Positions 1 to 63,730 of a stretch of 63,730 nt of DNA are shown here, piece by piece. Under the pieces are notes generated by a model. The model worked only from the letters and a program-made list of their open reading frames with translations. It was not told where the DNA came from and ran no database searches. Every line of letters begins with the position of its first letter. Positions within the stretch are counted from its first letter, which is position 1. The DNA comes from Pseudomonadota bacterium (GTDB lineage Bacteria > Desulfobacterota > Syntrophorhabdia > Syntrophorhabdales > Syntrophorhabdaceae): positions 1-63,730 of the forward strand of contig JAPLKA010000052.1 of the NCBI GenBank assembly GCA_026388315.1, read 5' to 3'. The position numbers and the translations under genes were made by a program.

Positions 1-126
1 AGAAGGGATGAGGGATTGCCGTTTAAAAAGGCATTATTTGCAACAGCGCATAAACTGATAAGGACCATATTTGCTATGCTGACGAAAAGAACACATTATG
101 TGAGCGGGGAGATGATAACTGGTTGA
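1..126 (+). mobile_element. IS110-family transposase, C-terminal fragment (cut by window edge)
   Basis: An open frame runs from the first base to a TGA at 124-126 and encodes 41 residues. It contains PFKKALFATAHKL and IRTIFAMLTKRT, which resemble the C-terminal helix of IS110/IS116/IS902 transposases. The rest of the gene lies outside the window, so it cannot be judged intact or broken. No terminal inverted repeat is visible, as is usual for IS110 elements. A hairpin with a T-run follows at 191-217. Confidence 0.6.
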
Positions 127-190
127 CTACAAACAAACAGCTTCATAAACGTTGAAGAACAATTATTACCACTTAAAAGCGTCGATGCCT

Positions 191-217
191 GCGATAGTAT
201 TATCGCTGCAATTTTTT
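191..217 (+). terminator. Putative intrinsic terminator after the IS110 fragment
   Basis: GCGATA at 191-196 pairs with TATCGC at 201-206 around a GTAT loop. A run of six T follows at 212-217. It lies between the transposase tail and the convergent HD-GYP gene, so it could end transcription of the transposase. The stem is only 6 bp, so the call is tentative. Confidence 0.4.
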
Positions 218-242
218 CTCTCCATCGCCGTAATCATGTTCC

Positions 243-1733
243 TCACTCTAACTTGAACCCCTTCTCGCTGAACAGCTTCAAGCATACCTCGACCACCTTC
301 TCATCATAGAGAATACCTTTGTTCTTCTCTATCTCCTCCAGGGCCACCTCTATACCGAGGGCAGGCCTGTAAGGACGGAATGAAGCCATTGCCTCTACTA
401 CATCAGCAACAGAAATGATTTGTGCCTCAAGGAGGATGTCATTGCCTTTGAGACCATTGGGATAGCCTGAGCCATCCAATCTCTCGTGGTGTTGAAGGAC
501 TATTTCTGCTATGGGATACGGTAACCCCACATCCTTTAGTATGTCATAGCCTGTCTGAGAGTGGACCTTGATGAGGCTCATTTCTATGTCGGTTATTTTG
601 CCGGGTTTACTTAGTATCTCGGTAGGGACTGAGATTTTTCCGATATCATGGATAATGCCCGCCATGCGGATAGTATCAACTGTATCGCTTGAGAGTCCCA
701 TCTCCTGTGCAATGGTGCGGGCAAGGTTTGATACCTTCCTTTGGTGACCTGCGGTATAGGGGTCTCGGGTCTCTACAGTCATTGACACTACCTGGATAGT
801 GCCGGCTAAGGATTTTCTCAGTTTCTCCATAGTTTGTTGGAGTGATTGTTCGGCAAGTTTACGTTTAGCGATATCTTCAAACGTCCCTTCGTAGTACATG
901 AGGACACCATGTTCATCACGCACACAACGGGCATTAATCGACACCCAGATGGTAGAGCCATCTTTACGGTAATACTCTACCTCATAGCCTTCAACGATGC
1001 CATGCTCTTCAATGAGTCCCATGAATTGTGTGCAATCCTCAGGATTGACATAGAGTTGGTGGCCCAAATCTGTAATGCATTCGATCAATTCTTCCGGTGA
1101 TGAGTATCCGGTCAATCTTGCAAATGATTGGTTTATACTGAGGAACCGCCCTTTTGGTGTTGTCTGGAAGATACCTTCCACGGAATTTTCGAAGATACTG
1201 CGGAATTTTTCCTCACTCTTGGTTAACGCCGCCTCCGCCCGCTTGCGATCGATGATTTCCTGCTGCAGGTTCTCCAAGGCATGCTTCAATTCCTCGGTCC
1301 TCCTGGTTACCTCGGACTCCAGTTCTTTCCGGTAATTACTCATCAATTCGTTGTAGGCCTTGACCTTGAGCAGGGACCCGACCCTGGCTAAAAGCTCCAT
1401 CTTATCAACAGGATATGAAATAAATTCATCACAACCTGCTTCAATTCCCTTGACCCGATCTTCCGTTTCCCGCAATATGGTAACCAAAATTATCGGAAGT
1501 AGTCGATGTTTATCATCTTGCCTGACCCTGCGGGTAACTTCAAAACCATCCATGCCGGGCATCATTACGTCCAGCAGAATCAGATCGATTTGATTCCCGG
1601 AAAGTTTCCCCAGCGCTTCTTCACCGTTTGCCGCCTTGACAATTTCATAACCCTGCGGAACAAGATATGCTTCGAGAAGTTCAATGTTTTGGGGCTGGTC
1701 ATCGACAACTAAGATTACCGGTTTGTCTTTCAT
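243..1733 (-). CDS. Response regulator with REC, PAS and HD-GYP domains (cyclic-di-GMP phosphodiesterase)
   Basis: The protein has 496 residues. Residues 1-125 form a receiver domain with the acidic pair D11-D12 and phosphoacceptor D55 in LILLDVMMPGMDG. A coiled linker (about 130-165) leads to a PAS domain with PAC-like end (about 170-290). Residues 310-490 form an HD-GYP domain with HDIGKI and HHERLDGSGYPNG, so the metal-binding and GYP signatures are complete. Family knowledge predicts hydrolysis of cyclic di-GMP controlled by phosphorylation. The start is preceded by AGAGGTAG. It is the last gene of a minus-strand operon, 42 bp after a single-domain receiver and behind the histidine kinase, which is the likely phosphodonor. 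The input signal is unknown. Confidence 0.9.
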   Translation of the reverse strand: MKDKPVILVVDDQPQNIELLEAYLVPQGYEIVKAANGEEALGKLSGNQIDLILLDVMMPGMDGFEVTRRVRQDDKHRLLPIILVTILRETEDRVKGIEAGCDEFISYPVDKMELLARVGSLLKVKAYNELMSNYRKELESEVTRRTEELKHALENLQQEIIDRKRAEAALTKSEEKFRSIFENSVEGIFQTTPKGRFLSINQSFARLTGYSSPEELIECITDLGHQLYVNPEDCTQFMGLIEEHGIVEGYEVEYYRKDGSTIWVSINARCVRDEHGVLMYYEGTFEDIAKRKLAEQSLQQTMEKLRKSLAGTIQVVSMTVETRDPYTAGHQRKVSNLARTIAQEMGLSSDTVDTIRMAGIIHDIGKISVPTEILSKPGKITDIEMSLIKVHSQTGYDILKDVGLPYPIAEIVLQHHERLDGSGYPNGLKGNDILLEAQIISVADVVEAMASFRPYRPALGIEVALEEIEKNKGILYDEKVVEVCLKLFSEKGFKLE

Positions 1734-1775
1734 CTTCTACCTCTTTTGAATTCCTTATCAATCATATTGGAAAAC

Positions 1776-2141
1776 TTACTTTATAAATTGACTAATTTCT
1801 TTCGCAAAGGTGCGCGTATTGATCGGCTTACCGATAAATCCGGCGTTCGTTATGTCTTTTATCTCTTCTCTGCCTTCTGCCAGTACAGAAGCAGTCACAA
1901 AAACAATGGGAATATCGCATGTCTCTTTGTCTTGACGTAATATCCTGGCGGCTTCGGTACCACGCATATCTGGAAGCCGCACATCCATAATTATGATATC
2001 CGGTTTTTCTCTCCTGGCAATGACAATTCCGCTGGAAGCATCTTCAGCTTCAAATACTTCGAAGCCGGCGACCTCCAAAAGGTCTTTTTCCAGCATCAGA
2101 TTGTTTCCATTATCATCGACAACCAATGCTTTCTTCCTCAT
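1776..2141 (-). CDS. Single-domain response regulator (CheY-like)
   Basis: The 121-residue protein is a receiver domain alone. It has D9-D10, phosphoacceptor D53 in IIMDVRLPDMRG, a T/S position in FVTAS and the conserved lysine in GKPINTR. It has no output domain, so it probably relays phosphate or acts by protein contact. Its GGAGGG ribosome-binding site lies inside the last codons of the upstream histidine kinase, with only 1 bp between kinase stop and this start. The two genes are therefore probably translationally coupled and the kinase is the expected partner. Confidence 0.88.
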   Translation of the reverse strand: MRKKALVVDDNGNNLMLEKDLLEVAGFEVFEAEDASSGIVIARREKPDIIIMDVRLPDMRGTEAARILRQDKETCDIPIVFVTASVLAEGREEIKDITNAGFIGKPINTRTFAKEISQFIK

Positions 2142-2142
2142 C

Positions 2143-3759
2143 TCACACCACCCTCCCGGATATAATAGGCAAAGTAAACCAAACCGAGGTGCCTTTATTT
2201 AGCCCCTCTGATTCTACAGAAAGCTTCCCGCCGTGCAGCTCAACCATCTTTCTAGAGAGCGGTAAACCGAGTCCGGTCCCCTCAGTTACCCGAGAATATG
2301 GGGTATCGACACGGAAAAACCCTTCAAATATTTTCCCCATGTTTTCAGGCGCGATACCAATCCCCGTATCCCAGACCACTATTTCTATCTCGGAATCCGC
2401 TTTCTTCGCCCTCATGCCAATTTTACCGCCCTCGGGGGTAAATTTAACTGCGTTTGAAAGCAGGTTGTAAATGATCTCTTTTACCTTGAGCTCATCCGCC
2501 TCAATATTCGGCAGATCTTCGGCTATTTCAAGCAACATTTGAAGCTTCTTTTTACTGACCATATCCGCTACCAGCAGTGAAATCTCACTTAATAGGCTTT
2601 TCATGGGTAAGCTGGATAAAGCCAGCTTCATCTTTCCGGCTTCAACTTTTGCCATATCAAGTATCTGATTTATCAGTAAGAGAAGGTGCTTTCCGCTGGT
2701 TAAAACATTATTAACGTATTTCTTCTGCTTCTCATTCAGCGGTCCGAAAGTCTCGTCGGATAATACCTCAGAGAAACCGTTAATGGAGTTAAGCGGGGTC
2801 CTGAGTTCATGCGACATGTTAGCCAGGAATTCAGATTTTACCCGAGCGGTACGTTTTAACTCGGTGGCCAACTCCTTTAACTCTTCATGGGCTTTTTCCA
2901 ACCCATTTTCTATCTCCCTGCGCTCGGTGATGTCCTCAATGGCCAGGAGAATGATCCGTTCTTTGCCCAACACTCTTTGAATCTGCCGGGCATTCAAAAG
3001 CATGATGCGCCTGCCAATGGTAGCAAAATCGTGTTCAACTTCATAGTTATCAAAGGTTGCCTTTTGGGGAAGGATGGTTTCCAGCAGTTCCCGCAGCTTG
3101 GGGATATTCCACTGTTTATTGCCCAGGTCATAAATAAGCTGCCCTACAGTCTCTTCAGGTTTTACCTTGAAGACTTCATAGAAGGAACGGCTGACCGTGA
3201 CCACCCTGAGATCTTGATCCAAAGAAATTAAGGGTTCACGCACGGTGTTGATGATGCTCTCAGCGAATTCACTGGCTTCATCTGCGGTTTTTTTAATAAC
3301 TTCCAGTTCTTTTCGGGTCTTTTCCAGGCCGGCTTCTATCTCCCTGCGCTCGGTGATGTCCTCAATGGCCAGGAGAATGATCCGTTCTTTGCCCAACACT
3401 CTTTGAATCTGCCGGGCATTCAGAAGCATTATGCGCCTGCCAATGGTAGCAAAATTGTGTTCAACCTCATAGTCATCAAAGGTTGTTTTTTGGGGAAGGA
3501 TGGTTTCCAGCAGTTCCCGCAGCTTGGGGATATTCCATTGTTTATTGCCCAGGTCATAAATAAGCTGCCCTACAGTCTCTTCAGGTTTTACCTTAAAGAC
3601 GTCATAGAAGGAACGGCTGGCGGTGACTACCCGTAAATCCTGGTTTAGAACGATTAAGGGTTCACGTATGGTGTTGATCATGCTCTCAGCAAATTCACTG
3701 GCTTCATCTGCGGATTTTTTAATAACTTCCAGTTCTTTTCGGGTCTTTTCCCAGCCCAT
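2143..3759 (-). CDS. Sensor histidine kinase with two near-identical PAS domains, probably 5'-truncated
   Basis: The 538-residue protein has two PAS units (about residues 1-142 and 143-284), a HisKA domain with phosphoacceptor H317 in NMSHELRTPLNS, and a HATPase domain with N-box NLLSNAVKF and G-boxes DTGIGI and GTGLGLPLS. No membrane segment is seen, so it is probably cytoplasmic. The PAS units differ by only a few substitutions and are repeated with a 426-bp period in the DNA. Upstream of the ATG the sequence still matches the end of a further PAS unit, but one extra C in the run near 3751 shifts the frame and a stop follows. The ATG therefore seems to be a secondary start created after truncation. 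It has AAGGGG upstream. It heads the operon with the two regulators downstream. Confidence 0.88.
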   Translation of the reverse strand: MGWEKTRKELEVIKKSADEASEFAESMINTIREPLIVLNQDLRVVTASRSFYDVFKVKPEETVGQLIYDLGNKQWNIPKLRELLETILPQKTTFDDYEVEHNFATIGRRIMLLNARQIQRVLGKERIILLAIEDITERREIEAGLEKTRKELEVIKKTADEASEFAESIINTVREPLISLDQDLRVVTVSRSFYEVFKVKPEETVGQLIYDLGNKQWNIPKLRELLETILPQKATFDNYEVEHDFATIGRRIMLLNARQIQRVLGKERIILLAIEDITERREIENGLEKAHEELKELATELKRTARVKSEFLANMSHELRTPLNSINGFSEVLSDETFGPLNEKQKKYVNNVLTSGKHLLLLINQILDMAKVEAGKMKLALSSLPMKSLLSEISLLVADMVSKKKLQMLLEIAEDLPNIEADELKVKEIIYNLLSNAVKFTPEGGKIGMRAKKADSEIEIVVWDTGIGIAPENMGKIFEGFFRVDTPYSRVTEGTGLGLPLSRKMVELHGGKLSVESEGLNKGTSVWFTLPIISGRVV

Positions 3760-3774
3760 TTTCTATCCCCTTAC
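2897..3774 (-). repeat. 426-bp tandem duplication of a PAS-encoding unit
   Basis: The same sequence recurs with a period of 426 bp (142 codons): the landmark CGCTCGGTGA starts at 2921 and again at 3347. Its first part appears a third time at 3774, now offset by 427 because of one inserted C. The two full units are nearly identical at the DNA level, so the duplication is recent or is kept alike by gene conversion. Confidence 0.85.
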
Positions 3775-3996
3775 GCTCGGACTAAACAATGGAAGACCTT
3801 TATATATGTCACTGTCTATTTGCAGTATCTATAAGGATTATTAATCGTTTTTTTTCTTTTTGCAAGTCAAATACGTATTGCGGACGAATAATGTTTTCTG
3901 TATATCCATATTGGAGATTGCTGGATGAAATCTTGTACCCTTGGCTAACATTGGTTGTTATTTGTTACAGGAAGTTTCCCAGCATCCTTGTGAATC
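3775..3996. other. Gene-free stretch between the kinase and the repeated leader
   Basis: No convincing coding region is seen here. Homology to the PAS unit ends at about 3780, and the remainder is AT-rich sequence. It probably holds the promoter of the minus-strand signalling operon, but I cannot point to clear -35 and -10 boxes. Confidence 0.4.
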
Positions 3997-4220
3997 TTCT
4001 ATTTCCTCAATAAAAAGTGAATATTTCAGCTATACATGATATAAGTGAAAATAGTTGAAGTTAATATTTCTATGTCTTGATATAACCACAGGGGGTGACT
4101 CGTGAGGTTCTATTTCCTCAATAAAAAGTGAATATTTCAGCTATACATGATATAAGTGAAAATAGTTGAAGTTAATATTTCTATGTCTTGATATAACCAC
4201 AGGGGGTGACTCGTGAGGTT
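3997..4220 (+). repeat. Perfect 111-bp direct repeat of a gene leader
   Basis: Copy 1 starts at 3997 and copy 2 at 4108. They are identical over the whole unit and a further two bases. Each copy carries the ribosome-binding sequence AGGGGGTGACTC followed by a GTG start. In the second copy this opens the TPR gene at 4213. In the first copy the GTG at 4102 opens a frame of only nine sense codons. Upstream regulatory sequence of the TPR gene has thus been duplicated, or the assembly has collapsed or expanded a repeat here. Confidence 0.9.
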
Positions 4221-5256
4221 TATGGAATCGAAGCATATTGCATCTCATCAAACAGTTTCCTTGCTCTGCTTCACCATTATTATAGGTATGTGCATATTTT
4301 TCCCCTCCCCTGCGTCAGGAGAGATGAAAACCGTTACACACACAGTCAAACAGCCATTTGGGGGTAGCCAATCCCCTGACGATGCAAGGATAGCAGCAGT
4401 AGCACGAGCAAAAAGGGAAGCTCTGGAAATGGCAGGGGTCTACGTGGAAGGTCTCACCGTTGTCAAAAACTCACAGGTCGATAAAAATGAAACCCTTGCC
4501 CTGACAGCAGGGGTACTCAAGGCAGAGGTAGTTTCTCAGGAGAATTATGCTACAAAAGATGCCTTCGGCGTTGCGGTAGTGGTCAGAATAAATGTAGATA
4601 CCTCTGTCCTTGAAGGCCGGGCAAAGAAGCTCCTTGCAGATAGGACACATCTTGAACAACTCAATCAGGCAAGGAAGAAGGAAAAGGATTTGCTCGATAC
4701 AGTTGCAAAACTGCAGGAGGAAAACAAGCGTCTCACGAAAAGTAAGCAAAGCACGGAACAGTTAAAAAGCCAGTTTCAAGAAGCCTCACAGGGTCTCATG
4801 GCAGTGGACTGGTTTGATAAAGCAACAGCGCTCTGGCAAGACGGCAAATACTCTGACCCCAAAAAAGCCATTGATTATCTGAATAAAACTATTCGTCTTA
4901 AACCTGATTATGCCGATGCATACTATAACCGGGGGGTAGCATACACGAAGCTCGGTCAGTACCAACAGGCAATTAAGGATTACGATGAGGCTATCCGTCT
5001 TAAACCTGATTATGCCGATGCATACTACAACCGGGGGATAGAATACGACGATCTCGGCCAGCACCAGCAGACTATTAAGGATTATAATGAGGCTATCCAC
5101 CTAAAACCTGATTATACAGATGCGTACTTAAGACGGGGGGCAGCATATTTACTTATGGGTGATAAAACACATGGGTGCAGTGATGCTCAGAAGGCGTGTA
5201 GTTTGGGGAATTGCAAGGCATACGAATTGGCAAAAAGGAAAGGTGATTGCCGTTAA
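4213..5256 (+). CDS. Exported TPR-repeat protein with N-terminal LPP20/FlgT-like domain
   Basis: The 347-residue protein starts at a GTG behind AGGGGG. Residues 1-36 form a signal peptide ending in SPASG. Residues 37-130 resemble small periplasmic domains that begin with a DDARxxAxxRAKREAL-type helix, such as the FlgT N-terminal or LPP20-like domain. A charged coiled coil spans about 145-185. Three TPR units follow at about 215-320; two share runs such as DYADAYYNRG and are near-identical in DNA, so they were recently duplicated. A short Cys-containing tail ends the protein (GCSDAQKACSLGNCKAYE). It stands alone behind the duplicated leader. Function is unknown; a periplasmic scaffolding role is an inference. 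Confidence 0.8.
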   Translation: MRFMESKHIASHQTVSLLCFTIIIGMCIFFPSPASGEMKTVTHTVKQPFGGSQSPDDARIAAVARAKREALEMAGVYVEGLTVVKNSQVDKNETLALTAGVLKAEVVSQENYATKDAFGVAVVVRINVDTSVLEGRAKKLLADRTHLEQLNQARKKEKDLLDTVAKLQEENKRLTKSKQSTEQLKSQFQEASQGLMAVDWFDKATALWQDGKYSDPKKAIDYLNKTIRLKPDYADAYYNRGVAYTKLGQYQQAIKDYDEAIRLKPDYADAYYNRGIEYDDLGQHQQTIKDYNEAIHLKPDYTDAYLRRGAAYLLMGDKTHGCSDAQKACSLGNCKAYELAKRKGDCR

Positions 5257-5512
5257 GCGACAACCGACTTATTCCTGTATCCTTTTCGGTCTTAATCGGG
5301 TTTTAAGTTTTTGTAACATCTCAGATTATTACCAGATGAAATATTGTATGTTGAGGGTAAGCGCTAAATGCTTGATAACAGGAAGGCAGTGTGTATCTCA
5401 GGCAAAAACCGTGCAGCCTCTGTTTCGGTAAGAAGCATAAAGCCTTGTTTTAGGCTCATATTAGGACAAAACATAACACTTGTCAGTGCCTGACCTCTAC
5501 GATTCCTTCGTG

Positions 5513-6724
5513 TCAGTATTCACCCTCACTTGGCTTCCAAATGCGACGATCGGCTGTTCGTTTGGGCGGACACTTTGGTTCTCGTTCCATTTTCAATTTG
5601 TAACAGAGTGCTTTTATATCATCAGCTCGTTCTGCAATAAGATTTTGGGCTGCTTGTTTCAGCTTTTGTATATTGTCATGACTTACATCATCCAAATCTC
5701 CCTTAAAACCTTTCAATTCCGGCTGAAAACGATAGTATTTATATTCGGGCTCAGGCATTATGCGATATAAGTCATTTTCTACACCAGGGTCTGAAAAAAC
5801 GATGTTTACAAGAGGTTTGGCCCAGCCCAAAAGCCCCCAATTGTATGCATCTTCAAATGGTATTTTGATAGGAACAACCCCGGTGCCCAGTGAAACCAGG
5901 AGTATGTCGTTCGAGGGGGGTTCTGCCCGGGCGTGCGGAGCAGACAGTAGTGCATAGAGGGCTGGATTGTTAGCAAAAACACCTCCATCAATCAGAGTGA
6001 TGTAACCCTCGTCATTAATATTTTTTGGAACCGGAAGCCTTACCGGAGGAAAGTAGGTTGGAGCAGCTGAAGCTGCGCGTGCAACATCACGCATAAAGAA
6101 CACATCGTTCGGGTATCTGCTGCTATCAAAGAAATAATGCTTCTGCTCCGGTTCAATCTCGTAAGCTGTAATCTGCACATTAGTCAAAGCACTATCCAGG
6201 GGGGTATCTCCGAAGAAATCTTTCAAAACAGTCTCTATGCCTTCAGTTGCATATTTTGGTCGAAAAAACGGTCCGGTATTTTTTAGGATGCTGAAGCGAG
6301 AGGAGAAAATAATTTCACCCTTGGTCTCATAAAAATCAGCCAACTGCTGAGCTGTATACTGAGGCTTGTATTGATCCTGGAATTCTGGCTTGGAAAGCCC
6401 TAAAGCTATGATTCCGCCAGTTGAAGTACCAACCATCAGATCAAAAAGTTCGGCAATAGGTTGTTTAGTTTGATTTTCTATTTCGGCCAATAAAAGCGCA
6501 GGAATAATACCGCGGATGCCTCCACCATCGATTGAAAGAACTCTTACACAGTGCCCAGGTCTTGGCCCGGGAATCGACGAAACCGCAAATTCAGTGGCCC
6601 CTCCTGGAGTAAATTGTTTAGGGAGTGTTGGTTTCGGGGGCACAGTAGAGGCACACGTCGCCATTATAACAGTTATAGAAGCGGTTAATACTATCCTTAC
6701 AGCGATATGAGCTAAAATAGCCAT
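5513..6724 (-). CDS. Patatin-like phospholipase
   Basis: The 403-residue protein has the complete patatin signature: oxyanion-hole GGGIRG (67-72), nucleophile Ser101 in GTSTG, and catalytic Asp246 in DGGVFANNP. Such enzymes use a Ser-Asp dyad to hydrolyse acyl chains from lipids. The first 25 residues are hydrophobic and end in MATCAS, which resembles a signal peptide with a poor lipobox (Thr at -1), so it may be exported or membrane-anchored. The region before the ATG shows no strong ribosome-binding site. Neighbours are unrelated, and the gene appears to be a single transcription unit facing the TPR gene. Confidence 0.87.
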   Translation of the reverse strand: MAILAHIAVRIVLTASITVIMATCASTVPPKPTLPKQFTPGGATEFAVSSIPGPRPGHCVRVLSIDGGGIRGIIPALLLAEIENQTKQPIAELFDLMVGTSTGGIIALGLSKPEFQDQYKPQYTAQQLADFYETKGEIIFSSRFSILKNTGPFFRPKYATEGIETVLKDFFGDTPLDSALTNVQITAYEIEPEQKHYFFDSSRYPNDVFFMRDVARAASAAPTYFPPVRLPVPKNINDEGYITLIDGGVFANNPALYALLSAPHARAEPPSNDILLVSLGTGVVPIKIPFEDAYNWGLLGWAKPLVNIVFSDPGVENDLYRIMPEPEYKYYRFQPELKGFKGDLDDVSHDNIQKLKQAAQNLIAERADDIKALCYKLKMEREPKCPPKRTADRRIWKPSEGEY

Positions 6725-6999
6725 TAGTAGGAAATAGGATCAAGCCTTGAATTATCAGTTTTCTTTCTCAATCACACCCCTTTATTCATTCTCCTGCTAT
6801 TTCAATTATTTTGCAAGCAAAAATTTATATGTGGCATTGGTGAATATCATTTGAAATCGAGCATATGAAACGCCAGGGGTAAAAACTCTCTTTCAGGAAG
6901 AAGCGCGCGGCTAACCCCTCTACGCTCTACGCTCCTTTCACTGCCTTCATCACCGATACGCCGATACACCGTCTCGCCGGTTCGGTTCTTCTCGCCTGC

Positions 7000-7938
7000 T
7001 CACACCTGTGGTGGCTTTTTCTTCTCCGGAGCAGGTTCCGGGGCAATCGGTATCCGCAGTTCCACTAAAGCGCAGAAAACATGCAGCTCATCAAGAAGCG
7101 TTACAAGGTCTGGCTTTGTATATTTTGCGATGCCCGTCTCAATGCTTGACTCTACGGATCGCAAGTTGGCAATCTGTTTTGTCATAGGTATGAGCTTTGT
7201 GACAACTGGGTCCGGTTTGACCTTCTTATATGCTGTGAGCAATTTCTCAAGTGCGCGATAGGTTGTGGGCGTTTTCATAATGGCCTCAAAAATCTTGTCG
7301 CGATCTGGACAATCGAGGTTCGAGGCAAAGAGATACCCCTGGGAAACGGGGAGATTTCCTGATCGGATTTCTGCCTGAATCTCAGGAGGAAGCTTTAAAA
7401 GTGAAATCGTGCGAAGCATTGTCCGTGTTGACTTTCCGGAGATTTCAGCAGTTGTTGACAATGTGTCAACAATTTCCTTGATCAGACTTTCAGGTCTCAT
7501 CTCGTATTTCACCAGATCGCTCATCACCCCGTCCACATCATACCCCTTATCAGGATGCCTTGCCTGAATATATGCCAATATCCCCTTTGCCTGATCCATG
7601 GGGTTTAAGTCTTCCCGTTGGAGGTTCTCGGTGAGTTGAAGTGCTATCGTCTCACCTGATTCCTTGCCTGCTTCTATGACCCTCACCGGTACTAATTCAT
7701 GTCCGAGTTGCCGGGCTGCCTCCAGACGTCTCTCCCCGCAGATGAGGCTGTATAAGTCGCCGTCTCCTTTTGTCACAAGGAGAGGCTCTAAGATACCCTT
7801 GTCTTTGATTGATTGCACAAGCGACTTAAATGAGTCTGTTTCTGTACTAATAGTAGATCGTACCTGTTCCAGCACTACGATATTACCTACTGGAACGTAC
7901 AAGAACTCAGGATTTACACTTGTCTTCTTCGTCGCCAT
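7000..7938 (-). CDS. ParB/Spo0J-type nuclease-fold DNA-binding protein
   Basis: The 312-residue protein has a ParB N-terminal domain (about 12-105) with CGERRLEAA and the downstream ENLQREDLNPMD motif, then a helix-turn-helix region (about 140-215) around STRTMLRTISLLKLP. The C-terminal 90 residues are less typical and end in a Pro/Lys-rich tail (APEKKKPP). GGAGG stands seven bases before the ATG. No parA gene is next to it and no parS-like palindrome was recognised nearby, so it may be a stand-alone or plasmid-derived paralogue rather than the chromosomal ParB. A fragment similar to its middle occurs at 37988-38047. Confidence 0.85.
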   Translation of the reverse strand: MATKKTSVNPEFLYVPVGNIVVLEQVRSTISTETDSFKSLVQSIKDKGILEPLLVTKGDGDLYSLICGERRLEAARQLGHELVPVRVIEAGKESGETIALQLTENLQREDLNPMDQAKGILAYIQARHPDKGYDVDGVMSDLVKYEMRPESLIKEIVDTLSTTAEISGKSTRTMLRTISLLKLPPEIQAEIRSGNLPVSQGYLFASNLDCPDRDKIFEAIMKTPTTYRALEKLLTAYKKVKPDPVVTKLIPMTKQIANLRSVESSIETGIAKYTKPDLVTLLDELHVFCALVELRIPIAPEPAPEKKKPPQV

Positions 7939-7994
7939 ATTATTTCCTCCCCTTTTTAAATTCAGGTTTTATCAAAACCTTTATTTTGCCGCCC

Positions 7995-8205
7995 GCTTAC
8001 GCTCGACAAATACGGACAGGAGCAGACAAGAGATTCTGTTTTTTTTGCCCCGCCGACAATGGCGGGCCAAAACTTTCAGCCCTAACGGGCGAATATATTA
8101 AATTTTACTCTGCCCGAAGGGCATGGAGTATATCGGGCGCCAGGTCGGCAGCCGATATAAAATATCGTCCAGCTTTTGTCTGCGTCCGTCTGTGGCTAAA
8201 TAAAA
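7995..8205 (-). repeat. Dispersed multi-hairpin repeat, family 1, copy 1
   Basis: About 210 bp here match, in inverted orientation, 62624-62830. Both copies carry a row of short inverted repeats: TATCGG with CCGATA, GCCC-TTC-GGGC, GCCC-GTTA-GGGC, and a longer hairpin. In copy 1 that hairpin is built on CCCGCC/GGCGGG. Its loop (read on the minus strand ATTGTC) matches the loop AATGTC of the second copy, although the stem bases differ. One end reads GCAGACAAAAGCT. It fills most of the 477-bp gap between parB and the cation exporter. Below 8352 a TTCACTA heptamer array begins. Confidence 0.75.
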
Positions 8206-8351
8206 AGGTTTTTCACGTCTTTCTTGACATTATTGTTTTGTTGAAATTCTAACCCTGCAACACGGAAAATTCAAATATTTTCTTATGTTCTGGCATTTTA
8301 AAGATAAAAGTGGACTCCGCAAAGGAACTAAAGATCGGATTGCGGTCTTTT

Positions 8352-8371
8352 CCACTATTCACTATTCACTC
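8352..8371 (-). repeat. Short TAGTGAA heptamer array
   Basis: The sequence CACTATTCACTATTCACT is a small array of the heptamer seen at many other intergenic sites in this window. The rest of 8206-8415 holds no gene that I can support. Confidence 0.6.
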
Positions 8372-8415
8372 ACGGTGGATTATAAAATCAGGAAAGAAGC
8401 GTAAGCTGCGGGTGA

Positions 8416-9330
8416 TTAACGCTTGCCCGCATTCCTTGTGATTTTACAGGTCAAATCTGTCAGCTCACAGTCATACGAGCATGGTTCGATGTGGATTACA
8501 ACGTCGATAGTGTCAATGTTGTTCTCCAATTCATGTTCAATTTCACTTGCCAGTTTATGAGACTCATCGATGTTTGCCTTTCTGCAGATGAGTAAATGAA
8601 AATCCACGTATTTTTTATTGCCAGCAAACCTGCTTCTGAACTTATGGTATCCGGCGTAAGGATATGGGGTTTTTTCAATAATGCTTTCAATTTCTTTTTC
8701 AACAGGTTCAGGAATCCTCGTATCCATAAGTCCGAGGAAACCTGTCTTTAATATCTTAATTGCAGAGAAAATGATGATGAAACCGGTGATAACGGCAAAA
8801 AGATAATCGAAATAGGTCATACCGGTATAATAGGTAATTATAATCGCTGCTATAGCGGCTGAGTTTGAATAAAGGTCGCTTGTATAATGGAGGGCGTCTG
8901 CCTTCAGTGGGTTTGACCCTGTCTTGTTGCCGATCCTTCTCAAGACCGTTGAGATGACTGCACTAAAGGCAAGTGAAAGTATCATTACCCCGAGATCGAA
9001 AACTGAATAGGCAATGACTTCTTTGCGGAGAAATTTCTCTACTACGCCATGAAATATTGTGATTCCTGAAAAAATTATAACAAAGGACTGGATGACTGCG
9101 GCGATATCGGCAGCCTTTCCATGACCGTACTGGTGATCGATATCAGCAGGTTTTGCAGCCTTTTTTATGGCAAAAAAATTTATGCCGGACATAAAGACGT
9201 CAAGGAGGCTATCGAGACCGGAAGCCGCAACCGCCATGGAACCGGATATTAATCCCACTGCAAATTTACTCAATGCAAGGATAGAGGCTGATATAATTGC
9301 AAATAACGAGGCTTTTTGTTGTATATCCAT
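8416..9330 (-). CDS. Cation diffusion facilitator (CDF) family metal exporter
   Basis: The 304-residue protein has six predicted membrane segments in its first 205 residues and a cytoplasmic C-terminal domain (about 210-290). Metal-site motifs are present: D-x-x-x-D in TM2 (SGLDSLLDVF) and H-x-x-x-D in TM5 (HYTSDLYSNS). This matches the FieF/YiiP type, a proton antiporter for Zn2+, Fe2+ or similar ions. The H-x-x-x-D form suggests Zn/Cd rather than Mn, but the substrate cannot be fixed from sequence. The gene is monocistronic and divergent from the secreted-protein region. Confidence 0.88.
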   Translation of the reverse strand: MDIQQKASLFAIISASILALSKFAVGLISGSMAVAASGLDSLLDVFMSGINFFAIKKAAKPADIDHQYGHGKAADIAAVIQSFVIIFSGITIFHGVVEKFLRKEVIAYSVFDLGVMILSLAFSAVISTVLRRIGNKTGSNPLKADALHYTSDLYSNSAAIAAIIITYYTGMTYFDYLFAVITGFIIIFSAIKILKTGFLGLMDTRIPEPVEKEIESIIEKTPYPYAGYHKFRSRFAGNKKYVDFHLLICRKANIDESHKLASEIEHELENNIDTIDVVIHIEPCSYDCELTDLTCKITRNAGKR

Positions 9331-9421
9331 GTATTGGCCGTTTAGATTACTAATATAAATCTATTTTGAAAGGCAACACAAGCTTTTCTTGATCGTAACC
9401 GACTTGATGCTTATACAGGCC

Positions 9422-9449
9422 TTGACTATAGCTTTAAATGTGGTATAAA
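9422..9449 (+). promoter_or_regulatory. Putative sigma-70 promoter for the 9587 gene
   Basis: TTGACT (9422-9427) and TATAAA (9444-9449) are separated by 16 bp. The expected transcript would start near 9456 and have a leader of about 130 nt before the gene at 9587. Confidence 0.5.
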
Positions 9450-9586
9450 TATCCGATGTGTATTATCTGTCCGGCGTTGAATTCCAATGCATTATTATTA
9501 TATTAGGTATGGTTTTTCAGATAGAATGATAACGAACAACCAAAGTTATTATGCAAAACTCGCCTTATGGCATTAAGGAGACAATG

Positions 9587-10576
9587 ATGAAAAAAAATAC
9601 AATTATATCTATGATTGTGATATGTTATGCATTATTTTTTGAAGTCGGATACGTCCATAGCCTTGGTTTTTCCATGGAAGATTTTAAATCGGTTGTAAGG
9701 GCAAGGATAGAGGCGACCGGCGGCAGGGACACATGGCATTATCGTGTGTTCAACAAAGACCCGGTAACGGGCAAGTACGGTTCCTGTGTCGATGCGTCTC
9801 GCGATCGCGGGAAAGACATTGCTACCGCTATCAAAAGTATGCAGTATTATGGCAGGTTTGGTTTATTGGGCGCAAGAGTCGGTACAATGAGCGGATACAA
9901 TGCACTTTCCATTGTTCCGGAAGCGATAAGGAAGGAATATATAGGCACCATAGGTGCAGGGAGCATGCACACATACAATGTGGTTGAAATCTATGACGCC
10001 AATGGAAAGTCATATTACATGGTTGAAGTGGACAATTACCTGAAGCCCATATTTATATCTGCCCACGAAAACAGATCGGTCAACTGGGATGCAGACAACA
10101 CCTGGCTCATTGAAGACATTCCTCCAATTATAAAATCTGTTCAGGTAAGCAATCGGCCATCTGCAACGATATGTGATATGGTTGAGTTTCGGGTTTACGC
10201 CGATGCTGCGCCATGGGTAAAGAAAAACTTGAAATATAAATGGATGTACGTCGGAGGAACAAAGATATTAGGAACAGGAGATACTTTAAGATTCCGCGCT
10301 GACTACCCGTACACCTACAATCTTAAGGCAATTATTTACCAGGATACTACCGGTGAAGAAGTGGACTTTGCCGAAGCAATCGGAACGATGACAGTCCAGC
10401 AGACATCTCCCCCTCGCAGCAGTTGCGATACCGGACGGGCATATACCGGAAGGAAGTATACCTCACCACATGCTCAATCCTCAAGACCGTCTGTTTCGTC
10501 GCCACAGCAACCCGCTGATAAAGTAAAAGATGCCCTTGATGTGTTCAAAAAAGCCGGGGGGTTTTTTGGTAAATAA
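9587..10576 (+). CDS. Exported protein with possible papain-fold Cys-His-Asp domain and Ig-like domain
   Basis: I choose the ATG at 9587, six bases after AAGGAG, giving 329 residues; an ATG at 9551 in the same frame lacks such a site. A signal peptide (to about residue 27) precedes a domain of about 150 residues. Its YGSCVDAS, MHTYNVVE and VEVDNYL motifs supply Cys, His and Asp in the order and context seen in transglutaminase-like and papain-like folds. Residues 180-290 look like an Ig/PKD-type beta domain. The C-terminus is Ser/Pro-rich and ends in an amphipathic helix, VKDALDVFKKAGGFFGK, whose near copy is encoded at 14378-14458. I do not recognise a named family. It lies 133 bp upstream of the caspase operon. 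Confidence 0.75.
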   Translation: MKKNTIISMIVICYALFFEVGYVHSLGFSMEDFKSVVRARIEATGGRDTWHYRVFNKDPVTGKYGSCVDASRDRGKDIATAIKSMQYYGRFGLLGARVGTMSGYNALSIVPEAIRKEYIGTIGAGSMHTYNVVEIYDANGKSYYMVEVDNYLKPIFISAHENRSVNWDADNTWLIEDIPPIIKSVQVSNRPSATICDMVEFRVYADAAPWVKKNLKYKWMYVGGTKILGTGDTLRFRADYPYTYNLKAIIYQDTTGEEVDFAEAIGTMTVQQTSPPRSSCDTGRAYTGRKYTSPHAQSSRPSVSSPQQPADKVKDALDVFKKAGGFFGK

Positions 10577-10643
10577 TAATAATGAACTGAAGAATGAACT
10601 CGAAAAATATTTAATATTGCGGTCATGTTTACTATAGATTTTA

Positions 10644-10672
10644 TTGACTTTTATCGGGAACAATATCAGAAT
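10644..10672 (+). promoter_or_regulatory. Putative promoter of the caspase operon
   Basis: TTGACT (10644-10649) and CAGAAT (10667-10672) are spaced by 17 bp upstream of the strong ribosome-binding site AAGGAGG of the gene at 10710. The -10 box matches the consensus at only four positions. Confidence 0.35.
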
Positions 10673-10709
10673 AGCATTAATATATTAAACATAAATCAAG
10701 GAGGTTAGC

Positions 10710-11579
10710 ATGAAAAAGTATTGCGTCGTTTTTATGGTGCTGTTTCTTATCTGTTTCCTGGGCAACAGCGTTTCTGCCCAGACACCAAAAGGCGCCAAAG
10801 CCCTTTTTGACAGTGGGGAAGGTACTACCGTAAAGATGTCTTCGGGTCCGCGCGCGTCTGCCCCGGCCGCCACTCAGGCAGCCGCCCCTGCAAAATACGT
10901 GGGAATTTCATACAAACTTGTCCTGCTGCGTCCTGACGGGAGGTTTGACATTGTGCCCAAGTCACGTGTTTTCAGGTCAGGGGAACGTCTTAAACTCCTC
11001 GTGAGAACGAACAAACCGGGTTATCTCACAATTTTGAATATAGGAACGTCAGGCAATACAAATGTCTTATTTAACGATTATATTGAAGGACTAAGTATGC
11101 TCGAAATCCCGAAAGCAGGCAATTTCCGTTTTTCGGGTGACCCGGGTTCTGAAAAGCTGTTAATCATGCTTTCCGGCAGTCCGAACCCGCTTGGATCTCC
11201 CCGGACAACAACCGTTGCACAGGCTTCGGGGGCAATGTCGCCTCTACCGCCTCCTCCTGGGCCTACAGCAGATGCGGGTAACCTTCCGCCTCCTCCTCCA
11301 CCCCCTCCTCCCGGCGCCACAGCAGATGCAAGCAGTCTTCCGCCTCCTCCTCCCGCAATGTTAGCAAACCTTCAGGGCTCAAAGGATATCGTGATGGATG
11401 ATAACCAGAAAACATCTTATGCCGTCATATCACCGAAAAACGGCTGGAAACCTGAACCCAAGGGCAAAAAGGATATCGTTCTCGAATCGAGTGGCGGTGA
11501 AAATTATGGTGTCATTCCGGCATCATATATAGATGATGGGAAGATACTTACCCTCGAAATCAACTTAAGACATAAATAG
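10710..11579 (+). CDS. Exported DUF4384-domain protein with polyproline linker and two KDIV motifs
   Basis: The 289-residue protein has a signal peptide cleaved near residue 24. Residues 60-160 match the DUF4384 pattern (YKLVLLRPDGRF, SGERLKLLVRTN, GYLTILNIGTSG), a beta domain often fused to bacterial caspases. A proline-rich stretch follows (about 170-215). The C-terminal 67 residues hold two related modules: GSKDIVMDD (223-231) followed by SYAVISP, and GKKDIVLES (252-260) followed by NYGVIPAS. The caspase two genes downstream has GSKDIVLED followed by GYGKVLISAS. It is the first gene of a tight operon (9 bp to the next) and could be a substrate, inhibitor or adaptor of that caspase. That role is an inference. 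Confidence 0.82.
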   Translation: MKKYCVVFMVLFLICFLGNSVSAQTPKGAKALFDSGEGTTVKMSSGPRASAPAATQAAAPAKYVGISYKLVLLRPDGRFDIVPKSRVFRSGERLKLLVRTNKPGYLTILNIGTSGNTNVLFNDYIEGLSMLEIPKAGNFRFSGDPGSEKLLIMLSGSPNPLGSPRTTTVAQASGAMSPLPPPPGPTADAGNLPPPPPPPPPGATADASSLPPPPPAMLANLQGSKDIVMDDNQKTSYAVISPKNGWKPEPKGKKDIVLESSGGENYGVIPASYIDDGKILTLEINLRHK

Positions 11580-11588
11580 GAGACTCTG

Positions 11589-12347
11589 ATGAAAATGAGA
11601 TATATGAAACTTTTTGCTGTGTTGTCAATTTTTGTTTTTGTGCTCTCATCATGTGCATCAATGCTCCCATCTCCCGACCAGATTACGTCGGAAGAGGATT
11701 TGATTGCGGCGAGGAATAAATGTTTTGCCATGTATACCATCGGCGGTGCCGGCCTTGGTGCGATTGCCGGCGGACTCATAAAAGGTGACTGGGCAGGCGC
11801 CGGCGTAGGGGCAGCAGTAGGAGGCGCTATCGGATTTGCCTATGCCTGGGGCAAGTGCCTCTCCCTATATTCCACACTCAAAAGCCAGCCTGCTGCAGGC
11901 TATGCCGAAACTGCTCAGAAAGCTAATTACAACTCATCACAGGGTAATGTTGTTAAGATTGAAGACTTTAACATAAATCCTACTAAAGTGCTCCAGGGCG
12001 GCTCAGTCGGTCTGAGCGGATCGTATTATGTGATGGCGCCTGAGGGAACAAAAGAAATGAAGGTCACCGAGACAAGGACAGTCAAATATTTTGACCCGAA
12101 AAAGAGTGAATTTGTTGAACTCGGCAGCGTTGACCAGGAAATTACTGCAGCGCCTGGTTCGAGAAAGGCAGACGGTAAATTTGACATACCGAAGGATGTG
12201 CCTGAAGGCCGCTATATAATCGCCTTTAAAGTTTCAGCAGCGGGCAAAGAAGACACAGTTGCAAAAGAAATGCTCGTCCAGAAGGCAGCAGCTTCAAACG
12301 CAACAGCAAACACAGAGGTAGCCTGTTTGACCGCAACCATGTGGTAA
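11589..12347 (+). CDS. Glycine-zipper lipoprotein
   Basis: The 252-residue protein has a lipoprotein signal peptide with lipobox LSSC (Cys about 22). Residues 55-95 are a glycine zipper (GGAGLGAIAGG and GVGAAVGGAIGF), a motif that inserts into membranes and packs helices. The C-terminal 130 residues form a predicted beta domain containing KVLQGGSVGLSGSYYVMAP and a late GRYIIAFKVSAAGKED strand, like Ig-type or extracellular sensory domains. It sits between the DUF4384 and caspase genes with gaps of 9 and 12 bp, so it is probably part of the same envelope complex. It could anchor the complex or form a membrane-active element. Function is otherwise unknown. Confidence 0.75.
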   Translation: MKMRYMKLFAVLSIFVFVLSSCASMLPSPDQITSEEDLIAARNKCFAMYTIGGAGLGAIAGGLIKGDWAGAGVGAAVGGAIGFAYAWGKCLSLYSTLKSQPAAGYAETAQKANYNSSQGNVVKIEDFNINPTKVLQGGSVGLSGSYYVMAPEGTKEMKVTETRTVKYFDPKKSEFVELGSVDQEITAAPGSRKADGKFDIPKDVPEGRYIIAFKVSAAGKEDTVAKEMLVQKAAASNATANTEVACLTATMW

Positions 12348-12359
12348 AGAGGTGGTATC

Positions 12360-13610
12360 ATGAAAAGATTTTTTCATTACATATTGACAGGATGTATTGC
12401 ATGTTTGTTTATAACCGCGGCATGTCTCCTGCATGCCGCAGAGTCGCCTGTCACGGAGTCTCACATTAACGGAATAAATGATCTCTTTAAAAACAATAGC
12501 ATTGCAAAGGGATTTGTCGAATTTGATCAGTACAAAAGGGTGATGCTGAAGGGCGAATACTCCGACGAAAAAGAGGTGGACCTGGCATTCTCGCTCGCCC
12601 AGACCGTTGTCGGTATAAAGTGGGTATCTCCCGTCACCCCGGAAAACATCAAGGTTAAAGAGTGGGAGAGGAGGCTCGGCAGCCTCTTCAGCAGGGCAGC
12701 CGTTCTCAAACCACGCGTGTCTGGCGGGGCGCCGGGGCCGGTAAGGAATAAGTATGGCCTTGTTGTAGGTGTCGGTAAATTCAAGAGTAATATTAACCCT
12801 TTGCAGTATTCTGTCAGGGATGCAGGAAGTTTTTATAATTTTCTTGTTGATCCAAATAAAGCAGCCTTTTCAAAGAGCAACGTCTACTTTCTCACTGATC
12901 AAAATGCAACAAGGGATAATATAGCGCGGTATCTGGATGGGATAAAAAAGGCTGCCGGTCCCGACGACCTTGTGGTTATTTATATGAGCAGTCACGGAAC
13001 GCCGCCGGACAAGTTCGGCGGAGTCAATGTAGTGACCTATGATACTGAGGTTAAGCCCCGCGAGAGGGTCTGGCAAACTGCTGTTACGGAAACTATGCTG
13101 AAAGATTTCATCGAGAATTTGCAGGCAAAACGGCTTGTCATGATACTCGATACCTGCTACAGCAACGGTGCCTACAGGGCTGTACCAGGCTTCCTCCCCG
13201 CCGGAGGAAAGTCACTCGGTGCGGCTGAGGATGAAGAGGGTTATGGCCTCTCAAAAGATTACGGCAAAAGACTCTTAGGATCAAAGGATATAGTCCTTGA
13301 AGACGAGCCCAGGCCAAAGGCGGGCTCCGCAAAAAGCGTTGATTTACAGGATGGCTACGGAAAAGTGCTGATAAGCGCAAGCAGTGCAGGGGAAAAATCT
13401 TGGGAATCCGATACGTTACGCAATAGCGTATTCACTTACTATTTTGTAGACGGGCTTGGGCGATATCGGGGATCGGTTAAGGATGCCTTTACCTATGCAA
13501 AACCCCTCGTATCACAGAAGGTAAAACAGGAAAAGGGGGCCGACATAGAGCAGACCCCGCAGGCCATGGCAACCAATACGGATTGGAATATGCGATTTAT
13601 TCAAAGATAG
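12360..13610 (+). CDS. Exported caspase-like cysteine protease (peptidase C14 type)
   Basis: The 416-residue protein has a signal peptide ending near LHA (residue 28). A caspase-fold domain begins at about residue 128 (NKYGLVVGVGKF, QYSVRDAGSF). It has catalytic His212 in MSSHG and catalytic Cys266 in LDTCYSNG. Between the Cys strand and the p10-like segment (GYGKVLISASSAGE, about 335) lies a charged linker of about 65 residues that includes GSKDIVLEDE (307-316). In caspases such a linker is where the zymogen is cut. The upstream DUF4384 protein carries two versions of the same motif. Residues 30-125 are a separate domain resembling BON or short helical domains. Export to the periplasm is unusual for a caspase-fold enzyme. 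Protease activity is expected from the intact dyad; specificity is unknown. Confidence 0.88.
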   Translation: MKRFFHYILTGCIACLFITAACLLHAAESPVTESHINGINDLFKNNSIAKGFVEFDQYKRVMLKGEYSDEKEVDLAFSLAQTVVGIKWVSPVTPENIKVKEWERRLGSLFSRAAVLKPRVSGGAPGPVRNKYGLVVGVGKFKSNINPLQYSVRDAGSFYNFLVDPNKAAFSKSNVYFLTDQNATRDNIARYLDGIKKAAGPDDLVVIYMSSHGTPPDKFGGVNVVTYDTEVKPRERVWQTAVTETMLKDFIENLQAKRLVMILDTCYSNGAYRAVPGFLPAGGKSLGAAEDEEGYGLSKDYGKRLLGSKDIVLEDEPRPKAGSAKSVDLQDGYGKVLISASSAGEKSWESDTLRNSVFTYYFVDGLGRYRGSVKDAFTYAKPLVSQKVKQEKGADIEQTPQAMATNTDWNMRFIQR

Positions 13611-13638
13611 TACCGTTAAATACAAGGAGGGTTACAGC

Positions 13639-14289
13639 ATGAAAAAAGGTTTTTTAATCGTTTTCCTGACATTATGCGTTCTTTTAACAGGAGCTGTCGG
13701 GTGTCAGCAGAAGCCGGAGGCGCCGGTCGTTGCAAAACAGGAGACATCACTGCCCCCGCCACCTCCACCACCCCCACCGCCGGGAACCCAGCAATCATTA
13801 CCTCCACCACCCGGAGCACAACAGGCAACGGCAGCCGGTGAACCGAGCCTTGAGGTAAGGACCCACATTAAACAGGGCCTGTCGTACGTGAGCGTTGCAA
13901 AGAATGCAAATTCATCTGGCATATTCAACGAAAACATCGAGAATGCTATCAATGAATTTTCCAATGCCACAAAGAAAGACCCCAATTATGCTGAGGCATA
14001 TTCAAACAGGGGAGTGGCCTACATGATGCAGAAAAAGTACAACAAAGCGCTCGATGACCTGAAAAAGGCAAAAGATCTGAAACCGGACAGTGCAAACATA
14101 CGTTATAACCTTGCATCCTGCTATTCTCTCATGGGCAGCGTCGATTATGGCCTCGATGAGCTCGATGCCGCTCTGGCAAGAGGTTTTAACAGCTATGATT
14201 CTCTGAGAAAGGACCCTGATATTGCAAATTTAAGAAAGCATAAGGAATTCAGGAAGATCCTGGAGAAGCACAAAGTCTTTATTACATAG
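13639..14289 (+). CDS. Proline-rich TPR lipoprotein
   Basis: The 216-residue protein has a lipobox (TGAVGC, Cys about 22) and then two runs of proline (about 36-58) of the same style as the linker in the DUF4384 protein, including SLPPPP in both. Residues 95-165 contain two TPR units (YAEAYSNRGVAYMMQKKYNKALDD type) and a third degenerate repeat. The C-terminus (LRKDPDIANLRKHKEFRKIL) matches the tail found in many bacterial TPR proteins. It starts behind AAGGAGGGTTACAGC, 28 bp after the caspase gene, and is the last gene before a strong terminator. A scaffold role in the caspase complex is likely but inferred. Confidence 0.8.
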   Translation: MKKGFLIVFLTLCVLLTGAVGCQQKPEAPVVAKQETSLPPPPPPPPPPGTQQSLPPPPGAQQATAAGEPSLEVRTHIKQGLSYVSVAKNANSSGIFNENIENAINEFSNATKKDPNYAEAYSNRGVAYMMQKKYNKALDDLKKAKDLKPDSANIRYNLASCYSLMGSVDYGLDELDAALARGFNSYDSLRKDPDIANLRKHKEFRKILEKHKVFIT

Positions 14290-14317
14290 TAAAATAGAAC
14301 CATAAGATCAATATAGA

Positions 14318-14350
14318 CCCTGCCGGATGATTGGAATCCGGCAGGGTTTT
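14318..14350 (+). terminator. Intrinsic terminator closing the caspase operon
   Basis: CCCTGCCGGAT (14318-14328) pairs perfectly with ATCCGGCAGGG (14336-14346), and TTTT follows. The 11-bp GC-rich stem and 7-nt loop make this the clearest terminator in the window. Confidence 0.88.
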
Positions 14351-14377
14351 GCTAAGATATTTTAATGAGGTGGGGTA

Positions 14378-14458
14378 ATGAAAATATTTTTTACAGTTTT
14401 AAAGGTACAGGATGCCCTCGATACTTTCAAGAAGGCCGGGGACTTCTTTAAACGTTAA
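14378..14458 (+). CDS. 26-residue micro-ORF copying the C-terminal tail of the 9587 protein
   Basis: The ATG at 14378 follows GAGGTGGGG. The peptide begins MKIFFTVLK and ends VQDALDTFKKAGDFFKR. The last 17 residues align with the VKDALDVFKKAGGFFGK tail of the protein ending at 10576, and the DNA is similar too. It is either the remains of a duplicated gene that lost its middle or a genuine amphipathic microprotein. It stands outside the terminator of the caspase operon. Confidence 0.45.
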   Translation: MKIFFTVLKVQDALDTFKKAGDFFKR

Positions 14459-14464
14459 CATATA

Positions 14465-15898
14465 TTGAAAACAAACGAAATTACGGGCTTAGCCATAGGT
14501 GAAGCCCGTAATGCCAATAAATCAAATCTTTTCCTGTTTTTTCAATCTGCAATAGATATTGTTGTTATCTTTCTCCCCACCCTCCTCATCTATCTTAACG
14601 CCTTCCGGGGTAGTTTTCAGTTTGATGATTACAACGTGATTGTCTTTAGCCCCGTTATTCATTCCTGGGCAGCATGGTGGGCAGATGCAAGCCGAGGCAT
14701 CAGACCGTTTCTTAAATTTACCTATACCATGAACTGGACTTCAGGTATGGGACTTTTCGGTTTCCATCTGTTTAATATCATTATTCATGCTGTAAATGCT
14801 GTTCTCATATATGCCCTTACACGGAAGTTCCTTGAAAACCAGTCACAGTTTGCATTACATGTGCAGCGCAGCATCGCCATTCTCGCTGCCCTGCTGTTCG
14901 GTCTTCACCCTATTCAGACAGAGGCCGTAACATACATCAGCGGCAGATCTGTTTCTCTCATGAGCGCATTCTATCTGGGGAGCCTCCTTGTATATGTCTA
15001 CGGAAGAATCGGAAACCGCAAGCTTTTTCTGTATGTTCTCTCTCCCCTTTTCTTTATCTTGAGCGTTGCAACAAAAGAAGTGGCTGTCACATTGCCTCTT
15101 GCACTTCTTCTCTGGGAGATAACAGACAGGCTGCAGCCCTTCTCTTTTCGCTCCATCATTAAGAGGCAGGGTGTGCACTGGCTGCTGTTCCTTCTTCTGT
15201 TACTTATCCTTATTACCCATGCCCGTTATGGAAAGCTCCTCGCGTTCAGCTTTGAACTGCGGGGGTTTTATGCTAATCTTCTAAGCCAGATTCATGGGGT
15301 TACGTATCTTTTATCCCGGCTGTTTTTACTTACAGGACTCAATATAGACCCTGATTTGCCCGTAATTGCAACATGGTCATTACCGGTAATCCTTGAAGCT
15401 GCCTTCCTGGCGCTTTTTTTGTTTGTCGGAATTATTACATTACGCAGAACACCATGGTTATCCTTCGGTATTCTCTGGTTTTTCCTTCATGTAATGTTTG
15501 TCAATATTTTTGTGCCACGTAATGATATTATTAACGAAAGACACTTCTATTCAGGGGGATTCGGAGCTTTTCTCGTTATAAGCGCGGCATTTGGTGTCCT
15601 TTTTAATGTATATATTAGAAACAAAAAGATATTTTTTGTATTTACCTTCTGCATATTGTTGCTGCTTGGGTGTTTTACCATTGCACGCAATAATGTGTAT
15701 CGAAGTGAGATTGTGCTATGGGAGGATACGGCCCGCAAGTCTCCTCAGAAGGCACGAGTCTTCAATAACCTCGGATATGCGTATTGCCTTGCCGGGCAAT
15801 ACGATAAGGCAAAAGAGGCTTACAATAAAGCTTTGCAGATTGACCCCGATTTTGAAATAGTTCGCAACAACCTTTCATGGATCGAAAAAGGACAATAA
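14465..15898 (+). CDS. Polytopic membrane protein with C-terminal TPR (TMTC/DUF1736-like, GT-C fold candidate)
   Basis: The 477-residue protein opens with TTG; no clear ribosome-binding site precedes it, so the start is uncertain. It has about ten membrane helices. The first extracytoplasmic loop has FQFDDYNV, matching the DD motif of GT-C glycosyltransferases. Next come FGFHLFNIIIHAVNA and LFGLHPIQTEAVTYISGR, which are characteristic of the TMTC/DUF1736 family. A single TPR (about 430-465, NNLGYAYCLAGQYDKA) ends the protein. Bacterial members often carry many TPRs, so this one is short. Protein O-glycosylation is possible but unproven in bacteria. Confidence 0.78.
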   Translation: MKTNEITGLAIGEARNANKSNLFLFFQSAIDIVVIFLPTLLIYLNAFRGSFQFDDYNVIVFSPVIHSWAAWWADASRGIRPFLKFTYTMNWTSGMGLFGFHLFNIIIHAVNAVLIYALTRKFLENQSQFALHVQRSIAILAALLFGLHPIQTEAVTYISGRSVSLMSAFYLGSLLVYVYGRIGNRKLFLYVLSPLFFILSVATKEVAVTLPLALLLWEITDRLQPFSFRSIIKRQGVHWLLFLLLLLILITHARYGKLLAFSFELRGFYANLLSQIHGVTYLLSRLFLLTGLNIDPDLPVIATWSLPVILEAAFLALFLFVGIITLRRTPWLSFGILWFFLHVMFVNIFVPRNDIINERHFYSGGFGAFLVISAAFGVLFNVYIRNKKIFFVFTFCILLLLGCFTIARNNVYRSEIVLWEDTARKSPQKARVFNNLGYAYCLAGQYDKAKEAYNKALQIDPDFEIVRNNLSWIEKGQ

Positions 15899-15914
15899 GC
15901 ATAACCTGTGATTA

Positions 15915-16655
15915 TTAAAGTGTCTGCCTTGCCCTTCGCCTTTTTATCAGAGTTACGACAAATATTACAGCAGCAAGTACTATTGACCCCCCGAGGATGG
16001 CAATACATGTAAGGATTGTCGTCATTAGCCGTGTTCCGAAGCCTTTTCCAATGGCAAGGACTATTTCAGGCCCTAGATTTTCCTCAGGATACCAGGCGGA
16101 GATTTCGTAAGGACCGGTCTGTCCGGCCGTGAATTCCAGCACCCCGATCCCGGACCTCCCGGTTGAATAGGAATAGCTTGCAGACGGGCTTGAAAGTGGA
16201 ACCGGTTGCCCGGTCATCTTCGATAGTATATTGCACCTCATATTCGGCGTTTTCTGACCCGTGTTATAGATCTTGCCACCAACAACACTCTGGTATTCGT
16301 AAAATATGATGTAATTTCCGGGCTCTTTCAGGTTTATATCGTATTTACCGGGGACAACTATCCGTGCAAGGGAATTTTCCATACTTTTCAGGCCGCTCAG
16401 AAGCACAAGCACAAAAGATGCAACGCCCACCACCAGAATGAGCGCAGAGAGTGCGTAAAGCCAGCGGCCTGGTCCATGCTGCTGTCCGGTCCCTCCATAG
16501 GATGGCGCACCGGAACTTACCTGCTCATGCGTCTCATAAGCTGCAGAGCTTTCCTGTAAGGTACCTTCCTGTATAGCGCCTTCCAGAGACTGCCCGCAAT
16601 GTGTACAGAATTTGAGGCCCGGTTTTATATCCGCCTTACAATAGAGACATGTCAT
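15915..16655 (-). CDS. Membrane protein with N-terminal zinc ribbon
   Basis: The 246-residue protein starts with a zinc-ribbon: CLYCKADIKPGLKFCTHCG, two CxxC pairs. A membrane helix lies at about 63-85 and another at about 213-238, leaving an extracytoplasmic segment of about 125 residues between them that resembles an emp24/GOLD-like or beta-sandwich domain. The start follows AGAGAGG. It is 30 bp downstream of another zinc-ribbon membrane protein, and the two are probably co-transcribed. Function unknown. Confidence 0.7.
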   Translation of the reverse strand: MTCLYCKADIKPGLKFCTHCGQSLEGAIQEGTLQESSAAYETHEQVSSGAPSYGGTGQQHGPGRWLYALSALILVVGVASFVLVLLSGLKSMENSLARIVVPGKYDINLKEPGNYIIFYEYQSVVGGKIYNTGQKTPNMRCNILSKMTGQPVPLSSPSASYSYSTGRSGIGVLEFTAGQTGPYEISAWYPEENLGPEIVLAIGKGFGTRLMTTILTCIAILGGSIVLAAVIFVVTLIKRRRARQTL

Positions 16656-16685
16656 GTTTATACCTCTCTTAGTATTTAAGGTTGT

Positions 16686-17621
16686 TTAATACATTGCTTT
16701 ACTTTTCATCAAAACAGTTTTGAACTTCCAGCCGCTGTTCATTACCGCCTGCTCAATAACTGAACGGGTTTTTCCGTAGTCCCAAACATAGTCAATGACC
16801 TTACCATCAGGACCATACTGAACCTCTTTAACCTTGCCAAAAAGGGTTTTGCCGCTTTTAAAGGTTTCAGTTTTAAACCCCCCGCCGAAATCAATCCCTG
16901 AACCAGTTTCTTTAATCATCTCCCAGAATATGACTGTCCGCTCCTCATCTTTTACCAGCAAACAGGCTGAATATTCAACCTTCTTTTTGCCCACACCCCA
17001 GTTTGCATCGGCAAGCACGCTTTTGATTTCCAGATCGGTTTTGTCGCTCCTGCTTACAGACAAACCAGGATATTTTGACAGCTCCTGCTCGATTGCCTTC
17101 AGAATAGGCTCTTTATCGCTTGAAGCGGCAGGCGCAGGGCTGGCAGCAGGCGTGGGTTCGGCTGCATCCCCCCTGACATCCAGCCTTGCTCCGCACTGTC
17201 CGCAAAAAAGGTTTGATGGGTTAACCCTCTTCCCGCACTGCCAGCAAAAATGACCTGCCGGTTGTTGCATGTCCCCATCTTTTTCAACAAAACGTTCGGC
17301 AAAATCACCCACTACAGGGAGCTTGAGCCACTCCCCCTTCAATGTTTTAAACATCAGGATAACCCAGAGCAGCAAACCGACAATCCATAAGAGCAAAGAT
17401 AAGAGCCACCCGAAGTATGGGATTACTCCAAAAATCATAGATGCCGCAGTAATGGTCAAAAAAGTTATTAGGGATTGCATTGCATGAAACCGGACAAATT
17501 TATTGCTCCTCTCCAGTATCAAAAATGCAATGCCGCTGACCCACCCCAGTAAATAACAGAGTGAGCCCGCGATATTTTCATCAATTCCCAGTGATGTTTT
17601 AGACTTGTAATTACCTTCCAT
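16686..17621 (-). CDS. DUF4870-like membrane protein with zinc ribbon and C-terminal soluble domain
   Basis: The 311-residue protein has three or four helices in residues 10-100 with LCYLLGWVSGIAFLILE and VRFHAMQSL, the signature of DUF4870-type small membrane proteins. A zinc ribbon follows (CWQCGKRVNPSNLFCGQCG, about 127-145), then a Pro/Ala linker. A C-terminal domain of about 130 residues contains FGGGFKTETFKSGKT. It is divergent from the exported protein gene at 17693. Function is not known; the zinc-ribbon pair with its neighbour suggests a joint membrane role. Confidence 0.7.
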   Translation of the reverse strand: MEGNYKSKTSLGIDENIAGSLCYLLGWVSGIAFLILERSNKFVRFHAMQSLITFLTITAASMIFGVIPYFGWLLSLLLWIVGLLLWVILMFKTLKGEWLKLPVVGDFAERFVEKDGDMQQPAGHFCWQCGKRVNPSNLFCGQCGARLDVRGDAAEPTPAASPAPAASSDKEPILKAIEQELSKYPGLSVSRSDKTDLEIKSVLADANWGVGKKKVEYSACLLVKDEERTVIFWEMIKETGSGIDFGGGFKTETFKSGKTLFGKVKEVQYGPDGKVIDYVWDYGKTRSVIEQAVMNSGWKFKTVLMKSKAMY

Positions 17622-17692
17622 AGCACACCCCCTTTACTCCAAGCGTAGTAAAACATATTTTAGTTGTCAATAGAAATATAGTAAGCTTTATT

Positions 17693-18247
17693 GTGGAATC
17701 AAAAACGGTGAAACGATTTATCATCACTTTATTGGCATGTTTTATCTTCCTATTCCCTGTGTTAACTGCGCATGCAGAGGAAATAGATGAGGAAGAAGAA
17801 CTTATTAATAGTTTTACATCAAAAAGGGAGGAGTTTATATGGAAGGGCTGGGCATTTACACTGGGAAATAATGTTCAGGAGATTATTGCCAATCTTGGAA
17901 AACCGAACAAAATTAAGACAAAGAACGTAAAGAACCGCCACAACCCGAAGCAGACAGATAAAATATCCCATCTCTATTACGACTGGCTTGAAGTTGCAAC
18001 GTATCGGGTTGGTGACAACGAAAAAGAGTTCATTATATTGTTGTCTATTAACAACAGCAGATATGAAGCAAAATTCGGTATTGGTATCGGCAGCAAAAAG
18101 GATGATATTATGAATGTGCTTGGAAAGCCGTCGAAACAGAAGAAAAATCTGCTCAAGTACGAACATGAAAGTAGTTATGCTGAGGTAAATTTCTATTTCA
18201 GAAACAATGTGGTTAGTAAAGTTGAATGGCTCGTTTTCCCTGATTGA
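17693..18247 (+). CDS. Exported protein with two SmpA/OmlA-like LGKP repeats
   Basis: The 184-residue protein begins with GTG (an alternative GTG is at 17708) and has a signal peptide ending in AHA near residue 28. Two similar segments carry NVQEIIANLGKPNK and KKDDIMNVLGKPSK, the pattern of BamE/SmpA-OmlA-type domains where a helix-turn precedes a G-x-P motif. Each is followed by predicted beta strands. It is followed by a TPR gene. A role in envelope protein assembly is possible, but no specific partner is seen. Confidence 0.65.
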   Translation: MESKTVKRFIITLLACFIFLFPVLTAHAEEIDEEEELINSFTSKREEFIWKGWAFTLGNNVQEIIANLGKPNKIKTKNVKNRHNPKQTDKISHLYYDWLEVATYRVGDNEKEFIILLSINNSRYEAKFGIGIGSKKDDIMNVLGKPSKQKKNLLKYEHESSYAEVNFYFRNNVVSKVEWLVFPD

Positions 18248-18281
18248 TGCATGGATCTTTTCAAAAAAAAGGAGCGAAAAC

Positions 18282-19478
18282 ATGCATAAACAAATAATAA
18301 TCATACTGGTTTTTTTGTTGTTTTTGTTCTTCAATCTGCAAGCTATTATGGGCAGCGATATCGAATCGCCAGGCATATGCCATGCCCAGGCTACAGGTAC
18401 AACCGCAGGCGCTTATGATCAAAAGAACAATATGGAGATTGCAAAAAAGTTCCGTACAGAAGGGGAGGTCTTGCAGAAGAAGGGGCAGCTTGCCGCTGCT
18501 ATCGATAAATACGAGCTAAGTCAGAGGTATTATCCTGACACAAAACTTGCTGACCATGTTAAGGTGCTCCGCAATGCCCTTGCAAAACAGTATATGGAGG
18601 TAGCCAAAAAGCTTCGGGCAGAAGGCGCTGTGCTTCAACAACAGGGCAAGATAGAGGCTGCAATAGTAAAATACGAACAAAGCCTGAAATACTACCCTGA
18701 TCCCGAACTTGATGCGCATCTTGCAAAATTGCAGGACGCCCTGTACGTTTCCAAAAAGCCGAAGATTGAGCTGGAGGGCGTGCCTGAAGGGTTCCGCAAC
18801 GAATTGGCCGTTATAGAAAACATAAAAAAAGACCCAAGCAGGGCCAATATCGAAGCACTTGCAGCAACAAGGTATCAATATGCTCTGAGCTTGACTAAGA
18901 TGGCAACTAAGAAAAATGATGAAGACGCGCAAATGCTTGCCCTTGTTTATGCAAAATCCGCAACCGAGCTTGCGCCTAACAATCCGGACTACTGGTCCCT
19001 GCTCGGGCAGACATACGACAGGATTGGCGCCGACGGTGAGATGGCCGGTATTATGGCTGAAGACGCGCTGCAAAAGGCCGTTGAATTAAGCCCCGAAAAC
19101 AATATACTTCGGTTGCTTCTCGGTCAGTCCTGCTACAGGCATGGAAATTTTTCTTCCGCTCTTGTCCAATTCGAGGCCGCGTTAAAGAGAGATTCAAAAA
19201 AGATTTCGCCTCCGACAGTTGCAACGATGTGTTCAGCCTATATTCTGGATTCACAATATGACAGGGGGGTCGCTTTTTTCAGAAGTATACTTGAAAAGCA
19301 ACCCGATGCGGACAGTGCGCGGATAGCCCTTGCAATACTCGTCCACAGGCAAAGCAACAACGTACAGGCCATGGAGGAACTGGACTGGATAATAAAGAAA
19401 AAGGGAGCTTCTGATGAAAACCGTGCATATGCGCTTACCTTGTTTGAGGAATGGAAGTCTCAGGGGGCGAAGCCATGA
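18282..19478 (+). CDS. Exported TPR protein
   Basis: I place the start at the ATG at 18282, nine bases behind AAAAGGAG, although the frame is open from 18207. This gives 398 residues with a signal peptide of about 35 residues. Two related 45-residue helical units follow (KKFRTEGEVLQKKGQLAAAIDKYE and its second form), then a TPR array (about 180-385) including YWSLLGQTYDRIG and LRLLLGQSCYRHGNFSSAL. The stop overlaps the next start (ATGA), so it is translationally coupled to the 1175-residue protein and probably works with it in the periplasm. Confidence 0.75.
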   Translation: MHKQIIIILVFLLFLFFNLQAIMGSDIESPGICHAQATGTTAGAYDQKNNMEIAKKFRTEGEVLQKKGQLAAAIDKYELSQRYYPDTKLADHVKVLRNALAKQYMEVAKKLRAEGAVLQQQGKIEAAIVKYEQSLKYYPDPELDAHLAKLQDALYVSKKPKIELEGVPEGFRNELAVIENIKKDPSRANIEALAATRYQYALSLTKMATKKNDEDAQMLALVYAKSATELAPNNPDYWSLLGQTYDRIGADGEMAGIMAEDALQKAVELSPENNILRLLLGQSCYRHGNFSSALVQFEAALKRDSKKISPPTVATMCSAYILDSQYDRGVAFFRSILEKQPDADSARIALAILVHRQSNNVQAMEELDWIIKKKGASDENRAYALTLFEEWKSQGAKP

Positions 19479-22400
19479 AACATAGATTTTTGATATTTTT
19501 TTGTCTGGCCGCATATGTTTTTTTCACGGCGCATCCTTCTTCCTGCAACACAGAAGACCTTGAAACGCGCAGGATGCAGTATCAAAACGATGTTGCGGCA
19601 GTCACTGAACGTTTTGAAGGAATGATTCCTCCTGAAGCGTGCGATGCGGACGGTTTACCGATGAAAGAACACCCGGCATACAAAAAAGTAAAGGCGCAAT
19701 ATGATGCCGCAATAATTGATGTTCAAAAAAGCTATGAAAAGTACAATCTGGAGCGTATTCAGCAGCATAACGAAGTAATTAAGGAAATCCCTCCTGAACT
19801 TGCAAAAAAGATAAAATCAACCGGACGGGACCCGGCAAGCATCAACAGCGACATTGACCTTAGCGCTGATTTTGACGCAGCGAATGCATATTCAAAAGCA
19901 ATGGGAAAAAAGCCAGGCAATAATGTAATCCCGAAAGGCGACAGATTTGTGATTACAGGCAAACAGGATACGACCGTATGGATAAATAAACGTCCGGGTT
20001 CCGATCCTGTGGGCAGTTCCTCCTTGGAGGCTGAAATTGCCCACAAGGCGGCAGTTGACAGCGATGCCTATTTGTCGATAGGTGATAATACCTCAAAGAA
20101 AGTGGAGTTGCTCGACCACACCAGAAAGTTTGTTGACGCCAAATCAACGGGAGATATACGCGTTCAGGCAAAAGCGGTCAATAAGATAATCAAGTCTTCC
20201 GGGGTCGCCCCTTCGGACGCCGGCATTGCCGGGCAGTCGGAAAAGATTTACAATGGCGCTACCGCAGAGCAGGCCGGTATTGTTGATTTCGGAGACCCCC
20301 CTGAGGTAAAGAAGCAAAAGATAAATAACTTCACAAAAAGAGGGGAAAAGACGATTGTAGACATCAATAAAAACGTAGATGGCAAAAGCGTGCAGGAATA
20401 CAACGATCTGGACAAACAGATAAACGATGCCGTTAAGGCAGGAGACAAAAACAAGGCTGTAAAGCTTAAAGAAACTAAAATTATAAACAAGCTGAAAGAA
20501 AACGGTTCTTTGAAAGCGATAGCCGAAAGCGACCCGGAATTTGGAGGGAAGCTTACCGGAAACGAGGTTACAAAAGTCACAAACACCGATGGAAGCGTTG
20601 TTTATAAGGACAGCGCCGGTAAAACGATATCCAAAAGCGAACTTGTAAACAGGGTCGGGAACAACGTATATAAAGACCTCAAATCCACGTTTAAATCCAT
20701 GGTCAACCCCGCAGAACCTGTAATCAGCTATGTAAAAACACCGACGAGCGTTAAGGCAGGCGCAGGCGCTGTCCTGGCCTTATTGGTGTTTGACAAAATA
20801 TACAGAGATTTAAAAAAAGAAGAAAAACCATGGGAAAGCTCCATAGAAACCGCAGGCAAGGCGCTTGTCTATGCAACGGGCATACCCGGGGCCATAGGCA
20901 TTGGAGAAGCGGCAGCGCAGAAGGCGGTCAAAGAGTATCAGGATTGCATCAACCAGGGCAGAAAAGACTGTTCCAAGGCAATGACAGTGTTGAAGGCAAA
21001 CCTTTACGCGGTCAATGACGCCAATACCGCGTTCTGGACAGGCATTGCAGACATACCCAATCTGGTTATCAATACCCCGCTTCGCTGGGAGACCGACAGC
21101 GCCGAGGAAACAGCAAAGGAAATGGAAAAACGCGTTGAGGAATACCGTCCTATAGGGGCTTTAAGAAAGCTTGCATTGGAACTTTCAAGGCTGGCGGGTG
21201 AGGCGGATACCCAATTGAGATCCTTTGTTCCTCTCGATGAGCAGGCATGGAACCTGCAAAAGCAGGTGAGCTCTATAAGCAGCAGTCAACTGCAACTGGA
21301 CGGGTCTATTAAAAAGCTTAAAAACCTTTGTACATCAGCAAAAGAGATAAACAAAAAATCCGCAGCCGTGAAAAATCTTGCTGAAATATATGCCAACATT
21401 ACAAAGCGGCTTACTGCTGTAAAACAATACGCCCAGCAAACATGCAGCGCTTCAAACCAAACCATAAAAGCCTTTAGCGAAGGGAAAATTGATGAAAAAG
21501 GCCTCGAATCATACAAGGCCAATATAAAATCGACATACCTCGATCAAGCCGAGACGCAGTACGCCTATGCGCAACAGGAAATGACGTCGCTGAAAGGCAC
21601 TGCCGGCGAAAAGACCGATCTTGCAACTCAGGCCGTGAACGCGCAGAAGGAATTTACGAAATATATGAATTTTATACAGGCTGTTTCTAAAGGCGCCGCC
21701 AAACTCACGGATGACTACGTGAAAAAGATCGTTCAGCTTAACGCCACGGTCACAGAGTTCAATAATGCACTTGCCAGGTTTCGTACAGGCGTGAAATATT
21801 TTTATAATGAGAAAGACGTCAAGGAACAGCAGGAAATTTTAGAGATTGCCCGTCAGGTTGATGCGCTGAAAATAGATATCAAAAGCGCCGTGGAACACGA
21901 GGGCAAGATCAAAGACTTTTACCGGTTTACTGTTGATGTGACAAAGCTCGCACAATTAAAACCCGAACCATGTCCGGAGATGGATCTGCTTATTTCACGG
22001 TCCGGGGGTGATGACCGGTCGGTTCCGGCCTTTGAGGAGGCGGGAAAAATGATCGCTGAAGGGCGTAATTGTTACGCCAATTTGAAAAGTGCTTCACAGG
22101 TTAAGGCCGAGGTTTCAATCAGGGTATCGCCTGCAAGCGCCGAGGTATTCGTTGGCGATACGCTGACTTTTGTTGCATCGCTTACTCCCGAAACAAAAGG
22201 CGCGCAGAATTATTTCAGATGGACGGTGAACAACCAGGAATCGGGCAACAAAAGCAGTTCGCAACCCTTAAAGATCGGGTGTAAAGGCAGCCACACAGTC
22301 AGGGTGGAGGCGTTCAGGGCTGTAAGCGGGGCAGCTCAGAAAATAGGTGAGGCAACATATTCGCTTATTGCAAAAGAAAAAGAACAGGTAAAGGCAAAGG

Positions 22401-23002
22401 CATCTATCTATATCTCCGGGCCAGGTAAAATAAAGATGGGCCAATCAGGCACATATACCGGGATGATCTCAGAGACAAATGTTTCCGAGTCTGTTTTGTA
22501 TTTCAAATGGTTAATAGATGAGAAGGAAACCGGAAGTGGGAAAACTATCTCGTTCAATGGAAGCACTCCCGGTGTTCATGCCGTTGGGGCGGAACTCTGG
22601 ATGAGGGGAAATCCCGACACGAGGCTTGCACAGATAGGTTACGCCGTGGTGGTTGAGGGACAGCCTGCGCCTCAGAAAGATAAAGAGATAAAGAAAAATC
22701 AGTACGAAGAGTGTATAAGCAGTGAAAAGAAGTATTACGAAAACGCGGTAAATTGGTTTCCCAAGATCAGGAACAAGGATTCTTATCCACACTATAGCTG
22801 TCAGCCCATGGGTTCGACTCAGGAATATCCCCCCAAGCAGTGTTGTGATACATACTATGCAACCCGAAATCAACCCGGAAGGAGCGATGCGTGGTATGTT
22901 CTCCAGGAATGCGGATGGAAAGTGGAGACAAAAAAGAGAAAAGAGACCTTTGATAAAAAAGCGGAGGCATGTCGTAAAAAATATCCTGATGCAAAACCGT
23001 AG
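19475..23002 (+). CDS. Giant exported coiled-coil protein with two C-terminal Ig/PKD-like domains
   Basis: The start at 19475 overlaps the previous stop and has CAGGGGG upstream; an in-frame ATG at 19451 is less likely. The protein has 1175 residues with a signal peptide of about 25. Residues 25-420 are charged and helical. A hydrophobic stretch near 430-445 (AGAGAVLALLVF) and a second near 465-485 could enter a membrane. Residues 560-900 are long helices. Two Ig/PKD-like domains follow at about 895-985 and 990-1085, and a Cys-rich tail ends it (CCDTYYATRN, six cysteines). I recognise no named family. The layout suggests a periplasm-spanning or surface protein. Confidence 0.75.
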   Translation: MKHRFLIFFCLAAYVFFTAHPSSCNTEDLETRRMQYQNDVAAVTERFEGMIPPEACDADGLPMKEHPAYKKVKAQYDAAIIDVQKSYEKYNLERIQQHNEVIKEIPPELAKKIKSTGRDPASINSDIDLSADFDAANAYSKAMGKKPGNNVIPKGDRFVITGKQDTTVWINKRPGSDPVGSSSLEAEIAHKAAVDSDAYLSIGDNTSKKVELLDHTRKFVDAKSTGDIRVQAKAVNKIIKSSGVAPSDAGIAGQSEKIYNGATAEQAGIVDFGDPPEVKKQKINNFTKRGEKTIVDINKNVDGKSVQEYNDLDKQINDAVKAGDKNKAVKLKETKIINKLKENGSLKAIAESDPEFGGKLTGNEVTKVTNTDGSVVYKDSAGKTISKSELVNRVGNNVYKDLKSTFKSMVNPAEPVISYVKTPTSVKAGAGAVLALLVFDKIYRDLKKEEKPWESSIETAGKALVYATGIPGAIGIGEAAAQKAVKEYQDCINQGRKDCSKAMTVLKANLYAVNDANTAFWTGIADIPNLVINTPLRWETDSAEETAKEMEKRVEEYRPIGALRKLALELSRLAGEADTQLRSFVPLDEQAWNLQKQVSSISSSQLQLDGSIKKLKNLCTSAKEINKKSAAVKNLAEIYANITKRLTAVKQYAQQTCSASNQTIKAFSEGKIDEKGLESYKANIKSTYLDQAETQYAYAQQEMTSLKGTAGEKTDLATQAVNAQKEFTKYMNFIQAVSKGAAKLTDDYVKKIVQLNATVTEFNNALARFRTGVKYFYNEKDVKEQQEILEIARQVDALKIDIKSAVEHEGKIKDFYRFTVDVTKLAQLKPEPCPEMDLLISRSGGDDRSVPAFEEAGKMIAEGRNCYANLKSASQVKAEVSIRVSPASAEVFVGDTLTFVASLTPETKGAQNYFRWTVNNQESGNKSSSQPLKIGCKGSHTVRVEAFRAVSGAAQKIGEATYSLIAKEKEQVKAKASIYISGPGKIKMGQSGTYTGMISETNVSESVLYFKWLIDEKETGSGKTISFNGSTPGVHAVGAELWMRGNPDTRLAQIGYAVVVEGQPAPQKDKEIKKNQYEECISSEKKYYENAVNWFPKIRNKDSYPHYSCQPMGSTQEYPPKQCCDTYYATRNQPGRSDAWYVLQECGWKVETKKRKETFDKKAEACRKKYPDAKP

Positions 23003-23080
23003 TGACCATGAAAAACTGGAATATGGTTTATACATATGTGTGAAGGCAAGTAAAAGGTTTACTAAAAACAACGAGAGGTA

Positions 23081-23215
23081 ATTAAAACGATAAAGCCCAA
23101 ACTTTACAGCTTATATATAACCCTGTGTTTTATGCTTTTATCCGACATGTCCGCAGTTCTTTACGCTCAGACGAGCCCTGTCAAAGCAACAAAGGATGAC
23201 CTGGTCCGTTATTAA
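23081..23215 (+). pseudogene. Relic of a secreted-protein gene (signal peptide only)
   Basis: A 44-codon frame, open from an ATT behind GAGAGG, encodes a convincing signal peptide (LYITLCFMLLSDMSAVLYAQ) and then stops after about 15 residues. No ATG, GTG or TTG starts it properly. It looks like the 5' end of a lost gene after the giant protein. Nothing else is seen from 23216 to 23340. Confidence 0.35.
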
Positions 23216-23373
23216 GTAATTTTGTAATAGTATTTTCCTTGCAAATTAATTAAAATTGCAGGAGAATTAAAAAAAGCATGGGGATCAAAAATAAATGTGT
23301 CATTGCAAGACTTGGTTCCTTTTGCTTTCTTTGAAATAATCATGCAATTTCATGTTCCAACTGGAGGTAAATC

Positions 23374-23946
23374 ATGAAAAATACGTTATACATCTGTTTT
23401 TCTTCTGTTCTTATATGTTGTCTGCTCTCCTTTTCATCCATCTGTGCTCAGGAACTTACAGGAAGAGAGCCACCCACAAAGCTATTTCAGGAACAAGGAG
23501 CCGGCTATGTCATAGAATATCCCTATGGCTGGACCTATGTGAAATCCGGTATCACCGTTGTATTCAGTGGACTATCCGGTACAAAGGCATATTTTTCCAC
23601 CGTGAGTATTCAAAATTTGCTTTCCACGAAGGCAAAAGCAGGAAAGTACCAAGATGTGGATGCCGTAATAGGTGACTTTTTAAACCAATTAAAAACAGCA
23701 AAAGAATTCAAAAGATCCAACATAGAGCCTTTCCCTTATTCAAAAGGCAGTGTGCATCTCATGGGGAAGCAATTTGTTGGGGAATACTGGAGGGATGGAG
23801 AGAGGTTCAGACAGTGGATCATTGTGCTTCCAAGACCAAAGGGAGAGGCATTCCATGCATGGTTTTACACCTCTCCAATAACACAATATGACGAATTTTT
23901 AGGCACTGCAAAGATAATGCTGAATTCATGGATTATCGTAGAATAA
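23374..23946 (+). CDS. Exported PsbP/DUF1795-like protein
   Basis: The 190-residue protein starts behind CTGGAGGTAAATC. The signal peptide ends near SICA (residue 26). The mature part begins with a segment like GYVIEYPYGWTYVKSG, typical of PsbP-like and DUF1795 domains that start with Y-x-I-x-Y-P-x-x-W. Strands and helices follow in the usual order, with W at the end (LNSWIIVE). The family includes lipoproteins and small periplasmic proteins of unknown role in bacteria. It is probably monocistronic. Confidence 0.7.
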   Translation: MKNTLYICFSSVLICCLLSFSSICAQELTGREPPTKLFQEQGAGYVIEYPYGWTYVKSGITVVFSGLSGTKAYFSTVSIQNLLSTKAKAGKYQDVDAVIGDFLNQLKTAKEFKRSNIEPFPYSKGSVHLMGKQFVGEYWRDGERFRQWIIVLPRPKGEAFHAWFYTSPITQYDEFLGTAKIMLNSWIIVE

Positions 23947-24202
23947 CATAACCCTTACTTTCGGTAGTCCCGCGATCATAAATCAATACCTACAGGATGT
24001 GAGGGTATCGCAGGCCGTGGGGTCAATTACAGCCAAAACCACATTCAGGATAGGACCAAGCCCTAACGAACTCCAGGGGACACTCTACCCCTGGCATGTG
24101 CAATGGAACGATGATGGGAAAACGGTCATTATAAAAGAAAGGTGGCAGGGAGGCAATACTCATCCGGGAAACCCGCCACGCCCATTTGCTCTGAAGAGAT
24201 AG
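23942..24202 (+). pseudogene. C-terminal fragment of an unidentified gene
   Basis: A frame open from 23942 has protein-like composition throughout (FGSPAIINQYLQD, WNDDGKTVIIKERWQ) but no good start before a GTG at 23999 and no ribosome-binding site. It overlaps the end of the previous gene. It is most simply the remaining 3' end of a lost coding sequence. I do not recognise the family. Confidence 0.35.
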
Positions 24203-24309
24203 AAAGGGGGACATGGGGATATGGTTCCGTTGCTTGATTGCCCTGCGGGCGTCTTAAATTCCGTAATTCGTGACGGGAAAAAGGGGTTCAAGGATTCGCA
24301 GTTCCACTG

Positions 24310-25677
24310 TTACTTCCCTATGCAAAACCGCTCAAAGATGTCGTGGAGAATGTCATCAGGGCATGTTTCTCCTGTGATTTCTCCGAGGTGAAAAAGTGAC
24401 TGGTGGAGTTCGAAGGCGGTGATTTCCAGCGGCCCATTCGTTTTTATGACACTGATCGCTTCTTCCAGTCCCTCTGATGACTTTTTCAGGGCATTTCTGT
24501 GTCGTTCGTTCGTAATGAATACGCCGCTGCCTTTCATCCCTTTTTCCATTAATTTTTCATACATTACATGTTTTACCTGTTCAAGCCCTATGTCTTTTAA
24601 TGCCGAAATCTCAAGCCATTTCAAACCCTTTGATTGTAACGCACCGGTATCAATAATCCCTGGCAGGTCAATTTTGTTCAGTACGACAACTTTCCGTTTT
24701 GTGGCAATACTTTTGTATACTTCTTCGTCCTCACCGGTATATTGTCCGGAACTGTCCAGCACCCAGATAATAAGGTCTGCACTGGGGATTTTCTGTTTTA
24801 CCTTCTCTACTCCTGCTTCCTCTACCACATCCAGCGGTGTCCGCAAGCCTGCCGTATCAACGACCTTTACCTTTACTCCCTTGATATGTATTGTATCTTC
24901 GATGAGGTCGCGTGTTGTTCCGGGTATAGGGGTAACAATTGCCCTCTCTTTGAGCAGGAGGGCGTTTAAAAGACTCGATTTGCCCACATTCGGCTTGCCG
25001 AGAATGAGCACCTCAAAACCCTGCTTGATGGCCTTACCTTCATAGTATGAATTGAGCAGTTTTTTGATATCCAGTCTTGTTTGCTTCAGCGTCGAGAATA
25101 TCTCTTCTTCATCAACACCTATCTCTTCTTCGGGGAAATCAATGAGGGCTTCTATCTCTGTGAGGACCCTTTTTATATTTTCTTTAATACCGGCAATCTT
25201 TCCTGATAGCGACCCGCTCAGGTGCTCCATGGCATTATGTAATTCTTCGTCGGTCTCGCTCTGGATAATATCGAGTACGGATTCTGCCTGGAGAAGGTCG
25301 ATCCTTCCATTCAGGAAGGCTCTTTTTGTAAATTCACCAGGGTCGGCAAGCCTTGAGCCATGCTCCATCATCAAAGTGAGGATATTCTTCTGTGTGGCAT
25401 ATCCACCATGGGAATAGACCTCCGCCACATCCTCTTTTGTATAGGTATCTGGCGCCTTCATAAAGACGGCAAAGACCTCATCAATGATTTTATTATTCTC
25501 AGTGTTTATGATATGACCGAGATAGAGCGTGCGGGGAAGGAATTCCTCTTGTTTCTTTTTTGGGACAAATATTGTTTTTAATATTGAATGGGCTCCATGC
25601 CCACTCATCCTTATTATGCCAATGCCCCCTTCACCGGGGGGAGTTGATATGGCACATATGGTATCAGCGATTTCCAT
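24310..25677 (-). CDS. mnmE: tRNA modification GTPase MnmE
   Basis: The 455-residue protein matches MnmE over its full length. It has the N-terminal tetrahydrofolate-binding domain (about 1-120), helical domain, G domain with GKPNVGKSSLLN, DTAGLR and NKID, and the C-terminal CIGK whose Cys is needed for activity. With MnmG it installs the (carboxymethyl)aminomethyl group on wobble uridine 34 of certain tRNAs. The start overlaps the end of the upstream jag gene by 14 bp. It is the last gene of the rpmH cluster here; mnmG, often next, is not in this window. Confidence 0.96.
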   Translation of the reverse strand: MEIADTICAISTPPGEGGIGIIRMSGHGAHSILKTIFVPKKKQEEFLPRTLYLGHIINTENNKIIDEVFAVFMKAPDTYTKEDVAEVYSHGGYATQKNILTLMMEHGSRLADPGEFTKRAFLNGRIDLLQAESVLDIIQSETDEELHNAMEHLSGSLSGKIAGIKENIKRVLTEIEALIDFPEEEIGVDEEEIFSTLKQTRLDIKKLLNSYYEGKAIKQGFEVLILGKPNVGKSSLLNALLLKERAIVTPIPGTTRDLIEDTIHIKGVKVKVVDTAGLRTPLDVVEEAGVEKVKQKIPSADLIIWVLDSSGQYTGEDEEVYKSIATKRKVVVLNKIDLPGIIDTGALQSKGLKWLEISALKDIGLEQVKHVMYEKLMEKGMKGSGVFITNERHRNALKKSSEGLEEAISVIKTNGPLEITAFELHQSLFHLGEITGETCPDDILHDIFERFCIGK

Positions 25678-26356
25678 TCACAAATTTGCGATTTCCATCC
25701 GCAATCTTGTTTGGTGAAATAACCACTTTCTTTGTATGCCCTTCGCCTTCACTCTTCGTGTTTATGTTTTTATTGTGTTTGAAGAGCGTGTGAACAACTC
25801 TTCTCTCATAAGGATTTAGAGAATCAGTCTTTAAAGCCCTTCCGGTCCTTTTCACCTTGTCGGCCAGCCTTTTTGCCATAACCGTAAGGACCTGTTTTCT
25901 TTTTTCCCTGTAACCATTGATGTCGATGAGCAGCTTGAGCCCCTGTTTGTATCTTTTTGTAATGGCAAGCCTCAGGACATGCTGGAGTGCCTCCAGAGCT
26001 TCCCCATCCTTTCCGATAAGGATGTCACCATGATCGGACTGTACAAGGAACATGAGTCTGTCATTTGCCCTTGTGACTCTCACACTGAAAGATAAACCGA
26101 CAAACTTCGAGAGTTCTTCCAGAAATTTTTTTCCGTATTCTTCGGGCTCCTGTGGTTCTTCAGGCTCTTCGGGTATATTGATTACCCTTAAACGAGCCGT
26201 AATTCTTACCTTTTTGCTGCCGAGCAGACCGAGAATCCCCTTTGTGTCAACCTCTTTCACGTCTATATCGAGATCTTTTTCTTCTGCATTCAGTTCAAGT
26301 GTGGCCTTTCTTATTGCCTCTTCATACGTTTTGCCTTCAACTTCTATATAATCCAT
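25664..26356 (-). CDS. jag: Jag/KhpB RNA-binding protein (SpoIIIJ-associated)
   Basis: The 230-residue protein has the Jag N-terminal domain (1-50, VEGKTYEEAIRKA), a KH domain (about 80-150 with GKDGEALEALQHVL, a GKxG-type loop) and an R3H domain (about 155-215 with NPYERRVVHTLF). It binds RNA and in other bacteria works with KhpA on translation and cell-shape control. GAGGGGG precedes the ATG. It lies 9 bp downstream of yidC, the conserved arrangement. Confidence 0.95.
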   Translation of the reverse strand: MDYIEVEGKTYEEAIRKATLELNAEEKDLDIDVKEVDTKGILGLLGSKKVRITARLRVINIPEEPEEPQEPEEYGKKFLEELSKFVGLSFSVRVTRANDRLMFLVQSDHGDILIGKDGEALEALQHVLRLAITKRYKQGLKLLIDINGYREKRKQVLTVMAKRLADKVKRTGRALKTDSLNPYERRVVHTLFKHNKNINTKSEGEGHTKKVVISPNKIADGNRKFVNGNR

Positions 26357-26365
26357 GGTGCCCCC

Positions 26366-27994
26366 TCAAGAGACTTTTTTGTTAATGTAAAATTGCTGTC
26401 CTATGGAAATGACGTTGTTTACGAGCCAGTAAAGCACAAGGCCTGCCGGAAAACCCCAGAAGAGAAAGGTAAAGAAAATGGGCATGAATAACATCATCTT
26501 TTCCTGCATGGGGTCTGCGCTGGTTGGTGTCATCTTCTGCTGAATCATCTGGGTAATGCCCATTACTAAGGGCAGGATCCTTATTGGTACCGTATATCCC
26601 ATTACAGCAAAGGAGAACAGATCTTCAGGCGCCGAAAGGTCGTTAATCCAAAACATGAACGGTGCATGCCTCAACTCGATTGCCCCTGAAAGCGCTTTAT
26701 AGAGTGCGAAGAAAACAGGTATTTGTATAACCATCGGCAAACATCCACCCATAGGATTGACGCCTTTTTGTTTATACATTGCCATCATTTCCTGGTTTAC
26801 TTTTTGTTTATCGTCTTTATATTTTTCCCTGAGTTTTGCGATCTGCGGCTGCAGTTTCTGCATCTCCTTCATTGATTTGTAGCTTTTTACACTAAGAGGA
26901 TAGAAGATAATCTTTATGAGAATTGTAAGGAGAATGATATCGATGCCATAGTTGTGAGTGACTTTGTTGGAGAGATTAAGTCCCATAATAAGAGGTTTTG
27001 CGATAATGTCGAACCATCCGAAGTCGACAATCTTTTCTGCTTTCACGTTCAGGCTTGCCAGGATACTTGATTTTTTTGGTCCGAAATAGAGTTTTGCCGA
27101 AAGGGTAGGCTTATCCATAAATATCCTGAGGACGGGTATACTGTGTTCCGCCTTAGGGTCCGTCTTGAAGATGGTAAGGGGAAATGCTGAATCTTCCTGT
27201 GGAATGTAGATGAAGGCAAAGAAGCCGTCATCAAGCCCTGCATATTTAAAACTGTTGATTTCGATATTTTTTTCTATCTTTTCGACTTGCTCGAATTTTT
27301 TACCATTAAAGTAGAAAGGACCTTTAAACGTATAGGTCGATTCATTTTTGCCGGTTACTACTGCAAAATCTAACGATGTTTTGTCCTTTTCCGACGATTC
27401 TACCTCAACCTTCATATCGATTGTGTACGTATCGGGGTGGAATGTGTATATCTTTTTGATCTTTGTGCCGTTCGTTAATGTTCCGGTAAGGGTAATGGTC
27501 CCCTCTTTGTCGGTGACGGTGAGACTTCCCTTATCGGGTTTGAATGTGGTACTGTCATCTACAATTTCGTTATTAATTGTTTTAAACACTTTAGGGAGAA
27601 AGATGTAGGGTTTTACATCCTCAATCATCTCTTTGTCTTTATTGTCTTTCACTGTTTCTTTGTATTGTTTGAGCTTTACGCTTTTGATGCCACCCCCGAA
27701 GTCGAGAAGTGTAACCGTCAGGAGGGGGGTCTCTACTACCACGTTTTTCACTTCTTTTGATGGTTTTGCTTCAGGCTTTGCGATTACATCGCCTTTTTTT
27801 TGTTTAACGGCGGTATCTTTCTTTTCTTCCTTCGTTTGAGGCTGAACCTTTGCCTGGGTTTGATCTTTTGTCTGAGACTGCTCTGTCGTTTGCTTCGGTT
27901 CTTCCGATTGCTGTGGCTTCGGTGCAAAATACATCTGGAAGACAAATAATATGGCAACTGTTAAAGCCAGGGCTATAATTGTGCGCTTTTCCAT
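26366..27994 (-). CDS. yidC: Membrane protein insertase YidC
   Basis: The 542-residue protein is the Gram-negative form. It has an N-terminal membrane helix (about 7-23), a Lys/Gln/Glu-rich linker, a periplasmic beta-supersandwich (about 80-340) and a C-terminal insertase core with five helices. The core includes YGIDIILLTILIKIIFYPL with the conserved hydrophilic-groove region, MQKLQPQIAKLREKYKDD and NPMGGCLPMVIQIPVFFALY. GCGGAGG precedes the ATG. It inserts inner-membrane proteins with or without SecYEG. It follows yidD by 12 bp in the conserved operon. Confidence 0.96.
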   Translation of the reverse strand: MEKRTIIALALTVAILFVFQMYFAPKPQQSEEPKQTTEQSQTKDQTQAKVQPQTKEEKKDTAVKQKKGDVIAKPEAKPSKEVKNVVVETPLLTVTLLDFGGGIKSVKLKQYKETVKDNKDKEMIEDVKPYIFLPKVFKTINNEIVDDSTTFKPDKGSLTVTDKEGTITLTGTLTNGTKIKKIYTFHPDTYTIDMKVEVESSEKDKTSLDFAVVTGKNESTYTFKGPFYFNGKKFEQVEKIEKNIEINSFKYAGLDDGFFAFIYIPQEDSAFPLTIFKTDPKAEHSIPVLRIFMDKPTLSAKLYFGPKKSSILASLNVKAEKIVDFGWFDIIAKPLIMGLNLSNKVTHNYGIDIILLTILIKIIFYPLSVKSYKSMKEMQKLQPQIAKLREKYKDDKQKVNQEMMAMYKQKGVNPMGGCLPMVIQIPVFFALYKALSGAIELRHAPFMFWINDLSAPEDLFSFAVMGYTVPIRILPLVMGITQMIQQKMTPTSADPMQEKMMLFMPIFFTFLFWGFPAGLVLYWLVNNVISIGQQFYINKKVS

Positions 27995-28006
27995 TCGGAT
28001 CCTCCG

Positions 28007-28216
28007 CTATATTACCGGGTCGTATCCGCCCGGATGCAAGGGGTTACATTTTAAAAGCCTTTTCAGGCCGTGTAGTGTACCCTTAAAAACACCTTTTTTC
28101 TCAATGGATTCCTTCATGTAGCATGAACAGGTGGGGTAAAACCTGCATTCAGTGGGAACGAATGGAGATATGCATATCCTGTACAGGTCTATCAAAAAGA
28201 TAACAGTTTTTTTCAT
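28007..28216 (-). CDS. yidD: Membrane protein insertion efficiency factor YidD
   Basis: I choose the ATG at 28216, which overlaps the rnpA stop (TAATG) and gives 69 residues, the usual family size; the frame is open further upstream to 28270. The protein has YRICISPFVPTECRFYPTCSCYM with the three conserved cysteines, and CNPLHPGGYDP at the end, both family signatures. It is a small amphipathic membrane-associated protein that aids YidC. Translational coupling to rnpA is the likely regulation. Confidence 0.93.
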   Translation of the reverse strand: MKKTVIFLIDLYRICISPFVPTECRFYPTCSCYMKESIEKKGVFKGTLHGLKRLLKCNPLHPGGYDPVI

Positions 28217-28551
28217 TAATGGATGTTTCCGTTCAGCAGGTTTTGCAATTCTGTCTTTGTGCCTTCCCATGTAAGCTTTGGCGGTAGCGTTTTTATTCTT
28301 ATAAGATGGTTGTGGCTGTCTTTGAACAGATGTTTGTTTAATCTGAAAAACTCTTTTGCAAGACGTCTCATCTTATTCCTGACAACCGCCCCCCCTGCTG
28401 CTTTCCGTATGCTCACCCCGATTCTTTTTGTACCGATTTCATTCTCATGTAACAGGAGGATAAAATGGCCTGTTTCTCTGTGCTTTGTCCATTTTATACC
28501 CCGAAAGTCCTTTTTATTCAATCTTTCTTTTTTAGGGAGAGTAAATTCCAT
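28216..28551 (-). CDS. rnpA: Ribonuclease P protein component
   Basis: The 111-residue protein has the RNR-type signature GGAVVRNKMRRLAKEFFR and the N-terminal FTLPKKERLNKKDF. It binds the RNase P RNA and helps mature tRNA 5' ends. It lies 92 bp downstream of rpmH and overlaps yidD. The RNase P RNA gene itself is not in the window. Confidence 0.95.
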   Translation of the reverse strand: MEFTLPKKERLNKKDFRGIKWTKHRETGHFILLLHENEIGTKRIGVSIRKAAGGAVVRNKMRRLAKEFFRLNKHLFKDSHNHLIRIKTLPPKLTWEGTKTELQNLLNGNIH

Positions 28552-28643
28552 GTAGTCCAGTTATCAGTGACCAGTTAACAGTGATTCATAAACTAAATTT
28601 TATATTTGTATGGTTTATTTGAATAGAAATCACTTATTGCGGA

Positions 28644-28778
28644 CTAAACAGACAGTTGTTTTCTTCCTTTAGCCCTTCTTCTCCTGATTACGTCTCTTCC
28701 GGATGCGGTTCTCATTCTCACAAGAAAGCCATGTGTTCTTTTCCTGCTCTTATTGTGAGGCTGGTAAGTCCTTTTCAT
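28644..28778 (-). CDS. rpmH: 50S ribosomal protein L34
   Basis: Reading the minus strand from the ATG at 28778 gives 44 residues beginning [18 protein letters not shown] and ending [13 protein letters not shown], a complete L34. GAGGTG stands six bases before the ATG. It is the first gene of the rpmH-rnpA-yidD-yidC-jag-mnmE cluster. Confidence 0.96.
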
Positions 28779-28809
28779 TCTTTCACCTCAAAGTTATTTC
28801 GAAGTTATT

Positions 28810-28838
28810 ACTTAAACATAAAAGACTGCAAGTGTCAA
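28810..28838 (-). promoter_or_regulatory. Possible promoter of the rpmH operon
   Basis: On the minus strand a perfect -35 box TTGACA (28838-28833) lies 17 bp from TTAAGT (28815-28810), which matches the -10 consensus poorly. The predicted leader to rpmH would be about 25 nt. Confidence 0.3.
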
Positions 28839-28843
28839 TAGCA

Positions 28844-28920
28844 ACTGCCTGGGCTCACGTCGCCCCCTCCACGGGCATAAGCCCGTGGAGCCACCCCCTC
28901 TCGCTCGCGGTGCGAGCTGG
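28844..28920 (+). repeat. Dispersed multi-hairpin repeat, family 2, copy A
   Basis: The core reads CTCACGTCGCCCCCTCC, then a 10-bp hairpin (CTCCACGGGC at 28867-28876 pairing with GCCCGTGGAG at 28881-28890), then CCACCCCCTCTC and a second hairpin GCTCGC-GGT-GCGAGC (28903-28917). Related copies lie at 32014-32084 (minus) and 37112-37216. The flanks and second stem are conserved while the first stem differs in sequence between copies but still pairs. Confidence 0.75.
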
Positions 28921-29061
28921 TTAAATGCATATACAGGGGTTCAAACAGCTCAAACCACTGAACGTTTACCGGCTACCCTTTTAAATTCTTGATTTTTGAA
29001 ATAAACCCATGTAAAATTCACAGTATTTTAATTGATTCTTATATCCTCGAAAGGAGTTTAC

Positions 29062-31155
29062 ATGAAAAAGTATGAGCCCGATGCTATTAGAAATGTTGGT
29101 ATATTTTCGCATGGAAGAGAAGGCAAGACATCTATTGTTGAGGCTATGCTTTTTCTTTCAGGAGAGAACACCAGACTCGGAAGGGTCGATGATGGTACCT
29201 CCTTGATGGACTATGAGCCTGAGGAGGTCGAAAGAAAGATAACTATCTCCTCATCGCTTGCATGTTTTGAGTGGGGTAAAAACAGGATCAATTTTATTGA
29301 TACCCCCGGTGATGACAATTTTATATCAGACGCCAAATTATGTATGCGTGTTGTTGATGGTGCAGTAATAGTAATAAGCGCTATTTCCGGTGTGAAGGTG
29401 GGAACCGAAAAGGTATGGCAGTATGCAAATGAACTTTCAATACCTGCCTGTGTTTTTATTAATAAGCTTGACAGGGAGAGGGCTGATTTTGAAAGGACGG
29501 TTGAGGATGTCCAGAAGAATTTTACGGATGCAAATCTTTTGGTTGTACAGTTGCCAATGGGCAAGGAAGAAGCCTTCAAAGGAGTGATAGACCTCCTATC
29601 AATGAAGGCATATATATATAAGGATGATGTCTCAGGTAGCTTTGAACGTGTTGATATACCGGCAGAATTTGAAGGTGAAGCGAATAAATACAGGGAAAAA
29701 CTTGTTGAAATTGCAGTTGAAATGGATGACGAGGTGATGGAGCGTTATCTTAACGGCGATGAAGTGAAAGATGAAGAGATTGAAAAATGTCTGAAAGACG
29801 GCATATGGACAAGGCGTATCGTTCCAATCATGTGCGGGTCGGCAGCAAAAAATATTGGCATTAATACATTGCTGGACAACATCGTTAAACATTTCCCGCC
29901 ATCAACGTATAAAGATGAAGTTGAAGGGATAGACCCTAAGACGGGAAATGAGATAAAGAGAAAAATGAAATCTGATGCACCCTTCAGCGCATTTATATTC
30001 AAAACAATTACAGACCCCTTTGCAGGGAAATTGACACTCTTCAAGGTGTATTCCGGCGAGATCCATCCTGATATGACAGTCTTGAATGTCACGAAAGATG
30101 AGAAAGAGAGGATAGGACAGATATTTTGTCTTGTCGGCAAAAAGCAAAAACAAGCAGGCTTTGCTTCGGCTGGAGACATTGCAGTTTTAGCAAAATTAAA
30201 AGAGGCGGGAACGGGTGATACGTTGTGCGATGAGAAAGCCCCCATTAAATACAAAGATGTATCCATGTCACCTCCTGTTATCTCTTTTTCTCTGCAGCCC
30301 AAGGCAAAAGGCGATGAAGACAAGCTTAATACGTCTCTTGCGCGGCTTATGGAGGAAGATCAAACGATAAAATATACGAGGGATGAACAGACAAAGGAAT
30401 TCATCCTGTCCGGAATGGGCCAGGTCCACATTGAAGTTGTGGTGGAGAGGATGAAAAGGAAATTTGGCGTGGAAGTGGAATTGAAAGAGCCCAGGGTTCC
30501 CTACAAGGAAACGATCAAGGGAACTACGAAGGTACAGGGAAAATACAAAAAGCAATCCGGCGGCAAGGGACAATACGGTGATACATGGCTCGAACTGAGC
30601 CCTCTGCCGAGAGGTTCAGGGTTTGAGTTTGTTGATAAGGTTGTTGGAGGGGCCATTCCGAGGCAGTACATACCGGCAGTTGAGAAGGGTATCGTGGAAG
30701 CAATGCCGCAGGGTATCCTTGCCGGTTATCCCGCGACTGACTTCAGGGTTACCCTCTATGATGGTTCCTATCATGATGTTGACTCTTCGGAAATGGCTTT
30801 CAAGATTGCCGGATCAATGGGCTTCAAGAAGGGTATGGAGCTGTGCAACCCAACGCTCCTCGAACCCATCATGAAGATTGAAGTCATTGTACCTGATGAG
30901 TTTATGGGCGATATCATGGGCGATATGAATTCCCGAAGAGGCAAAATTATAGGCGTTGAAGCAAGAGGGAATAATCAGGCCGTTAAAGCAGCCGTTCCCA
31001 TGGCAGAGATTTTAAAATATGCCCCTGACCTTCGGTCCATGACAGGTGGAAGAGGGATATTTACCGTTGAATTTTCCCACTATGAAGAGGTTCCGGCACA
31101 TATTGCACCAAAGATCGTAGAACTGGCGAAAAAAGAGAAGGAACAGGAGAAGTAA
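29062..31155 (+). CDS. EF-G-like translational GTPase (non-canonical)
   Basis: The ATG at 29062 follows GAAAGGAGTTTAC, giving 697 residues; the frame is open to 29032. It has all five EF-G domains. The GTPase motifs are altered: P-loop SHGREGKTS and G3 DTPGDDNF, where canonical EF-G has a histidine (DTPGHVDF) that is needed for fast GTP hydrolysis, and G4 NKLD. These changes are typical of the EF-G-like subgroup, whose role differs from the main translocase. Domain IV ends in GRGIFTVEFSHYEEVP. The main fusA is expected elsewhere. It may share a transcript with dtd, 73 bp downstream. Confidence 0.88.
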   Translation: MKKYEPDAIRNVGIFSHGREGKTSIVEAMLFLSGENTRLGRVDDGTSLMDYEPEEVERKITISSSLACFEWGKNRINFIDTPGDDNFISDAKLCMRVVDGAVIVISAISGVKVGTEKVWQYANELSIPACVFINKLDRERADFERTVEDVQKNFTDANLLVVQLPMGKEEAFKGVIDLLSMKAYIYKDDVSGSFERVDIPAEFEGEANKYREKLVEIAVEMDDEVMERYLNGDEVKDEEIEKCLKDGIWTRRIVPIMCGSAAKNIGINTLLDNIVKHFPPSTYKDEVEGIDPKTGNEIKRKMKSDAPFSAFIFKTITDPFAGKLTLFKVYSGEIHPDMTVLNVTKDEKERIGQIFCLVGKKQKQAGFASAGDIAVLAKLKEAGTGDTLCDEKAPIKYKDVSMSPPVISFSLQPKAKGDEDKLNTSLARLMEEDQTIKYTRDEQTKEFILSGMGQVHIEVVVERMKRKFGVEVELKEPRVPYKETIKGTTKVQGKYKKQSGGKGQYGDTWLELSPLPRGSGFEFVDKVVGGAIPRQYIPAVEKGIVEAMPQGILAGYPATDFRVTLYDGSYHDVDSSEMAFKIAGSMGFKKGMELCNPTLLEPIMKIEVIVPDEFMGDIMGDMNSRRGKIIGVEARGNNQAVKAAVPMAEILKYAPDLRSMTGGRGIFTVEFSHYEEVPAHIAPKIVELAKKEKEQEK

Positions 31156-31174
31156 TTAAAATCTGAGGGGTCGA

Positions 31175-31225
31175 GGGGCATAGGGTTCGAGGGTAATAAA
31201 CAACCGACCCTTGGGCCCCTTTTTT
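31175..31225 (+). terminator. Possible terminator between the EF-G-like gene and dtd
   Basis: GGGGC (31175-31179) can pair with GCCCC (31215-31219), directly followed by six T. Inner pairing of AGGGT with ACCCT strengthens the fold. The sequence also contains GGGTTCGA octamers found in other intergenic sites, so the pairing may be fortuitous. Confidence 0.3.
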
Positions 31226-31228
31226 ACA

Positions 31229-31672
31229 ATGAAAGCCGTAATCCAGAGAGTCAAAAGTGCATCTGTAGAGGTTGAGGGCAGGATTGTCGGTGATATAGGC
31301 CGCGGCCTCATGGTGCTTCTTGGGATCGGCAGGGGTGACACCATCCAGGACGTACAGTGGATTGTGGATAAAATCATACATCTCAGGATATTTGAAAAAG
31401 AAAACGGAAAGCTCGACGAATCTCTTCTGGATATAAAGGGGGAACTTCTTCTTGTGTCACAGTTTACCCTCTATGGTGATTGCACAAGGGGGCGGAGGCC
31501 GTCATTTACTGATGCCATGGGCGCAAAAGAGGCAAGAAAACTTTTTGAAATATTCGTCGCGAAGGCAAAAGAGAAAATAGAAAAGGTAGAAACCGGTATT
31601 TTTCAGGCCACCATGAATGTGTCCCTTATTAACGAAGGTCCGGTGACATTAATCGTTGATTCGAAAGCATAA
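31229..31672 (+). CDS. dtd: D-aminoacyl-tRNA deacylase
   Basis: The ATG at 31229 gives 147 residues starting MKAVIQRVKSASVEVEG, the family's standard N-terminus; an upstream TTG at 31211 is not needed. The signature motifs SQFTLYGD and EGPVTLIVDS are both present. The enzyme frees tRNAs mischarged with D-amino acids or glycine, acting as a cytoplasmic homodimer. No clear ribosome-binding site precedes the ATG. Confidence 0.94.
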   Translation: MKAVIQRVKSASVEVEGRIVGDIGRGLMVLLGIGRGDTIQDVQWIVDKIIHLRIFEKENGKLDESLLDIKGELLLVSQFTLYGDCTRGRRPSFTDAMGAKEARKLFEIFVAKAKEKIEKVETGIFQATMNVSLINEGPVTLIVDSKA

Positions 31673-31693
31673 AAAATTAATCAAGAAAAAAGC

Positions 31694-31722
31694 TTGACCG
31701 ATTGTATACACTGTAGTATTAA
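31694..31722 (+). promoter_or_regulatory. Putative sigma-70 promoter of the kor-suc genes
   Basis: TTGACC (31694-31699) and TATTAA (31717-31722) are spaced by exactly 17 bp. A transcript would start near 31729 and reach korD at 31763 after a leader of about 34 nt. Confidence 0.55.
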
Positions 31723-31762
31723 AATACCAGACCAATTAAAGACTTATCATAAAGAGCACACA

Positions 31763-32014
31763 ATGCCAGATTCTAAGAAGAAAAAACCCCCGAACATTGA
31801 TATTTTTAAGGCATGGTGTAAGGCATGCGGGATATGTGCAGCATTTTGCCCCACAGGCGTCCTTGCCCGTGATGAAGGCGGTTACCCGTATGTGAAAGAG
31901 CCCGATAAATGCATCAGTTGTGGATGGTGTGAGATACGGTGCCCGGATTTTGCAATAACCGTTAAGAAAAAAGATAAAAAAGACAGAGCCGAAAGGGACA
32001 CAGGAGATATTTAG
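31763..32014 (+). CDS. korD: 2-oxoacid:ferredoxin oxidoreductase, delta (ferredoxin) subunit
   Basis: The ATG at 31763 gives 83 residues. Two 4Fe-4S motifs are complete: CKACGICAAFCP and CISCGWCEIRCP. Such a subunit passes electrons from the thiamine-diphosphate subunit to free ferredoxin. The tail is Lys/Asp-rich. It is the first of the kor genes, separated from korA by a family-2 repeat rather than by direct coupling. Confidence 0.9.
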   Translation: MPDSKKKKPPNIDIFKAWCKACGICAAFCPTGVLARDEGGYPYVKEPDKCISCGWCEIRCPDFAITVKKKDKKDRAERDTGDI

Positions 32015-32084
32015 CTCGCATAAGCGAGCGAGAAGGGGAGGCTCCGGTGGCTTGGCTGCCGGAGGGGGCGACGTGAGCCCCAGA
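32014..32084 (-). repeat. Dispersed multi-hairpin repeat, family 2, copy B
   Basis: On the minus strand this reads CTCACGTCGCCCCCTCC..., matching copy A. GCTCGC-ATAA-GCGAGC (32014-32029) is the conserved hairpin. The second hairpin is built on CTCCGG (32042-32047) and CCGGAG, a different stem from copy A in the same place. It lies inside the kor operon between korD and korA. Confidence 0.75.
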
Positions 32085-32103
32085 AATTGTGCAGGAGAAA
32101 AAA

Positions 32104-33246
32104 TTGAAGAAGAAGCCAAAGAAGGAACTGCTGCTTCAGGGCAATGAGGCTATCGTAGAAGGTGCGCTACGGGCCGGTTGCCGTTTTTTTGCAGGTTATC
32201 CAATAACTCCGGCAACAGAAATATCAGAACTGTTATCAGTAAAACTTCCTCAGGTTGACGGTACCTTTATCCAGATGGAAGATGAGATTGCAAGCATGGG
32301 TGCCATTATCGGGGCCTCCCTTGCAGGCGTGAAGTCCATGACAGCAACAAGCGGTCCAGGCTTTTCCCTCATGCAGGAAAATCTGGGTTATGCAATCATT
32401 GCAGAAGTTCCGTGTGTTATTGTGGATGCCATGCGTGCTGGACCAAGCACGGGATTACCCACATCGCCCTCGCAGAGCGATGTCATGCAGGCCCGGTGGG
32501 GTACGCACGGCGACCATCCGATCATTGTTTTGTGCCCGTCCACAGTAAGAGAATGTTACGACATTACCATCACGGCCTTTAATATGGCAGAGAAATTCAG
32601 AACGCCTGTTATTATTCTCGTTGATGAGGTGGTGGCGCACATGAGAGAAAAAATATCCCTCTCTGACGATGAAGAAATTGAGATATTTAACAGGGTAAAG
32701 CCGACAGTCCCACCTGAATGGTATATCCCATACGAGGATACCCCGAGGGGTGTGCCTGCAATGGCGAACTTCGGTGAAGGCTACCGGTATCATGTTACGG
32801 GATTGACCCATGATGTAAGGGGTTTCCCAACATCGAGACCCGATGAAATAGACCCATTTATAAGGCGTTTATTCAGAAAGATCAGCCAGCACTTTGCTGA
32901 GATGCAGATTGGTGAGTTTTTTGAGACAGATGATGCCGAAATCACCATTATTGCCTATGGGTGTGTAGCACGATCTGCAAAAAAGGCTGCCAGAGATGCA
33001 AGGGCCAGAGGACTCAAGGTCGGCGCTTTAAAGATGAATACCATATGGCCTTTTATGAGAACTGCCGTTGAAAAGGTGCTCCAGACCTCAAAGACAATCA
33101 TTGTGCCGGAGATGAACATGGGACAGATGTCAAGAGAGGTAAAACGGGTAAATAAGACCGATGCAAAGGTTTTTACGATCAGCAAAGTAGACGGCACAAT
33201 CATTACCCCTGAAGAGATTTTAAGTAAGATCAAGGAGGTACACTAA
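32104..33246 (+). CDS. korA: 2-oxoglutarate:ferredoxin oxidoreductase, alpha subunit
   Basis: I favour the TTG at 32104, six bases after GCAGGAG, giving 380 residues; the GTG at 32089 would place that site inside the gene. The protein has the pyrimidine-binding domain of the PFOR superfamily (FFAGYPITPATEIS, QMEDEIASMGAIIGASLAG, TATSGPGFSLMQEN) and the transketolase C-terminal domain II (about 280-375). It oxidises 2-oxoglutarate to succinyl-CoA with korB, korC and korD. The stop overlaps the korB start (TAATG). Substrate choice is inferred from the neighbouring sucCD. Confidence 0.92.
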   Translation: MKKKPKKELLLQGNEAIVEGALRAGCRFFAGYPITPATEISELLSVKLPQVDGTFIQMEDEIASMGAIIGASLAGVKSMTATSGPGFSLMQENLGYAIIAEVPCVIVDAMRAGPSTGLPTSPSQSDVMQARWGTHGDHPIIVLCPSTVRECYDITITAFNMAEKFRTPVIILVDEVVAHMREKISLSDDEEIEIFNRVKPTVPPEWYIPYEDTPRGVPAMANFGEGYRYHVTGLTHDVRGFPTSRPDEIDPFIRRLFRKISQHFAEMQIGEFFETDDAEITIIAYGCVARSAKKAARDARARGLKVGALKMNTIWPFMRTAVEKVLQTSKTIIVPEMNMGQMSREVKRVNKTDAKVFTISKVDGTIITPEEILSKIKEVH

Positions 33247-34076
33247 TGACTGAAGTGACCAAATTGATCCATAAATATCTACGGCATGATAAGAAATTTC
33301 CCCATGTCTGGTGTCCGGGGTGCGGTATCGGAATTATGCTCGGTTCTCTCATCAGGGCTATTGACGAATGTGGTTACAATAAAGATGAGATTGTACTTGT
33401 TTCGGGTATCGGGTGTACGGGCAGGCTGCCTGTATATGTGGACTTCAATACACTCCATACGACCCATGGACGTGCCCTTACTTTTGCAACGGGTGTGAAG
33501 CTTGCGAAACCCGGGCTGAAGGTGATTGTAGTTATGGGGGATGGTGATGCCGTTGCAATAGGCGGAAACCACTTCATACATGCTGCCAGGAGAAACGTTG
33601 ATATTTCGACGGTTATCCTTAATAACAGCGTATACGGCATGACCGGAGGCCAGTATTCACCGACAACACCCTACGGAATGAAAACCACAACATCGCCATA
33701 TACAAATGTTGAGCAGTCTTTTAAAATATCGGAGCTTGCTGTTACAGCAGGGGCAACTTTTGTAGCCAGGGGCACGGTATATCATGCTAAGATGCTGGAT
33801 AGCCTCATGGAAAAGGCCTTTCAGAAAAAAGGTTTTTCTGTGGTGGAGGTTATTAGCCATTGTCATACCCAGTATGGGAGACTGAATCGTATGGGTTCCG
33901 CTGTTGAGATGATGGCATGGCAGAGAGATCATGCAGTGACGATTGAAAAGGCTGCCCAGATGAAAGAGGAAGAGATGAAGGATAAGTTCAAGATCGGAGT
34001 GCTGATCGATAAAGAACTTCCCGTTTTTCATGAGGAATACGAAAAGATAAGAAAATGGGCAAAAGGAACGAAATAA
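33246..34076 (+). CDS. korB: 2-oxoglutarate:ferredoxin oxidoreductase, beta (thiamine diphosphate) subunit
   Basis: The 276-residue protein has HVWCPGCGIGI at the start and the thiamine-diphosphate/Mg motif VMGDGDAVAIGGNHFIHAARRN with NNSVYGMTGGQ. CxGC pairs are those of KorB-type subunits. AAGGAGG stands upstream, and the start overlaps the korA stop, so the two subunits are coupled. It binds the cofactor and forms the catalytic core with KorA in the cytoplasm. Confidence 0.94.
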   Translation: MTEVTKLIHKYLRHDKKFPHVWCPGCGIGIMLGSLIRAIDECGYNKDEIVLVSGIGCTGRLPVYVDFNTLHTTHGRALTFATGVKLAKPGLKVIVVMGDGDAVAIGGNHFIHAARRNVDISTVILNNSVYGMTGGQYSPTTPYGMKTTTSPYTNVEQSFKISELAVTAGATFVARGTVYHAKMLDSLMEKAFQKKGFSVVEVISHCHTQYGRLNRMGSAVEMMAWQRDHAVTIEKAAQMKEEEMKDKFKIGVLIDKELPVFHEEYEKIRKWAKGTK

Positions 34077-34118
34077 TATAGTTACATAGTGAATAGTAAA
34101 AAAACAAGAAGACAAAAA

Positions 34119-34271
34119 ATGGGAGATAAGATAAAGAATTTCAAGGATTTGAAGATATGGCAAAAGAGTCCTGTCCCCGAACGGGGGAATGACAATGGCT
34201 TGATAAAATGTCTTTCACTATTCACTATTCACTATTCACTGCCTTCATTTCGTATTGCAGAGGGACTATAA
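34119..34271 (+). pseudogene. Remnant of a four-helix-bundle (S23/IVS-type) protein gene
   Basis: The ATG at 34119 opens a frame beginning MGDKIKNFKDLKIWQKS, which is the typical N-terminus of TIGR02436-type four-helix-bundle proteins. After 17 residues the similarity stops, the sequence runs through heptamer repeats, and the frame ends in FRIAEGL, which resembles the later NIAEG motif of the family. The middle appears to have been lost. It lies between korB and korC. Confidence 0.5.
34214..34247 (-). repeat. TAGTGAA heptamer array between korB and korC
   Basis: TTCACTA is repeated three times and followed by TTCACTGCCTTCAT, the same end sequence seen near 6937 and 37972. Confidence 0.7.
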
Positions 34272-34272
34272 T

Positions 34273-34860
34273 ATGAGTTTTAGATACGATATCCGTTTAA
34301 GTGGTTCAGGCGGGCAGGGATTGATTCTTATGGGGATTATCCTTGCTGAGGCAATTGGTGTTTATGATGGAAAATATGTTGCCCAGACACAAAGTTATGG
34401 CCCGGAGGCGAGAGGTGGCTCAAGCAAAGCCGAAGTAGTGGTAAGTGATGAAGAGATCGATTACCCGAAGGCCATGCAGCTCGATTTACTCCTTGCCATG
34501 AACCAGAAATCATGTGATGACTATTACATGGACCTTAAGTCGGATGGCATACTTATTGTAGATTCCACTTTTGTCAATCAGGTGCCTCTCCCGAAGGCAT
34601 ACAGAATTCCTTTCACAAGGATTGCCCGTGAAAATCTGAAAAGGGAGATGGTGGCTAACATCGTTGCTCTTGGAGCGATTGCAAAATTAACAACTATTGT
34701 TACGCCAAGGGCAGTGGAAACGGCTGTCCTTGCACGGGTACCGAAAGGCACAGAACAATTAAACCGCGATGCCCTGAAGGCAGGCATGGCTGCTGCAATG
34801 AAAGCCCGCAAGGCTGTAATGCCCCATATGCTGAGTGAGCGGGTAGATGAAGATACATGA
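34273..34860 (+). CDS. korC: 2-oxoglutarate:ferredoxin oxidoreductase, gamma subunit
   Basis: The ATG at 34273 follows GAGGGACTATA and gives 195 residues. The protein has the Rossmann-like gamma domain motifs RLSGSGGQGLILMG and QSYGPEARGGSSKAEV, both hallmarks of KorC/PorC. It binds CoA and helps assemble the complex. Its last 14 bases overlap the start of sucC, which ties the oxidoreductase to succinyl-CoA synthetase. Confidence 0.94.
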   Translation: MSFRYDIRLSGSGGQGLILMGIILAEAIGVYDGKYVAQTQSYGPEARGGSSKAEVVVSDEEIDYPKAMQLDLLLAMNQKSCDDYYMDLKSDGILIVDSTFVNQVPLPKAYRIPFTRIARENLKREMVANIVALGAIAKLTTIVTPRAVETAVLARVPKGTEQLNRDALKAGMAAAMKARKAVMPHMLSERVDEDT

Positions 34861-36022
34861 GTTTCAGGCAAAACAGCTCTTTAATGCTTACAATATCCCT
34901 ACCCCGAAAGGCCAAATAGTCACATCCACAGAAGAAATACCCCAGGCAGTTGAACATGCAGGGGATTTCCCTCTTGTTCTTAAGGCACAGGTCCATGCAG
35001 GAGGCAGGGGCAAGGGCGGCGGGATAAAGATAGTCAATACCGTTGAAGAAGCAATAATGGTTTCATCCGGACTTCTCGGGAAAACACTGGTTACCCCGCA
35101 GACCGGCGAAGAAGGAAAACCCATAAACCACCTCCTGATCGAAGAAGTACTCCATGTTGCGAAAGAGTTATATCTGGGCATTACGGTAGACAGGATAAAG
35201 ACCTGTGTCACGGTGCTGGCGAGCGCTGAAGGCGGTATGGAGATCGAAAAGATAGCAGCCGGGACCCCTGAAAAACTCTTTACCGAAAATATTGATCCCG
35301 GTATCGGATTAAGACCTTTTCAGGCGAACAGAATATTCTTTTCGTTAGGGTTAGACCCGGCACTCTCACGGAAGATGAGCGGGATTATTTTAAACCTATA
35401 TCGCCTCTTCATTGATAAAGACTGCTCGCTCGCCGAGATAAATCCTCTCATTGTAACAAAAGGCGGCGACATTATTGCCCTTGATGCAAAGATTAATGTT
35501 GACGACAATGCGTTGTACCGGCATCCCGATATTGCATCCTTGAGGGATCTCGGCCAGGAGAACCCCCTGGAAGTGGAGGCGTCAAGGTATAATCTGAATT
35601 ATATTAAGCTGAAAGGGAATGTGGGTTGCATGGTAAATGGAGCCGGGCTTGCCATGGCAACCATGGACCTGATAAAGCATGTTGGTGCAGCGCCGGCGAA
35701 TTTTCTCGATGTCGGTGGAGGCGCTACCTCTCAGATGGTCACCGAAGGCTTGAAAATATTGCTTTCCGACACCGATGTCAAGGTGATTTTTATAAACATT
35801 TTCGGCGGTATACTCCGCTGTGATACCCTCGCTAAGGGGGTCGTTGAGGCAGCTCGCCAATTGGAGATAAAACTGCCCATGGTTATAAGGCTTGAAGGAA
35901 CAAACGTAGAACCGGGCCGTCAGATATTTGCCGAATCGGGTCTCTCGTTTACTGTAGCGAATGGGATGGGGGATGCGGCGGAAAAAGTTGCGGAAGCGAT
36001 TAATAGCGTGAATAGTGAATAG
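34847..36022 (+). CDS. sucC: Succinyl-CoA synthetase, beta subunit
   Basis: The 391-residue protein has an ATP-grasp domain (1-235; VHAGGRGKGGGI, NPLIV) and a CoA-ligase domain (NGAGLAMATMDLIK, DVGGGA, FGGILRCD). It forms the nucleotide-binding half of the enzyme that converts succinyl-CoA to succinate with NTP synthesis. The start lies inside korC. The last seven codons (INSVNSE and stop) are made of the TAGTGAA intergenic repeat, so the native C-terminus was probably altered by repeat insertion. Confidence 0.95.
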   Translation: MKIHEFQAKQLFNAYNIPTPKGQIVTSTEEIPQAVEHAGDFPLVLKAQVHAGGRGKGGGIKIVNTVEEAIMVSSGLLGKTLVTPQTGEEGKPINHLLIEEVLHVAKELYLGITVDRIKTCVTVLASAEGGMEIEKIAAGTPEKLFTENIDPGIGLRPFQANRIFFSLGLDPALSRKMSGIILNLYRLFIDKDCSLAEINPLIVTKGGDIIALDAKINVDDNALYRHPDIASLRDLGQENPLEVEASRYNLNYIKLKGNVGCMVNGAGLAMATMDLIKHVGAAPANFLDVGGGATSQMVTEGLKILLSDTDVKVIFINIFGGILRCDTLAKGVVEAARQLEIKLPMVIRLEGTNVEPGRQIFAESGLSFTVANGMGDAAEKVAEAINSVNSE

Positions 36023-36031
36023 TGAATAGTA
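36008..36031 (+). repeat. TAGTGAA heptamer array supplying the sucC stop
   Basis: The heptamer is repeated about three times across the end of sucC. The sucC TAG at 36020-36022 is part of the array. Confidence 0.75.
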
Positions 36032-36138
36032 AAACCTTCCATCTGTTATTCTGGGCTTGATCCGGTTCCTTCACTTGCGAAGCAACATCCAGACTATGCA
36101 CTGTTCACTAACGACTGTTCACTGAACGAGGTTGAGAA

Positions 36139-37017
36139 ATGAGCATTATAGTTGATAAACATACACGATTGGTTGTTCAGGGTATAACCGGCAACGAGGG
36201 TGCATTCCATACACGGCAGATGGTGGAGTATGGAACGGATGTCGTTGGAGGGGTTACTCCTGGCAAGGGTTCGCAAAAGTTCGAAGGTATTCCCGTTTTT
36301 AATACAGTAAAGGCAGCGGTTGATGCTACTGGCGCCAATGCATCGGCAATTTTTGTGCCGCCCCCGTTTGCCGCTGATGCCATTCTGGAAGCAGTTGAAG
36401 CAGGCATAGAGGTTGTTGTCTGTCTCACAGAAGGCATTCCAACCATCGATATGATTACTGTAAGGCATTACATGAAGGACAGGAAGGCTGTCCTCATAGG
36501 CCCCAATACACCGGGCATCATCTCTCCCGGTAAGTGCAAAATTGGTGTTATGGCAGGGTACATTCATAAAGAGGGCAGTATAGGGATTATTTCCCGAAGC
36601 GGCACCTTAACCTATGAAGTGGTAGACCAGCTTACGAAACGCGGGATAGGACAATCAACCTGTGTAGGCATAGGAGGAGATCCTGTTATTGGTCTCAAAT
36701 ATGTTGACCTTCTCGAGATGTTTGAAAATGATAAAGATACCGATGCTATTGTGATTATCGGTGAAATTGGCGGCCAGGCTGAAGAATACGCTGCCGAATA
36801 TTTCAAAAAATACATGAAAAAACCGGTTGTGGCATTTATTGCAGGGGTAACCGCACCGCCGGGAAGACGTATGGGCCATGCAGGGGCAATTATATCCGGT
36901 GGGGTAGGGGACGCTGCCACAAAGATAAGGACACTCGAAACGGCGGGCATCACAGTTGTAAAAAGCCCTGCCGAGATAGGGCAGACGGTGGCAAGCGTAA
37001 TTCGCCGATGCAAGTGA
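36139..37017 (+). CDS. sucD: Succinyl-CoA synthetase, alpha subunit
   Basis: The 292-residue protein has a CoA-binding Rossmann domain ([14 protein letters not shown]) and a ligase domain with [26 protein letters not shown] and the active-site His in RMGHAGAI, which is phosphorylated during catalysis. It pairs with SucC. The 116-bp gap to sucC contains heptamer repeats, so co-transcription is likely but coupling is loose. GAGG precedes the ATG at seven bases. Confidence 0.95.
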
Positions 37018-37111
37018 ATAAGTCAATATGACCCCGGTTGTTCGAATCTTGCTTTCAGTATGGATTCGGTTGATATGATGGACTATTTTTTTCATTACGA
37101 TTGTCTATTAC

Positions 37112-37216
37112 TGGGGCTTGCGCCTGTCCCCGTAAGGGGGTCGCCCCCTCTACACGACCCGCAAGCGGGTGCCCCGGCCTGCGGGGCCACCCCCTCTCGC
37201 TCGCTTTGCGAGCTGG
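37112..37216 (+). repeat. Dispersed multi-hairpin repeat, family 2, copy C
   Basis: This longer copy begins CTGGGGCTTG, has CCCC-GTAA-GGGG, ACCCGC-AA-GCGGGT and GCCCC...GGGGC hairpins, then CCACCCCCTCTC and GCTCGC-TTT-GCGAGC. The conserved blocks TCGCCCCCTC and the last stem identify it with copies A and B. It fills much of the gap after sucD. Confidence 0.7.
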
Positions 37217-37275
37217 ATAGATCCTCCCGGGCTTGCCTGTGGGAATCTATTTATATCATGGGCAGGTATGTCGTT

Positions 37276-37610
37276 TTATGTCTCAGGAGAAAGAATTTTC
37301 TCAAGCTCAGCAAGAAGCTGGGGCATATTTATAGTGATAGCATCCCACAATATGTCATAATCAACAAAATCATAACCATGGATTAGCCTGTTCCGCATGC
37401 TGATTATTTTTGGCCATGGAATTTGTGGATATTCGTTCTGCCTTTCTTTCGGATATTTGCTTGCTGCTTCTCCGATAAGCTCGATGAGCCGGGTCATTGC
37501 AAGGCAGAATATCTCATCTTCTTCCAGATCGGTTTTTTCTTTTCCAGCAGCTAAAGATATGGTCTTTCGCGCATATGAAAGAGCCTTATTTTTGGATCAT
37601 TGTCTGGCAT
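37276..37610 (-). pseudogene. hepT: HepT-family RNase toxin gene with 5' frameshift
   Basis: The original start is the ATG at 37610, behind AGAGGT, reading MPDNDPKIRLFHM before losing the frame. The downstream frame continues ARKTISLAAGKEKTDLEEDE and into MTRLIELIGEAA, the HEPN core, and keeps the RNase motif RX4HXY (RNRLIHGY). The expected junction M-L-D-Y-A-R fits a loss of 10 bp between two TATG copies near 37575. Only the C-terminal 73 residues (from an ATG at 37497) could still be translated. Its partner mntA lies directly upstream on the same strand and is intact. Confidence 0.7.
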
Positions 37611-37629
37611 ACTGTACCTCTGCTGTTGC

Positions 37630-37914
37630 TTAAACTTTATCCCGAAAATACTTACTCAGGCATTTAGGGGTATTCAGGTCCACTTTTCTACCGCCAAGAA
37701 TATTCGACAATGCCTGTTCCATGTCGTAAAGCTCAAAAAACCCCACTCTGGCCTCCGGTTCAAATTCTACCAGGACATCCACATCGCTTTTTGGACCAAA
37801 GTCGCCTCTCAATACTGACCCAAAAAGGGCAAGCTTCCGTATGCGGTTCCGTTGGCAAAATTCTTCTATTTTCTGCTTCGAAATATTTATTTTGCTTGCC
37901 ATTTTTCTAACCAT
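37630..37914 (-). CDS. mntA: MntA-type minimal nucleotidyltransferase antitoxin
   Basis: The 94-residue protein has the NTase motif GSVLRGDFGPKSDVDVLVEF with the G-S-x(3)-G and D-x-D pattern. MntA antitoxins AMPylate their HepT toxin to silence it. A second ATG at 37902 would give 90 residues. The first ATG lies inside a perfect 17-bp inverted repeat. The hepT gene downstream is frameshifted, so this antitoxin may now lack a full target. Confidence 0.85.
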   Translation of the reverse strand: MVRKMASKINISKQKIEEFCQRNRIRKLALFGSVLRGDFGPKSDVDVLVEFEPEARVGFFELYDMEQALSNILGGRKVDLNTPKCLSKYFRDKV

Positions 37915-37947
37915 CTAAAATCACTGATGCTGATTTTAGATGGTTAG
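37907..37947. promoter_or_regulatory. Perfect 17-bp inverted repeat over the mntA start
   Basis: CTAACCATCTAAAATCA (37907-37923) and its exact complement TGATTTTAGATGGTTAG (37931-37947) flank a 7-nt loop. The first mntA ATG (37914-37912) is in one arm. It could be an operator for autoregulation, or an RNA hairpin that hides the first start codon so that the ATG at 37902 is used. Confidence 0.65.
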
Positions 37948-37965
37948 TATTATTATGTGGGAGTT

Positions 37966-37985
37966 CCACTATTCACTGCCTTCAT
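37966..37985 (-). repeat. Single heptamer block with TTCACTGCCTTCAT end
   Basis: CCACTATTCACTGCCTTCAT matches the ends of the arrays at 34214 and 6937. The ParB-like relic starts directly after it. Confidence 0.55.
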
Positions 37986-37987
37986 AA

Positions 37988-38047
37988 GGTCGGGGCAATC
38001 CAGGTTAGCAGCGAAGAGATATTCTTGTAAAACAGGCAGATTTTCCT
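37988..38047 (-). pseudogene. Short relic of a second parB gene
   Basis: The minus strand encodes ENLPVLQEYLFAANLDCPDL, which aligns with GNLPVSQGYLFASNLDCPDR in the ParB at 7000-7938. The DNA is about two-thirds identical over 60 bp. Nothing else of the gene remains on either side. From 38050 to 38160 on the plus strand a frame with KIGKYTYYEFKKPGTYHL looks like a further fragment, perhaps DUF2846-like. Confidence 0.6.
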
Positions 38048-38130
38048 CTTATAATTTTTTCAATAATGGTCTACTATTGAAAATTGGCAAATACACTTAC
38101 TATGAATTTAAGAAACCGGGTACTTATCAT

Positions 38131-38160
38131 TTGACAGAAGAAATGGACATTGGGTATATT
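38131..38160 (+). promoter_or_regulatory. Putative promoter of the adenylate cyclase operon
   Basis: TTGACA (38131-38136) and TATATT (38155-38160) are spaced by 18 bp. The leader to the ATG at 38250 would be about 83 nt. Confidence 0.45.
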
Positions 38161-38249
38161 TGACAAATGAATAAGGGGCCGAGACAAGTTGACCCCACTT
38201 GTTCCTTGTTCTGTGTAAAAGAAAAGCATAGTTGCGAGAGAGAAGAGTC

Positions 38250-40364
38250 ATGATAAAACAACTTCAGACAAAGGCCCGTATCCGCAACATTATTATTCTT
38301 ACAATTGTAGTTTTTTGCGTTTCCTTTCTATTATATTCTGCGAATGCGCTTCACCTCTTTGAGCTGAAGGTTTTTGACCTTTATTCGCGTCTGCTCAATC
38401 CTCTTCGCTCATCCGGTGATACTGTTATTATTGAAGTGGATCAAAAAAGTATTGATGCATTGAGCAGAGAAGGAATCAACTGGCCCTGGCCAAGGCAGAT
38501 GTACTCTCCCATTATAGAGTATCTGTCTGAGGCGGATGCCGTTCTTGTTGATGTCCTTTACACCGAACCATCATCCTACGGACAGGAAGACGATGTAATA
38601 TTTGCAGATGCAATCAGGAAGGCATCAAATGTGTATCTCCCGTTTTTCCTCTCCAAAAACCCGAAGGACACGTCGCTTGAAGACATGATGTTCGTGAAGA
38701 CACACTCCATAGGTGAAGCAACTGGTACGTCTTCACCATACCGCTCAGTTATTGTTCCACTGGACGTCTTGAGGGCACATATAAAAGGAACCGGGAATAT
38801 CGCGATCAGTCCCGATGAAGATGGTGTCTACCGGAAAATACCCCTTTTTTTTCAGTTTCAGAACAGGATAGTGCCGAATCATATCTTCTCTTGTTTAGTC
38901 AAGCAGGGAAAGTTGCAGGTATTGCACAACAAAGCGTGTTTGCGCAACACGCCTGTTCCGCTTGTTGATGGAAAGGTGCTGCTGCGTTATTACAGGGATC
39001 GCAGGCCATTTCAAGTCTTTTCAGCGGTTGATATTCTGAATGCTGCAGTTGGCAAGGACCCAACGAAGTCTATGCCTATTAGCAAAGAGTATTTCAAGGG
39101 CAGAACTGTGTTCGTCGGGTTTACCGCCGCAGGACTCTATGATTTGAAGCCTACATCCGTATCCCCGGTATCAACAGGTGTGTATATTAATGCTACCCTC
39201 TTTGACAACCTCCGGGATGGGAGTTTCATGAGGCCCGTAAATCCTGTTTTTGTTGTTCTGAGCATGTTTTCTATTGTCTTGTTACTCTCAGTTTTTGTCT
39301 TGTATAATCATTCTTTTATCAAAAATCTTGCCATGTTTCTTGGAATATTTGCATTAGTATTTGGAATAACCGCCCTGTTATTTTTGAATACCCATTATTT
39401 TCCTGTTGTTTATCCGGTAGCTGCCCTCATCATAGGTTTCATCTCTGCCGTAACCTTCAGTTACGCCTCTGAGGGAAAAGAACGTCTTTTCATAAGAAAG
39501 ACTTTCTCGCAGTATATGGATAAGACGCTTGTTGACTATGTTTTGCAAAACCCTGACATAATCAAGCCAGGTGGGAAAAAATTACGGGTGACTGTCTTTT
39601 TTGCAGATATCGCCGGCTTCACGACCATCTCCGAAAATAACTCCCCTGAAAATACTGCCATGATGCTTCATACTGTCCTTGACGCATTGACAGAGGTGGT
39701 AATCAGTGAAAAAGGGGTTATTGATAAATATATCGGGGACTGTATCATGGCGTTTTGGGGCGCCCCTCTTCATACTGAAAATGATGAAATCAATGCATGT
39801 CAGGCTGGCCTCAACTGTTTTGCGGCGCTCAGGAGAATAAATGCAAAGTTTGAAGAGCAAGGTATTCCCCCTATCTTCATCAGAATAGGGATACATTCCG
39901 GCGATGCCATTGCGGGCAACCTTGGAAGTACAAGGCTATTTGACTATACGGTAGTTGGAGATACCGTAAACCTTGCATCGAGACTTGAGTCGGTCAACAA
40001 GGTTTTTCGCACAAATATCATTGTCAGTGAAAAAACGATGGATAGGACTAACAACTCTTTTGTTTTCAGGGAACTTGGTCTCATTGCCGTCAAAGGGAAG
40101 AGCGAGCCGATTCGTATTTATGAACTTATATCGGAAAAAGGTAATGCAGGACCGGAAGTTAAAGAAAAAATTGACCTGTTTCGCGAGGCTTTGGCTTACC
40201 ACGAGAATGGCAAATTTAACAATGCCATCAGGCTGTTGGATTTGTTGTTGGAGCGTTATCCGGATGATGGTCCGGCATTGTTCTATAAGGAGAGGTGTGA
40301 GGGTCTTCTGAAAAATATTCCTTTGACAAAACCTTGGAATGTTCTTAAAATGACTGAAAAATGA
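38250..40364 (+). CDS. CHASE2-domain class III adenylate/guanylate cyclase
   Basis: I choose the ATG at 38250 (704 residues) over an upstream TTG at 38232. An N-terminal helix (about 13-33) leads to an extracytoplasmic CHASE2 domain (about 35-320, ELKVFDLYSRL, VDQKSIDALSREGINWPWPR), then three membrane helices (about 330-405). The cyclase domain (about 440-610) has FFADIAGFTTISE with the metal-binding Asp, GDCIMAFWGAP, and DYTVVGDTVNLASRLE. A TPR-like tail follows. It should make cyclic AMP in response to an unknown external signal. Its stop overlaps the next start (ATGA), so the three genes to 41700 are coupled. Confidence 0.9.
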   Translation: MIKQLQTKARIRNIIILTIVVFCVSFLLYSANALHLFELKVFDLYSRLLNPLRSSGDTVIIEVDQKSIDALSREGINWPWPRQMYSPIIEYLSEADAVLVDVLYTEPSSYGQEDDVIFADAIRKASNVYLPFFLSKNPKDTSLEDMMFVKTHSIGEATGTSSPYRSVIVPLDVLRAHIKGTGNIAISPDEDGVYRKIPLFFQFQNRIVPNHIFSCLVKQGKLQVLHNKACLRNTPVPLVDGKVLLRYYRDRRPFQVFSAVDILNAAVGKDPTKSMPISKEYFKGRTVFVGFTAAGLYDLKPTSVSPVSTGVYINATLFDNLRDGSFMRPVNPVFVVLSMFSIVLLLSVFVLYNHSFIKNLAMFLGIFALVFGITALLFLNTHYFPVVYPVAALIIGFISAVTFSYASEGKERLFIRKTFSQYMDKTLVDYVLQNPDIIKPGGKKLRVTVFFADIAGFTTISENNSPENTAMMLHTVLDALTEVVISEKGVIDKYIGDCIMAFWGAPLHTENDEINACQAGLNCFAALRRINAKFEEQGIPPIFIRIGIHSGDAIAGNLGSTRLFDYTVVGDTVNLASRLESVNKVFRTNIIVSEKTMDRTNNSFVFRELGLIAVKGKSEPIRIYELISEKGNAGPEVKEKIDLFREALAYHENGKFNNAIRLLDLLLERYPDDGPALFYKERCEGLLKNIPLTKPWNVLKMTEK

Positions 40365-40834
40365 AAACCTTATTTTTTACAATTACTTTTCTGTTCTTTA
40401 TTCTTGCACCTGTACTTGTCTTTGCTGACCAGGCTTCTGTTGTCACCAAAGAGAATGCGATCAGGGAATACTGCAAGTTTTTTGCACCCATAAAATCGCC
40501 CGTTCGATACAACGACGTACTCGACATTCTTTCTCCCCAGGGAGACTGGTTTAAGGTCAAGTACAGGAGCGTGGAAGGTTGCATTCACAAGACGGCCGTG
40601 CAACAAAGGACCGTTTCGTTCACCGGAGCCAAGGTGTCAGGAAAAGGGGCTGGTTCTGTTTCGGAGGGAGAGACATCCCTCGCAGGCAAGGGATTCAACC
40701 CACAAGTGGAGGCATCATACAAGACAAAGCACCCTGAAATGAAATACTATCTCGTTGACGGTATTGAAAAATACGAAGTTCCGGACAAAGATATAGCCCA
40801 ATTTGTGACAGGTGGAGGACTCAATCAGCCATGA
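40361..40834 (+). CDS. Exported SH3-like domain protein
   Basis: The 157-residue protein has a signal peptide ending in VFA (residue 21). Residues 23-85 resemble a bacterial SH3 domain, with YNDVLDILSPQGDWFKVKYR in the position of the usual G-D-W-x-K-V strand. The C-terminal half is low in recognisable features. It is coupled by ATGA overlaps to the cyclase before it and the M48 protease after it. SH3 domains of this kind often bind cell-wall peptides. Confidence 0.78.
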   Translation: MKTLFFTITFLFFILAPVLVFADQASVVTKENAIREYCKFFAPIKSPVRYNDVLDILSPQGDWFKVKYRSVEGCIHKTAVQQRTVSFTGAKVSGKGAGSVSEGETSLAGKGFNPQVEASYKTKHPEMKYYLVDGIEKYEVPDKDIAQFVTGGGLNQP

Positions 40835-41700
40835 TTCTAAAAGGCATCATACCCGCACTTTTGTATGTCTTCCTTTGCGCATCGGCAGGCTATGCCATTG
40901 ATTTGGGAGGTATTACAAAATATTTTAATAGTGCAAAAACAGCGGCAGGGTCAATAACAAAGGCAGCACGACCCATTTCCGACGAGGAGGAGTATTATGT
41001 CGGAAGGGCAGTTGCAGCCAAAATCCTCGGAACATACCAGCTTCTTGGGAACATAGAGCTTACATGGTATGTGAATCTTGTTGGTAAAACCATAACTTTG
41101 TCGTCAGATAAGCCGTTCACATACGGTGGTTATCATTTTGGAGTACTTGATACAGATGAGGTCAATGCCTTTGCATGTCCAGGCGGCACAATACTGATTA
41201 CGAAAGGCATGATAAAGACGATGAGATCAGAAGATGAGCTTGCGGCAGTCCTTGCTCATGAGGTTGCACACATCAGTAAACGCGACGGTATCGGGGCAAT
41301 TTCCAGTTCACGCTGGACCGAGGCGCTCACCGTTATAGGCAGCGAAGCCGCCAAGACATACGGTCCGTCGGATGTTTCGAAGCTTGTCGGCATCTTCGAA
41401 GGAAGCATCGACGATGTCTTTAAAACCCTCGTTGTGAATGGCTACGGCAAGTCACAGGAGCTTGCTGCCGACGCATCTGCCCTGCAGTATCTCGAAAAGA
41501 GCGGATATAATCCTGCAGCCTTGGATGATTTCCTTAAACACCTTTCTGAAATCGGCCAGACATCAGGCGGAGGAATCACGAAAACTCATCCCGGAACCCC
41601 TGACAGGATCAAGAATATTTCCGGGAAGTTGCCATCTGTTACAATTGATCCCCAGGCTCTCCAGAAACGGACCGTACGATTTTCTACAGTTCTTAAATAA
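40831..41700 (+). CDS. M48-family zinc metalloprotease, exported
   Basis: The 289-residue protein has a signal peptide ending in GYA (about residue 22). The metal site is complete: HEVAH with following ISKRDG, and the third ligand Glu in GKSQELAADASALQYL. It belongs to the LoiP/BepA-like M48 group that handles misassembled outer-membrane proteins. It is the last gene of the cyclase operon and overlaps the SH3 gene by four bases. Confidence 0.9.
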   Translation: MILKGIIPALLYVFLCASAGYAIDLGGITKYFNSAKTAAGSITKAARPISDEEEYYVGRAVAAKILGTYQLLGNIELTWYVNLVGKTITLSSDKPFTYGGYHFGVLDTDEVNAFACPGGTILITKGMIKTMRSEDELAAVLAHEVAHISKRDGIGAISSSRWTEALTVIGSEAAKTYGPSDVSKLVGIFEGSIDDVFKTLVVNGYGKSQELAADASALQYLEKSGYNPAALDDFLKHLSEIGQTSGGGITKTHPGTPDRIKNISGKLPSVTIDPQALQKRTVRFSTVLK

Positions 41701-41728
41701 AAATAGCATTTGAATTTTCTACAGTCTG

Positions 41729-42000
41729 TTACATTAATCCTGCTTCTTTGATGTTATCTGCAATTGTGTGCATCCGATGCGCCGTTGTCTCCTCCAGCAT
41801 GGCGCGGACAGAAGGCGCCTTTTCAAACATGTCCAGAAACTGCTCTCTCCGCAATGTAAGAAATATACATGGGCTGAGCGTCCGGACGGTCGCTGTGCGA
41901 GGTACTTTATTGAGCAGGGCTACCCCAAAATAATCGTCATCTTCAAGTATCGCGATCTGATGGTCCTGACCTGAAGGCGTGCTTTTAAATACAAGTGAAA
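41729..42000 (-). pseudogene. C-terminal fragment of a cyclic-nucleotide-binding domain protein
   Basis: The minus strand reads GQDHQIAILEDDDYFGVALL, NKVPRTATVRTLSPCIFLTL and REQFLDMFEK. This matches the phosphate-binding cassette FGE-x-ALL...PRTATVRT of cNMP-binding domains, with the key Glu changed to Val. The 5' half is missing, and a stop lies upstream in frame. It sits directly after the adenylate cyclase operon. Confidence 0.65.
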
Positions 42001-42046
42001 AACAACATTACAGGAAGGGAATGAGCGGGATGAGGGACTCAATATT

Positions 42047-42175
42047 TCAGTATCTTTCTACCGTCTGAGAATCATTTTGTGATTTAGGATTGCCCTTTGG
42101 CCCGAGCATCCGGTGAATACTCTTGCTGGACTTGTTAAGTTTCTAAGCAAGAGCGTGGAATGTAATCGTCGACGG
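42047..42175 (-). pseudogene. Relic of an HTH antitoxin-type gene
   Basis: The minus strand encodes TFHALA, an in-frame TAG, then KLNKSSKSIHRMLGPKGNPK, and soon ends. This resembles the helix-turn-helix of HTH addiction-module antidotes, where K-S-x-H-R-M-L-S-P-x-G-N-P is common. The internal stop and short length mark it as dead. No toxin gene is beside it. Confidence 0.4.
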
Positions 42176-42188
42176 TGTGGGGGGTTTC

Positions 42189-45149
42189 CTAAAAATTACC
42201 TGCCGGATTCAGCGGAGATCCCTTTTTATTTGGTGTTGTTGACCATGAGCCGTTGTATTGCAACGAAGCACCCGGACTGCCTCCCTGTGCGGCATTCCAG
42301 TAGTTTTTATTCGCATACACATTTGCTGATACAGTACCAGTATTGACAAGAACACCAGTATTGACCTGAACCTTGTCTGCGCTGATGAGGACAGCAGGAG
42401 ATGTGAGGTTTACCGTGCCGCTGCCTCCGAATATAACCGCCCCACCGGAAAGCTGCCCGCCAAATAATTTTATCTGAGTGTTTGCATCCATCTTGCTTCC
42501 GGCATAGATATTGAGCACCCCTTCAGTGCCAAGGGCGCCTATTTTCAGGATGTCCGCCTGAAGCCCCGCGCCGGCCAGGATATCGATAATCCCTTTTATG
42601 CCATTATTGACTATATTGAGGTCGCCATAGTCAGCGACGATATTTTTCCCGTAATTTTCCCCGGCAATCGTGAGGCCGTCAATCTGTATTTTCCCGCCTG
42701 CCGAGGTGAGCTCAACCTTCGACCGGCCGGCATCGGATTTTGTATATGAAGCCGAATTAATCAGTGCAAGGATCTGCCCGGTGCTCGTAATATCGATAGC
42801 GATTGAGTTCGGGTCTGCATTCATGCTGTTCAAGGTTATTCCCCCTGCTTTTTGCCACTGGTTAAAATAATTCTGGGGGGTAGCGCTTGCCTGAACCCTG
42901 CCGGAAATCTCTATCTTGTTCTGCGCAGAAAGGTCAATGGTGCCGCCGCCTGTCAGGCGGTTATCGGTAAATACCTCGATCAATCCTCCATCGGCAACCT
43001 TTATATTGTTTGATCCGATACCGTAAAAATTTTCTGCACCAGCAATCTCTCCATTAATATTGATATTCCCTTCCGCCGCCATCGTGACCCTGCCGAACCC
43101 GCTTACGCTCTGGTTGGCAGCAATATTCAGGTCGCTCCCTGCGCCGCGTGCATATGCAAAGAATTCCTGATAGGACCTCGTTGTGGTGCTGCCTGCCGTG
43201 CCATCGCCGGTTGACGGGTTCCGGTTGGTGGTCATGTCCTGCACTGCTTTTGCCTCATCAATGAGCTGCTGCGCTTCAGCCTGTTTTTCAGGTGACTTCT
43301 TTGCCATTTCCGTTTGCCAGACTTCCTTTACCTTGTTTTCGAGTTCGGAGTTTGAAATATACGTTGTGGCGTAATCCGAAAAGGGTTTTATTTCAGCGTC
43401 GCGACTGCTGCTGGGATCATTGGCATCATAAGTGATAATCTTGAGATATCCGAGGCGCACAAGGTCGGAGCGGTTGAAGAGTGCCCGGTATTGGTCTGTG
43501 GGTTGACCGCTTGTAAGCCCCGAGCCGAATTGTGGATTATTTTCAACTGCAGAGTAAGCTATCGGCAGAGGGCGGGTAACTTCATAACGGGCAACATATT
43601 TACTGTATTGAAATGGTGTTAACGGAGGATTGTTTGTCATATTTCTGTATGGTCCCACCTGGACGGCATAATTGTATGTCCTCGCATTTACCACGCCACC
43701 GGTCTTGGCTGCGTCTCTCGTTGCGTCGGGTGCAAGATATTCAGACGCTGCCGACGTGAGGGTGCCGTATGCATAATCTGTAGTATTGACTACCACTGTT
43801 CCGGCCGGTAACGGATTACGTGCCTGCCAGTTATCCACGCCAACATACTGTCCCTTTGACTGGCTTTCCATTGCGAGTTCAGCCGATGATTTCGGGGCAA
43901 TGGAGGCAGTAATTGATTTATTGATATTTATTGAACCATTCGATGCAATAAGACTCAGATTGTTCAATAAAGAAGATATCTGGACAGGTTGCGAAATGGC
44001 GATGCCTTTTCGGGAAGCAAGTGTGAGCGTATCGGGCATGCCGGCAGGTCTTAAAACGCTGAAGGCCCCCTGAACTGCAAGGTCGCTGAAGAGAAATGTG
44101 CTGATGGGGGATCTGGATGAGAACCGGTTGTTAAAGCCGATGGTATCCCTTTCGAAGGCATTCTCCTGGCTCCCGAACACATAGTTGGCAAACCCTCCCT
44201 GGTCTGTATCTCCCTGATAGTTCTGATAGATTGCGCCTGTGCCCGCAAGGGCGCCGTTTTTTGTTATTGTGCCGGCTGTATTGATGGTATTGGTGGAATC
44301 AAGGGTAAATGGCGAACCCTGATTTACTGTAAGCGGGTCGGATGTGCGTGTTTCAAACCAGCGTTCATATGTTCTGTTTTCGAGTGTTTGCAGCAGGGTA
44401 TCCGAAGCGATGAGCAGTTGGCTTCCGGAGAGCATAACAAGGTTGGTTTTTATCAGATCGCCCGATAGTAAGGTTTTTTGCTGATCAGAGGCTGCGTCAT
44501 TAATGCTGCTTATATTAAGCGGAGAGACATCCGGACCCTTCCGGTAGTCTCCACGCAGATTCACAAGGGTTGATGTCTGTACGAGTTGTTGCAGGTTTAC
44601 ATCCACCGGTTCGGGCAGGTTTCGTGACCCTGGAGGCAACAGAAGCATCTTGCCGCCTCCCATCACCAGCCACTCGCCAAACCTGTTGTTTATGGATGTC
44701 TTTGCCTCTCCTTCGAGAACGATGAATTTTGTATAGTTGGAGGGGGTAAAATCCACCATGATTGTTGCACCGGACATCTCAAACGAGACGTTCCCGGTTG
44801 TTATCTTTGTGGCGACAGCGCCCTGCGGCACCTGCAACAGGAATGACCCTTGTTCAAGCTTGATATCCTTGCTATTCCGGCCGAGGGTAAGTCGTGTATC
44901 AGGGGCAAGCCGTATGACTGCTTTATCCGGGAGAACAATTTCCGCGTTGGAGTCTTTTCCGGTAATGACGGGTTCGTCAGCGGGTGATGAACCTTGTACT
45001 GTATTTACGTCCCCGCTCGTGAATGTCACCGTCGCTTCGGTCGGGGAATCTGCCTCAAGGAAAAGGGGTAATCCTCCCAAAAAGACCGAAAGTAAGGTGA
45101 ATAGCAAGGCGGTACGGAGAACAGACTTCCTGCTAAGAAAAGAAAACAT
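42189..45149 (-). CDS. Exported FecR-domain protein with long beta-helix (haemagglutinin-like) body
   Basis: The 986-residue protein starts behind a strong AAGGAGG. A signal peptide (about 1-33) is followed by a FecR-like domain (about 38-160: TFTSGDVNTVQG, DKAVIRLAPDTRLTLG, LEQGSFLLQVPQG). From about 250 to the end it is rich in Gly, Asn, Ser and Thr with repeating strands such as NLSLIASNGSININ and GRVTMAAEGNININGEI, typical of filamentous-haemagglutinin beta-helices. It lacks a C-terminal autotransporter barrel; the barrel protein is the next gene, 12 bp downstream would be 45161 upstream on this strand. Surface display or secretion by that partner is an inference. Confidence 0.82.
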   Translation of the reverse strand: MFSFLSRKSVLRTALLFTLLSVFLGGLPLFLEADSPTEATVTFTSGDVNTVQGSSPADEPVITGKDSNAEIVLPDKAVIRLAPDTRLTLGRNSKDIKLEQGSFLLQVPQGAVATKITTGNVSFEMSGATIMVDFTPSNYTKFIVLEGEAKTSINNRFGEWLVMGGGKMLLLPPGSRNLPEPVDVNLQQLVQTSTLVNLRGDYRKGPDVSPLNISSINDAASDQQKTLLSGDLIKTNLVMLSGSQLLIASDTLLQTLENRTYERWFETRTSDPLTVNQGSPFTLDSTNTINTAGTITKNGALAGTGAIYQNYQGDTDQGGFANYVFGSQENAFERDTIGFNNRFSSRSPISTFLFSDLAVQGAFSVLRPAGMPDTLTLASRKGIAISQPVQISSLLNNLSLIASNGSININKSITASIAPKSSAELAMESQSKGQYVGVDNWQARNPLPAGTVVVNTTDYAYGTLTSAASEYLAPDATRDAAKTGGVVNARTYNYAVQVGPYRNMTNNPPLTPFQYSKYVARYEVTRPLPIAYSAVENNPQFGSGLTSGQPTDQYRALFNRSDLVRLGYLKIITYDANDPSSSRDAEIKPFSDYATTYISNSELENKVKEVWQTEMAKKSPEKQAEAQQLIDEAKAVQDMTTNRNPSTGDGTAGSTTTRSYQEFFAYARGAGSDLNIAANQSVSGFGRVTMAAEGNININGEIAGAENFYGIGSNNIKVADGGLIEVFTDNRLTGGGTIDLSAQNKIEISGRVQASATPQNYFNQWQKAGGITLNSMNADPNSIAIDITSTGQILALINSASYTKSDAGRSKVELTSAGGKIQIDGLTIAGENYGKNIVADYGDLNIVNNGIKGIIDILAGAGLQADILKIGALGTEGVLNIYAGSKMDANTQIKLFGGQLSGGAVIFGGSGTVNLTSPAVLISADKVQVNTGVLVNTGTVSANVYANKNYWNAAQGGSPGASLQYNGSWSTTPNKKGSPLNPAGNF

Positions 45150-45160
45150 CCGGCACCTCC

Positions 45161-46114
45161 TTAAAATTTGAACTTAAGCCCGATATTGGGGGCTATGTTT
45201 ACAACATTATACTCAAATACGGATTGATTGGACTGGTTAAAGGCTGCAAGAACAGAAAAGTTTATGCTTATCCATGGCTTCAGCCTGCAGGTAATCCCGA
45301 GCGTAATGGACTCATTGTAATCCTCGCGACCGTTTTCGGCGTAGGGTACATAGGAAAGACGCACGCCTGCTTCAAAAGACCATTTTGATGTAATGTCAAG
45401 ATAATATCCCCCGACAAGCGAATGATAGTCTCGCTGGTAGACTTTTGGATCTGAAAACCCGAACTGGCTTGAATAACCCCCATAGAGATAGTGGGCGCGG
45501 GCCAGGGGAAATGTCTTGAACAGACCGAGCGTGATACTGTTATTACGATAATACTCGCCCTGTGCATCCGTATTGGTGAGACGGTTATAGTTGTAGCGTG
45601 CGGTTACTGCCAGTTGATCTAATTGGGGAATTACATAAGTGAGGCCTGCACCGATATTGAAGCTGTCAAAGTTCATGTCGGTAAATCTGTCGTAACGGAA
45701 CCACTGGTACGCGGCTGTTATTTCGCCGAGCAGATCAGGGCGGATTATCGGCTGATAGGACACCCCTGTTGTTGTGAGAAAATAATTATCATCCTGAGGA
45801 TTATTCTTCGTGAGCGCCACATTGCTTATCCAGTTCCACCCGACATTCCCGAATACCGAAAAAGGTTGATATTCAGTTTTTCGTTTGAGTATGTACTGCT
45901 GTCCAAGGGCATCATCGCCGGGAGAAGGCGGTGCGGTTGTATCATATGTTTCCTGCCCGAGTACATCGATTGCACGGCGTCCCGACCTTGAAAGTTCATC
46001 AAGTTCTATTTGTCTTTCCAGGTCGATCTGCGGCGTTGAGGTGGTCTGGGCAAAGGCGGGGGAAGCCGAGAGCAATAAACATATATAAACGGAAATCCAG
46101 AAAATTGTTCCCAT
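45161..46114 (-). CDS. Outer-membrane beta-barrel protein
   Basis: The 317-residue protein has a signal peptide ending in AFA (about residue 22), a charged helix, and then alternating amphipathic strands from about residue 85 to the end, closing in GLKFKF with a terminal Phe as expected for barrel assembly by BamA. Motifs such as YNYNRLTNTDAQGEYYRNN are strand-turn-strand. It lies just upstream of the FecR/beta-helix gene with a 12-bp gap, so the pair is co-transcribed. It has no POTRA domain, so it is not a classical TpsB transporter. Confidence 0.8.
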   Translation of the reverse strand: MGTIFWISVYICLLLSASPAFAQTTSTPQIDLERQIELDELSRSGRRAIDVLGQETYDTTAPPSPGDDALGQQYILKRKTEYQPFSVFGNVGWNWISNVALTKNNPQDDNYFLTTTGVSYQPIIRPDLLGEITAAYQWFRYDRFTDMNFDSFNIGAGLTYVIPQLDQLAVTARYNYNRLTNTDAQGEYYRNNSITLGLFKTFPLARAHYLYGGYSSQFGFSDPKVYQRDYHSLVGGYYLDITSKWSFEAGVRLSYVPYAENGREDYNESITLGITCRLKPWISINFSVLAAFNQSNQSVFEYNVVNIAPNIGLKFKF

Positions 46115-46251
46115 TTCTCTTCCTTTGGAAAAGACAGACGTGATTGTCTGTAATATATATCATAAATGACGCTGAGAGAAAAATTGTTTCCGCAATCACC
46201 CTTGAGCCCCCTGCATTCAGAGTGATTAAAACGAAGAGCGCAGAAGGCTTT

Positions 46252-46995
46252 TCAGGGTTCCGCCTCAATTTTAAGCGGATCATGCTCGCTGCTATACCAC
46301 TTTATCACCCTTTCGTTTTCGAAATCGACATAGGAGAACCCATAGTTCCATCTGTTTCCCGATATTCGGGTCGGGGTTCCCTGAACAGCCAGCACCTCGT
46401 CTTTTGTTGAGCCTACGGTAAAAAACTCTTTTGGTTTTGCCTGCATACTCTTCTTAAAGATTCTTGTTGTTTCGGCATGGGGTTTCTTCCGGATGGAAGA
46501 TTTTTCTGACAACGGAGCGGTATCATCAGGGACAGAAACCTTCGGCTGGTCCGGTATCGAAATGGCGGGTGGAACAGGCCGGCCGGCCTTCTCTTTCCGG
46601 AAAGCCATGTAGAATGCTGCAATGATAATGATAATTAACAGGACAAGGAATAATGCTATCTTCCACACCCACAATCTGTTTTCTCTGGAAGCAGGCGATT
46701 CACACCCCGCAGGAAAAGGAGGTGGCTTGACAACGGTTTCCGTGGCCGACCTCGAAACATCACCATAAATGTCTTCAGGGACGTTTTTTTGTTCATAGAA
46801 AGATAGAAGCTCTTCATAGGCAACGTTTATCTCTTTGAGCTTCTCCGTTGCTTTATTCTTCAAGCGGTCGTTGTCGGGAAACCGGTCCGGATGCCATACA
46901 TTGACGAGGTCTCTGTAAGCCTGTTTAACTTCTTCAAGCTGAGCGCGTTGAGAAACGCCAAGAATTTGAAAATATTTTTTAATTGAAGAACTCAA
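46252..46995 (-). CDS. Membrane-anchored J-domain protein
   Basis: The 247-residue protein starts with a J domain (5-68) containing the HPD motif (VWHPDRFPDN), which stimulates DnaK-type chaperones. One membrane helix (about 108-130) follows a proline-rich linker. The C-terminal part after residue 195 has TVGSTKDEVLAVQGTPTRI, the pattern of SmpA/OmlA-like domains (similar to the LGKP protein at 17693). The J domain is expected in the cytoplasm and the tail in the periplasm. It is upstream of the barrel and FecR genes by 137 bp. Confidence 0.85.
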   Translation of the reverse strand: MSSSIKKYFQILGVSQRAQLEEVKQAYRDLVNVWHPDRFPDNDRLKNKATEKLKEINVAYEELLSFYEQKNVPEDIYGDVSRSATETVVKPPPFPAGCESPASRENRLWVWKIALFLVLLIIIIIAAFYMAFRKEKAGRPVPPAISIPDQPKVSVPDDTAPLSEKSSIRKKPHAETTRIFKKSMQAKPKEFFTVGSTKDEVLAVQGTPTRISGNRWNYGFSYVDFENERVIKWYSSEHDPLKIEAEP

Positions 46996-47195
46996 GAATT
47001 CCCCTGTAAATAACTTTATCCTGGTCGTCAGTGGGACCGGTCGCCTTAAACGTTTGGCTCAGTATAGTTTACCTTTTCTTCTTTGAGAAATTTAGCATTA
47101 AAACAAAAATAATTCTACGCAGAATAATGCCTTCATTCGGGGTTTGGCAGTTTGGAACATTTCTTTGACCTTGGTGTTTCCGGTTTTTAAAGAAT

Positions 47196-47603
47196 CTATC
47201 TCTGGGCGAGCCTCTTTTTGTCTGTTTTCATATTCTTAAGTTCTTCGAGGGTATTTTTAATCTGCACCAGTTCACTTTTTAATATTTGTTTTTCTTTCTC
47301 AGATTCTTCAAGCTTATCTTCTATTACTGCGATCTTAATCTTCTGTTCGCTTTCGGCAATCTGTGCTTTCGGGTTCCTGAAATCAGCGACTTCCGTTTTG
47401 AGCGTCATTACTTCGGTCTTGAGCATAATTACCATTACGCCAAGCGCCGCGACGAGAAGAACAAAAAAAATCATACCGGCAGGTAAATTTTTTGACACAG
47501 CTTTCAGGTTATTGACAGTTTTATTTTCCTTCGCTTCCCTCTTGCTATGGATATTGGACAGCAGTTCTTCTATACTTACTGCCCGCTCTTCTGATATCGC
47601 CAT
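47196..47603 (-). CDS. Small membrane protein with coiled coil
   Basis: The 135-residue protein starts behind AGGAGG. A membrane helix (about 42-63, AGMIFFVLLVAALGVMVIML) is followed by a long charged coiled coil to the end (KTEVADFRNPKAQIAESEQ). It has the same plan as the 164-residue protein at 54179-54673. No enzyme motif is present. It lies alone between the J-domain gene and a toxin-antitoxin relic. Confidence 0.65.
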   Translation of the reverse strand: MAISEERAVSIEELLSNIHSKREAKENKTVNNLKAVSKNLPAGMIFFVLLVAALGVMVIMLKTEVMTLKTEVADFRNPKAQIAESEQKIKIAVIEDKLEESEKEKQILKSELVQIKNTLEELKNMKTDKKRLAQR

Positions 47604-47790
47604 AACGGATCCTCCTGTATATATCGTTTTATAACATGTTGTAGTGCAATTTTCACGCCAAACATAAAACCAGATTTTCGTCTTGACTGTTTACAGATTT
47701 CCGCGGGCAGCGTGAACCGTTCAAACTGATTGAATAGTTTAGAGAGGAGGAGGCTACGTAAGCAACAGCCCGCAAAGATGTTTTTGGTGA

Positions 47791-48040
47791 GCTGTCTCTC
47801 GTAATCATGATCATATTGTTTCGTGTACACTGCCAGATAAGCAGCTTGTCGAAGGGGTCCTTGCGGCCGATAGCGCCCATAAAAATATGTGTGTGTCGAG
47901 CAGGTATGTTACGACCGGAGTAGTTCGTCATCAGACATCTGGAAAGTGCTATGAATTTTTATGGTTGCCTTTTTCTGCAGGAGGCCCACGGGAACCTGCG
48001 ACTCATAAAATACTGTATACTTTTTTATAACAATTTGTGC
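47791..48040 (-). pseudogene. VapBC-type toxin-antitoxin relic
   Basis: On the minus strand VTYLLDTHIFLWAL (from 47912) is the canonical start of a PIN-domain VapC. After a deletion and a change of frame, KDPFDKLLIWQCTRNNMIMI and TRD, the canonical C-terminal part, follow directly. Upstream the frame ending at 47909 (ESQVPVGLLQKKATIKIH, SDDELLRS) looks like the C-terminus of the matching antitoxin, and the two overlap as in live systems. The middle of the toxin is missing. The rest of the 47604-48076 gap has no supported gene. Confidence 0.65.
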
Positions 48041-48076
48041 TAATATCGATAACAAATATGGTGGGTTACATAAGCT

Positions 48077-48487
48077 GTGAAAGACGAAAGTAAAACAAAA
48101 CGTCAACTTATCGATGAAGCAAGAGAATTACGCCGGAAGAATGCCGAGTTAGAAAAATCTGAAATTGAGCACAAAAGATTGGCTGGTCTTGTCATTCGTG
48201 CCAAAAAGGAATGGGAATATACATTTGATTCCATTCCGGATCTTATTGCACTCATTGACAGGCAGCACCGTATCATCCGGATCAACAAGGCAATGGCGAA
48301 CAGACTTGGCCTTTCACCAAAGGAAGTCATTGGTAAAACGTGCTATGAATCAGTGCATAATGCTAAAGTCCCTCCCGGTTTTTGTCCCCATGCCTTGTTG
48401 CTGAAGGATGGAAATGTGCATACGGCAGAAGTTCACGAGGAGACTCCCCGAAGGGTTTTTCCTGGTCTCTATCTCTCCATTGTATGA
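48077..48487 (+). CDS. N-terminal part of a split hybrid histidine kinase (PAS domain)
   Basis: This 136-residue frame opens with GTG, has a coiled start and a PAS domain (YTFDSIPDLIALIDRQHRI, GKTCYESVHN, CPHALLLKDG). After HEE near 48445 the frame goes wrong: the expected continuation RLPEGFFLVSISPLYDEEG is in the next frame. A loss of two bases in the GAGGAGA run, or a gain of one, explains it. The frame then ends at 48487 inside the other part. Either the gene is a pseudogene or the base call is wrong. Confidence 0.75.
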   Translation: MKDESKTKRQLIDEARELRRKNAELEKSEIEHKRLAGLVIRAKKEWEYTFDSIPDLIALIDRQHRIIRINKAMANRLGLSPKEVIGKTCYESVHNAKVPPGFCPHALLLKDGNVHTAEVHEETPRRVFPGLYLSIV

Positions 48488-51077
48488 TGAAGAAGGCAAT
48501 GTCGTCGGTTCGGTTCATATTGCCCGCGATATAACAGGGCTTAAGGTAGTTGAAAAGGCGCTTAAAGAAAGCGAAGAAAAGTACCGTAATATCTTTGAAA
48601 ATGCGGTGGAGGGTATTTTCCAGACAACACCCGATGGCTCTCTCGTAAGTGTTAATCCTGCACTTGCAGGAATGTACGGGTACGATTCGCCCGAAGAACT
48701 GATGAGCAGCATCACCAATATTGGCGAACAGCAATACGTCAATCCTGAAGACCGGACAAGGTTTAAAAGATTCCTTGAAGAGAAAGGCCATGTTGAAGGG
48801 TTCGAAACGAGGCTTTACAAAAAAGACGGGAGCACAATCTGGGTATCAATGAATGCAAGGACTGTGAGGGAACCGGGCGGTGCAATACTCTATTATGAAG
48901 GTATTGCAGAGGATATTTCAAAAAGGAAAGAAACAGAAGAAAGGCTTCAGGAGCAACTTTACTTTTTACAGGTTTTGATAGATTCAATTCCTGTTCCTGT
49001 TTTTTACAAGGATGCGCAAGGGGTATACATAGGCTGCAACAAGGTCTTTGAGACTTATCTCGGTAAATCAAAAGAACAGATTATTGGAAAAACGGTATAT
49101 GAGGTAAACATTAAAGAGGCAGCCGACGTATACCACGATATGGACCTGGCGCTTTACCAAAAACCTGGCATTCAGACATATGAGACTGTGGTTACTTATC
49201 CGGACGGTTCAAGGCATAATGTCATTTTCAACAAAGCGACCTATCTCGATATGAATGGGGATGTTACCGGGCTGGTAGGGGTAATCCTTGATATTACAGA
49301 CCTTAAAAACACGGAAACTGCCCTCAGGAAGGCGAAGGAGGGTGCGGAGGTTGCAAACCGTGCTAAGAGTGAATTTTTAGCCAGTATGAGTCATGAAATC
49401 AGGACGCCCATGAATGCAATCATCGGTATGGCGGAGCTTTTGCTGGAGACGCCCCTATCTTCTGAACAACAAAAATATGTTCAGGTTTTTCGGGATGCAG
49501 GGGAAAATCTTCTGGGGTTGATTAACGATATCCTTGACCTTTCCAAGGTGGAGGCTGGCCAGGTACACTTAGAGGTAATGGATTTTGATCTTGTGGACAT
49601 CATTGAGAGAACTTGTGATGTTATGGCATTACGCACGCACGAAAAGAATCTGGAACTGGTTTATCGGGTCTTTCCGGATGTTCCGACTCATTTAACAGGG
49701 GATCCGACACGCCTGCGCCAGGTTTTGGTCAATTTCATCGGGAATGCCATAAAATTCACTGAAAAAGGTGAAATAGTTCTCGAAGTCAAAAATCAGGGGA
49801 AGGAAGAAGACAGGGTTCGAGGGTTCGAGGGTTCAAGGGTTCAAGGGGAAGAGGGGAAGGAAGAAGACAGGGTTCGAGGGTTCGAGGGTTCAAGGGTTCA
49901 AGTGGAAGAGGATTCAGAATCGCCGATACGCCGATACGCCGATACGCCGATACATCTTCAATTTTCCATCCGTGATACCGGTATCGGTATCTCCAGCGAT
50001 AAGATTGATATGATTTTCAAGAAGTTTACCCAGGTAGACGCTTCAACGACGCGTAAATATGGCGGAACTGGCCTTGGTCTTGCTATTTCCAGGCGATTCG
50101 TTGAGTTGATGGGAGGCAGAATATGGGTTGAAAGCGAAGTTGGTGTGGGCACTACAATGTCATTTACGGCCTGTTTCAATATTCAGAAAGATTGGAAACA
50201 GGCGGATGCGAGACCTGACACTGTAAAACTGAAAGATATGAAGGTGCTTGTTATTGATGATAATGCTACAAACCGGATGATTTTAAGGGAGATGCTCATC
50301 AACTTCGGCGCCTTGGTTACAGAGGAGGAAGACGGCAGGAGTGGTCTCGAAATATTGGAACGCAGTTTTACCACAAAAGCGCCGTTTAAGCTCTTATTGC
50401 TTGACTATTTTATGCCATCCATGGATGGTTTCGAAGTGATGTCTCAAATTCAGAAATACAATTGGCTCAAGGACCTTTCCGTGATTATCCTTACCTCGGG
50501 ACATGTTAAGGGTGATAGGGAAAAGGCACGACAGCTTGGCGTGTCGGGTTTGCTCCGAAAACCAGTCAAAAAGGCTGAACTCGTTGAGGCAATAAATATG
50601 GCGATGAATCAATCCCATCCGGCGGTGGATGCCGTTTCTACAACTGCAACTGAGGTCTTATTATCTTCCAATGACGAAAGACGGCCCTTAAATGTCCTTG
50701 TAGCTGAAGATAACGAAGACAATCGTCTGCTCGTGTGGTCCTATTTCAGAAATACCCCCCATAAGATTCATTTAGTTGAAAACGGTCAGATAGCTGTTGA
50801 AAAGATCAAAGAAGTGAAGGGCAGGTATGACCTGATTTTTATGGATATGCAAATGCCGGTGATGGATGGTTATACTGCTACTTCACTCATCAGGGTATGG
50901 GAGCGTGAAAACGGACTCGAACGGACCCCGATCGTTGCCCTCACGGCATTTGCCCTTCAGGGAGATGAACAGAAAAGCCTTGATGCCGGCTGTGATGGAT
51001 ATGTGACGAAACCAATCAAAAAGGCAAAACTATTTGAAACTATTGCCACATATGCAAGGAAAGCGGAAAGGGAATAG
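48408..51077 (+). CDS. Hybrid histidine kinase, main part (PAS-PAS-HisKA-HATPase-REC-REC)
   Basis: The 889-residue frame starts at an internal ATG, but its first 15 codons are frame-shifted nonsense; the real protein joins it to the 48077 frame. It has the end of a PAS domain, two further PAS units (about 55-165 and 180-300), HisKA with SMSHEIRTPMNA, a HATPase domain (N-box NFIGNAIKF; G1 DTGIGIS; G2 GTGLGLAIS), and two receiver domains (about 605-725 and 755-880; LLLDYFMPSMDG and IFMDMQMPVMDG). A 55-residue insert made of short DNA repeats splits the HATPase domain between the N-box strand and G1. The stop borders a heptamer array. Confidence 0.85.
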   Translation: MEMCIRQKFTRRLPEGFFLVSISPLYDEEGNVVGSVHIARDITGLKVVEKALKESEEKYRNIFENAVEGIFQTTPDGSLVSVNPALAGMYGYDSPEELMSSITNIGEQQYVNPEDRTRFKRFLEEKGHVEGFETRLYKKDGSTIWVSMNARTVREPGGAILYYEGIAEDISKRKETEERLQEQLYFLQVLIDSIPVPVFYKDAQGVYIGCNKVFETYLGKSKEQIIGKTVYEVNIKEAADVYHDMDLALYQKPGIQTYETVVTYPDGSRHNVIFNKATYLDMNGDVTGLVGVILDITDLKNTETALRKAKEGAEVANRAKSEFLASMSHEIRTPMNAIIGMAELLLETPLSSEQQKYVQVFRDAGENLLGLINDILDLSKVEAGQVHLEVMDFDLVDIIERTCDVMALRTHEKNLELVYRVFPDVPTHLTGDPTRLRQVLVNFIGNAIKFTEKGEIVLEVKNQGKEEDRVRGFEGSRVQGEEGKEEDRVRGFEGSRVQVEEDSESPIRRYADTPIHLQFSIRDTGIGISSDKIDMIFKKFTQVDASTTRKYGGTGLGLAISRRFVELMGGRIWVESEVGVGTTMSFTACFNIQKDWKQADARPDTVKLKDMKVLVIDDNATNRMILREMLINFGALVTEEEDGRSGLEILERSFTTKAPFKLLLLDYFMPSMDGFEVMSQIQKYNWLKDLSVIILTSGHVKGDREKARQLGVSGLLRKPVKKAELVEAINMAMNQSHPAVDAVSTTATEVLLSSNDERRPLNVLVAEDNEDNRLLVWSYFRNTPHKIHLVENGQIAVEKIKEVKGRYDLIFMDMQMPVMDGYTATSLIRVWERENGLERTPIVALTAFALQGDEQKSLDAGCDGYVTKPIKKAKLFETIATYARKAERE
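49796..49953 (+). repeat. In-frame octamer and 57-bp repeats inside the kinase ATPase domain
   Basis: A 57-bp unit occurs twice (49796-49852 and 49853-49909). Within each, the octamer GGGTTCGA/GGGTTCAA is repeated four times. After a short spacer the octamer CGCCGATA is repeated four times (49921-49953). Both octamers also occur in intergenic DNA (near 6951, 31184, 57619 and 62222). The insert keeps the reading frame. Confidence 0.88.
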
Positions 51078-51175
51078 TCGTTAGTGAATAGTGAATAGTG
51101 AAAAAGGCAGTGAATAGTGGATAGTGAATAGTGAAAAAGGCAGTGAATAGTGAATAGTGAATGGTGAATGGTAAA
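51076..51175 (+). repeat. Large TAGTGAA heptamer array
   Basis: About ten heptamers in three blocks, separated by AAAAAGGCAG, directly follow the kinase stop. Variants TAGTGGA and TGGTGAA occur. It is the longest such array in the window. From 51176 to 51247 nothing else is seen. Confidence 0.85.
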
Positions 51176-51247
51176 GGCATAGGATGGAGAGGCGGTTTAC
51201 AGTTTACGGTAAAGGCAGGTAGCCGCAGGCTTTACCTGTTTTTATTC

Positions 51248-52216
51248 TTATTTCTCTAACTTTCTTATTTCTCCGATTTTTAGATGTTCCTTCAGCAAAA
51301 GGGAAAACCCTATTAAATTATAGGGGATATACCATAGTGCATGGAATAGAACGGAAACCGTAAAACCTTCGTGTTTCGGAACACCAAAAATGGACAAAAT
51401 GTATACAAGCAGAAATTGATATACGCCAATGTAACCTGGAGAGGAGGGGATAGCGAGCCCCATGTTGAGAAGGGCGCACACAAATGGTACATAAATAAAA
51501 CTGATTTTAACGCCGAGGGTAAGCGTAACAAAATAGAGCGCCGTACTCATCGAAAGCCACTGAAGAAACGCTATAGCAATAAAGAGGATGATGTTCAATG
51601 GTGATTGTATCCTTTTCAGATTTCCCTGGATCTCTATGATACGTTTTGCAAATTTTGCAAAGACAGGTTTTTTTATTTTGTGAAGTTTTTCTGAAACAAC
51701 GTTTGCGAACTTTTCTCTGCTGAATACGATTATAAGGATTATGCACAGCGCAAGAAGACTGACGAGAATGTATATGGCCTGTGAGACCCTTACAGGGAGA
51801 CTGTGTTTCGGGAAGAACAGGAGGATAATGAACAGCAGACCCACAAGATCAAAAATTCTGTCGATAAAGACAGTTGAAAGGGCATAAGTAAAGGAGACCC
51901 CCCTTCTTTTTGAGAGGACATATCCCTTTACGATCTCTCCAATCCTTGCAGGGAGAACGTTGTTGACGAAAAGGCCGATCATGAGAGAAACAAATGTGTC
52001 GGAGAATTTTACGTTACCGCCTGATATTCTCTGCCACTTAAAGGAGCTCAGCATTATACTGACAGCAATAAATAATAACGGAATAAAGACCAGCCGGTAG
52101 TCTGTCTTCTTTAACGTTTCGAGTATTGCACTTGCATTAATATCCTTCAGAGAAAAATAGAGCAATATTATGCTGATAATGAATCCCGAAATTGTGACGA
52201 TGTTTTTTCTTTTCAT
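51248..52216 (-). CDS. Lysylphosphatidylglycerol synthase-like / UPF0104 membrane protein (flippase-like)
   Basis: The 322-residue protein has eight or nine membrane helices and the family motifs GLFVNNVLPARIGEIVKGYVL and PSSPGYIGVYQFLL. These mark the UPF0104 / AglD / MprF N-terminal flippase-like group. The soluble synthase domain of MprF is absent, so it probably moves a lipid or lipid-linked molecule rather than aminoacylating it. It is divergent from the M48-TPR gene. Confidence 0.88.
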   Translation of the reverse strand: MKRKNIVTISGFIISIILLYFSLKDINASAILETLKKTDYRLVFIPLLFIAVSIMLSSFKWQRISGGNVKFSDTFVSLMIGLFVNNVLPARIGEIVKGYVLSKRRGVSFTYALSTVFIDRIFDLVGLLFIILLFFPKHSLPVRVSQAIYILVSLLALCIILIIVFSREKFANVVSEKLHKIKKPVFAKFAKRIIEIQGNLKRIQSPLNIILFIAIAFLQWLSMSTALYFVTLTLGVKISFIYVPFVCALLNMGLAIPSSPGYIGVYQFLLVYILSIFGVPKHEGFTVSVLFHALWYIPYNLIGFSLLLKEHLKIGEIRKLEK

Positions 52217-52335
52217 AATGGAAGCAACACAATATAAGCCTTACCGGAGAGGTTATTGTCAACAAATATCATCATGGCAAAGATATGTTGACAAAAGCGA
52301 CGGTTAGGATAAAATTAAAAAGAAAAGGAGATAAC

Positions 52336-53775
52336 ATGAAAAAACATATCATAGCCCTTTTTCTTGTATGTATGCTTTCAGTTGTTGTTGTTGGTTGTGC
52401 AACTAATCCTGTTACCGGTCAGAGTCAGTTAATGCTTGTTTCTGAGCAGCAGGAAATTGCCATGGGCAAAGAAGTTTACCCGAATGCCATGTGGGGCGGC
52501 GAAGGCGGCGGGGGTGAGTTTAAAGACGAAAGAGCGAAGGCATATCTTAAAAACGTTGTGATGAACATCCACAAGGTATCCCACAGACCCAACCTACCGG
52601 TAGATTTTGCGATCCAGAACAGTTCTGTTCCTAATGCATGGGCAATACCAGGATATGTTGTTATTACAAGGGGACTGCTTGCAGGACTGGACAATGAAGC
52701 CGAGTTTGCCTTTGTGATGGGCCATGAGATGGGACATGTATCTGCACGCCATTCTGCAAGCCAGATGTCCCTGGGGATGCTGCACCAAGCAATACTTGCC
52801 GGGGCAAGTATTGCCCTTGCCGGAAGCGATTATTCCGATGCTGCGCTCTCGTTTGGCGCATTGGGAAGCGGCTTGTTGTTGCTCAAATACAGCAGGGACG
52901 ATGAGCTTGATGCTGACGGGCTTGGCGTTCAGTATATGACAAGGCTTGGCTATAACCCGAGAAATGCGATAAGCGCCCACATGAACCTCGAGAAGGTATC
53001 GAATGAATATATGAAATCCCTCGGGAAGAGCACACAGGAAAGGGGATTTTTTGAAGATATGCTTTCCACCCACCCCAGAACATCCGTGAGGATTGACGAG
53101 ATTCAGAATATTATCAACCATACTCCTTCGGTTGCGCTCAAAGGGGACGGCGTAAACAGGCAGCAGTTTCAATCTATGGTTGCCAGTGTAAAAAATGTGA
53201 ACAATACTTACATTGCCCACTACGACAAGGCTGTAAGGGCGTTAAATAATAAAAATCTCGATGAAGCTGTGGCCCAGATAACAAAGGCTATCAATATAGA
53301 TCAAACACAGGCGCCTTTTTACGGTTTAAGCGGTTTTATCATGCTCAGAAAGAAAAACCCTGAGAACGCCGAGAAATATTTCAATTACGCGCTTCGTCTT
53401 GACAATAATTACCAGCCTGCATTGAGGGGGATGGGCTCAATCCTCTATATGAAAGGGAATTATGCCGAGAGTATCCAGTATTTAAAAAAGAGTGTCGCCA
53501 TTTTTCCCGGGGATATGCCTTCCCATTATTTCCTGGGCATGAGCTATTTTAAGACAGGGACTTACAGGACAGCCGTAAACCACCTCAAGCCTTTCGCCGA
53601 TGCACAGCCCAAACATCCTACCATTCATGGGGTGCTTGGCATCTGTTACGAGTATGTAGGAGACACCAATTCAGCCTATAATCAATACGCGATGCAGGTC
53701 AAAGTTGCCCCGAACAATGACATGGGAAAGCAAGCCTCAGGACGGATCAATACGTTGAAGAGCGGGATGAAGTAA
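52336..53775 (+). CDS. M48-family metalloprotease lipoprotein with TPR repeats (BepA-like)
   Basis: The ATG at 52336 follows AAGGAGATAAC, giving 479 residues; the frame is open to 52285. A lipobox (VVVVGC, Cys about 21) precedes an M48 domain with HEMGH followed by VSARHSASQ, and the third ligand Glu in RDDELDADGLGVQYM. Four or five TPR units follow (about 295-470). The order signal-M48-TPR is that of BepA/YfgC, a periplasmic protease and chaperone for outer-membrane proteins such as LptD. Lipid anchoring is a difference from the enterobacterial protein. Confidence 0.9.
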   Translation: MKKHIIALFLVCMLSVVVVGCATNPVTGQSQLMLVSEQQEIAMGKEVYPNAMWGGEGGGGEFKDERAKAYLKNVVMNIHKVSHRPNLPVDFAIQNSSVPNAWAIPGYVVITRGLLAGLDNEAEFAFVMGHEMGHVSARHSASQMSLGMLHQAILAGASIALAGSDYSDAALSFGALGSGLLLLKYSRDDELDADGLGVQYMTRLGYNPRNAISAHMNLEKVSNEYMKSLGKSTQERGFFEDMLSTHPRTSVRIDEIQNIINHTPSVALKGDGVNRQQFQSMVASVKNVNNTYIAHYDKAVRALNNKNLDEAVAQITKAINIDQTQAPFYGLSGFIMLRKKNPENAEKYFNYALRLDNNYQPALRGMGSILYMKGNYAESIQYLKKSVAIFPGDMPSHYFLGMSYFKTGTYRTAVNHLKPFADAQPKHPTIHGVLGICYEYVGDTNSAYNQYAMQVKVAPNNDMGKQASGRINTLKSGMK

Positions 53776-53852
53776 AGAGGGAAAGGCTGAAGGCAAGGAA
53801 TGCTGAAGGTTGAAGGGGGAAGGAGCGGAGAGCGAAATCCGAAATCTGCAAT

Positions 53853-54164
53853 TCAAGAAAGTTTCTTGCCGATCTTTTTCTCCACTGACTCTATTTTCTG
53901 AGTGATTCTGCCGCCGCTGCCTTTTCTGATATCGAGTTTTATTGTTGAGTAAACCCTGTTGCAGTCATGCTCAAGCTCTCCATAAGCCATATTGACAATG
54001 TTCAGCGCCTCCGCAAGTGTTTCAACCTCAACGATTGTGCCCATCGGGGTCAGTTTGTAGGAGGCATAACCGGCATCAATCATCTTTATAATCCTGCTTA
54101 CGTAAGCGCTTACGCTATCACCTTTATCCGTGGGAAACATTGCAAATTCAATTAAAACTGACAT
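53853..54164 (-). CDS. MTH1187-family thiamine-binding protein (DUF77)
   Basis: The 103-residue protein has MSVLIEFAMFPTDKGDSVSAYVS and YKLTPMGTIVEVETLAEAL, matching the MTH1187/YkoF-like family of small ferredoxin-fold proteins that bind thiamine or HMP. AAAAGGGGG precedes the ATG. It lies 14 bp downstream of the coiled-coil membrane gene and may share its transcript. Its cellular role is unsettled. Confidence 0.88.
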   Translation of the reverse strand: MSVLIEFAMFPTDKGDSVSAYVSRIIKMIDAGYASYKLTPMGTIVEVETLAEALNIVNMAYGELEHDCNRVYSTIKLDIRKGSGGRITQKIESVEKKIGKKLS

Positions 54165-54178
54165 ATTCTTACCCCCTT

Positions 54179-54673
54179 TTAGCGACCGGGAATGGGCTTT
54201 GGTTTCTGCTGTTGCGGCTTGTCGGCCGGTTTTTTCTTGGCCACTGGTTGCTGCTTTTGGATTACCGCTTCTGCTTTTTCTATTTTAGCTTTTATGGTAT
54301 GTACTTCATTGTTGAGCTGTGAGACATCTGCCCTGAATTTCTCATCCTCTTTTTTCATATTTTCCAGTCTTGATTCAACTGTTGCCAATTGTGATTTAAG
54401 ACCTGCCGTATCGATGCTGTTCATTTTTGCCCGAAGATCCGTTATCTCTGCGCTGAGAGCGGACATATTTATCCATGACAGAACCGCAATGATTCCAACA
54501 ACAATAACCAACAGGCTGGTAACAATATGAAGGAGTGGCAACAAATCCTTCAGTTTCGAGAGTAAACCCCTCTTTTCCTCGAAAGTATCTTGAATATTTA
54601 AATGGTCTTCCGGAATCCTGAAGAGCTCATCATCGTTTTTTACTTGTTTTTCTTCCTCATCTAATTTAATCAT
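54179..54673 (-). CDS. Small membrane protein with coiled coil
   Basis: The 164-residue protein has a membrane helix at about 48-68 (IVTSLLVIVVGIIAVLSW), then a coiled coil (about 72-135: LRAKMNSIDTAGLKSQLATV) and a Lys/Gln/Pro tail. CAGGAG precedes the ATG. The plan matches the protein at 47196-47603, so these may be distant paralogues. No enzymatic motif is seen. Confidence 0.65.
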   Translation of the reverse strand: MIKLDEEEKQVKNDDELFRIPEDHLNIQDTFEEKRGLLSKLKDLLPLLHIVTSLLVIVVGIIAVLSWINMSALSAEITDLRAKMNSIDTAGLKSQLATVESRLENMKKEDEKFRADVSQLNNEVHTIKAKIEKAEAVIQKQQPVAKKKPADKPQQQKPKPIPGR

Positions 54674-54746
54674 AATAACACTCCTGATAAGAATATTTTA
54701 ATGAATATTCATACTACCAGAAACGAGTTTAAAGTAAAAGTGTATT

Positions 54747-56912
54747 GTGGTAAAGAAAGATAAGACAGAAAAGCCAAAACGAGATAAAAGCGATTTGCTT
54801 CGTTTTATTTTAGGGATATCTACAAATTTCATAATCATTTCCCCTGATGAAATTGACAAGGGCATCAATGATGTTTTGAAAGCAATCGGTATCTTTGCTG
54901 ATGTTGATCGAAGTTATATTTTTCAGTTTTATGATAATGGAAAGAAAATGTCTAATACCCATGAATGGTGTGCAGAGGGGGTAGAACCGCAAATAGCAGA
55001 ACTTCAGGAAATGTCCGTGGATGACCTTCCATGGTTTGACAAGAAGATAAAAGGTTTTGAAGTTGTCCATATTTCCGATGTGGATGAGCTTCCATTTGAA
55101 GCAGAAAAAGAAAAGAAAGAATTCATAAAAGAAGGCATTCAATCTCTTATTGTCGTTCCAATTATCTCAGAACGTTCCATCATTGGTTTCCTCGGTTTTG
55201 ACAGTACGCGCAATAAAAAAACCTGGCAGGATGATATTATTTCCCTCCTCATGATTGTTGGAGAAATCTTTGCCAATGCCATAACAAAAAAGAAGATAAC
55301 GACTGCACTAAGCGAAAGTGAATCGAGGTATAAAGCCCTTTTTGAGTATGCGAATGATGCGATTTTTCTTATAAAAGATGGTGTTTTCGTGGACTGTAAT
55401 ACCAAAACTCTCAACATGTTCGCGTGCGCCAGGGATAACATTATAGGCCATACACCTGACCGATTTTCGCCTTTCTTTCAACCTGACGGGAGTGTTTCGG
55501 CTGAGGAAGCCCGAAAAAATATACAAGCTGCATTGCATGGAAGGCCACAATTTTTCGAATGGGAGCATCTTCGTTACGATGGAGCGCTATTCGATGCAGA
55601 AGTAAGTCTTAACAGAGTCGAGATCAACAACGGAAAATTTATTCATGCCATTGTTCGTGACATTACCGAGCGGAAGCGCATAGAAGGGCTTTTATACAAG
55701 GAAAGGGAAACATTTTATTCTATCCTCCAGAAGGCGCCCTACGGGGTAGTGCTGTCCGACAAAGATGGAAAATATACATACATTAACCCGGAATTTACCG
55801 TTATTACCGGGTACACCTTAGAGGATGTTCCTACCGGAAGAGATTGGTTTTACAAAGCCTTTCCGGGAAAAGAGTTACGTGAGGAGATTAAAAGAATTTG
55901 GATGGGTGATATCCCTAAAAGGGGTGTGGAAAGAGCCTTTTGCGTAGCATGTAAAGATGGACAAACCAAGGAGATAAATTTTAGACCGACTATGCTGGAT
56001 GACGGCAGAACAATTACCATGTTATCGGATATTACAGAGCGGAAGCAGGCGGAAGAACTGTTCAAAACCCTTGCGCATAATTCACCGGTTGGAGTTTATA
56101 TTGTCCAGACCGGAAGGTTTAAATTTGTTAATCCCTATTTTGAGCGAATAACCGGCTATGCAGAGAGTGAGTTGTTAGATAAGGACGCTATGATTCTGGT
56201 TATACCTGATGACAGAAATCTTACGAGAGAACATGTATTGGAGATGTTAAAAGGCGAAAAAATGTCGGCGCATGAAGTCAAGGTATTGAGGAAGACCGGT
56301 GAGACAAGGTGGATTCTTCAGTCAATAACTTCGATTCAATTCAAAGGGAAACCGGCAGTTCTCGGGAGTTTTGTGGATATTACTGAAAAGAAACAAATGG
56401 AAGAGAAGCTTCGTACTATGTCAATCATTGATGAATTAACACAGCTCTACAATAGAAGGGGATTTTTTACCCTTGCCACCCAGCAGATGAAAATTTTGAG
56501 TCGTAATAAAAAGGAGATGCTATTGTTTTTCATCGATCTCGATGGCTTGAAATGGATTAACGATACATTGGGGCATCAGGAAGGTGATCTTGCGCTGATC
56601 GGCACTGCAAATATCTTGAGAGAAACCTTCAGGGACGCAGACGTAATGGGTCGCATTGGCGGTGATGAGTTCGCTATCCTTGCGGTAGGCACAAGCGAAA
56701 TGACCGGAGCACTGCTTGAAAAACGTCTGCAGGAACATATTGATTTGCATAATAACGAAATTGGTATAGTTCACAAGTTATCTATGAGCGTCGGGGTAGC
56801 GATTTATAACCCGGAATGCCCAAGTACAATCGATGAACTGATGTCGAAGGCAGATACTTCGATGTATGAAGAAAAGAAAAGAAAACGTTCAAGACAGGAA
56901 TTTACCCGCTAA
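54747..56912 (+). CDS. GAF-PAS-GGDEF sensor diguanylate cyclase
   Basis: The 721-residue protein opens with GTG. A GAF domain (about 20-180) is followed by three PAS domains (about 188-310, 320-430, 435-550) and a GGDEF domain (about 555-715). The active site is [10 protein letters not shown], and the inhibitory RxxD site is present five residues before it (RDAD), so product feedback is expected. It makes cyclic di-GMP, the messenger that the HD-GYP protein at 243-1733 would degrade. No membrane segment is seen, so it is cytosolic. Confidence 0.92.
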
Positions 56913-56920
56913 AAGGACTG

Positions 56921-57565
56921 GTGTTTTCGTCAATGTTTAAGAAAATCCGTGAAGATATTGAATCTGTTTTTGAGCGTGACCCCGCAGCAAGGAATATACT
57001 TGAAGTTATATTCTGCTATCCCGGTTTTCATGCGGTCTTATTCTATAGGATGAGTCACTGGTTCTGGATGAAAAAATTGTATTTATTAGCAAGGGTTATA
57101 TCTCATATTGGAAGGTTTTTAACAGGTATCGAGATACATCCTGGTGCAATTATTGGAAGAAAATTTTTTATAGACCATGGGATGGGTGTTGTTATAGGCG
57201 AAACATCAGAGATTGGCTATAATGTGACCATATATCATGGGGTTACATTGGGCGGTACCACCTGGAAAAAAATCAAGAGACACCCGACAATCGGGAATAA
57301 TGTAGTCATAGGGGTAGGTGCGAAGGTGCTTGGGCCGGTCAAGATAGGTGATAATTCAAAGATCGGGGCGAATTCGGTTGTGGTGAACGAGATACCGCCA
57401 AACTCTATTGTTGTAGGTATCCCCGGCAAGGTTGTTTTCAGGGTTGAGGGGGATAAAAGGATTCAGATGGATAGCTCTTTCATGCCGGACCCTCAATCGA
57501 GGGCAATCGAGAACCTGTTAGACAGGGTGAAGAAGCTTGAGGAGAAAGTGAAAGGTGAAAAGTGA
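56921..57565 (+). CDS. cysE: Serine O-acetyltransferase
   Basis: The 214-residue protein starts at a GTG five bases behind AAAGGA; an ATG at 56933 is an alternative. It has the N-terminal helical domain ([20 protein letters not shown]) and a left-handed beta-helix of hexapeptide repeats ([40 protein letters not shown]). It acetylates serine to O-acetylserine for cysteine synthesis. The tail EEKVKGEK runs into a GTGAAAG repeat, which supplies the last codons. It is followed by UPF0280, ferredoxin and nifS genes, which suggests a sulfur operon. Confidence 0.92.
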
Positions 57566-57590
57566 AAGGTGAAAAGTGAAAGGAGGGTAG
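57545..57590 (+). repeat. GTGAAAG/GTGAAAA repeat at the end of cysE
   Basis: Five heptamers of GTGAAAG or GTGAAAA type overlap the cysE stop at 57563-57565. They resemble, but are not identical to, the TAGTGAA arrays. Confidence 0.6.
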
Positions 57591-57646
57591 AGTGGAATAC
57601 GGATTTGTTTTCACTTGAACCCTTGAACCCTTTTACTGGTTAATAT

Positions 57647-58369
57647 ATGTACGAAGAACGATTTTACAGAGGCATTACAAAACCACATGACCTGATATGC
57701 TATGAGGTAAAAAATAAAGAAACTGACCTGCTCTGCTGTACACGGAGTGATCTGAAAAAGTTCATTGAGGACAGGGTATTTTTTTACCGGCACCAGCTTG
57801 AAGAATATATTAAACAAAGGCCTTTATTTATGGATAGTCTGGTTCCCATTGAGTATGATAATTTTGCCCCGCAGATAGTGAGGGAGATGATAGATGCTTC
57901 TCGTGCGATAGGGGTTGGGCCGATGGCCACCGTTGCAGGGGCAATTGCTGAATTTGTGGGAAGGGATATTGATCCTCTGTCTGATGAATACATTATCGAG
58001 AATGGCGGGGATATATATCTGAAAACAAGCAAAGAGAGGATATTGATGATTTATGCGAAAGATTCCCCCTTCAGTCAAAAGATCGGCATAAAGATTGTTC
58101 CGAACAGCAAGCCCTATGGTGTATGTACTTCTTCGGGAACGGTGGGTCATTCGCTCAGTTTTGGCAAGGCCGATGCAGTCTGTGTGGTAGGGAATTCTTC
58201 TCTTTTTACCGATGGACTTGCAACTTATATAGGTAATATTGTAAAACAGAAGGGCGATATCCCCATTGCCATTGAGAAGGGTAAAGTATTTCAAGGTGTG
58301 ATAGGGCTATTGATTATTATTGGTGAGAATCTTGGTGTGTGGGGAGATTTAGAGATAGTAAAGCTATAA
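57647..58369 (+). CDS. UPF0280 (COG2122) ApbE-like protein
   Basis: The 240-residue protein matches UPF0280 along its length, with GPMATVAGAIAEFVGRD, ENGGDIYL and CTSSGTVGHSLSFGKAD, which resemble the ApbE FAD-binding fold. In methanogens the family is connected with sulfide assimilation into cysteine and homocysteine. Here it is between cysE and a NIL-ferredoxin gene (14-bp gap). No good ribosome-binding site precedes the ATG. Confidence 0.88.
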   Translation: MYEERFYRGITKPHDLICYEVKNKETDLLCCTRSDLKKFIEDRVFFYRHQLEEYIKQRPLFMDSLVPIEYDNFAPQIVREMIDASRAIGVGPMATVAGAIAEFVGRDIDPLSDEYIIENGGDIYLKTSKERILMIYAKDSPFSQKIGIKIVPNSKPYGVCTSSGTVGHSLSFGKADAVCVVGNSSLFTDGLATYIGNIVKQKGDIPIAIEKGKVFQGVIGLLIIIGENLGVWGDLEIVKL

Positions 58370-58382
58370 ACGTGAGGAAGAT

Positions 58383-58790
58383 ATGAAAAAGAGGATAATT
58401 ATTAGATTTAAGAGAAAAACAATCGATAAGCCGATAGTCTACAGGCTCGCCAAGGATTATGATTTGATTTTTACTATCTTAAGGGCCAATGTGTCCCCAA
58501 GGGCAGACTCCATGATGGTGCTCGAAATAGAAGGGGCAGACGAAAACTTCCAGAAAGGGATTGAATATTTAAAGGACATGAATCTCGACATTGAGCCCAT
58601 TGAACAGGATATAAACAGAGACGAGTCCAGGTGCGTCCATTGCGGGGTATGTACGAGTGTCTGTGCACCCGAGGCAATGTATATAAACAGAGAAGATATG
58701 AAAGTTGAATTCGATTATGAGAGGTGTGTGGCATGTGAATTGTGCGTAAAGGTTTGTCCTGTAAAGGCAATGAACGTATCTTTTGAATAG
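58383..58790 (+). CDS. NIL-domain 4Fe-4S ferredoxin
   Basis: The 135-residue protein has a NIL domain (about 1-75, the ferredoxin-like fold also found in methionine ABC transporters) and two 4Fe-4S motifs, CVHCGVCTSVCAP and CVACELCVKVCP. GTGAGGAAGAT leads into the ATG. NIL-ferredoxins act with COG1900 proteins in anaerobic homocysteine formation in methanogens. Its place between UPF0280 and nifS fits that role, although a COG1900 gene is not present in the window. Confidence 0.9.
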   Translation: MKKRIIIRFKRKTIDKPIVYRLAKDYDLIFTILRANVSPRADSMMVLEIEGADENFQKGIEYLKDMNLDIEPIEQDINRDESRCVHCGVCTSVCAPEAMYINREDMKVEFDYERCVACELCVKVCPVKAMNVSFE

Positions 58791-58798
58791 AGGCAATA

Positions 58799-59959
58799 AT
58801 GAAGAAGATCTATTTTGACTACAATGCCACTACCCCGGTTCACGCTGAAGTAGCGCATTTTGTAAAACCATTTTTCCACGAGCTTTTCGGCAATCCGTCA
58901 AGCTTGCATTGGGCCGGCCGCGAAATAAGGGGATATTACGACAAGGCAAAGGAACAGGTTGCCGGTTTGATAAAAGCTGAACCCCACGAGATAGTCTTTA
59001 CAAGTAGCGGAACGGAAGGTGATAACCACGCAATTAAAGGCGTTGCCTATGCGAAGAGAGACCATGGGAAGCATATTATCACCTCTACAATTGAACATCC
59101 CGGCGTTTTAAACGTCTGCAAATACCTTGAATCAAAAGGATATGATGTTACGTACCTTCCTGTGGACGGCAATGGTCAGGTACACCCCGAAGATGTAAAA
59201 AAGGCGATCAGGAAGGACACTATCCTGATTACAATCATGTATGCGAACAACGAGACGGGTACTTTGCTGCCTGTTAGAGAAATTGGTGAGATAGCAAGGG
59301 CTTCCGGTGTTCTGTTCCATTCGGATATGGTTCAGGCAATCGGTAAGATGCATATTGACATAAAATCACTCAATGTTGATCTGGCAAGCTTCTCGGGCCA
59401 TAAGGTATATGCGCCGAAGGGAGTGGGAGCCCTTTACATGCGGGAGGGTCTTGATATTGATAACCTTATCCACGGGGGGCATCAGGAAGAGGGAAGAAGG
59501 GCCGGTACCCAGAACATGATCGGCATAGCAGCTTTTGGCAAGGCATGTGAAATTGTCGGGGACGAAATCGAAGAAGAGAACAGGCGGATGGAATATTTAA
59601 GGAAAAGGTTGCTTGAAGGCATTCTGAGTAAAGTTGACTTTGTTAGATTCAACGGAGACCCTGTCAACAGGTTGCCCAATACGATAAATTTGAGCTTTGA
59701 GTTTGTTGAAGCAGAATCTTTGCTTATAGCCCTTGATCTGAACGGAATAGCTGTTTCATCCGGGTCAGCCTGTTCGTCCGGCTCCACCGAGCCGTCCCAT
59801 GTCCTCCTTGCAATGGATATACCGGCAGAGTTATGCCAGAGCGCCATACGGCTCAGTCTTGGAAGGGGCAATACGGAAGAGGATGTTGATTATGCCCTGT
59901 CGGTGATACCGGGGGTTGTGGATAGACTGAGGCAGATGTCGCCATTCTATAAGAAATGA
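58799..59959 (+). CDS. nifS: Cysteine desulfurase (NifS/IscS type)
   Basis: The 386-residue PLP enzyme starts MKKIYFDYNATTPVH, has the PLP lysine in SGHKVYAPKG, HGGHQEEGRRAGTQN and the catalytic Cys in SSGSACSSGSTEPSHV. It frees sulfur from cysteine as an enzyme-bound persulfide. The short Cys loop followed by SSGS is the group I form. It is 8 bp from the ferredoxin gene and overlaps the next start (ATGA). No iscU/nifU follows, so it may serve sulfur transfer in this operon rather than general Fe-S assembly. Confidence 0.93.
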   Translation: MKKIYFDYNATTPVHAEVAHFVKPFFHELFGNPSSLHWAGREIRGYYDKAKEQVAGLIKAEPHEIVFTSSGTEGDNHAIKGVAYAKRDHGKHIITSTIEHPGVLNVCKYLESKGYDVTYLPVDGNGQVHPEDVKKAIRKDTILITIMYANNETGTLLPVREIGEIARASGVLFHSDMVQAIGKMHIDIKSLNVDLASFSGHKVYAPKGVGALYMREGLDIDNLIHGGHQEEGRRAGTQNMIGIAAFGKACEIVGDEIEEENRRMEYLRKRLLEGILSKVDFVRFNGDPVNRLPNTINLSFEFVEAESLLIALDLNGIAVSSGSACSSGSTEPSHVLLAMDIPAELCQSAIRLSLGRGNTEEDVDYALSVIPGVVDRLRQMSPFYKK

Positions 59960-60735
59960 AAACAATGTCAGCCCGAAAAAAGATTTCCCTATTCCTTTTT
60001 GCGATTCTTTTTCAATACATAATCATTGTTGTTCCCTGTTATTCAGAAAATAAAATACCGGATGGTTTTATTGATATAACGAAGGCGATTCCTTCTGCAG
60101 TTCTTGATATTCGCTATTTTGGCCCCCACAATTTTGTTGGAGAGAGGGTGGACGGATATAATGCGCCGAAATGCTATCTTACCAGAGAGGCAGCGGAGGC
60201 TCTAAAAAAGGTGCAGGAAGAACTGAAGGACTTTTCTCTGTCAATAAAGATTTATGACTGTTACCGCCCGCAAGGAGCGGTCAATCATTTTGTGAGATGG
60301 GCAAAGGAGATCAATAATGCAAAAACAAAAAAAGAGTTTTACCCTACCGTCGATAAAAGAAATCTTTTTAAGGATGGCTATATAGCAGAAAAATCCGGTC
60401 ACAGCAGGGGCAGTACCGTTGACCTGACGATTGTTCCAATACCTGTCCCGGAAGAGGAAAGATATGTTCCGGGACAACCGTTGTTCGAGTGCTATCTGCC
60501 TGCGGGAAAACGCTTCAAAGATAATAGTATTGATATGGGGACCGGGTTTGATTGTTTTCATGAATTATCCCATCCGGTGAACAAAAAGGTTGGATTACAG
60601 CAGCGGGTGAGCAGAATGCTGCTTAAAACGCTCATGGAAAAGCATGGTTTCAAGAATTACGATCAGGAATGGTGGCACTTCACTCTAAAGAATGAGCCAT
60701 TCCCGGATACCTATTTTGACTTTGTCATCGAGTAG
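59956..60735 (+). CDS. D-alanyl-D-alanine dipeptidase (VanX/DdpX-like, M15D)
   Basis: The 259-residue protein has a signal peptide or membrane anchor (about 10-30) and the M15D zinc site: SGHSRGSTVDLTI (SxHxxGxxxD) and EWWHF. LDIRYFGPHNFVG near the start and IYDCYRPQGAVNHF are the usual family blocks. It cleaves D-Ala-D-Ala dipeptides. Without vanH or vanA nearby, it is more likely to recycle cell wall than to confer glycopeptide resistance. It overlaps nifS by four bases. Confidence 0.9.
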   Translation: MKTMSARKKISLFLFAILFQYIIIVVPCYSENKIPDGFIDITKAIPSAVLDIRYFGPHNFVGERVDGYNAPKCYLTREAAEALKKVQEELKDFSLSIKIYDCYRPQGAVNHFVRWAKEINNAKTKKEFYPTVDKRNLFKDGYIAEKSGHSRGSTVDLTIVPIPVPEEERYVPGQPLFECYLPAGKRFKDNSIDMGTGFDCFHELSHPVNKKVGLQQRVSRMLLKTLMEKHGFKNYDQEWWHFTLKNEPFPDTYFDFVIE

Positions 60736-60759
60736 CATCTTCATTGTCCCGGCGTTTGC

Positions 60760-62046
60760 ATGTCTATGAAATTCTTTATCCACACAACAGGTTGTAAGGC
60801 AAATCAGTGGGATTCTTATGTAATGAAGAACAAACTGAGAGATGCAGGTCTGGCTCTCAGCTCATTGCTCCATGCCGATTTTATCATCATCAATGCATGC
60901 ACGGTAACAGAGGGAGCGGAGAGGGATATCCGGAGATTTATCAACCGTTGCAGAAGGACGAATAAAACAGGGAAAATCATACTTGCAGGATGCCATTCTC
61001 AGGCATATCCCGGAAGCACATTCGGAGCAGACATAATACTGGGTCAGAATGAAAAATTCAATGTGGAAAAATTTCTTGAGAAAAAAGGGTGTTTTGTCGA
61101 AGGCAGAGGTGAATTTTCTCTTGAAGGAATGCCTGTCATTACCGGGGGGCTGCAGGAAGGCAAAACGAGATTCTTTTTTAAGATTCAGGATGGTTGCGAC
61201 AAATTTTGCAGCTATTGTATCGTCCCGTATGCGCGGGGGATACCAAGAAGCCGGCCTGCCGGAGAGGTGCTGGAGTTTCTCAGGGATTTAAAAGAAAAGG
61301 GTATTAAAGAGGTGGTATTAACCGGTATAGAAATATCTGCCTACCACGACCCTGTAACCGGTTCAGACTTAAAAGAGTTATTGCGAACCCTTGAACATCA
61401 TGAAACACCGGAACGCATACGATTAAGCTCGATAGATCCCTTGTATGTTGATGATGATTTTATAGACATTGTCGCATCATCAAAAAAGATCGCAAAAAGC
61501 CTTCATATCCCCCTCCAGAGCGGGTCTGACAGGATTCTTGCGCTCATGAAGAGAAATTACACGCAGGCATATATAAGGAAAATTTTGGAGAGGTTGAACA
61601 GGAAAATCCCTGATATAGGAATTGGAATGGATGTTATTACAGGCTTTCCAACAGAAGACAAAAAGGCCTTTGAAGAGACATGCAGCTTCCTCGAATCCGT
61701 TGATATTTACTACCTCCATGTTTTCCCCTTCTCGGTAAGAGCGGGAACGGAAGCATCATTAATGGAAGGAAGTGTCCCTGAGGGCGTTAAAAAAGAAAGG
61801 GTGCGCATGCTGAAAAGACTGGATACCGAAAAGAGGCAGGCATTCTATCAACGTTTCATGGATGCCGATGTGTTGATTGTCCCTGAAGGAAAGCTCTATA
61901 AAGGTTTATATATGAGGGGGTATACGGACAATTACATCCCTGTGCACATCCCCTGTGAAAAAACCCTTGAAAATAAGCTTGTGAAGGTTACAATAACAGG
62001 GATGGATGATGGCCTGGTGATGGGAAGAACAGTGAACAGTGAATAG
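60760..62046 (+). CDS. mtaB: tRNA-t6A37 methylthiotransferase MtaB (MiaB-like)
   Basis: The 428-residue radical SAM enzyme has the N-terminal cluster-binding UPF0004 domain (TTGCKANQWDS, NACTVTEGAERD, LAGCHSQ), the radical SAM motif CDKFCSYC with VPYARG, and a C-terminal TRAM-like region. The N-x-C-K-A-N-x-x-D start marks the MtaB subgroup that converts t6A to ms2t6A in tRNA. The last codons TVNSE and stop come from the TAGTGAA array, as in sucC. Confidence 0.92.
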   Translation: MSMKFFIHTTGCKANQWDSYVMKNKLRDAGLALSSLLHADFIIINACTVTEGAERDIRRFINRCRRTNKTGKIILAGCHSQAYPGSTFGADIILGQNEKFNVEKFLEKKGCFVEGRGEFSLEGMPVITGGLQEGKTRFFFKIQDGCDKFCSYCIVPYARGIPRSRPAGEVLEFLRDLKEKGIKEVVLTGIEISAYHDPVTGSDLKELLRTLEHHETPERIRLSSIDPLYVDDDFIDIVASSKKIAKSLHIPLQSGSDRILALMKRNYTQAYIRKILERLNRKIPDIGIGMDVITGFPTEDKKAFEETCSFLESVDIYYLHVFPFSVRAGTEASLMEGSVPEGVKKERVRMLKRLDTEKRQAFYQRFMDADVLIVPEGKLYKGLYMRGYTDNYIPVHIPCEKTLENKLVKVTITGMDDGLVMGRTVNSE

Positions 62047-62072
62047 TGAATAGTAAATAGTAAATAGTGAAG
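62029..62072 (+). repeat. TAGTGAA heptamer array supplying the mtaB stop
   Basis: Five or six heptamers (with variants AACAGTG and TAGTAAA) cross the end of mtaB. The stop TAG at 62044-62046 belongs to the array. Confidence 0.75.
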
Positions 62073-62159
62073 AGTCGAAGTTGCGAAATTACGAGGATGG
62101 GAAGATGGGAAGGGGAGGAAGGCAGGCTGCAAGCTGGAGGTTTGGAGTTTTATAAGAAA

Positions 62160-62209
62160 GATGATTAGAGGATTGGAGGTTTGGAAGGTTAGCTAAACAT
62201 CTAATCATC
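62160..62209. repeat. 10-bp inverted repeat in the mtaB-yggT gap
   Basis: GATGATTAGA (62160-62169) and TCTAATCATC (62200-62209) form exact arms around 30 bp. No T-run follows directly, so it is not a clear terminator. The GGGTTCAA octamer follows near 62222. Confidence 0.5.
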
Positions 62210-62286
62210 CGACCCCTTGGTCCCTTGAACCCTTTTTTCTGTTATGAGTTGCGAGTGGATAGTTATTATTACACACGAGGTGAATT

Positions 62287-62586
62287 ATGTTTGTATTTGG
62301 AAATTTGTTTTCGGGAATAGCTTATGTTTTAGATATGTTGCTCAATCTATACTTCTGGATTATCTTCGCACGTGCAATACTTTCATGGATAAGACCCGAT
62401 CCCTATAACCCTATTGTGAAGATTATATGCAAGCTTGTAGACCCGGTTACCTACAGGATTTCAAAGATTATCCCGACGAGGATCGGAATGGTTGATATAG
62501 CCCCTTTTGTTCTTATGCTGGCTATCATTTTTGCACAAAAGTTTCTTGTAGCCACGCTTTTCGATTTTGGAGCGAGGATGAAGTAA
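62287..62586 (+). CDS. YggT-family membrane protein
   Basis: The 99-residue protein has two pairs of hydrophobic helices and the family motif FARAILSWIRPDPYNPIV with PFVLMLAIIFAQKF near the end. ACGAGGTGAATT precedes the ATG. The family is linked to cell-division and osmotic phenotypes in other bacteria, but its reaction is unknown. Confidence 0.9.
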   Translation: MFVFGNLFSGIAYVLDMLLNLYFWIIFARAILSWIRPDPYNPIVKIICKLVDPVTYRISKIIPTRIGMVDIAPFVLMLAIIFAQKFLVATLFDFGARMK

Positions 62587-62623
62587 TTATCGGTAATGTC
62601 AAAAAAAATATGAATTTTTTTCT

Positions 62624-62830
62624 TTTTTTAGCCGCAGACGGACGCAGACAAAAGCTGGACAGTATTTTATATCGGCTGCCGACCTGGCACCCGATATACT
62701 CCATGCCCTTCGGGCAGAGTGATAATTTAATATATTCGCCCGTTAGGGCTGAATATTTGATAGGCGGCAATGTCGCCGGCTATCAAAAAAACTATTCACA
62801 AGCATTTGTCTGCATTTGTCGAGCGTAAGC
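62624..62830 (+). repeat. Dispersed multi-hairpin repeat, family 1, copy 2
   Basis: This matches the reverse complement of 7995-8205. The long hairpin here is GATAG-G-CGGC (62759-62768), loop AATGTC, GCCG-G-CTATC (62775-62784), a different stem from copy 1 around a near-identical loop. The ends contain GCAGACAAAAGCT and AGCATTTGTCTGC, which are imperfect inverses of each other. It fills most of the 443-bp gap between yggT and the toxin gene. Confidence 0.75.
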
Positions 62831-62993
62831 CTGCCCTGTGTAAAGAATTACCCTGAGGCAAGCCTTTGTGTGTCAAGCCGATGGGCAATGCAGTTGGTAT
62901 CTATTTCACCGGGGCGGGCGGCAAAAAGGTATTTTCCTGAAACTAACCTGGCACGATACAGGCATTAAAAAAACTTGACAGATTGATTGTTGC

Positions 62994-63021
62994 TTGACAA
63001 TATTATGATACCGTATATAGT
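62994..63021 (+). promoter_or_regulatory. Putative promoter of the PIN/RHH toxin-antitoxin operon
   Basis: TTGACA (62994-62999) and TATAGT (63016-63021) are spaced by 16 bp. The GTG start is at 63030, so the transcript would have almost no leader. ATAC...GTAT around 63009-63023 is a small inverted repeat over the -10 box that could bind the RHH antitoxin. Confidence 0.5.
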
Positions 63022-63029
63022 ATTATAGT

Positions 63030-63455
63030 GTGAGTAAAAAGAAAAGAAGAATTATCCTTGATACAAACGTATTATATGCGGGCCTTTATTCATCAAAGGG
63101 TGCTTCCTTTAAGGTCTTGCAGGCGATAGAAAAAGACAAGGTTAAGACTGTGCTATCAACCACATTGCTGTTTGAATATGAGGATATTCTAAAGAGAAAT
63201 CAAGCAGTTTTGGGGTTATCAGATGAAGAAATTGAAAGGTTGCTGGATTACTTCTGCCTGCAAAGCGAACATCAAAAGATTTATTACTTGTGGCGTCCTT
63301 GCTTGTCTGACCCAAACGATGATCATTTACTGGAATTGGCCGTTGCCTCTGGTACGAGTCTTATTGTGACGCACAATACGAAGGATTTCAGAGGAGCAGC
63401 AAAATTTGGCATAAGATCAATAACACCCAAAGAACTAATGGAGGAAATATCATGA
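63030..63455 (+). CDS. PIN-domain RNase toxin (COG1569 type)
   Basis: The 141-residue protein starts with GTG and has RRIILDTNVLYAGLYSSKGA, an acidic central position (EYEDIL), and DPNDDHLLELAVASG with THNTKDF near the end. These supply the Asp/Glu set of the PIN metal site. It matches the putative TA toxins of the COG1569 PIN family, ribonucleases that inhibit growth. It overlaps the antitoxin start by four bases (ATGA). The toxin gene comes first, which is less common than antitoxin-first. Confidence 0.85.
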   Translation: MSKKKRRIILDTNVLYAGLYSSKGASFKVLQAIEKDKVKTVLSTTLLFEYEDILKRNQAVLGLSDEEIERLLDYFCLQSEHQKIYYLWRPCLSDPNDDHLLELAVASGTSLIVTHNTKDFRGAAKFGIRSITPKELMEEIS

Positions 63456-63688
63456 GTACTTTAAGCCTGCGATTACCCGAATCAATTCATCGGCATATCA
63501 AAGAGGTTGCCAAAACGGAAGGTGTTTCTATTAATCAATTTATATCATCTGCTGTGTCAGAAAAAATCTCTGCGTTGATGACAGAAGACTATTTAAAGGG
63601 CAGAGCAAAAAGGGCGAAAAAGGATGATTTAGGAAAAATACTGTCCAAGACTCCTAACCGTAAACCATTACCCGGTGATGAACTATGA
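63452..63688 (+). CDS. RHH/HicB-like antitoxin
   Basis: The 78-residue protein starts STLSLRLPESIHRHIKEVAK and EGVSINQFISSAVSEKI, a ribbon-helix-helix DNA-binding fold as in HicB and CopG families. The charged tail (about 45-78, GRAKRAKKDDLGKIL) would wrap the toxin. It is intact and translationally coupled to the PIN toxin. It probably represses its own promoter. Confidence 0.87.
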   Translation: MSTLSLRLPESIHRHIKEVAKTEGVSINQFISSAVSEKISALMTEDYLKGRAKRAKKDDLGKILSKTPNRKPLPGDEL

Positions 63689-63730
63689 TTTTTGGCTAAC
63701 ACCGTCATACAACGGATCACACAAAAACTG

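Follow-up and report, generated by a model that had tools for sequence, protein, structure and literature searches.

A short motif shared by an exported caspase-fold protease and its DUF4384 neighbour suggests a dedicated protease-partner module

A caspase-fold protease and a DUF4384 protein encoded in the same operon-like run of a Syntrophorhabdaceae genome share a short motif, G-x-K-D-[IL]-V, which occurs once in the linker between the p20 and p10 segments of the protease and twice in the tail of the DUF4384 protein. This layout was present in 23/23 complete operons, that is, operons of Desulfobacterota and Nitrospirota in which both genes are present, most of the genomes being MAGs. As the motif is kept in all of these operons and its wording co-varies between the two proteins, a functional link between them is well supported. 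The best explanation of the whole, to which we would give an even chance, is an exported protease with a dedicated exported DUF4384 partner, the two being joined by the motif, which would be read by the cleft of the protease.

The window (the whole stretch of DNA that was analysed, 63,730 nucleotides) contains four genes in an operon-like run on the forward strand, encoding a DUF4384 protein (289 aa, 10710-11579), a glycine-zipper lipoprotein (252 aa, 11589-12347), the caspase-fold protease (416 aa, 12360-13610) and a TPR protein (216 aa, 13639-14289). The first three genes are in the same reading frame, with two stop codons between. Signal peptides, plausible by eye in both the protease and the DUF4384 protein, suggest that both are exported. 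The lipoprotein was assigned from an alignment and a weak match to PF05433 that falls below the cut-off; its C-terminal domain is Ig-like in look, as judged by eye, and it contains no copies of the motif. The TPR protein, recognised by Pfam TPR models and with a lipobox-like N-terminus by eye, appears to be accessory, and its gene lies away from the caspase gene in the operons of G663, G759, G657 and G422. A search of the operon against an anti-phage defence library returned generic caspase and TPR models only.

The protease belongs to Peptidase_C14 (PF00656, 66.4 bits against a cut-off of 21.4, E = 4e-18) and is metacaspase/orthocaspase-like. Its closest solved sequences were plant and yeast metacaspases, and by fold (Foldseek) it was nearest to MALT1 and metacaspases. 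A preliminary description of this DNA had placed a catalytic dyad at His212 and Cys266 and the motif GSKDIVLEDE at residues 307-316, and all were found there: the His212 codon (SSHG, 12993-12995) and the Cys266 codon (DTCYS, 13155-13157) precede the linker motif (13278-13307), in which Lys309, itself invariant, is the proposed P1 residue. Both dyad residues are invariant across the caspase alignment, Cys266 corresponding to Cys139 of the plant metacaspase AtMC4 (PMC7206013). Also invariant are S210, D264, S347 and E349, the counterparts of AtMC4 S84, D137, S350 and D352, the last two having been aligned by eye. The S1 pocket is accordingly predicted to be acidic, with a preference for a basic P1 residue, and Asp264 is proposed as its acid; outside the animal caspases, C14 proteases favour Arg or Lys at P1 (PMC5756287). 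Within the linker, the motif forms an island of conservation, the mean majority fraction being 0.87 at residues 303-312 versus 0.51 at 313-332. The AF2 model, which is of modest confidence overall, gives a pLDDT below 50 over residues 268-329, which include the linker. A BON domain, suspected by eye at the N-terminus of the protease, had no Pfam match.

The partner protein matches PF14326 (37.6 bits; cut-off 27), and its parts were read from alignments and an AF2 model. It consists of a signal peptide (by eye), a beta-sandwich at residues 88-158, a variable Pro-rich linker, the tail with its two motifs and a final strand. As the preliminary description had claimed for the gene two places upstream of the caspase, the tail contains GSKDIVMDD (residues 223-231, 11376-11402) and GKKDIVLES (residues 252-260, 11463-11489). 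These segments are of low confidence or disordered in the AF2 model, again one of modest confidence, in which the C-terminal strand stands out more clearly and is likely to complete the sandwich. Low model confidence at the linker of the protease and at the motifs of the partner is consistent with flexible, accessible segments. A comparison of the DUF4384 model with PDB folds gave nothing at E 1e-3, the matches being many, weak and Ig-like.

That the KDIV motif is shared, as first noticed in a single operon, proved to be above chance. In a profile comparison of all 8-residue windows across the 23 operons, GSKDIVLE of the caspase and GKKDIVLE of the second DUF4384 copy formed the top match with a score of 31.4, whereas 500 shuffles gave a mean maximum of 16.0 (SD 2.4) and a highest value of 25.0. 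When the operons are taken one by one, ungapped local comparison of the two proteins puts the motif first in 22/23 and second in the remaining one (G657), the first copy in the DUF4384 tail being the best match to the caspase linker in most of them. Single-operon scores often come close to the maximum of shuffled sequences, and it is by repetition that this result gains its strength. Local matches of the caspase to the lipoprotein and to the TPR protein scored at the null. The layout of one copy to two persists down to identities of 46% for the caspase and 31% for the DUF4384 protein, and over 69 motif sites the basic residue is Lys in 68 and Arg in 1, followed by Asp in 69/69. Moreover, a DNA pattern for KDIV-hydrophobic-acidic has only four matches in the 3.8 Mb genome of the window: two in the DUF4384 gene, one in the caspase gene and one elsewhere (contig C84, minus strand), in a gene which we take to be that of the DnaB replicative helicase. 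The copies of the motif differ in their codons (in G663, 0/6 are identical), which indicates that it is the amino acid sequence of the motif that is maintained and rules out recent duplication or gene conversion as its source.

The two genes also occur together. Orthologues of the caspase (full-length) and of the DUF4384 protein were found in the same 11/39 genomes of the family, with gene order kept. In a phylum sample of 395 genomes, full-length matches to both were confined to an identical 4, and among 396 Nitrospirota genomes to an identical 10. Searches of plasmids gave one further full operon only, and none was found on the viral contigs searched. In one genome of the Desulfobacterota (L066, G423), the lipoprotein and a caspase whose linker reads GAKGIVVEE are present, but no recognisable DUF4384 partner was found.

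By the preliminary description's own criterion, homologous operons lacking the motif in either protein would have refuted the idea, and none of the 23 complete operons lacks it. The description had also proposed to test whether the motif changes together in both proteins, and such change was observed in three forms. In G422 and G711, which are sister Nitrospirota lineages, KDLV replaces KDIV in all three copies. This concerted change from Ile to Leu is one event on one branch and is suggestive only as evidence of co-change. A more distant case comes from the plasmid NZ_CP155075.1 of Paraburkholderia sp. PREW-6R, which carries lipoprotein, caspase and DUF4384 genes, the caspases being 28% identical. 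There the wording is of the form YxxKGIxF: the single copy in the caspase linker reads YTSKGIRFSDDG (YTSKGIRFSDD), and the DUF4384 tail has two copies, YAAKGIAFAAED and YAAKGIAFSDDS, with the wording YAAKGIAFSDD beside YAAKGIAFAAED. At the motif, the two Paraburkholderia proteins align with a local score of 59, the maximum from shuffling being 41. Since this operon also has KG, the KG in the linker of L066 is not proof of decay.

The third form was found with a different protease. In G403, G831 and G293, which belong to another family of the same phylum, DUF4384 proteins each have two copies of the TRDLVF[DE] type, and a neighbouring exported TPR-CHAT protein has one copy of the RTRDLVFEDD type, reading RRTRDLVFEDDEEDE, SATRDLVFEPEDE and GTRDLVYEEDE. 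CHAT proteins share the caspase fold and form a protease family other than C14. The CHAT domain (PF12770, cut-off 24) was recognised in G403 (105 bits, 6e-30) and G293 (193.5 bits, 7e-57), the G831 protein being assigned to CHAT by resemblance only. The motif of the CHAT proteins lies outside the p20/p10 linker, at about residue 400 in G403 and G831 and about residue 45 in G293. In the partners encoded in these operons, the motif sits on both sides of the DUF4384 domain. It is the best local match in 5/5 CHAT-DUF4384 pairs, with scores of 49-65, and in G403 the genome-wide matches to a strict RDLVF-acidic pattern (5/5) all fall in the CHAT gene and two DUF4384 genes. When wordings were matched by operon type, the within-type match was the best of 24 assignments, with the proviso that four types are few and that KDIV and KDLV are close. 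As evidence of co-change, the Paraburkholderia and CHAT operons appear much stronger than the KDLV lineages. Because the motif changes together across unrelated bacteria and with replacement of the caspase by CHAT, it very probably serves the protease and the DUF4384 protein for recognition of one another or of a site common to both.

As for what is recognised, the reading that we prefer is one in which the general motif, [KR]-[DG]-[IL]-x-hydrophobic-acidic, would present its invariant basic residue as P1. The single protease copy lies in a stretch that is probably flexible, namely the p20/p10 linker in the caspases and the TPR region or mature N-terminus in the CHAT proteins. The protease's own cleft would recognise all three copies, with Lys or Arg entering the acidic S1 pocket. 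Acting in cis, the motif would serve for self-inhibition or self-processing; recognised in trans, it would turn the two-site DUF4384 protein into either a substrate or a pseudo-substrate that competes for the cleft. With a basic residue, a predicted acidic S1 pocket and a copy at the position of self-cleavage, cleavage of the partner is plausible; it would take place in the envelope, where the lipoprotein might have some effect. Of the preliminary description's protease-substrate reading, the functional link through the motif is the part that is well supported. However, the residues that are best conserved follow the Lys on the prime side (D-I-V-L-E), whereas metacaspases and separase read mainly the non-prime side, so that recognition of P1 alone would be insufficient to explain the motif. 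This suggests that docking beyond S1 matters, and we therefore keep docking without cleavage as the main rival.

In such docking, the motif would form a short beta-strand that either fits into a groove, on the DUF4384 sandwich or on the protease, or pairs with itself (antiparallel, K...E), and the two copies of the partner would compete with that of the protease and thereby restrain or free the zymogen. A conserved core that spans the prime side, its strand-like pattern and its self-complementary ends agree with this, as do the flanking of the DUF4384 domain by the motif in the CHAT operons and the place of the CHAT copy, by which a fixed autocleavage position becomes unnecessary. Against it, the basic residue is the most invariant of all and exchanges between Lys and Arg, as expected of P1 in this protease clan, and both AF2 models leave the segments with the motif disordered or at low confidence. 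On balance we consider this account, taken as a whole, unlikely, while holding it above the remaining alternatives. Alternatively, a third protein (the glycine-zipper lipoprotein of the operon, or some factor of the envelope) could be a receptor that binds either tagged protein, much as XIAP BIR3 does. The lipoprotein gene does lie between or beside the other two in every caspase operon read, including that of Paraburkholderia, and there is precedent for a motif of a caspase linker that is common to another protein (PMC3760131). Yet the CHAT operons gave no recognisable lipoprotein homologue: a small exported protein considered for this role aligned to it with an hhalign probability of 1% and was rejected, and a more general receptor is hard to reconcile with motif copies that are essentially confined to the operons in the genomes of the window (G000) and of G403. 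The TPR protein was discarded as a general receptor because several operons have the motif although no TPR gene adjoins that of the caspase. We find a common receptor distinctly improbable. Least probable of all is the absence of a functional link, in which case the tails of DUF4384 proteins and the linkers of caspases would have arrived at a common strand-like sequence independently. Some exceptions would fit such convergence: G367 has a DUF4384 protein with two copies and, in the stretch read, no recognised CHAT or caspase gene, and the adjacent DUF4384, TPR and caspase genes of G142 were searched for a shared segment and gave none, which counts against the preferred reading too. Four wordings each matched within the operon, the strict ratio of one copy to two and the perfect co-occurrence of the genes all speak against it. 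In G126, clustered caspase and DUF4384 proteins were searched for a motif-like match and none was found.

The preferred reading, recognition in the protease cleft, has parallels among known systems. In AtMC4, Lys225 of the linker sits in the acidic pocket (S84, D137, S350, D352) as an active-site plug that is cleaved on activation (PMC7206013). The caspase fold, acidic S1 residues, linker Lys and, as proposed here, a basic P1 are common to both, and self-processing may occur in the window caspase as well. AtMC4 is, however, a plant enzyme dependent on Ca2+, it has no partner with copies of the linker motif, and its motif sequence is unrelated (PMC7206013). The autocleavage sites of separase, a caspase-related protease, lie in an insert of its TPR-like domain and resemble two sites in its substrate SCC1, with Arg at P1 (PMC12609080), and securin has a pseudosubstrate motif (PMC6858450). 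The CHAT copies in or before the TPR region, the two copies per partner and the sharing of the motif between protease and partner recall this arrangement, but separase is eukaryotic and intracellular and uses a non-prime [DES]-hydrophobic-ExxR motif, whereas here the motif is a prime-side [KR]D[IL]V and the proteins are predicted to be exported. A peptide of the caspase inter-subunit linker is mimicked by another protein also where the neo-N-terminus of the caspase-9 linker (ATPF) and Smac (AVPI) both bind XIAP BIR3 (PMC3760131). That system needs a free Ala neo-N-terminus and a BIR receptor; here the residue after the basic one is Asp (Gly in Paraburkholderia) and never Ala, and no BIR domain was found in the operon. 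The BASS motifs are likewise short, occur in one to three copies in the products of adjacent genes (NLR and Bell) and have diversified in families (PMC9815663). They differ in being amyloid-type and in serving intracellular NLR signalling, while the present motif is a charged [KR]D[IL]V..[ED] of exported proteins, and no NLR or Bell domain was found among the operon products.

Two bacterial systems come closer in their components. In cyanobacteria, a caspase p20 and DUF4384 occur together in 23 listed proteins, but there DUF4384 is fused to the orthocaspase in one chain, and no shared linear motif is reported in the accessible part of that source (PMC8283722). Craspase (TPR-CHAT with Csx30) is, in the part of its description available to us, a bacterial caspase-fold protease whose substrate is a gene neighbour; it differs in being RNA-guided and intracellular, and that part mentions no motif common to the enzyme and its substrate (PMC10028731). 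The preliminary description had named no precedent for a system of this form, and none was found in the literature searched, subscription journals being mostly out of reach. The independent motif types are few, and export was judged by eye. We tentatively propose, at slightly less than even confidence, that these operons form an undescribed class of exported module, in which a C14 or CHAT protease and a DUF4384 protein are wired by a private, co-diversifying code (1:2). Such a module would be an envelope counterpart of separase, SCC1 and securin, whose partner titrates the protease or is cut by it to give an envelope response.

Sequence alone here gives a dedicated partner, an exact peptide, a likely P1 residue and natural variants of the code, and the proposal is thus directly testable. 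For most bacterial caspase homologues, no substrate or regulator is known to date. DUF4384, which is found with caspases and has no assigned function, gains a first mechanistic handle, and what appears to be the same wiring occurs with two families of caspase-fold proteases, C14 and CHAT. Lastly, a second pair of motifs that had been put forward, GYGKVLISAS of the caspase with SYAVISP and NYGVIPAS of the DUF4384 protein, was no better than chance and was rejected: the pair YGKVLISA and YGVIPASY reaches 11.4, less than the mean maximum of the shuffled profiles. YGKVLISAS is the conserved core strand of the caspase before p10.

The mature N-terminus of the DUF4384 protein (residues 26-38; 10785-10823 of the window) is conserved as GAKA[IL]FDSGEG, which on sequence resembles a degenerate third copy of the KDIV-type motif otherwise carried once in the caspase p20/p10 linker and twice in the DUF4384 tail. 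At the equivalent N-terminal place, the DUF4384 protein of the distant Paraburkholderia sp. PREW-6R operon (plasmid NZ_CP155075.1) reads YTAKSLFFGEDDS, which is closer to the caspase linker of that operon, YTSKGIRFSDDG. In L121 (comparison genome G126), positions 1882-9683 encode a single cluster of multiple exported proteins of the caspase-like and DUF4384 kinds, among them a DUF4384-caspase fusion, and no KDIV-type match was found among these proteins.

The glycine-zipper lipoprotein bears an additional C-terminal SH3-like domain in three comparison stretches (L066 1842-2828, L062 970-1977 and L064 4957-5970), matching PF08239 in L064 and hinting at a peptidoglycan-facing role. In G403, G367 and G831, a conserved small exported protein, Ig-like by eye (L118 9516-10034, minus strand; L119 6020-6538; L139 11221-11718, minus strand), is encoded next to the DUF4384 genes with two motif copies; it shows no detectable relationship to the caspase-operon lipoprotein.

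The window genome and that of L063 each encode, downstream of the caspase operon, an exported-looking protein of very large size whose C-terminal part is PKD/Ig-like (window 19451-23002; L063 7921-13212); a relationship is possible. Upstream of the operon in the window is a lipoprotein-like patatin phospholipase gene (5513-6724, minus strand), with GGGIRG, GTSTG and DGG motifs recognised by eye.
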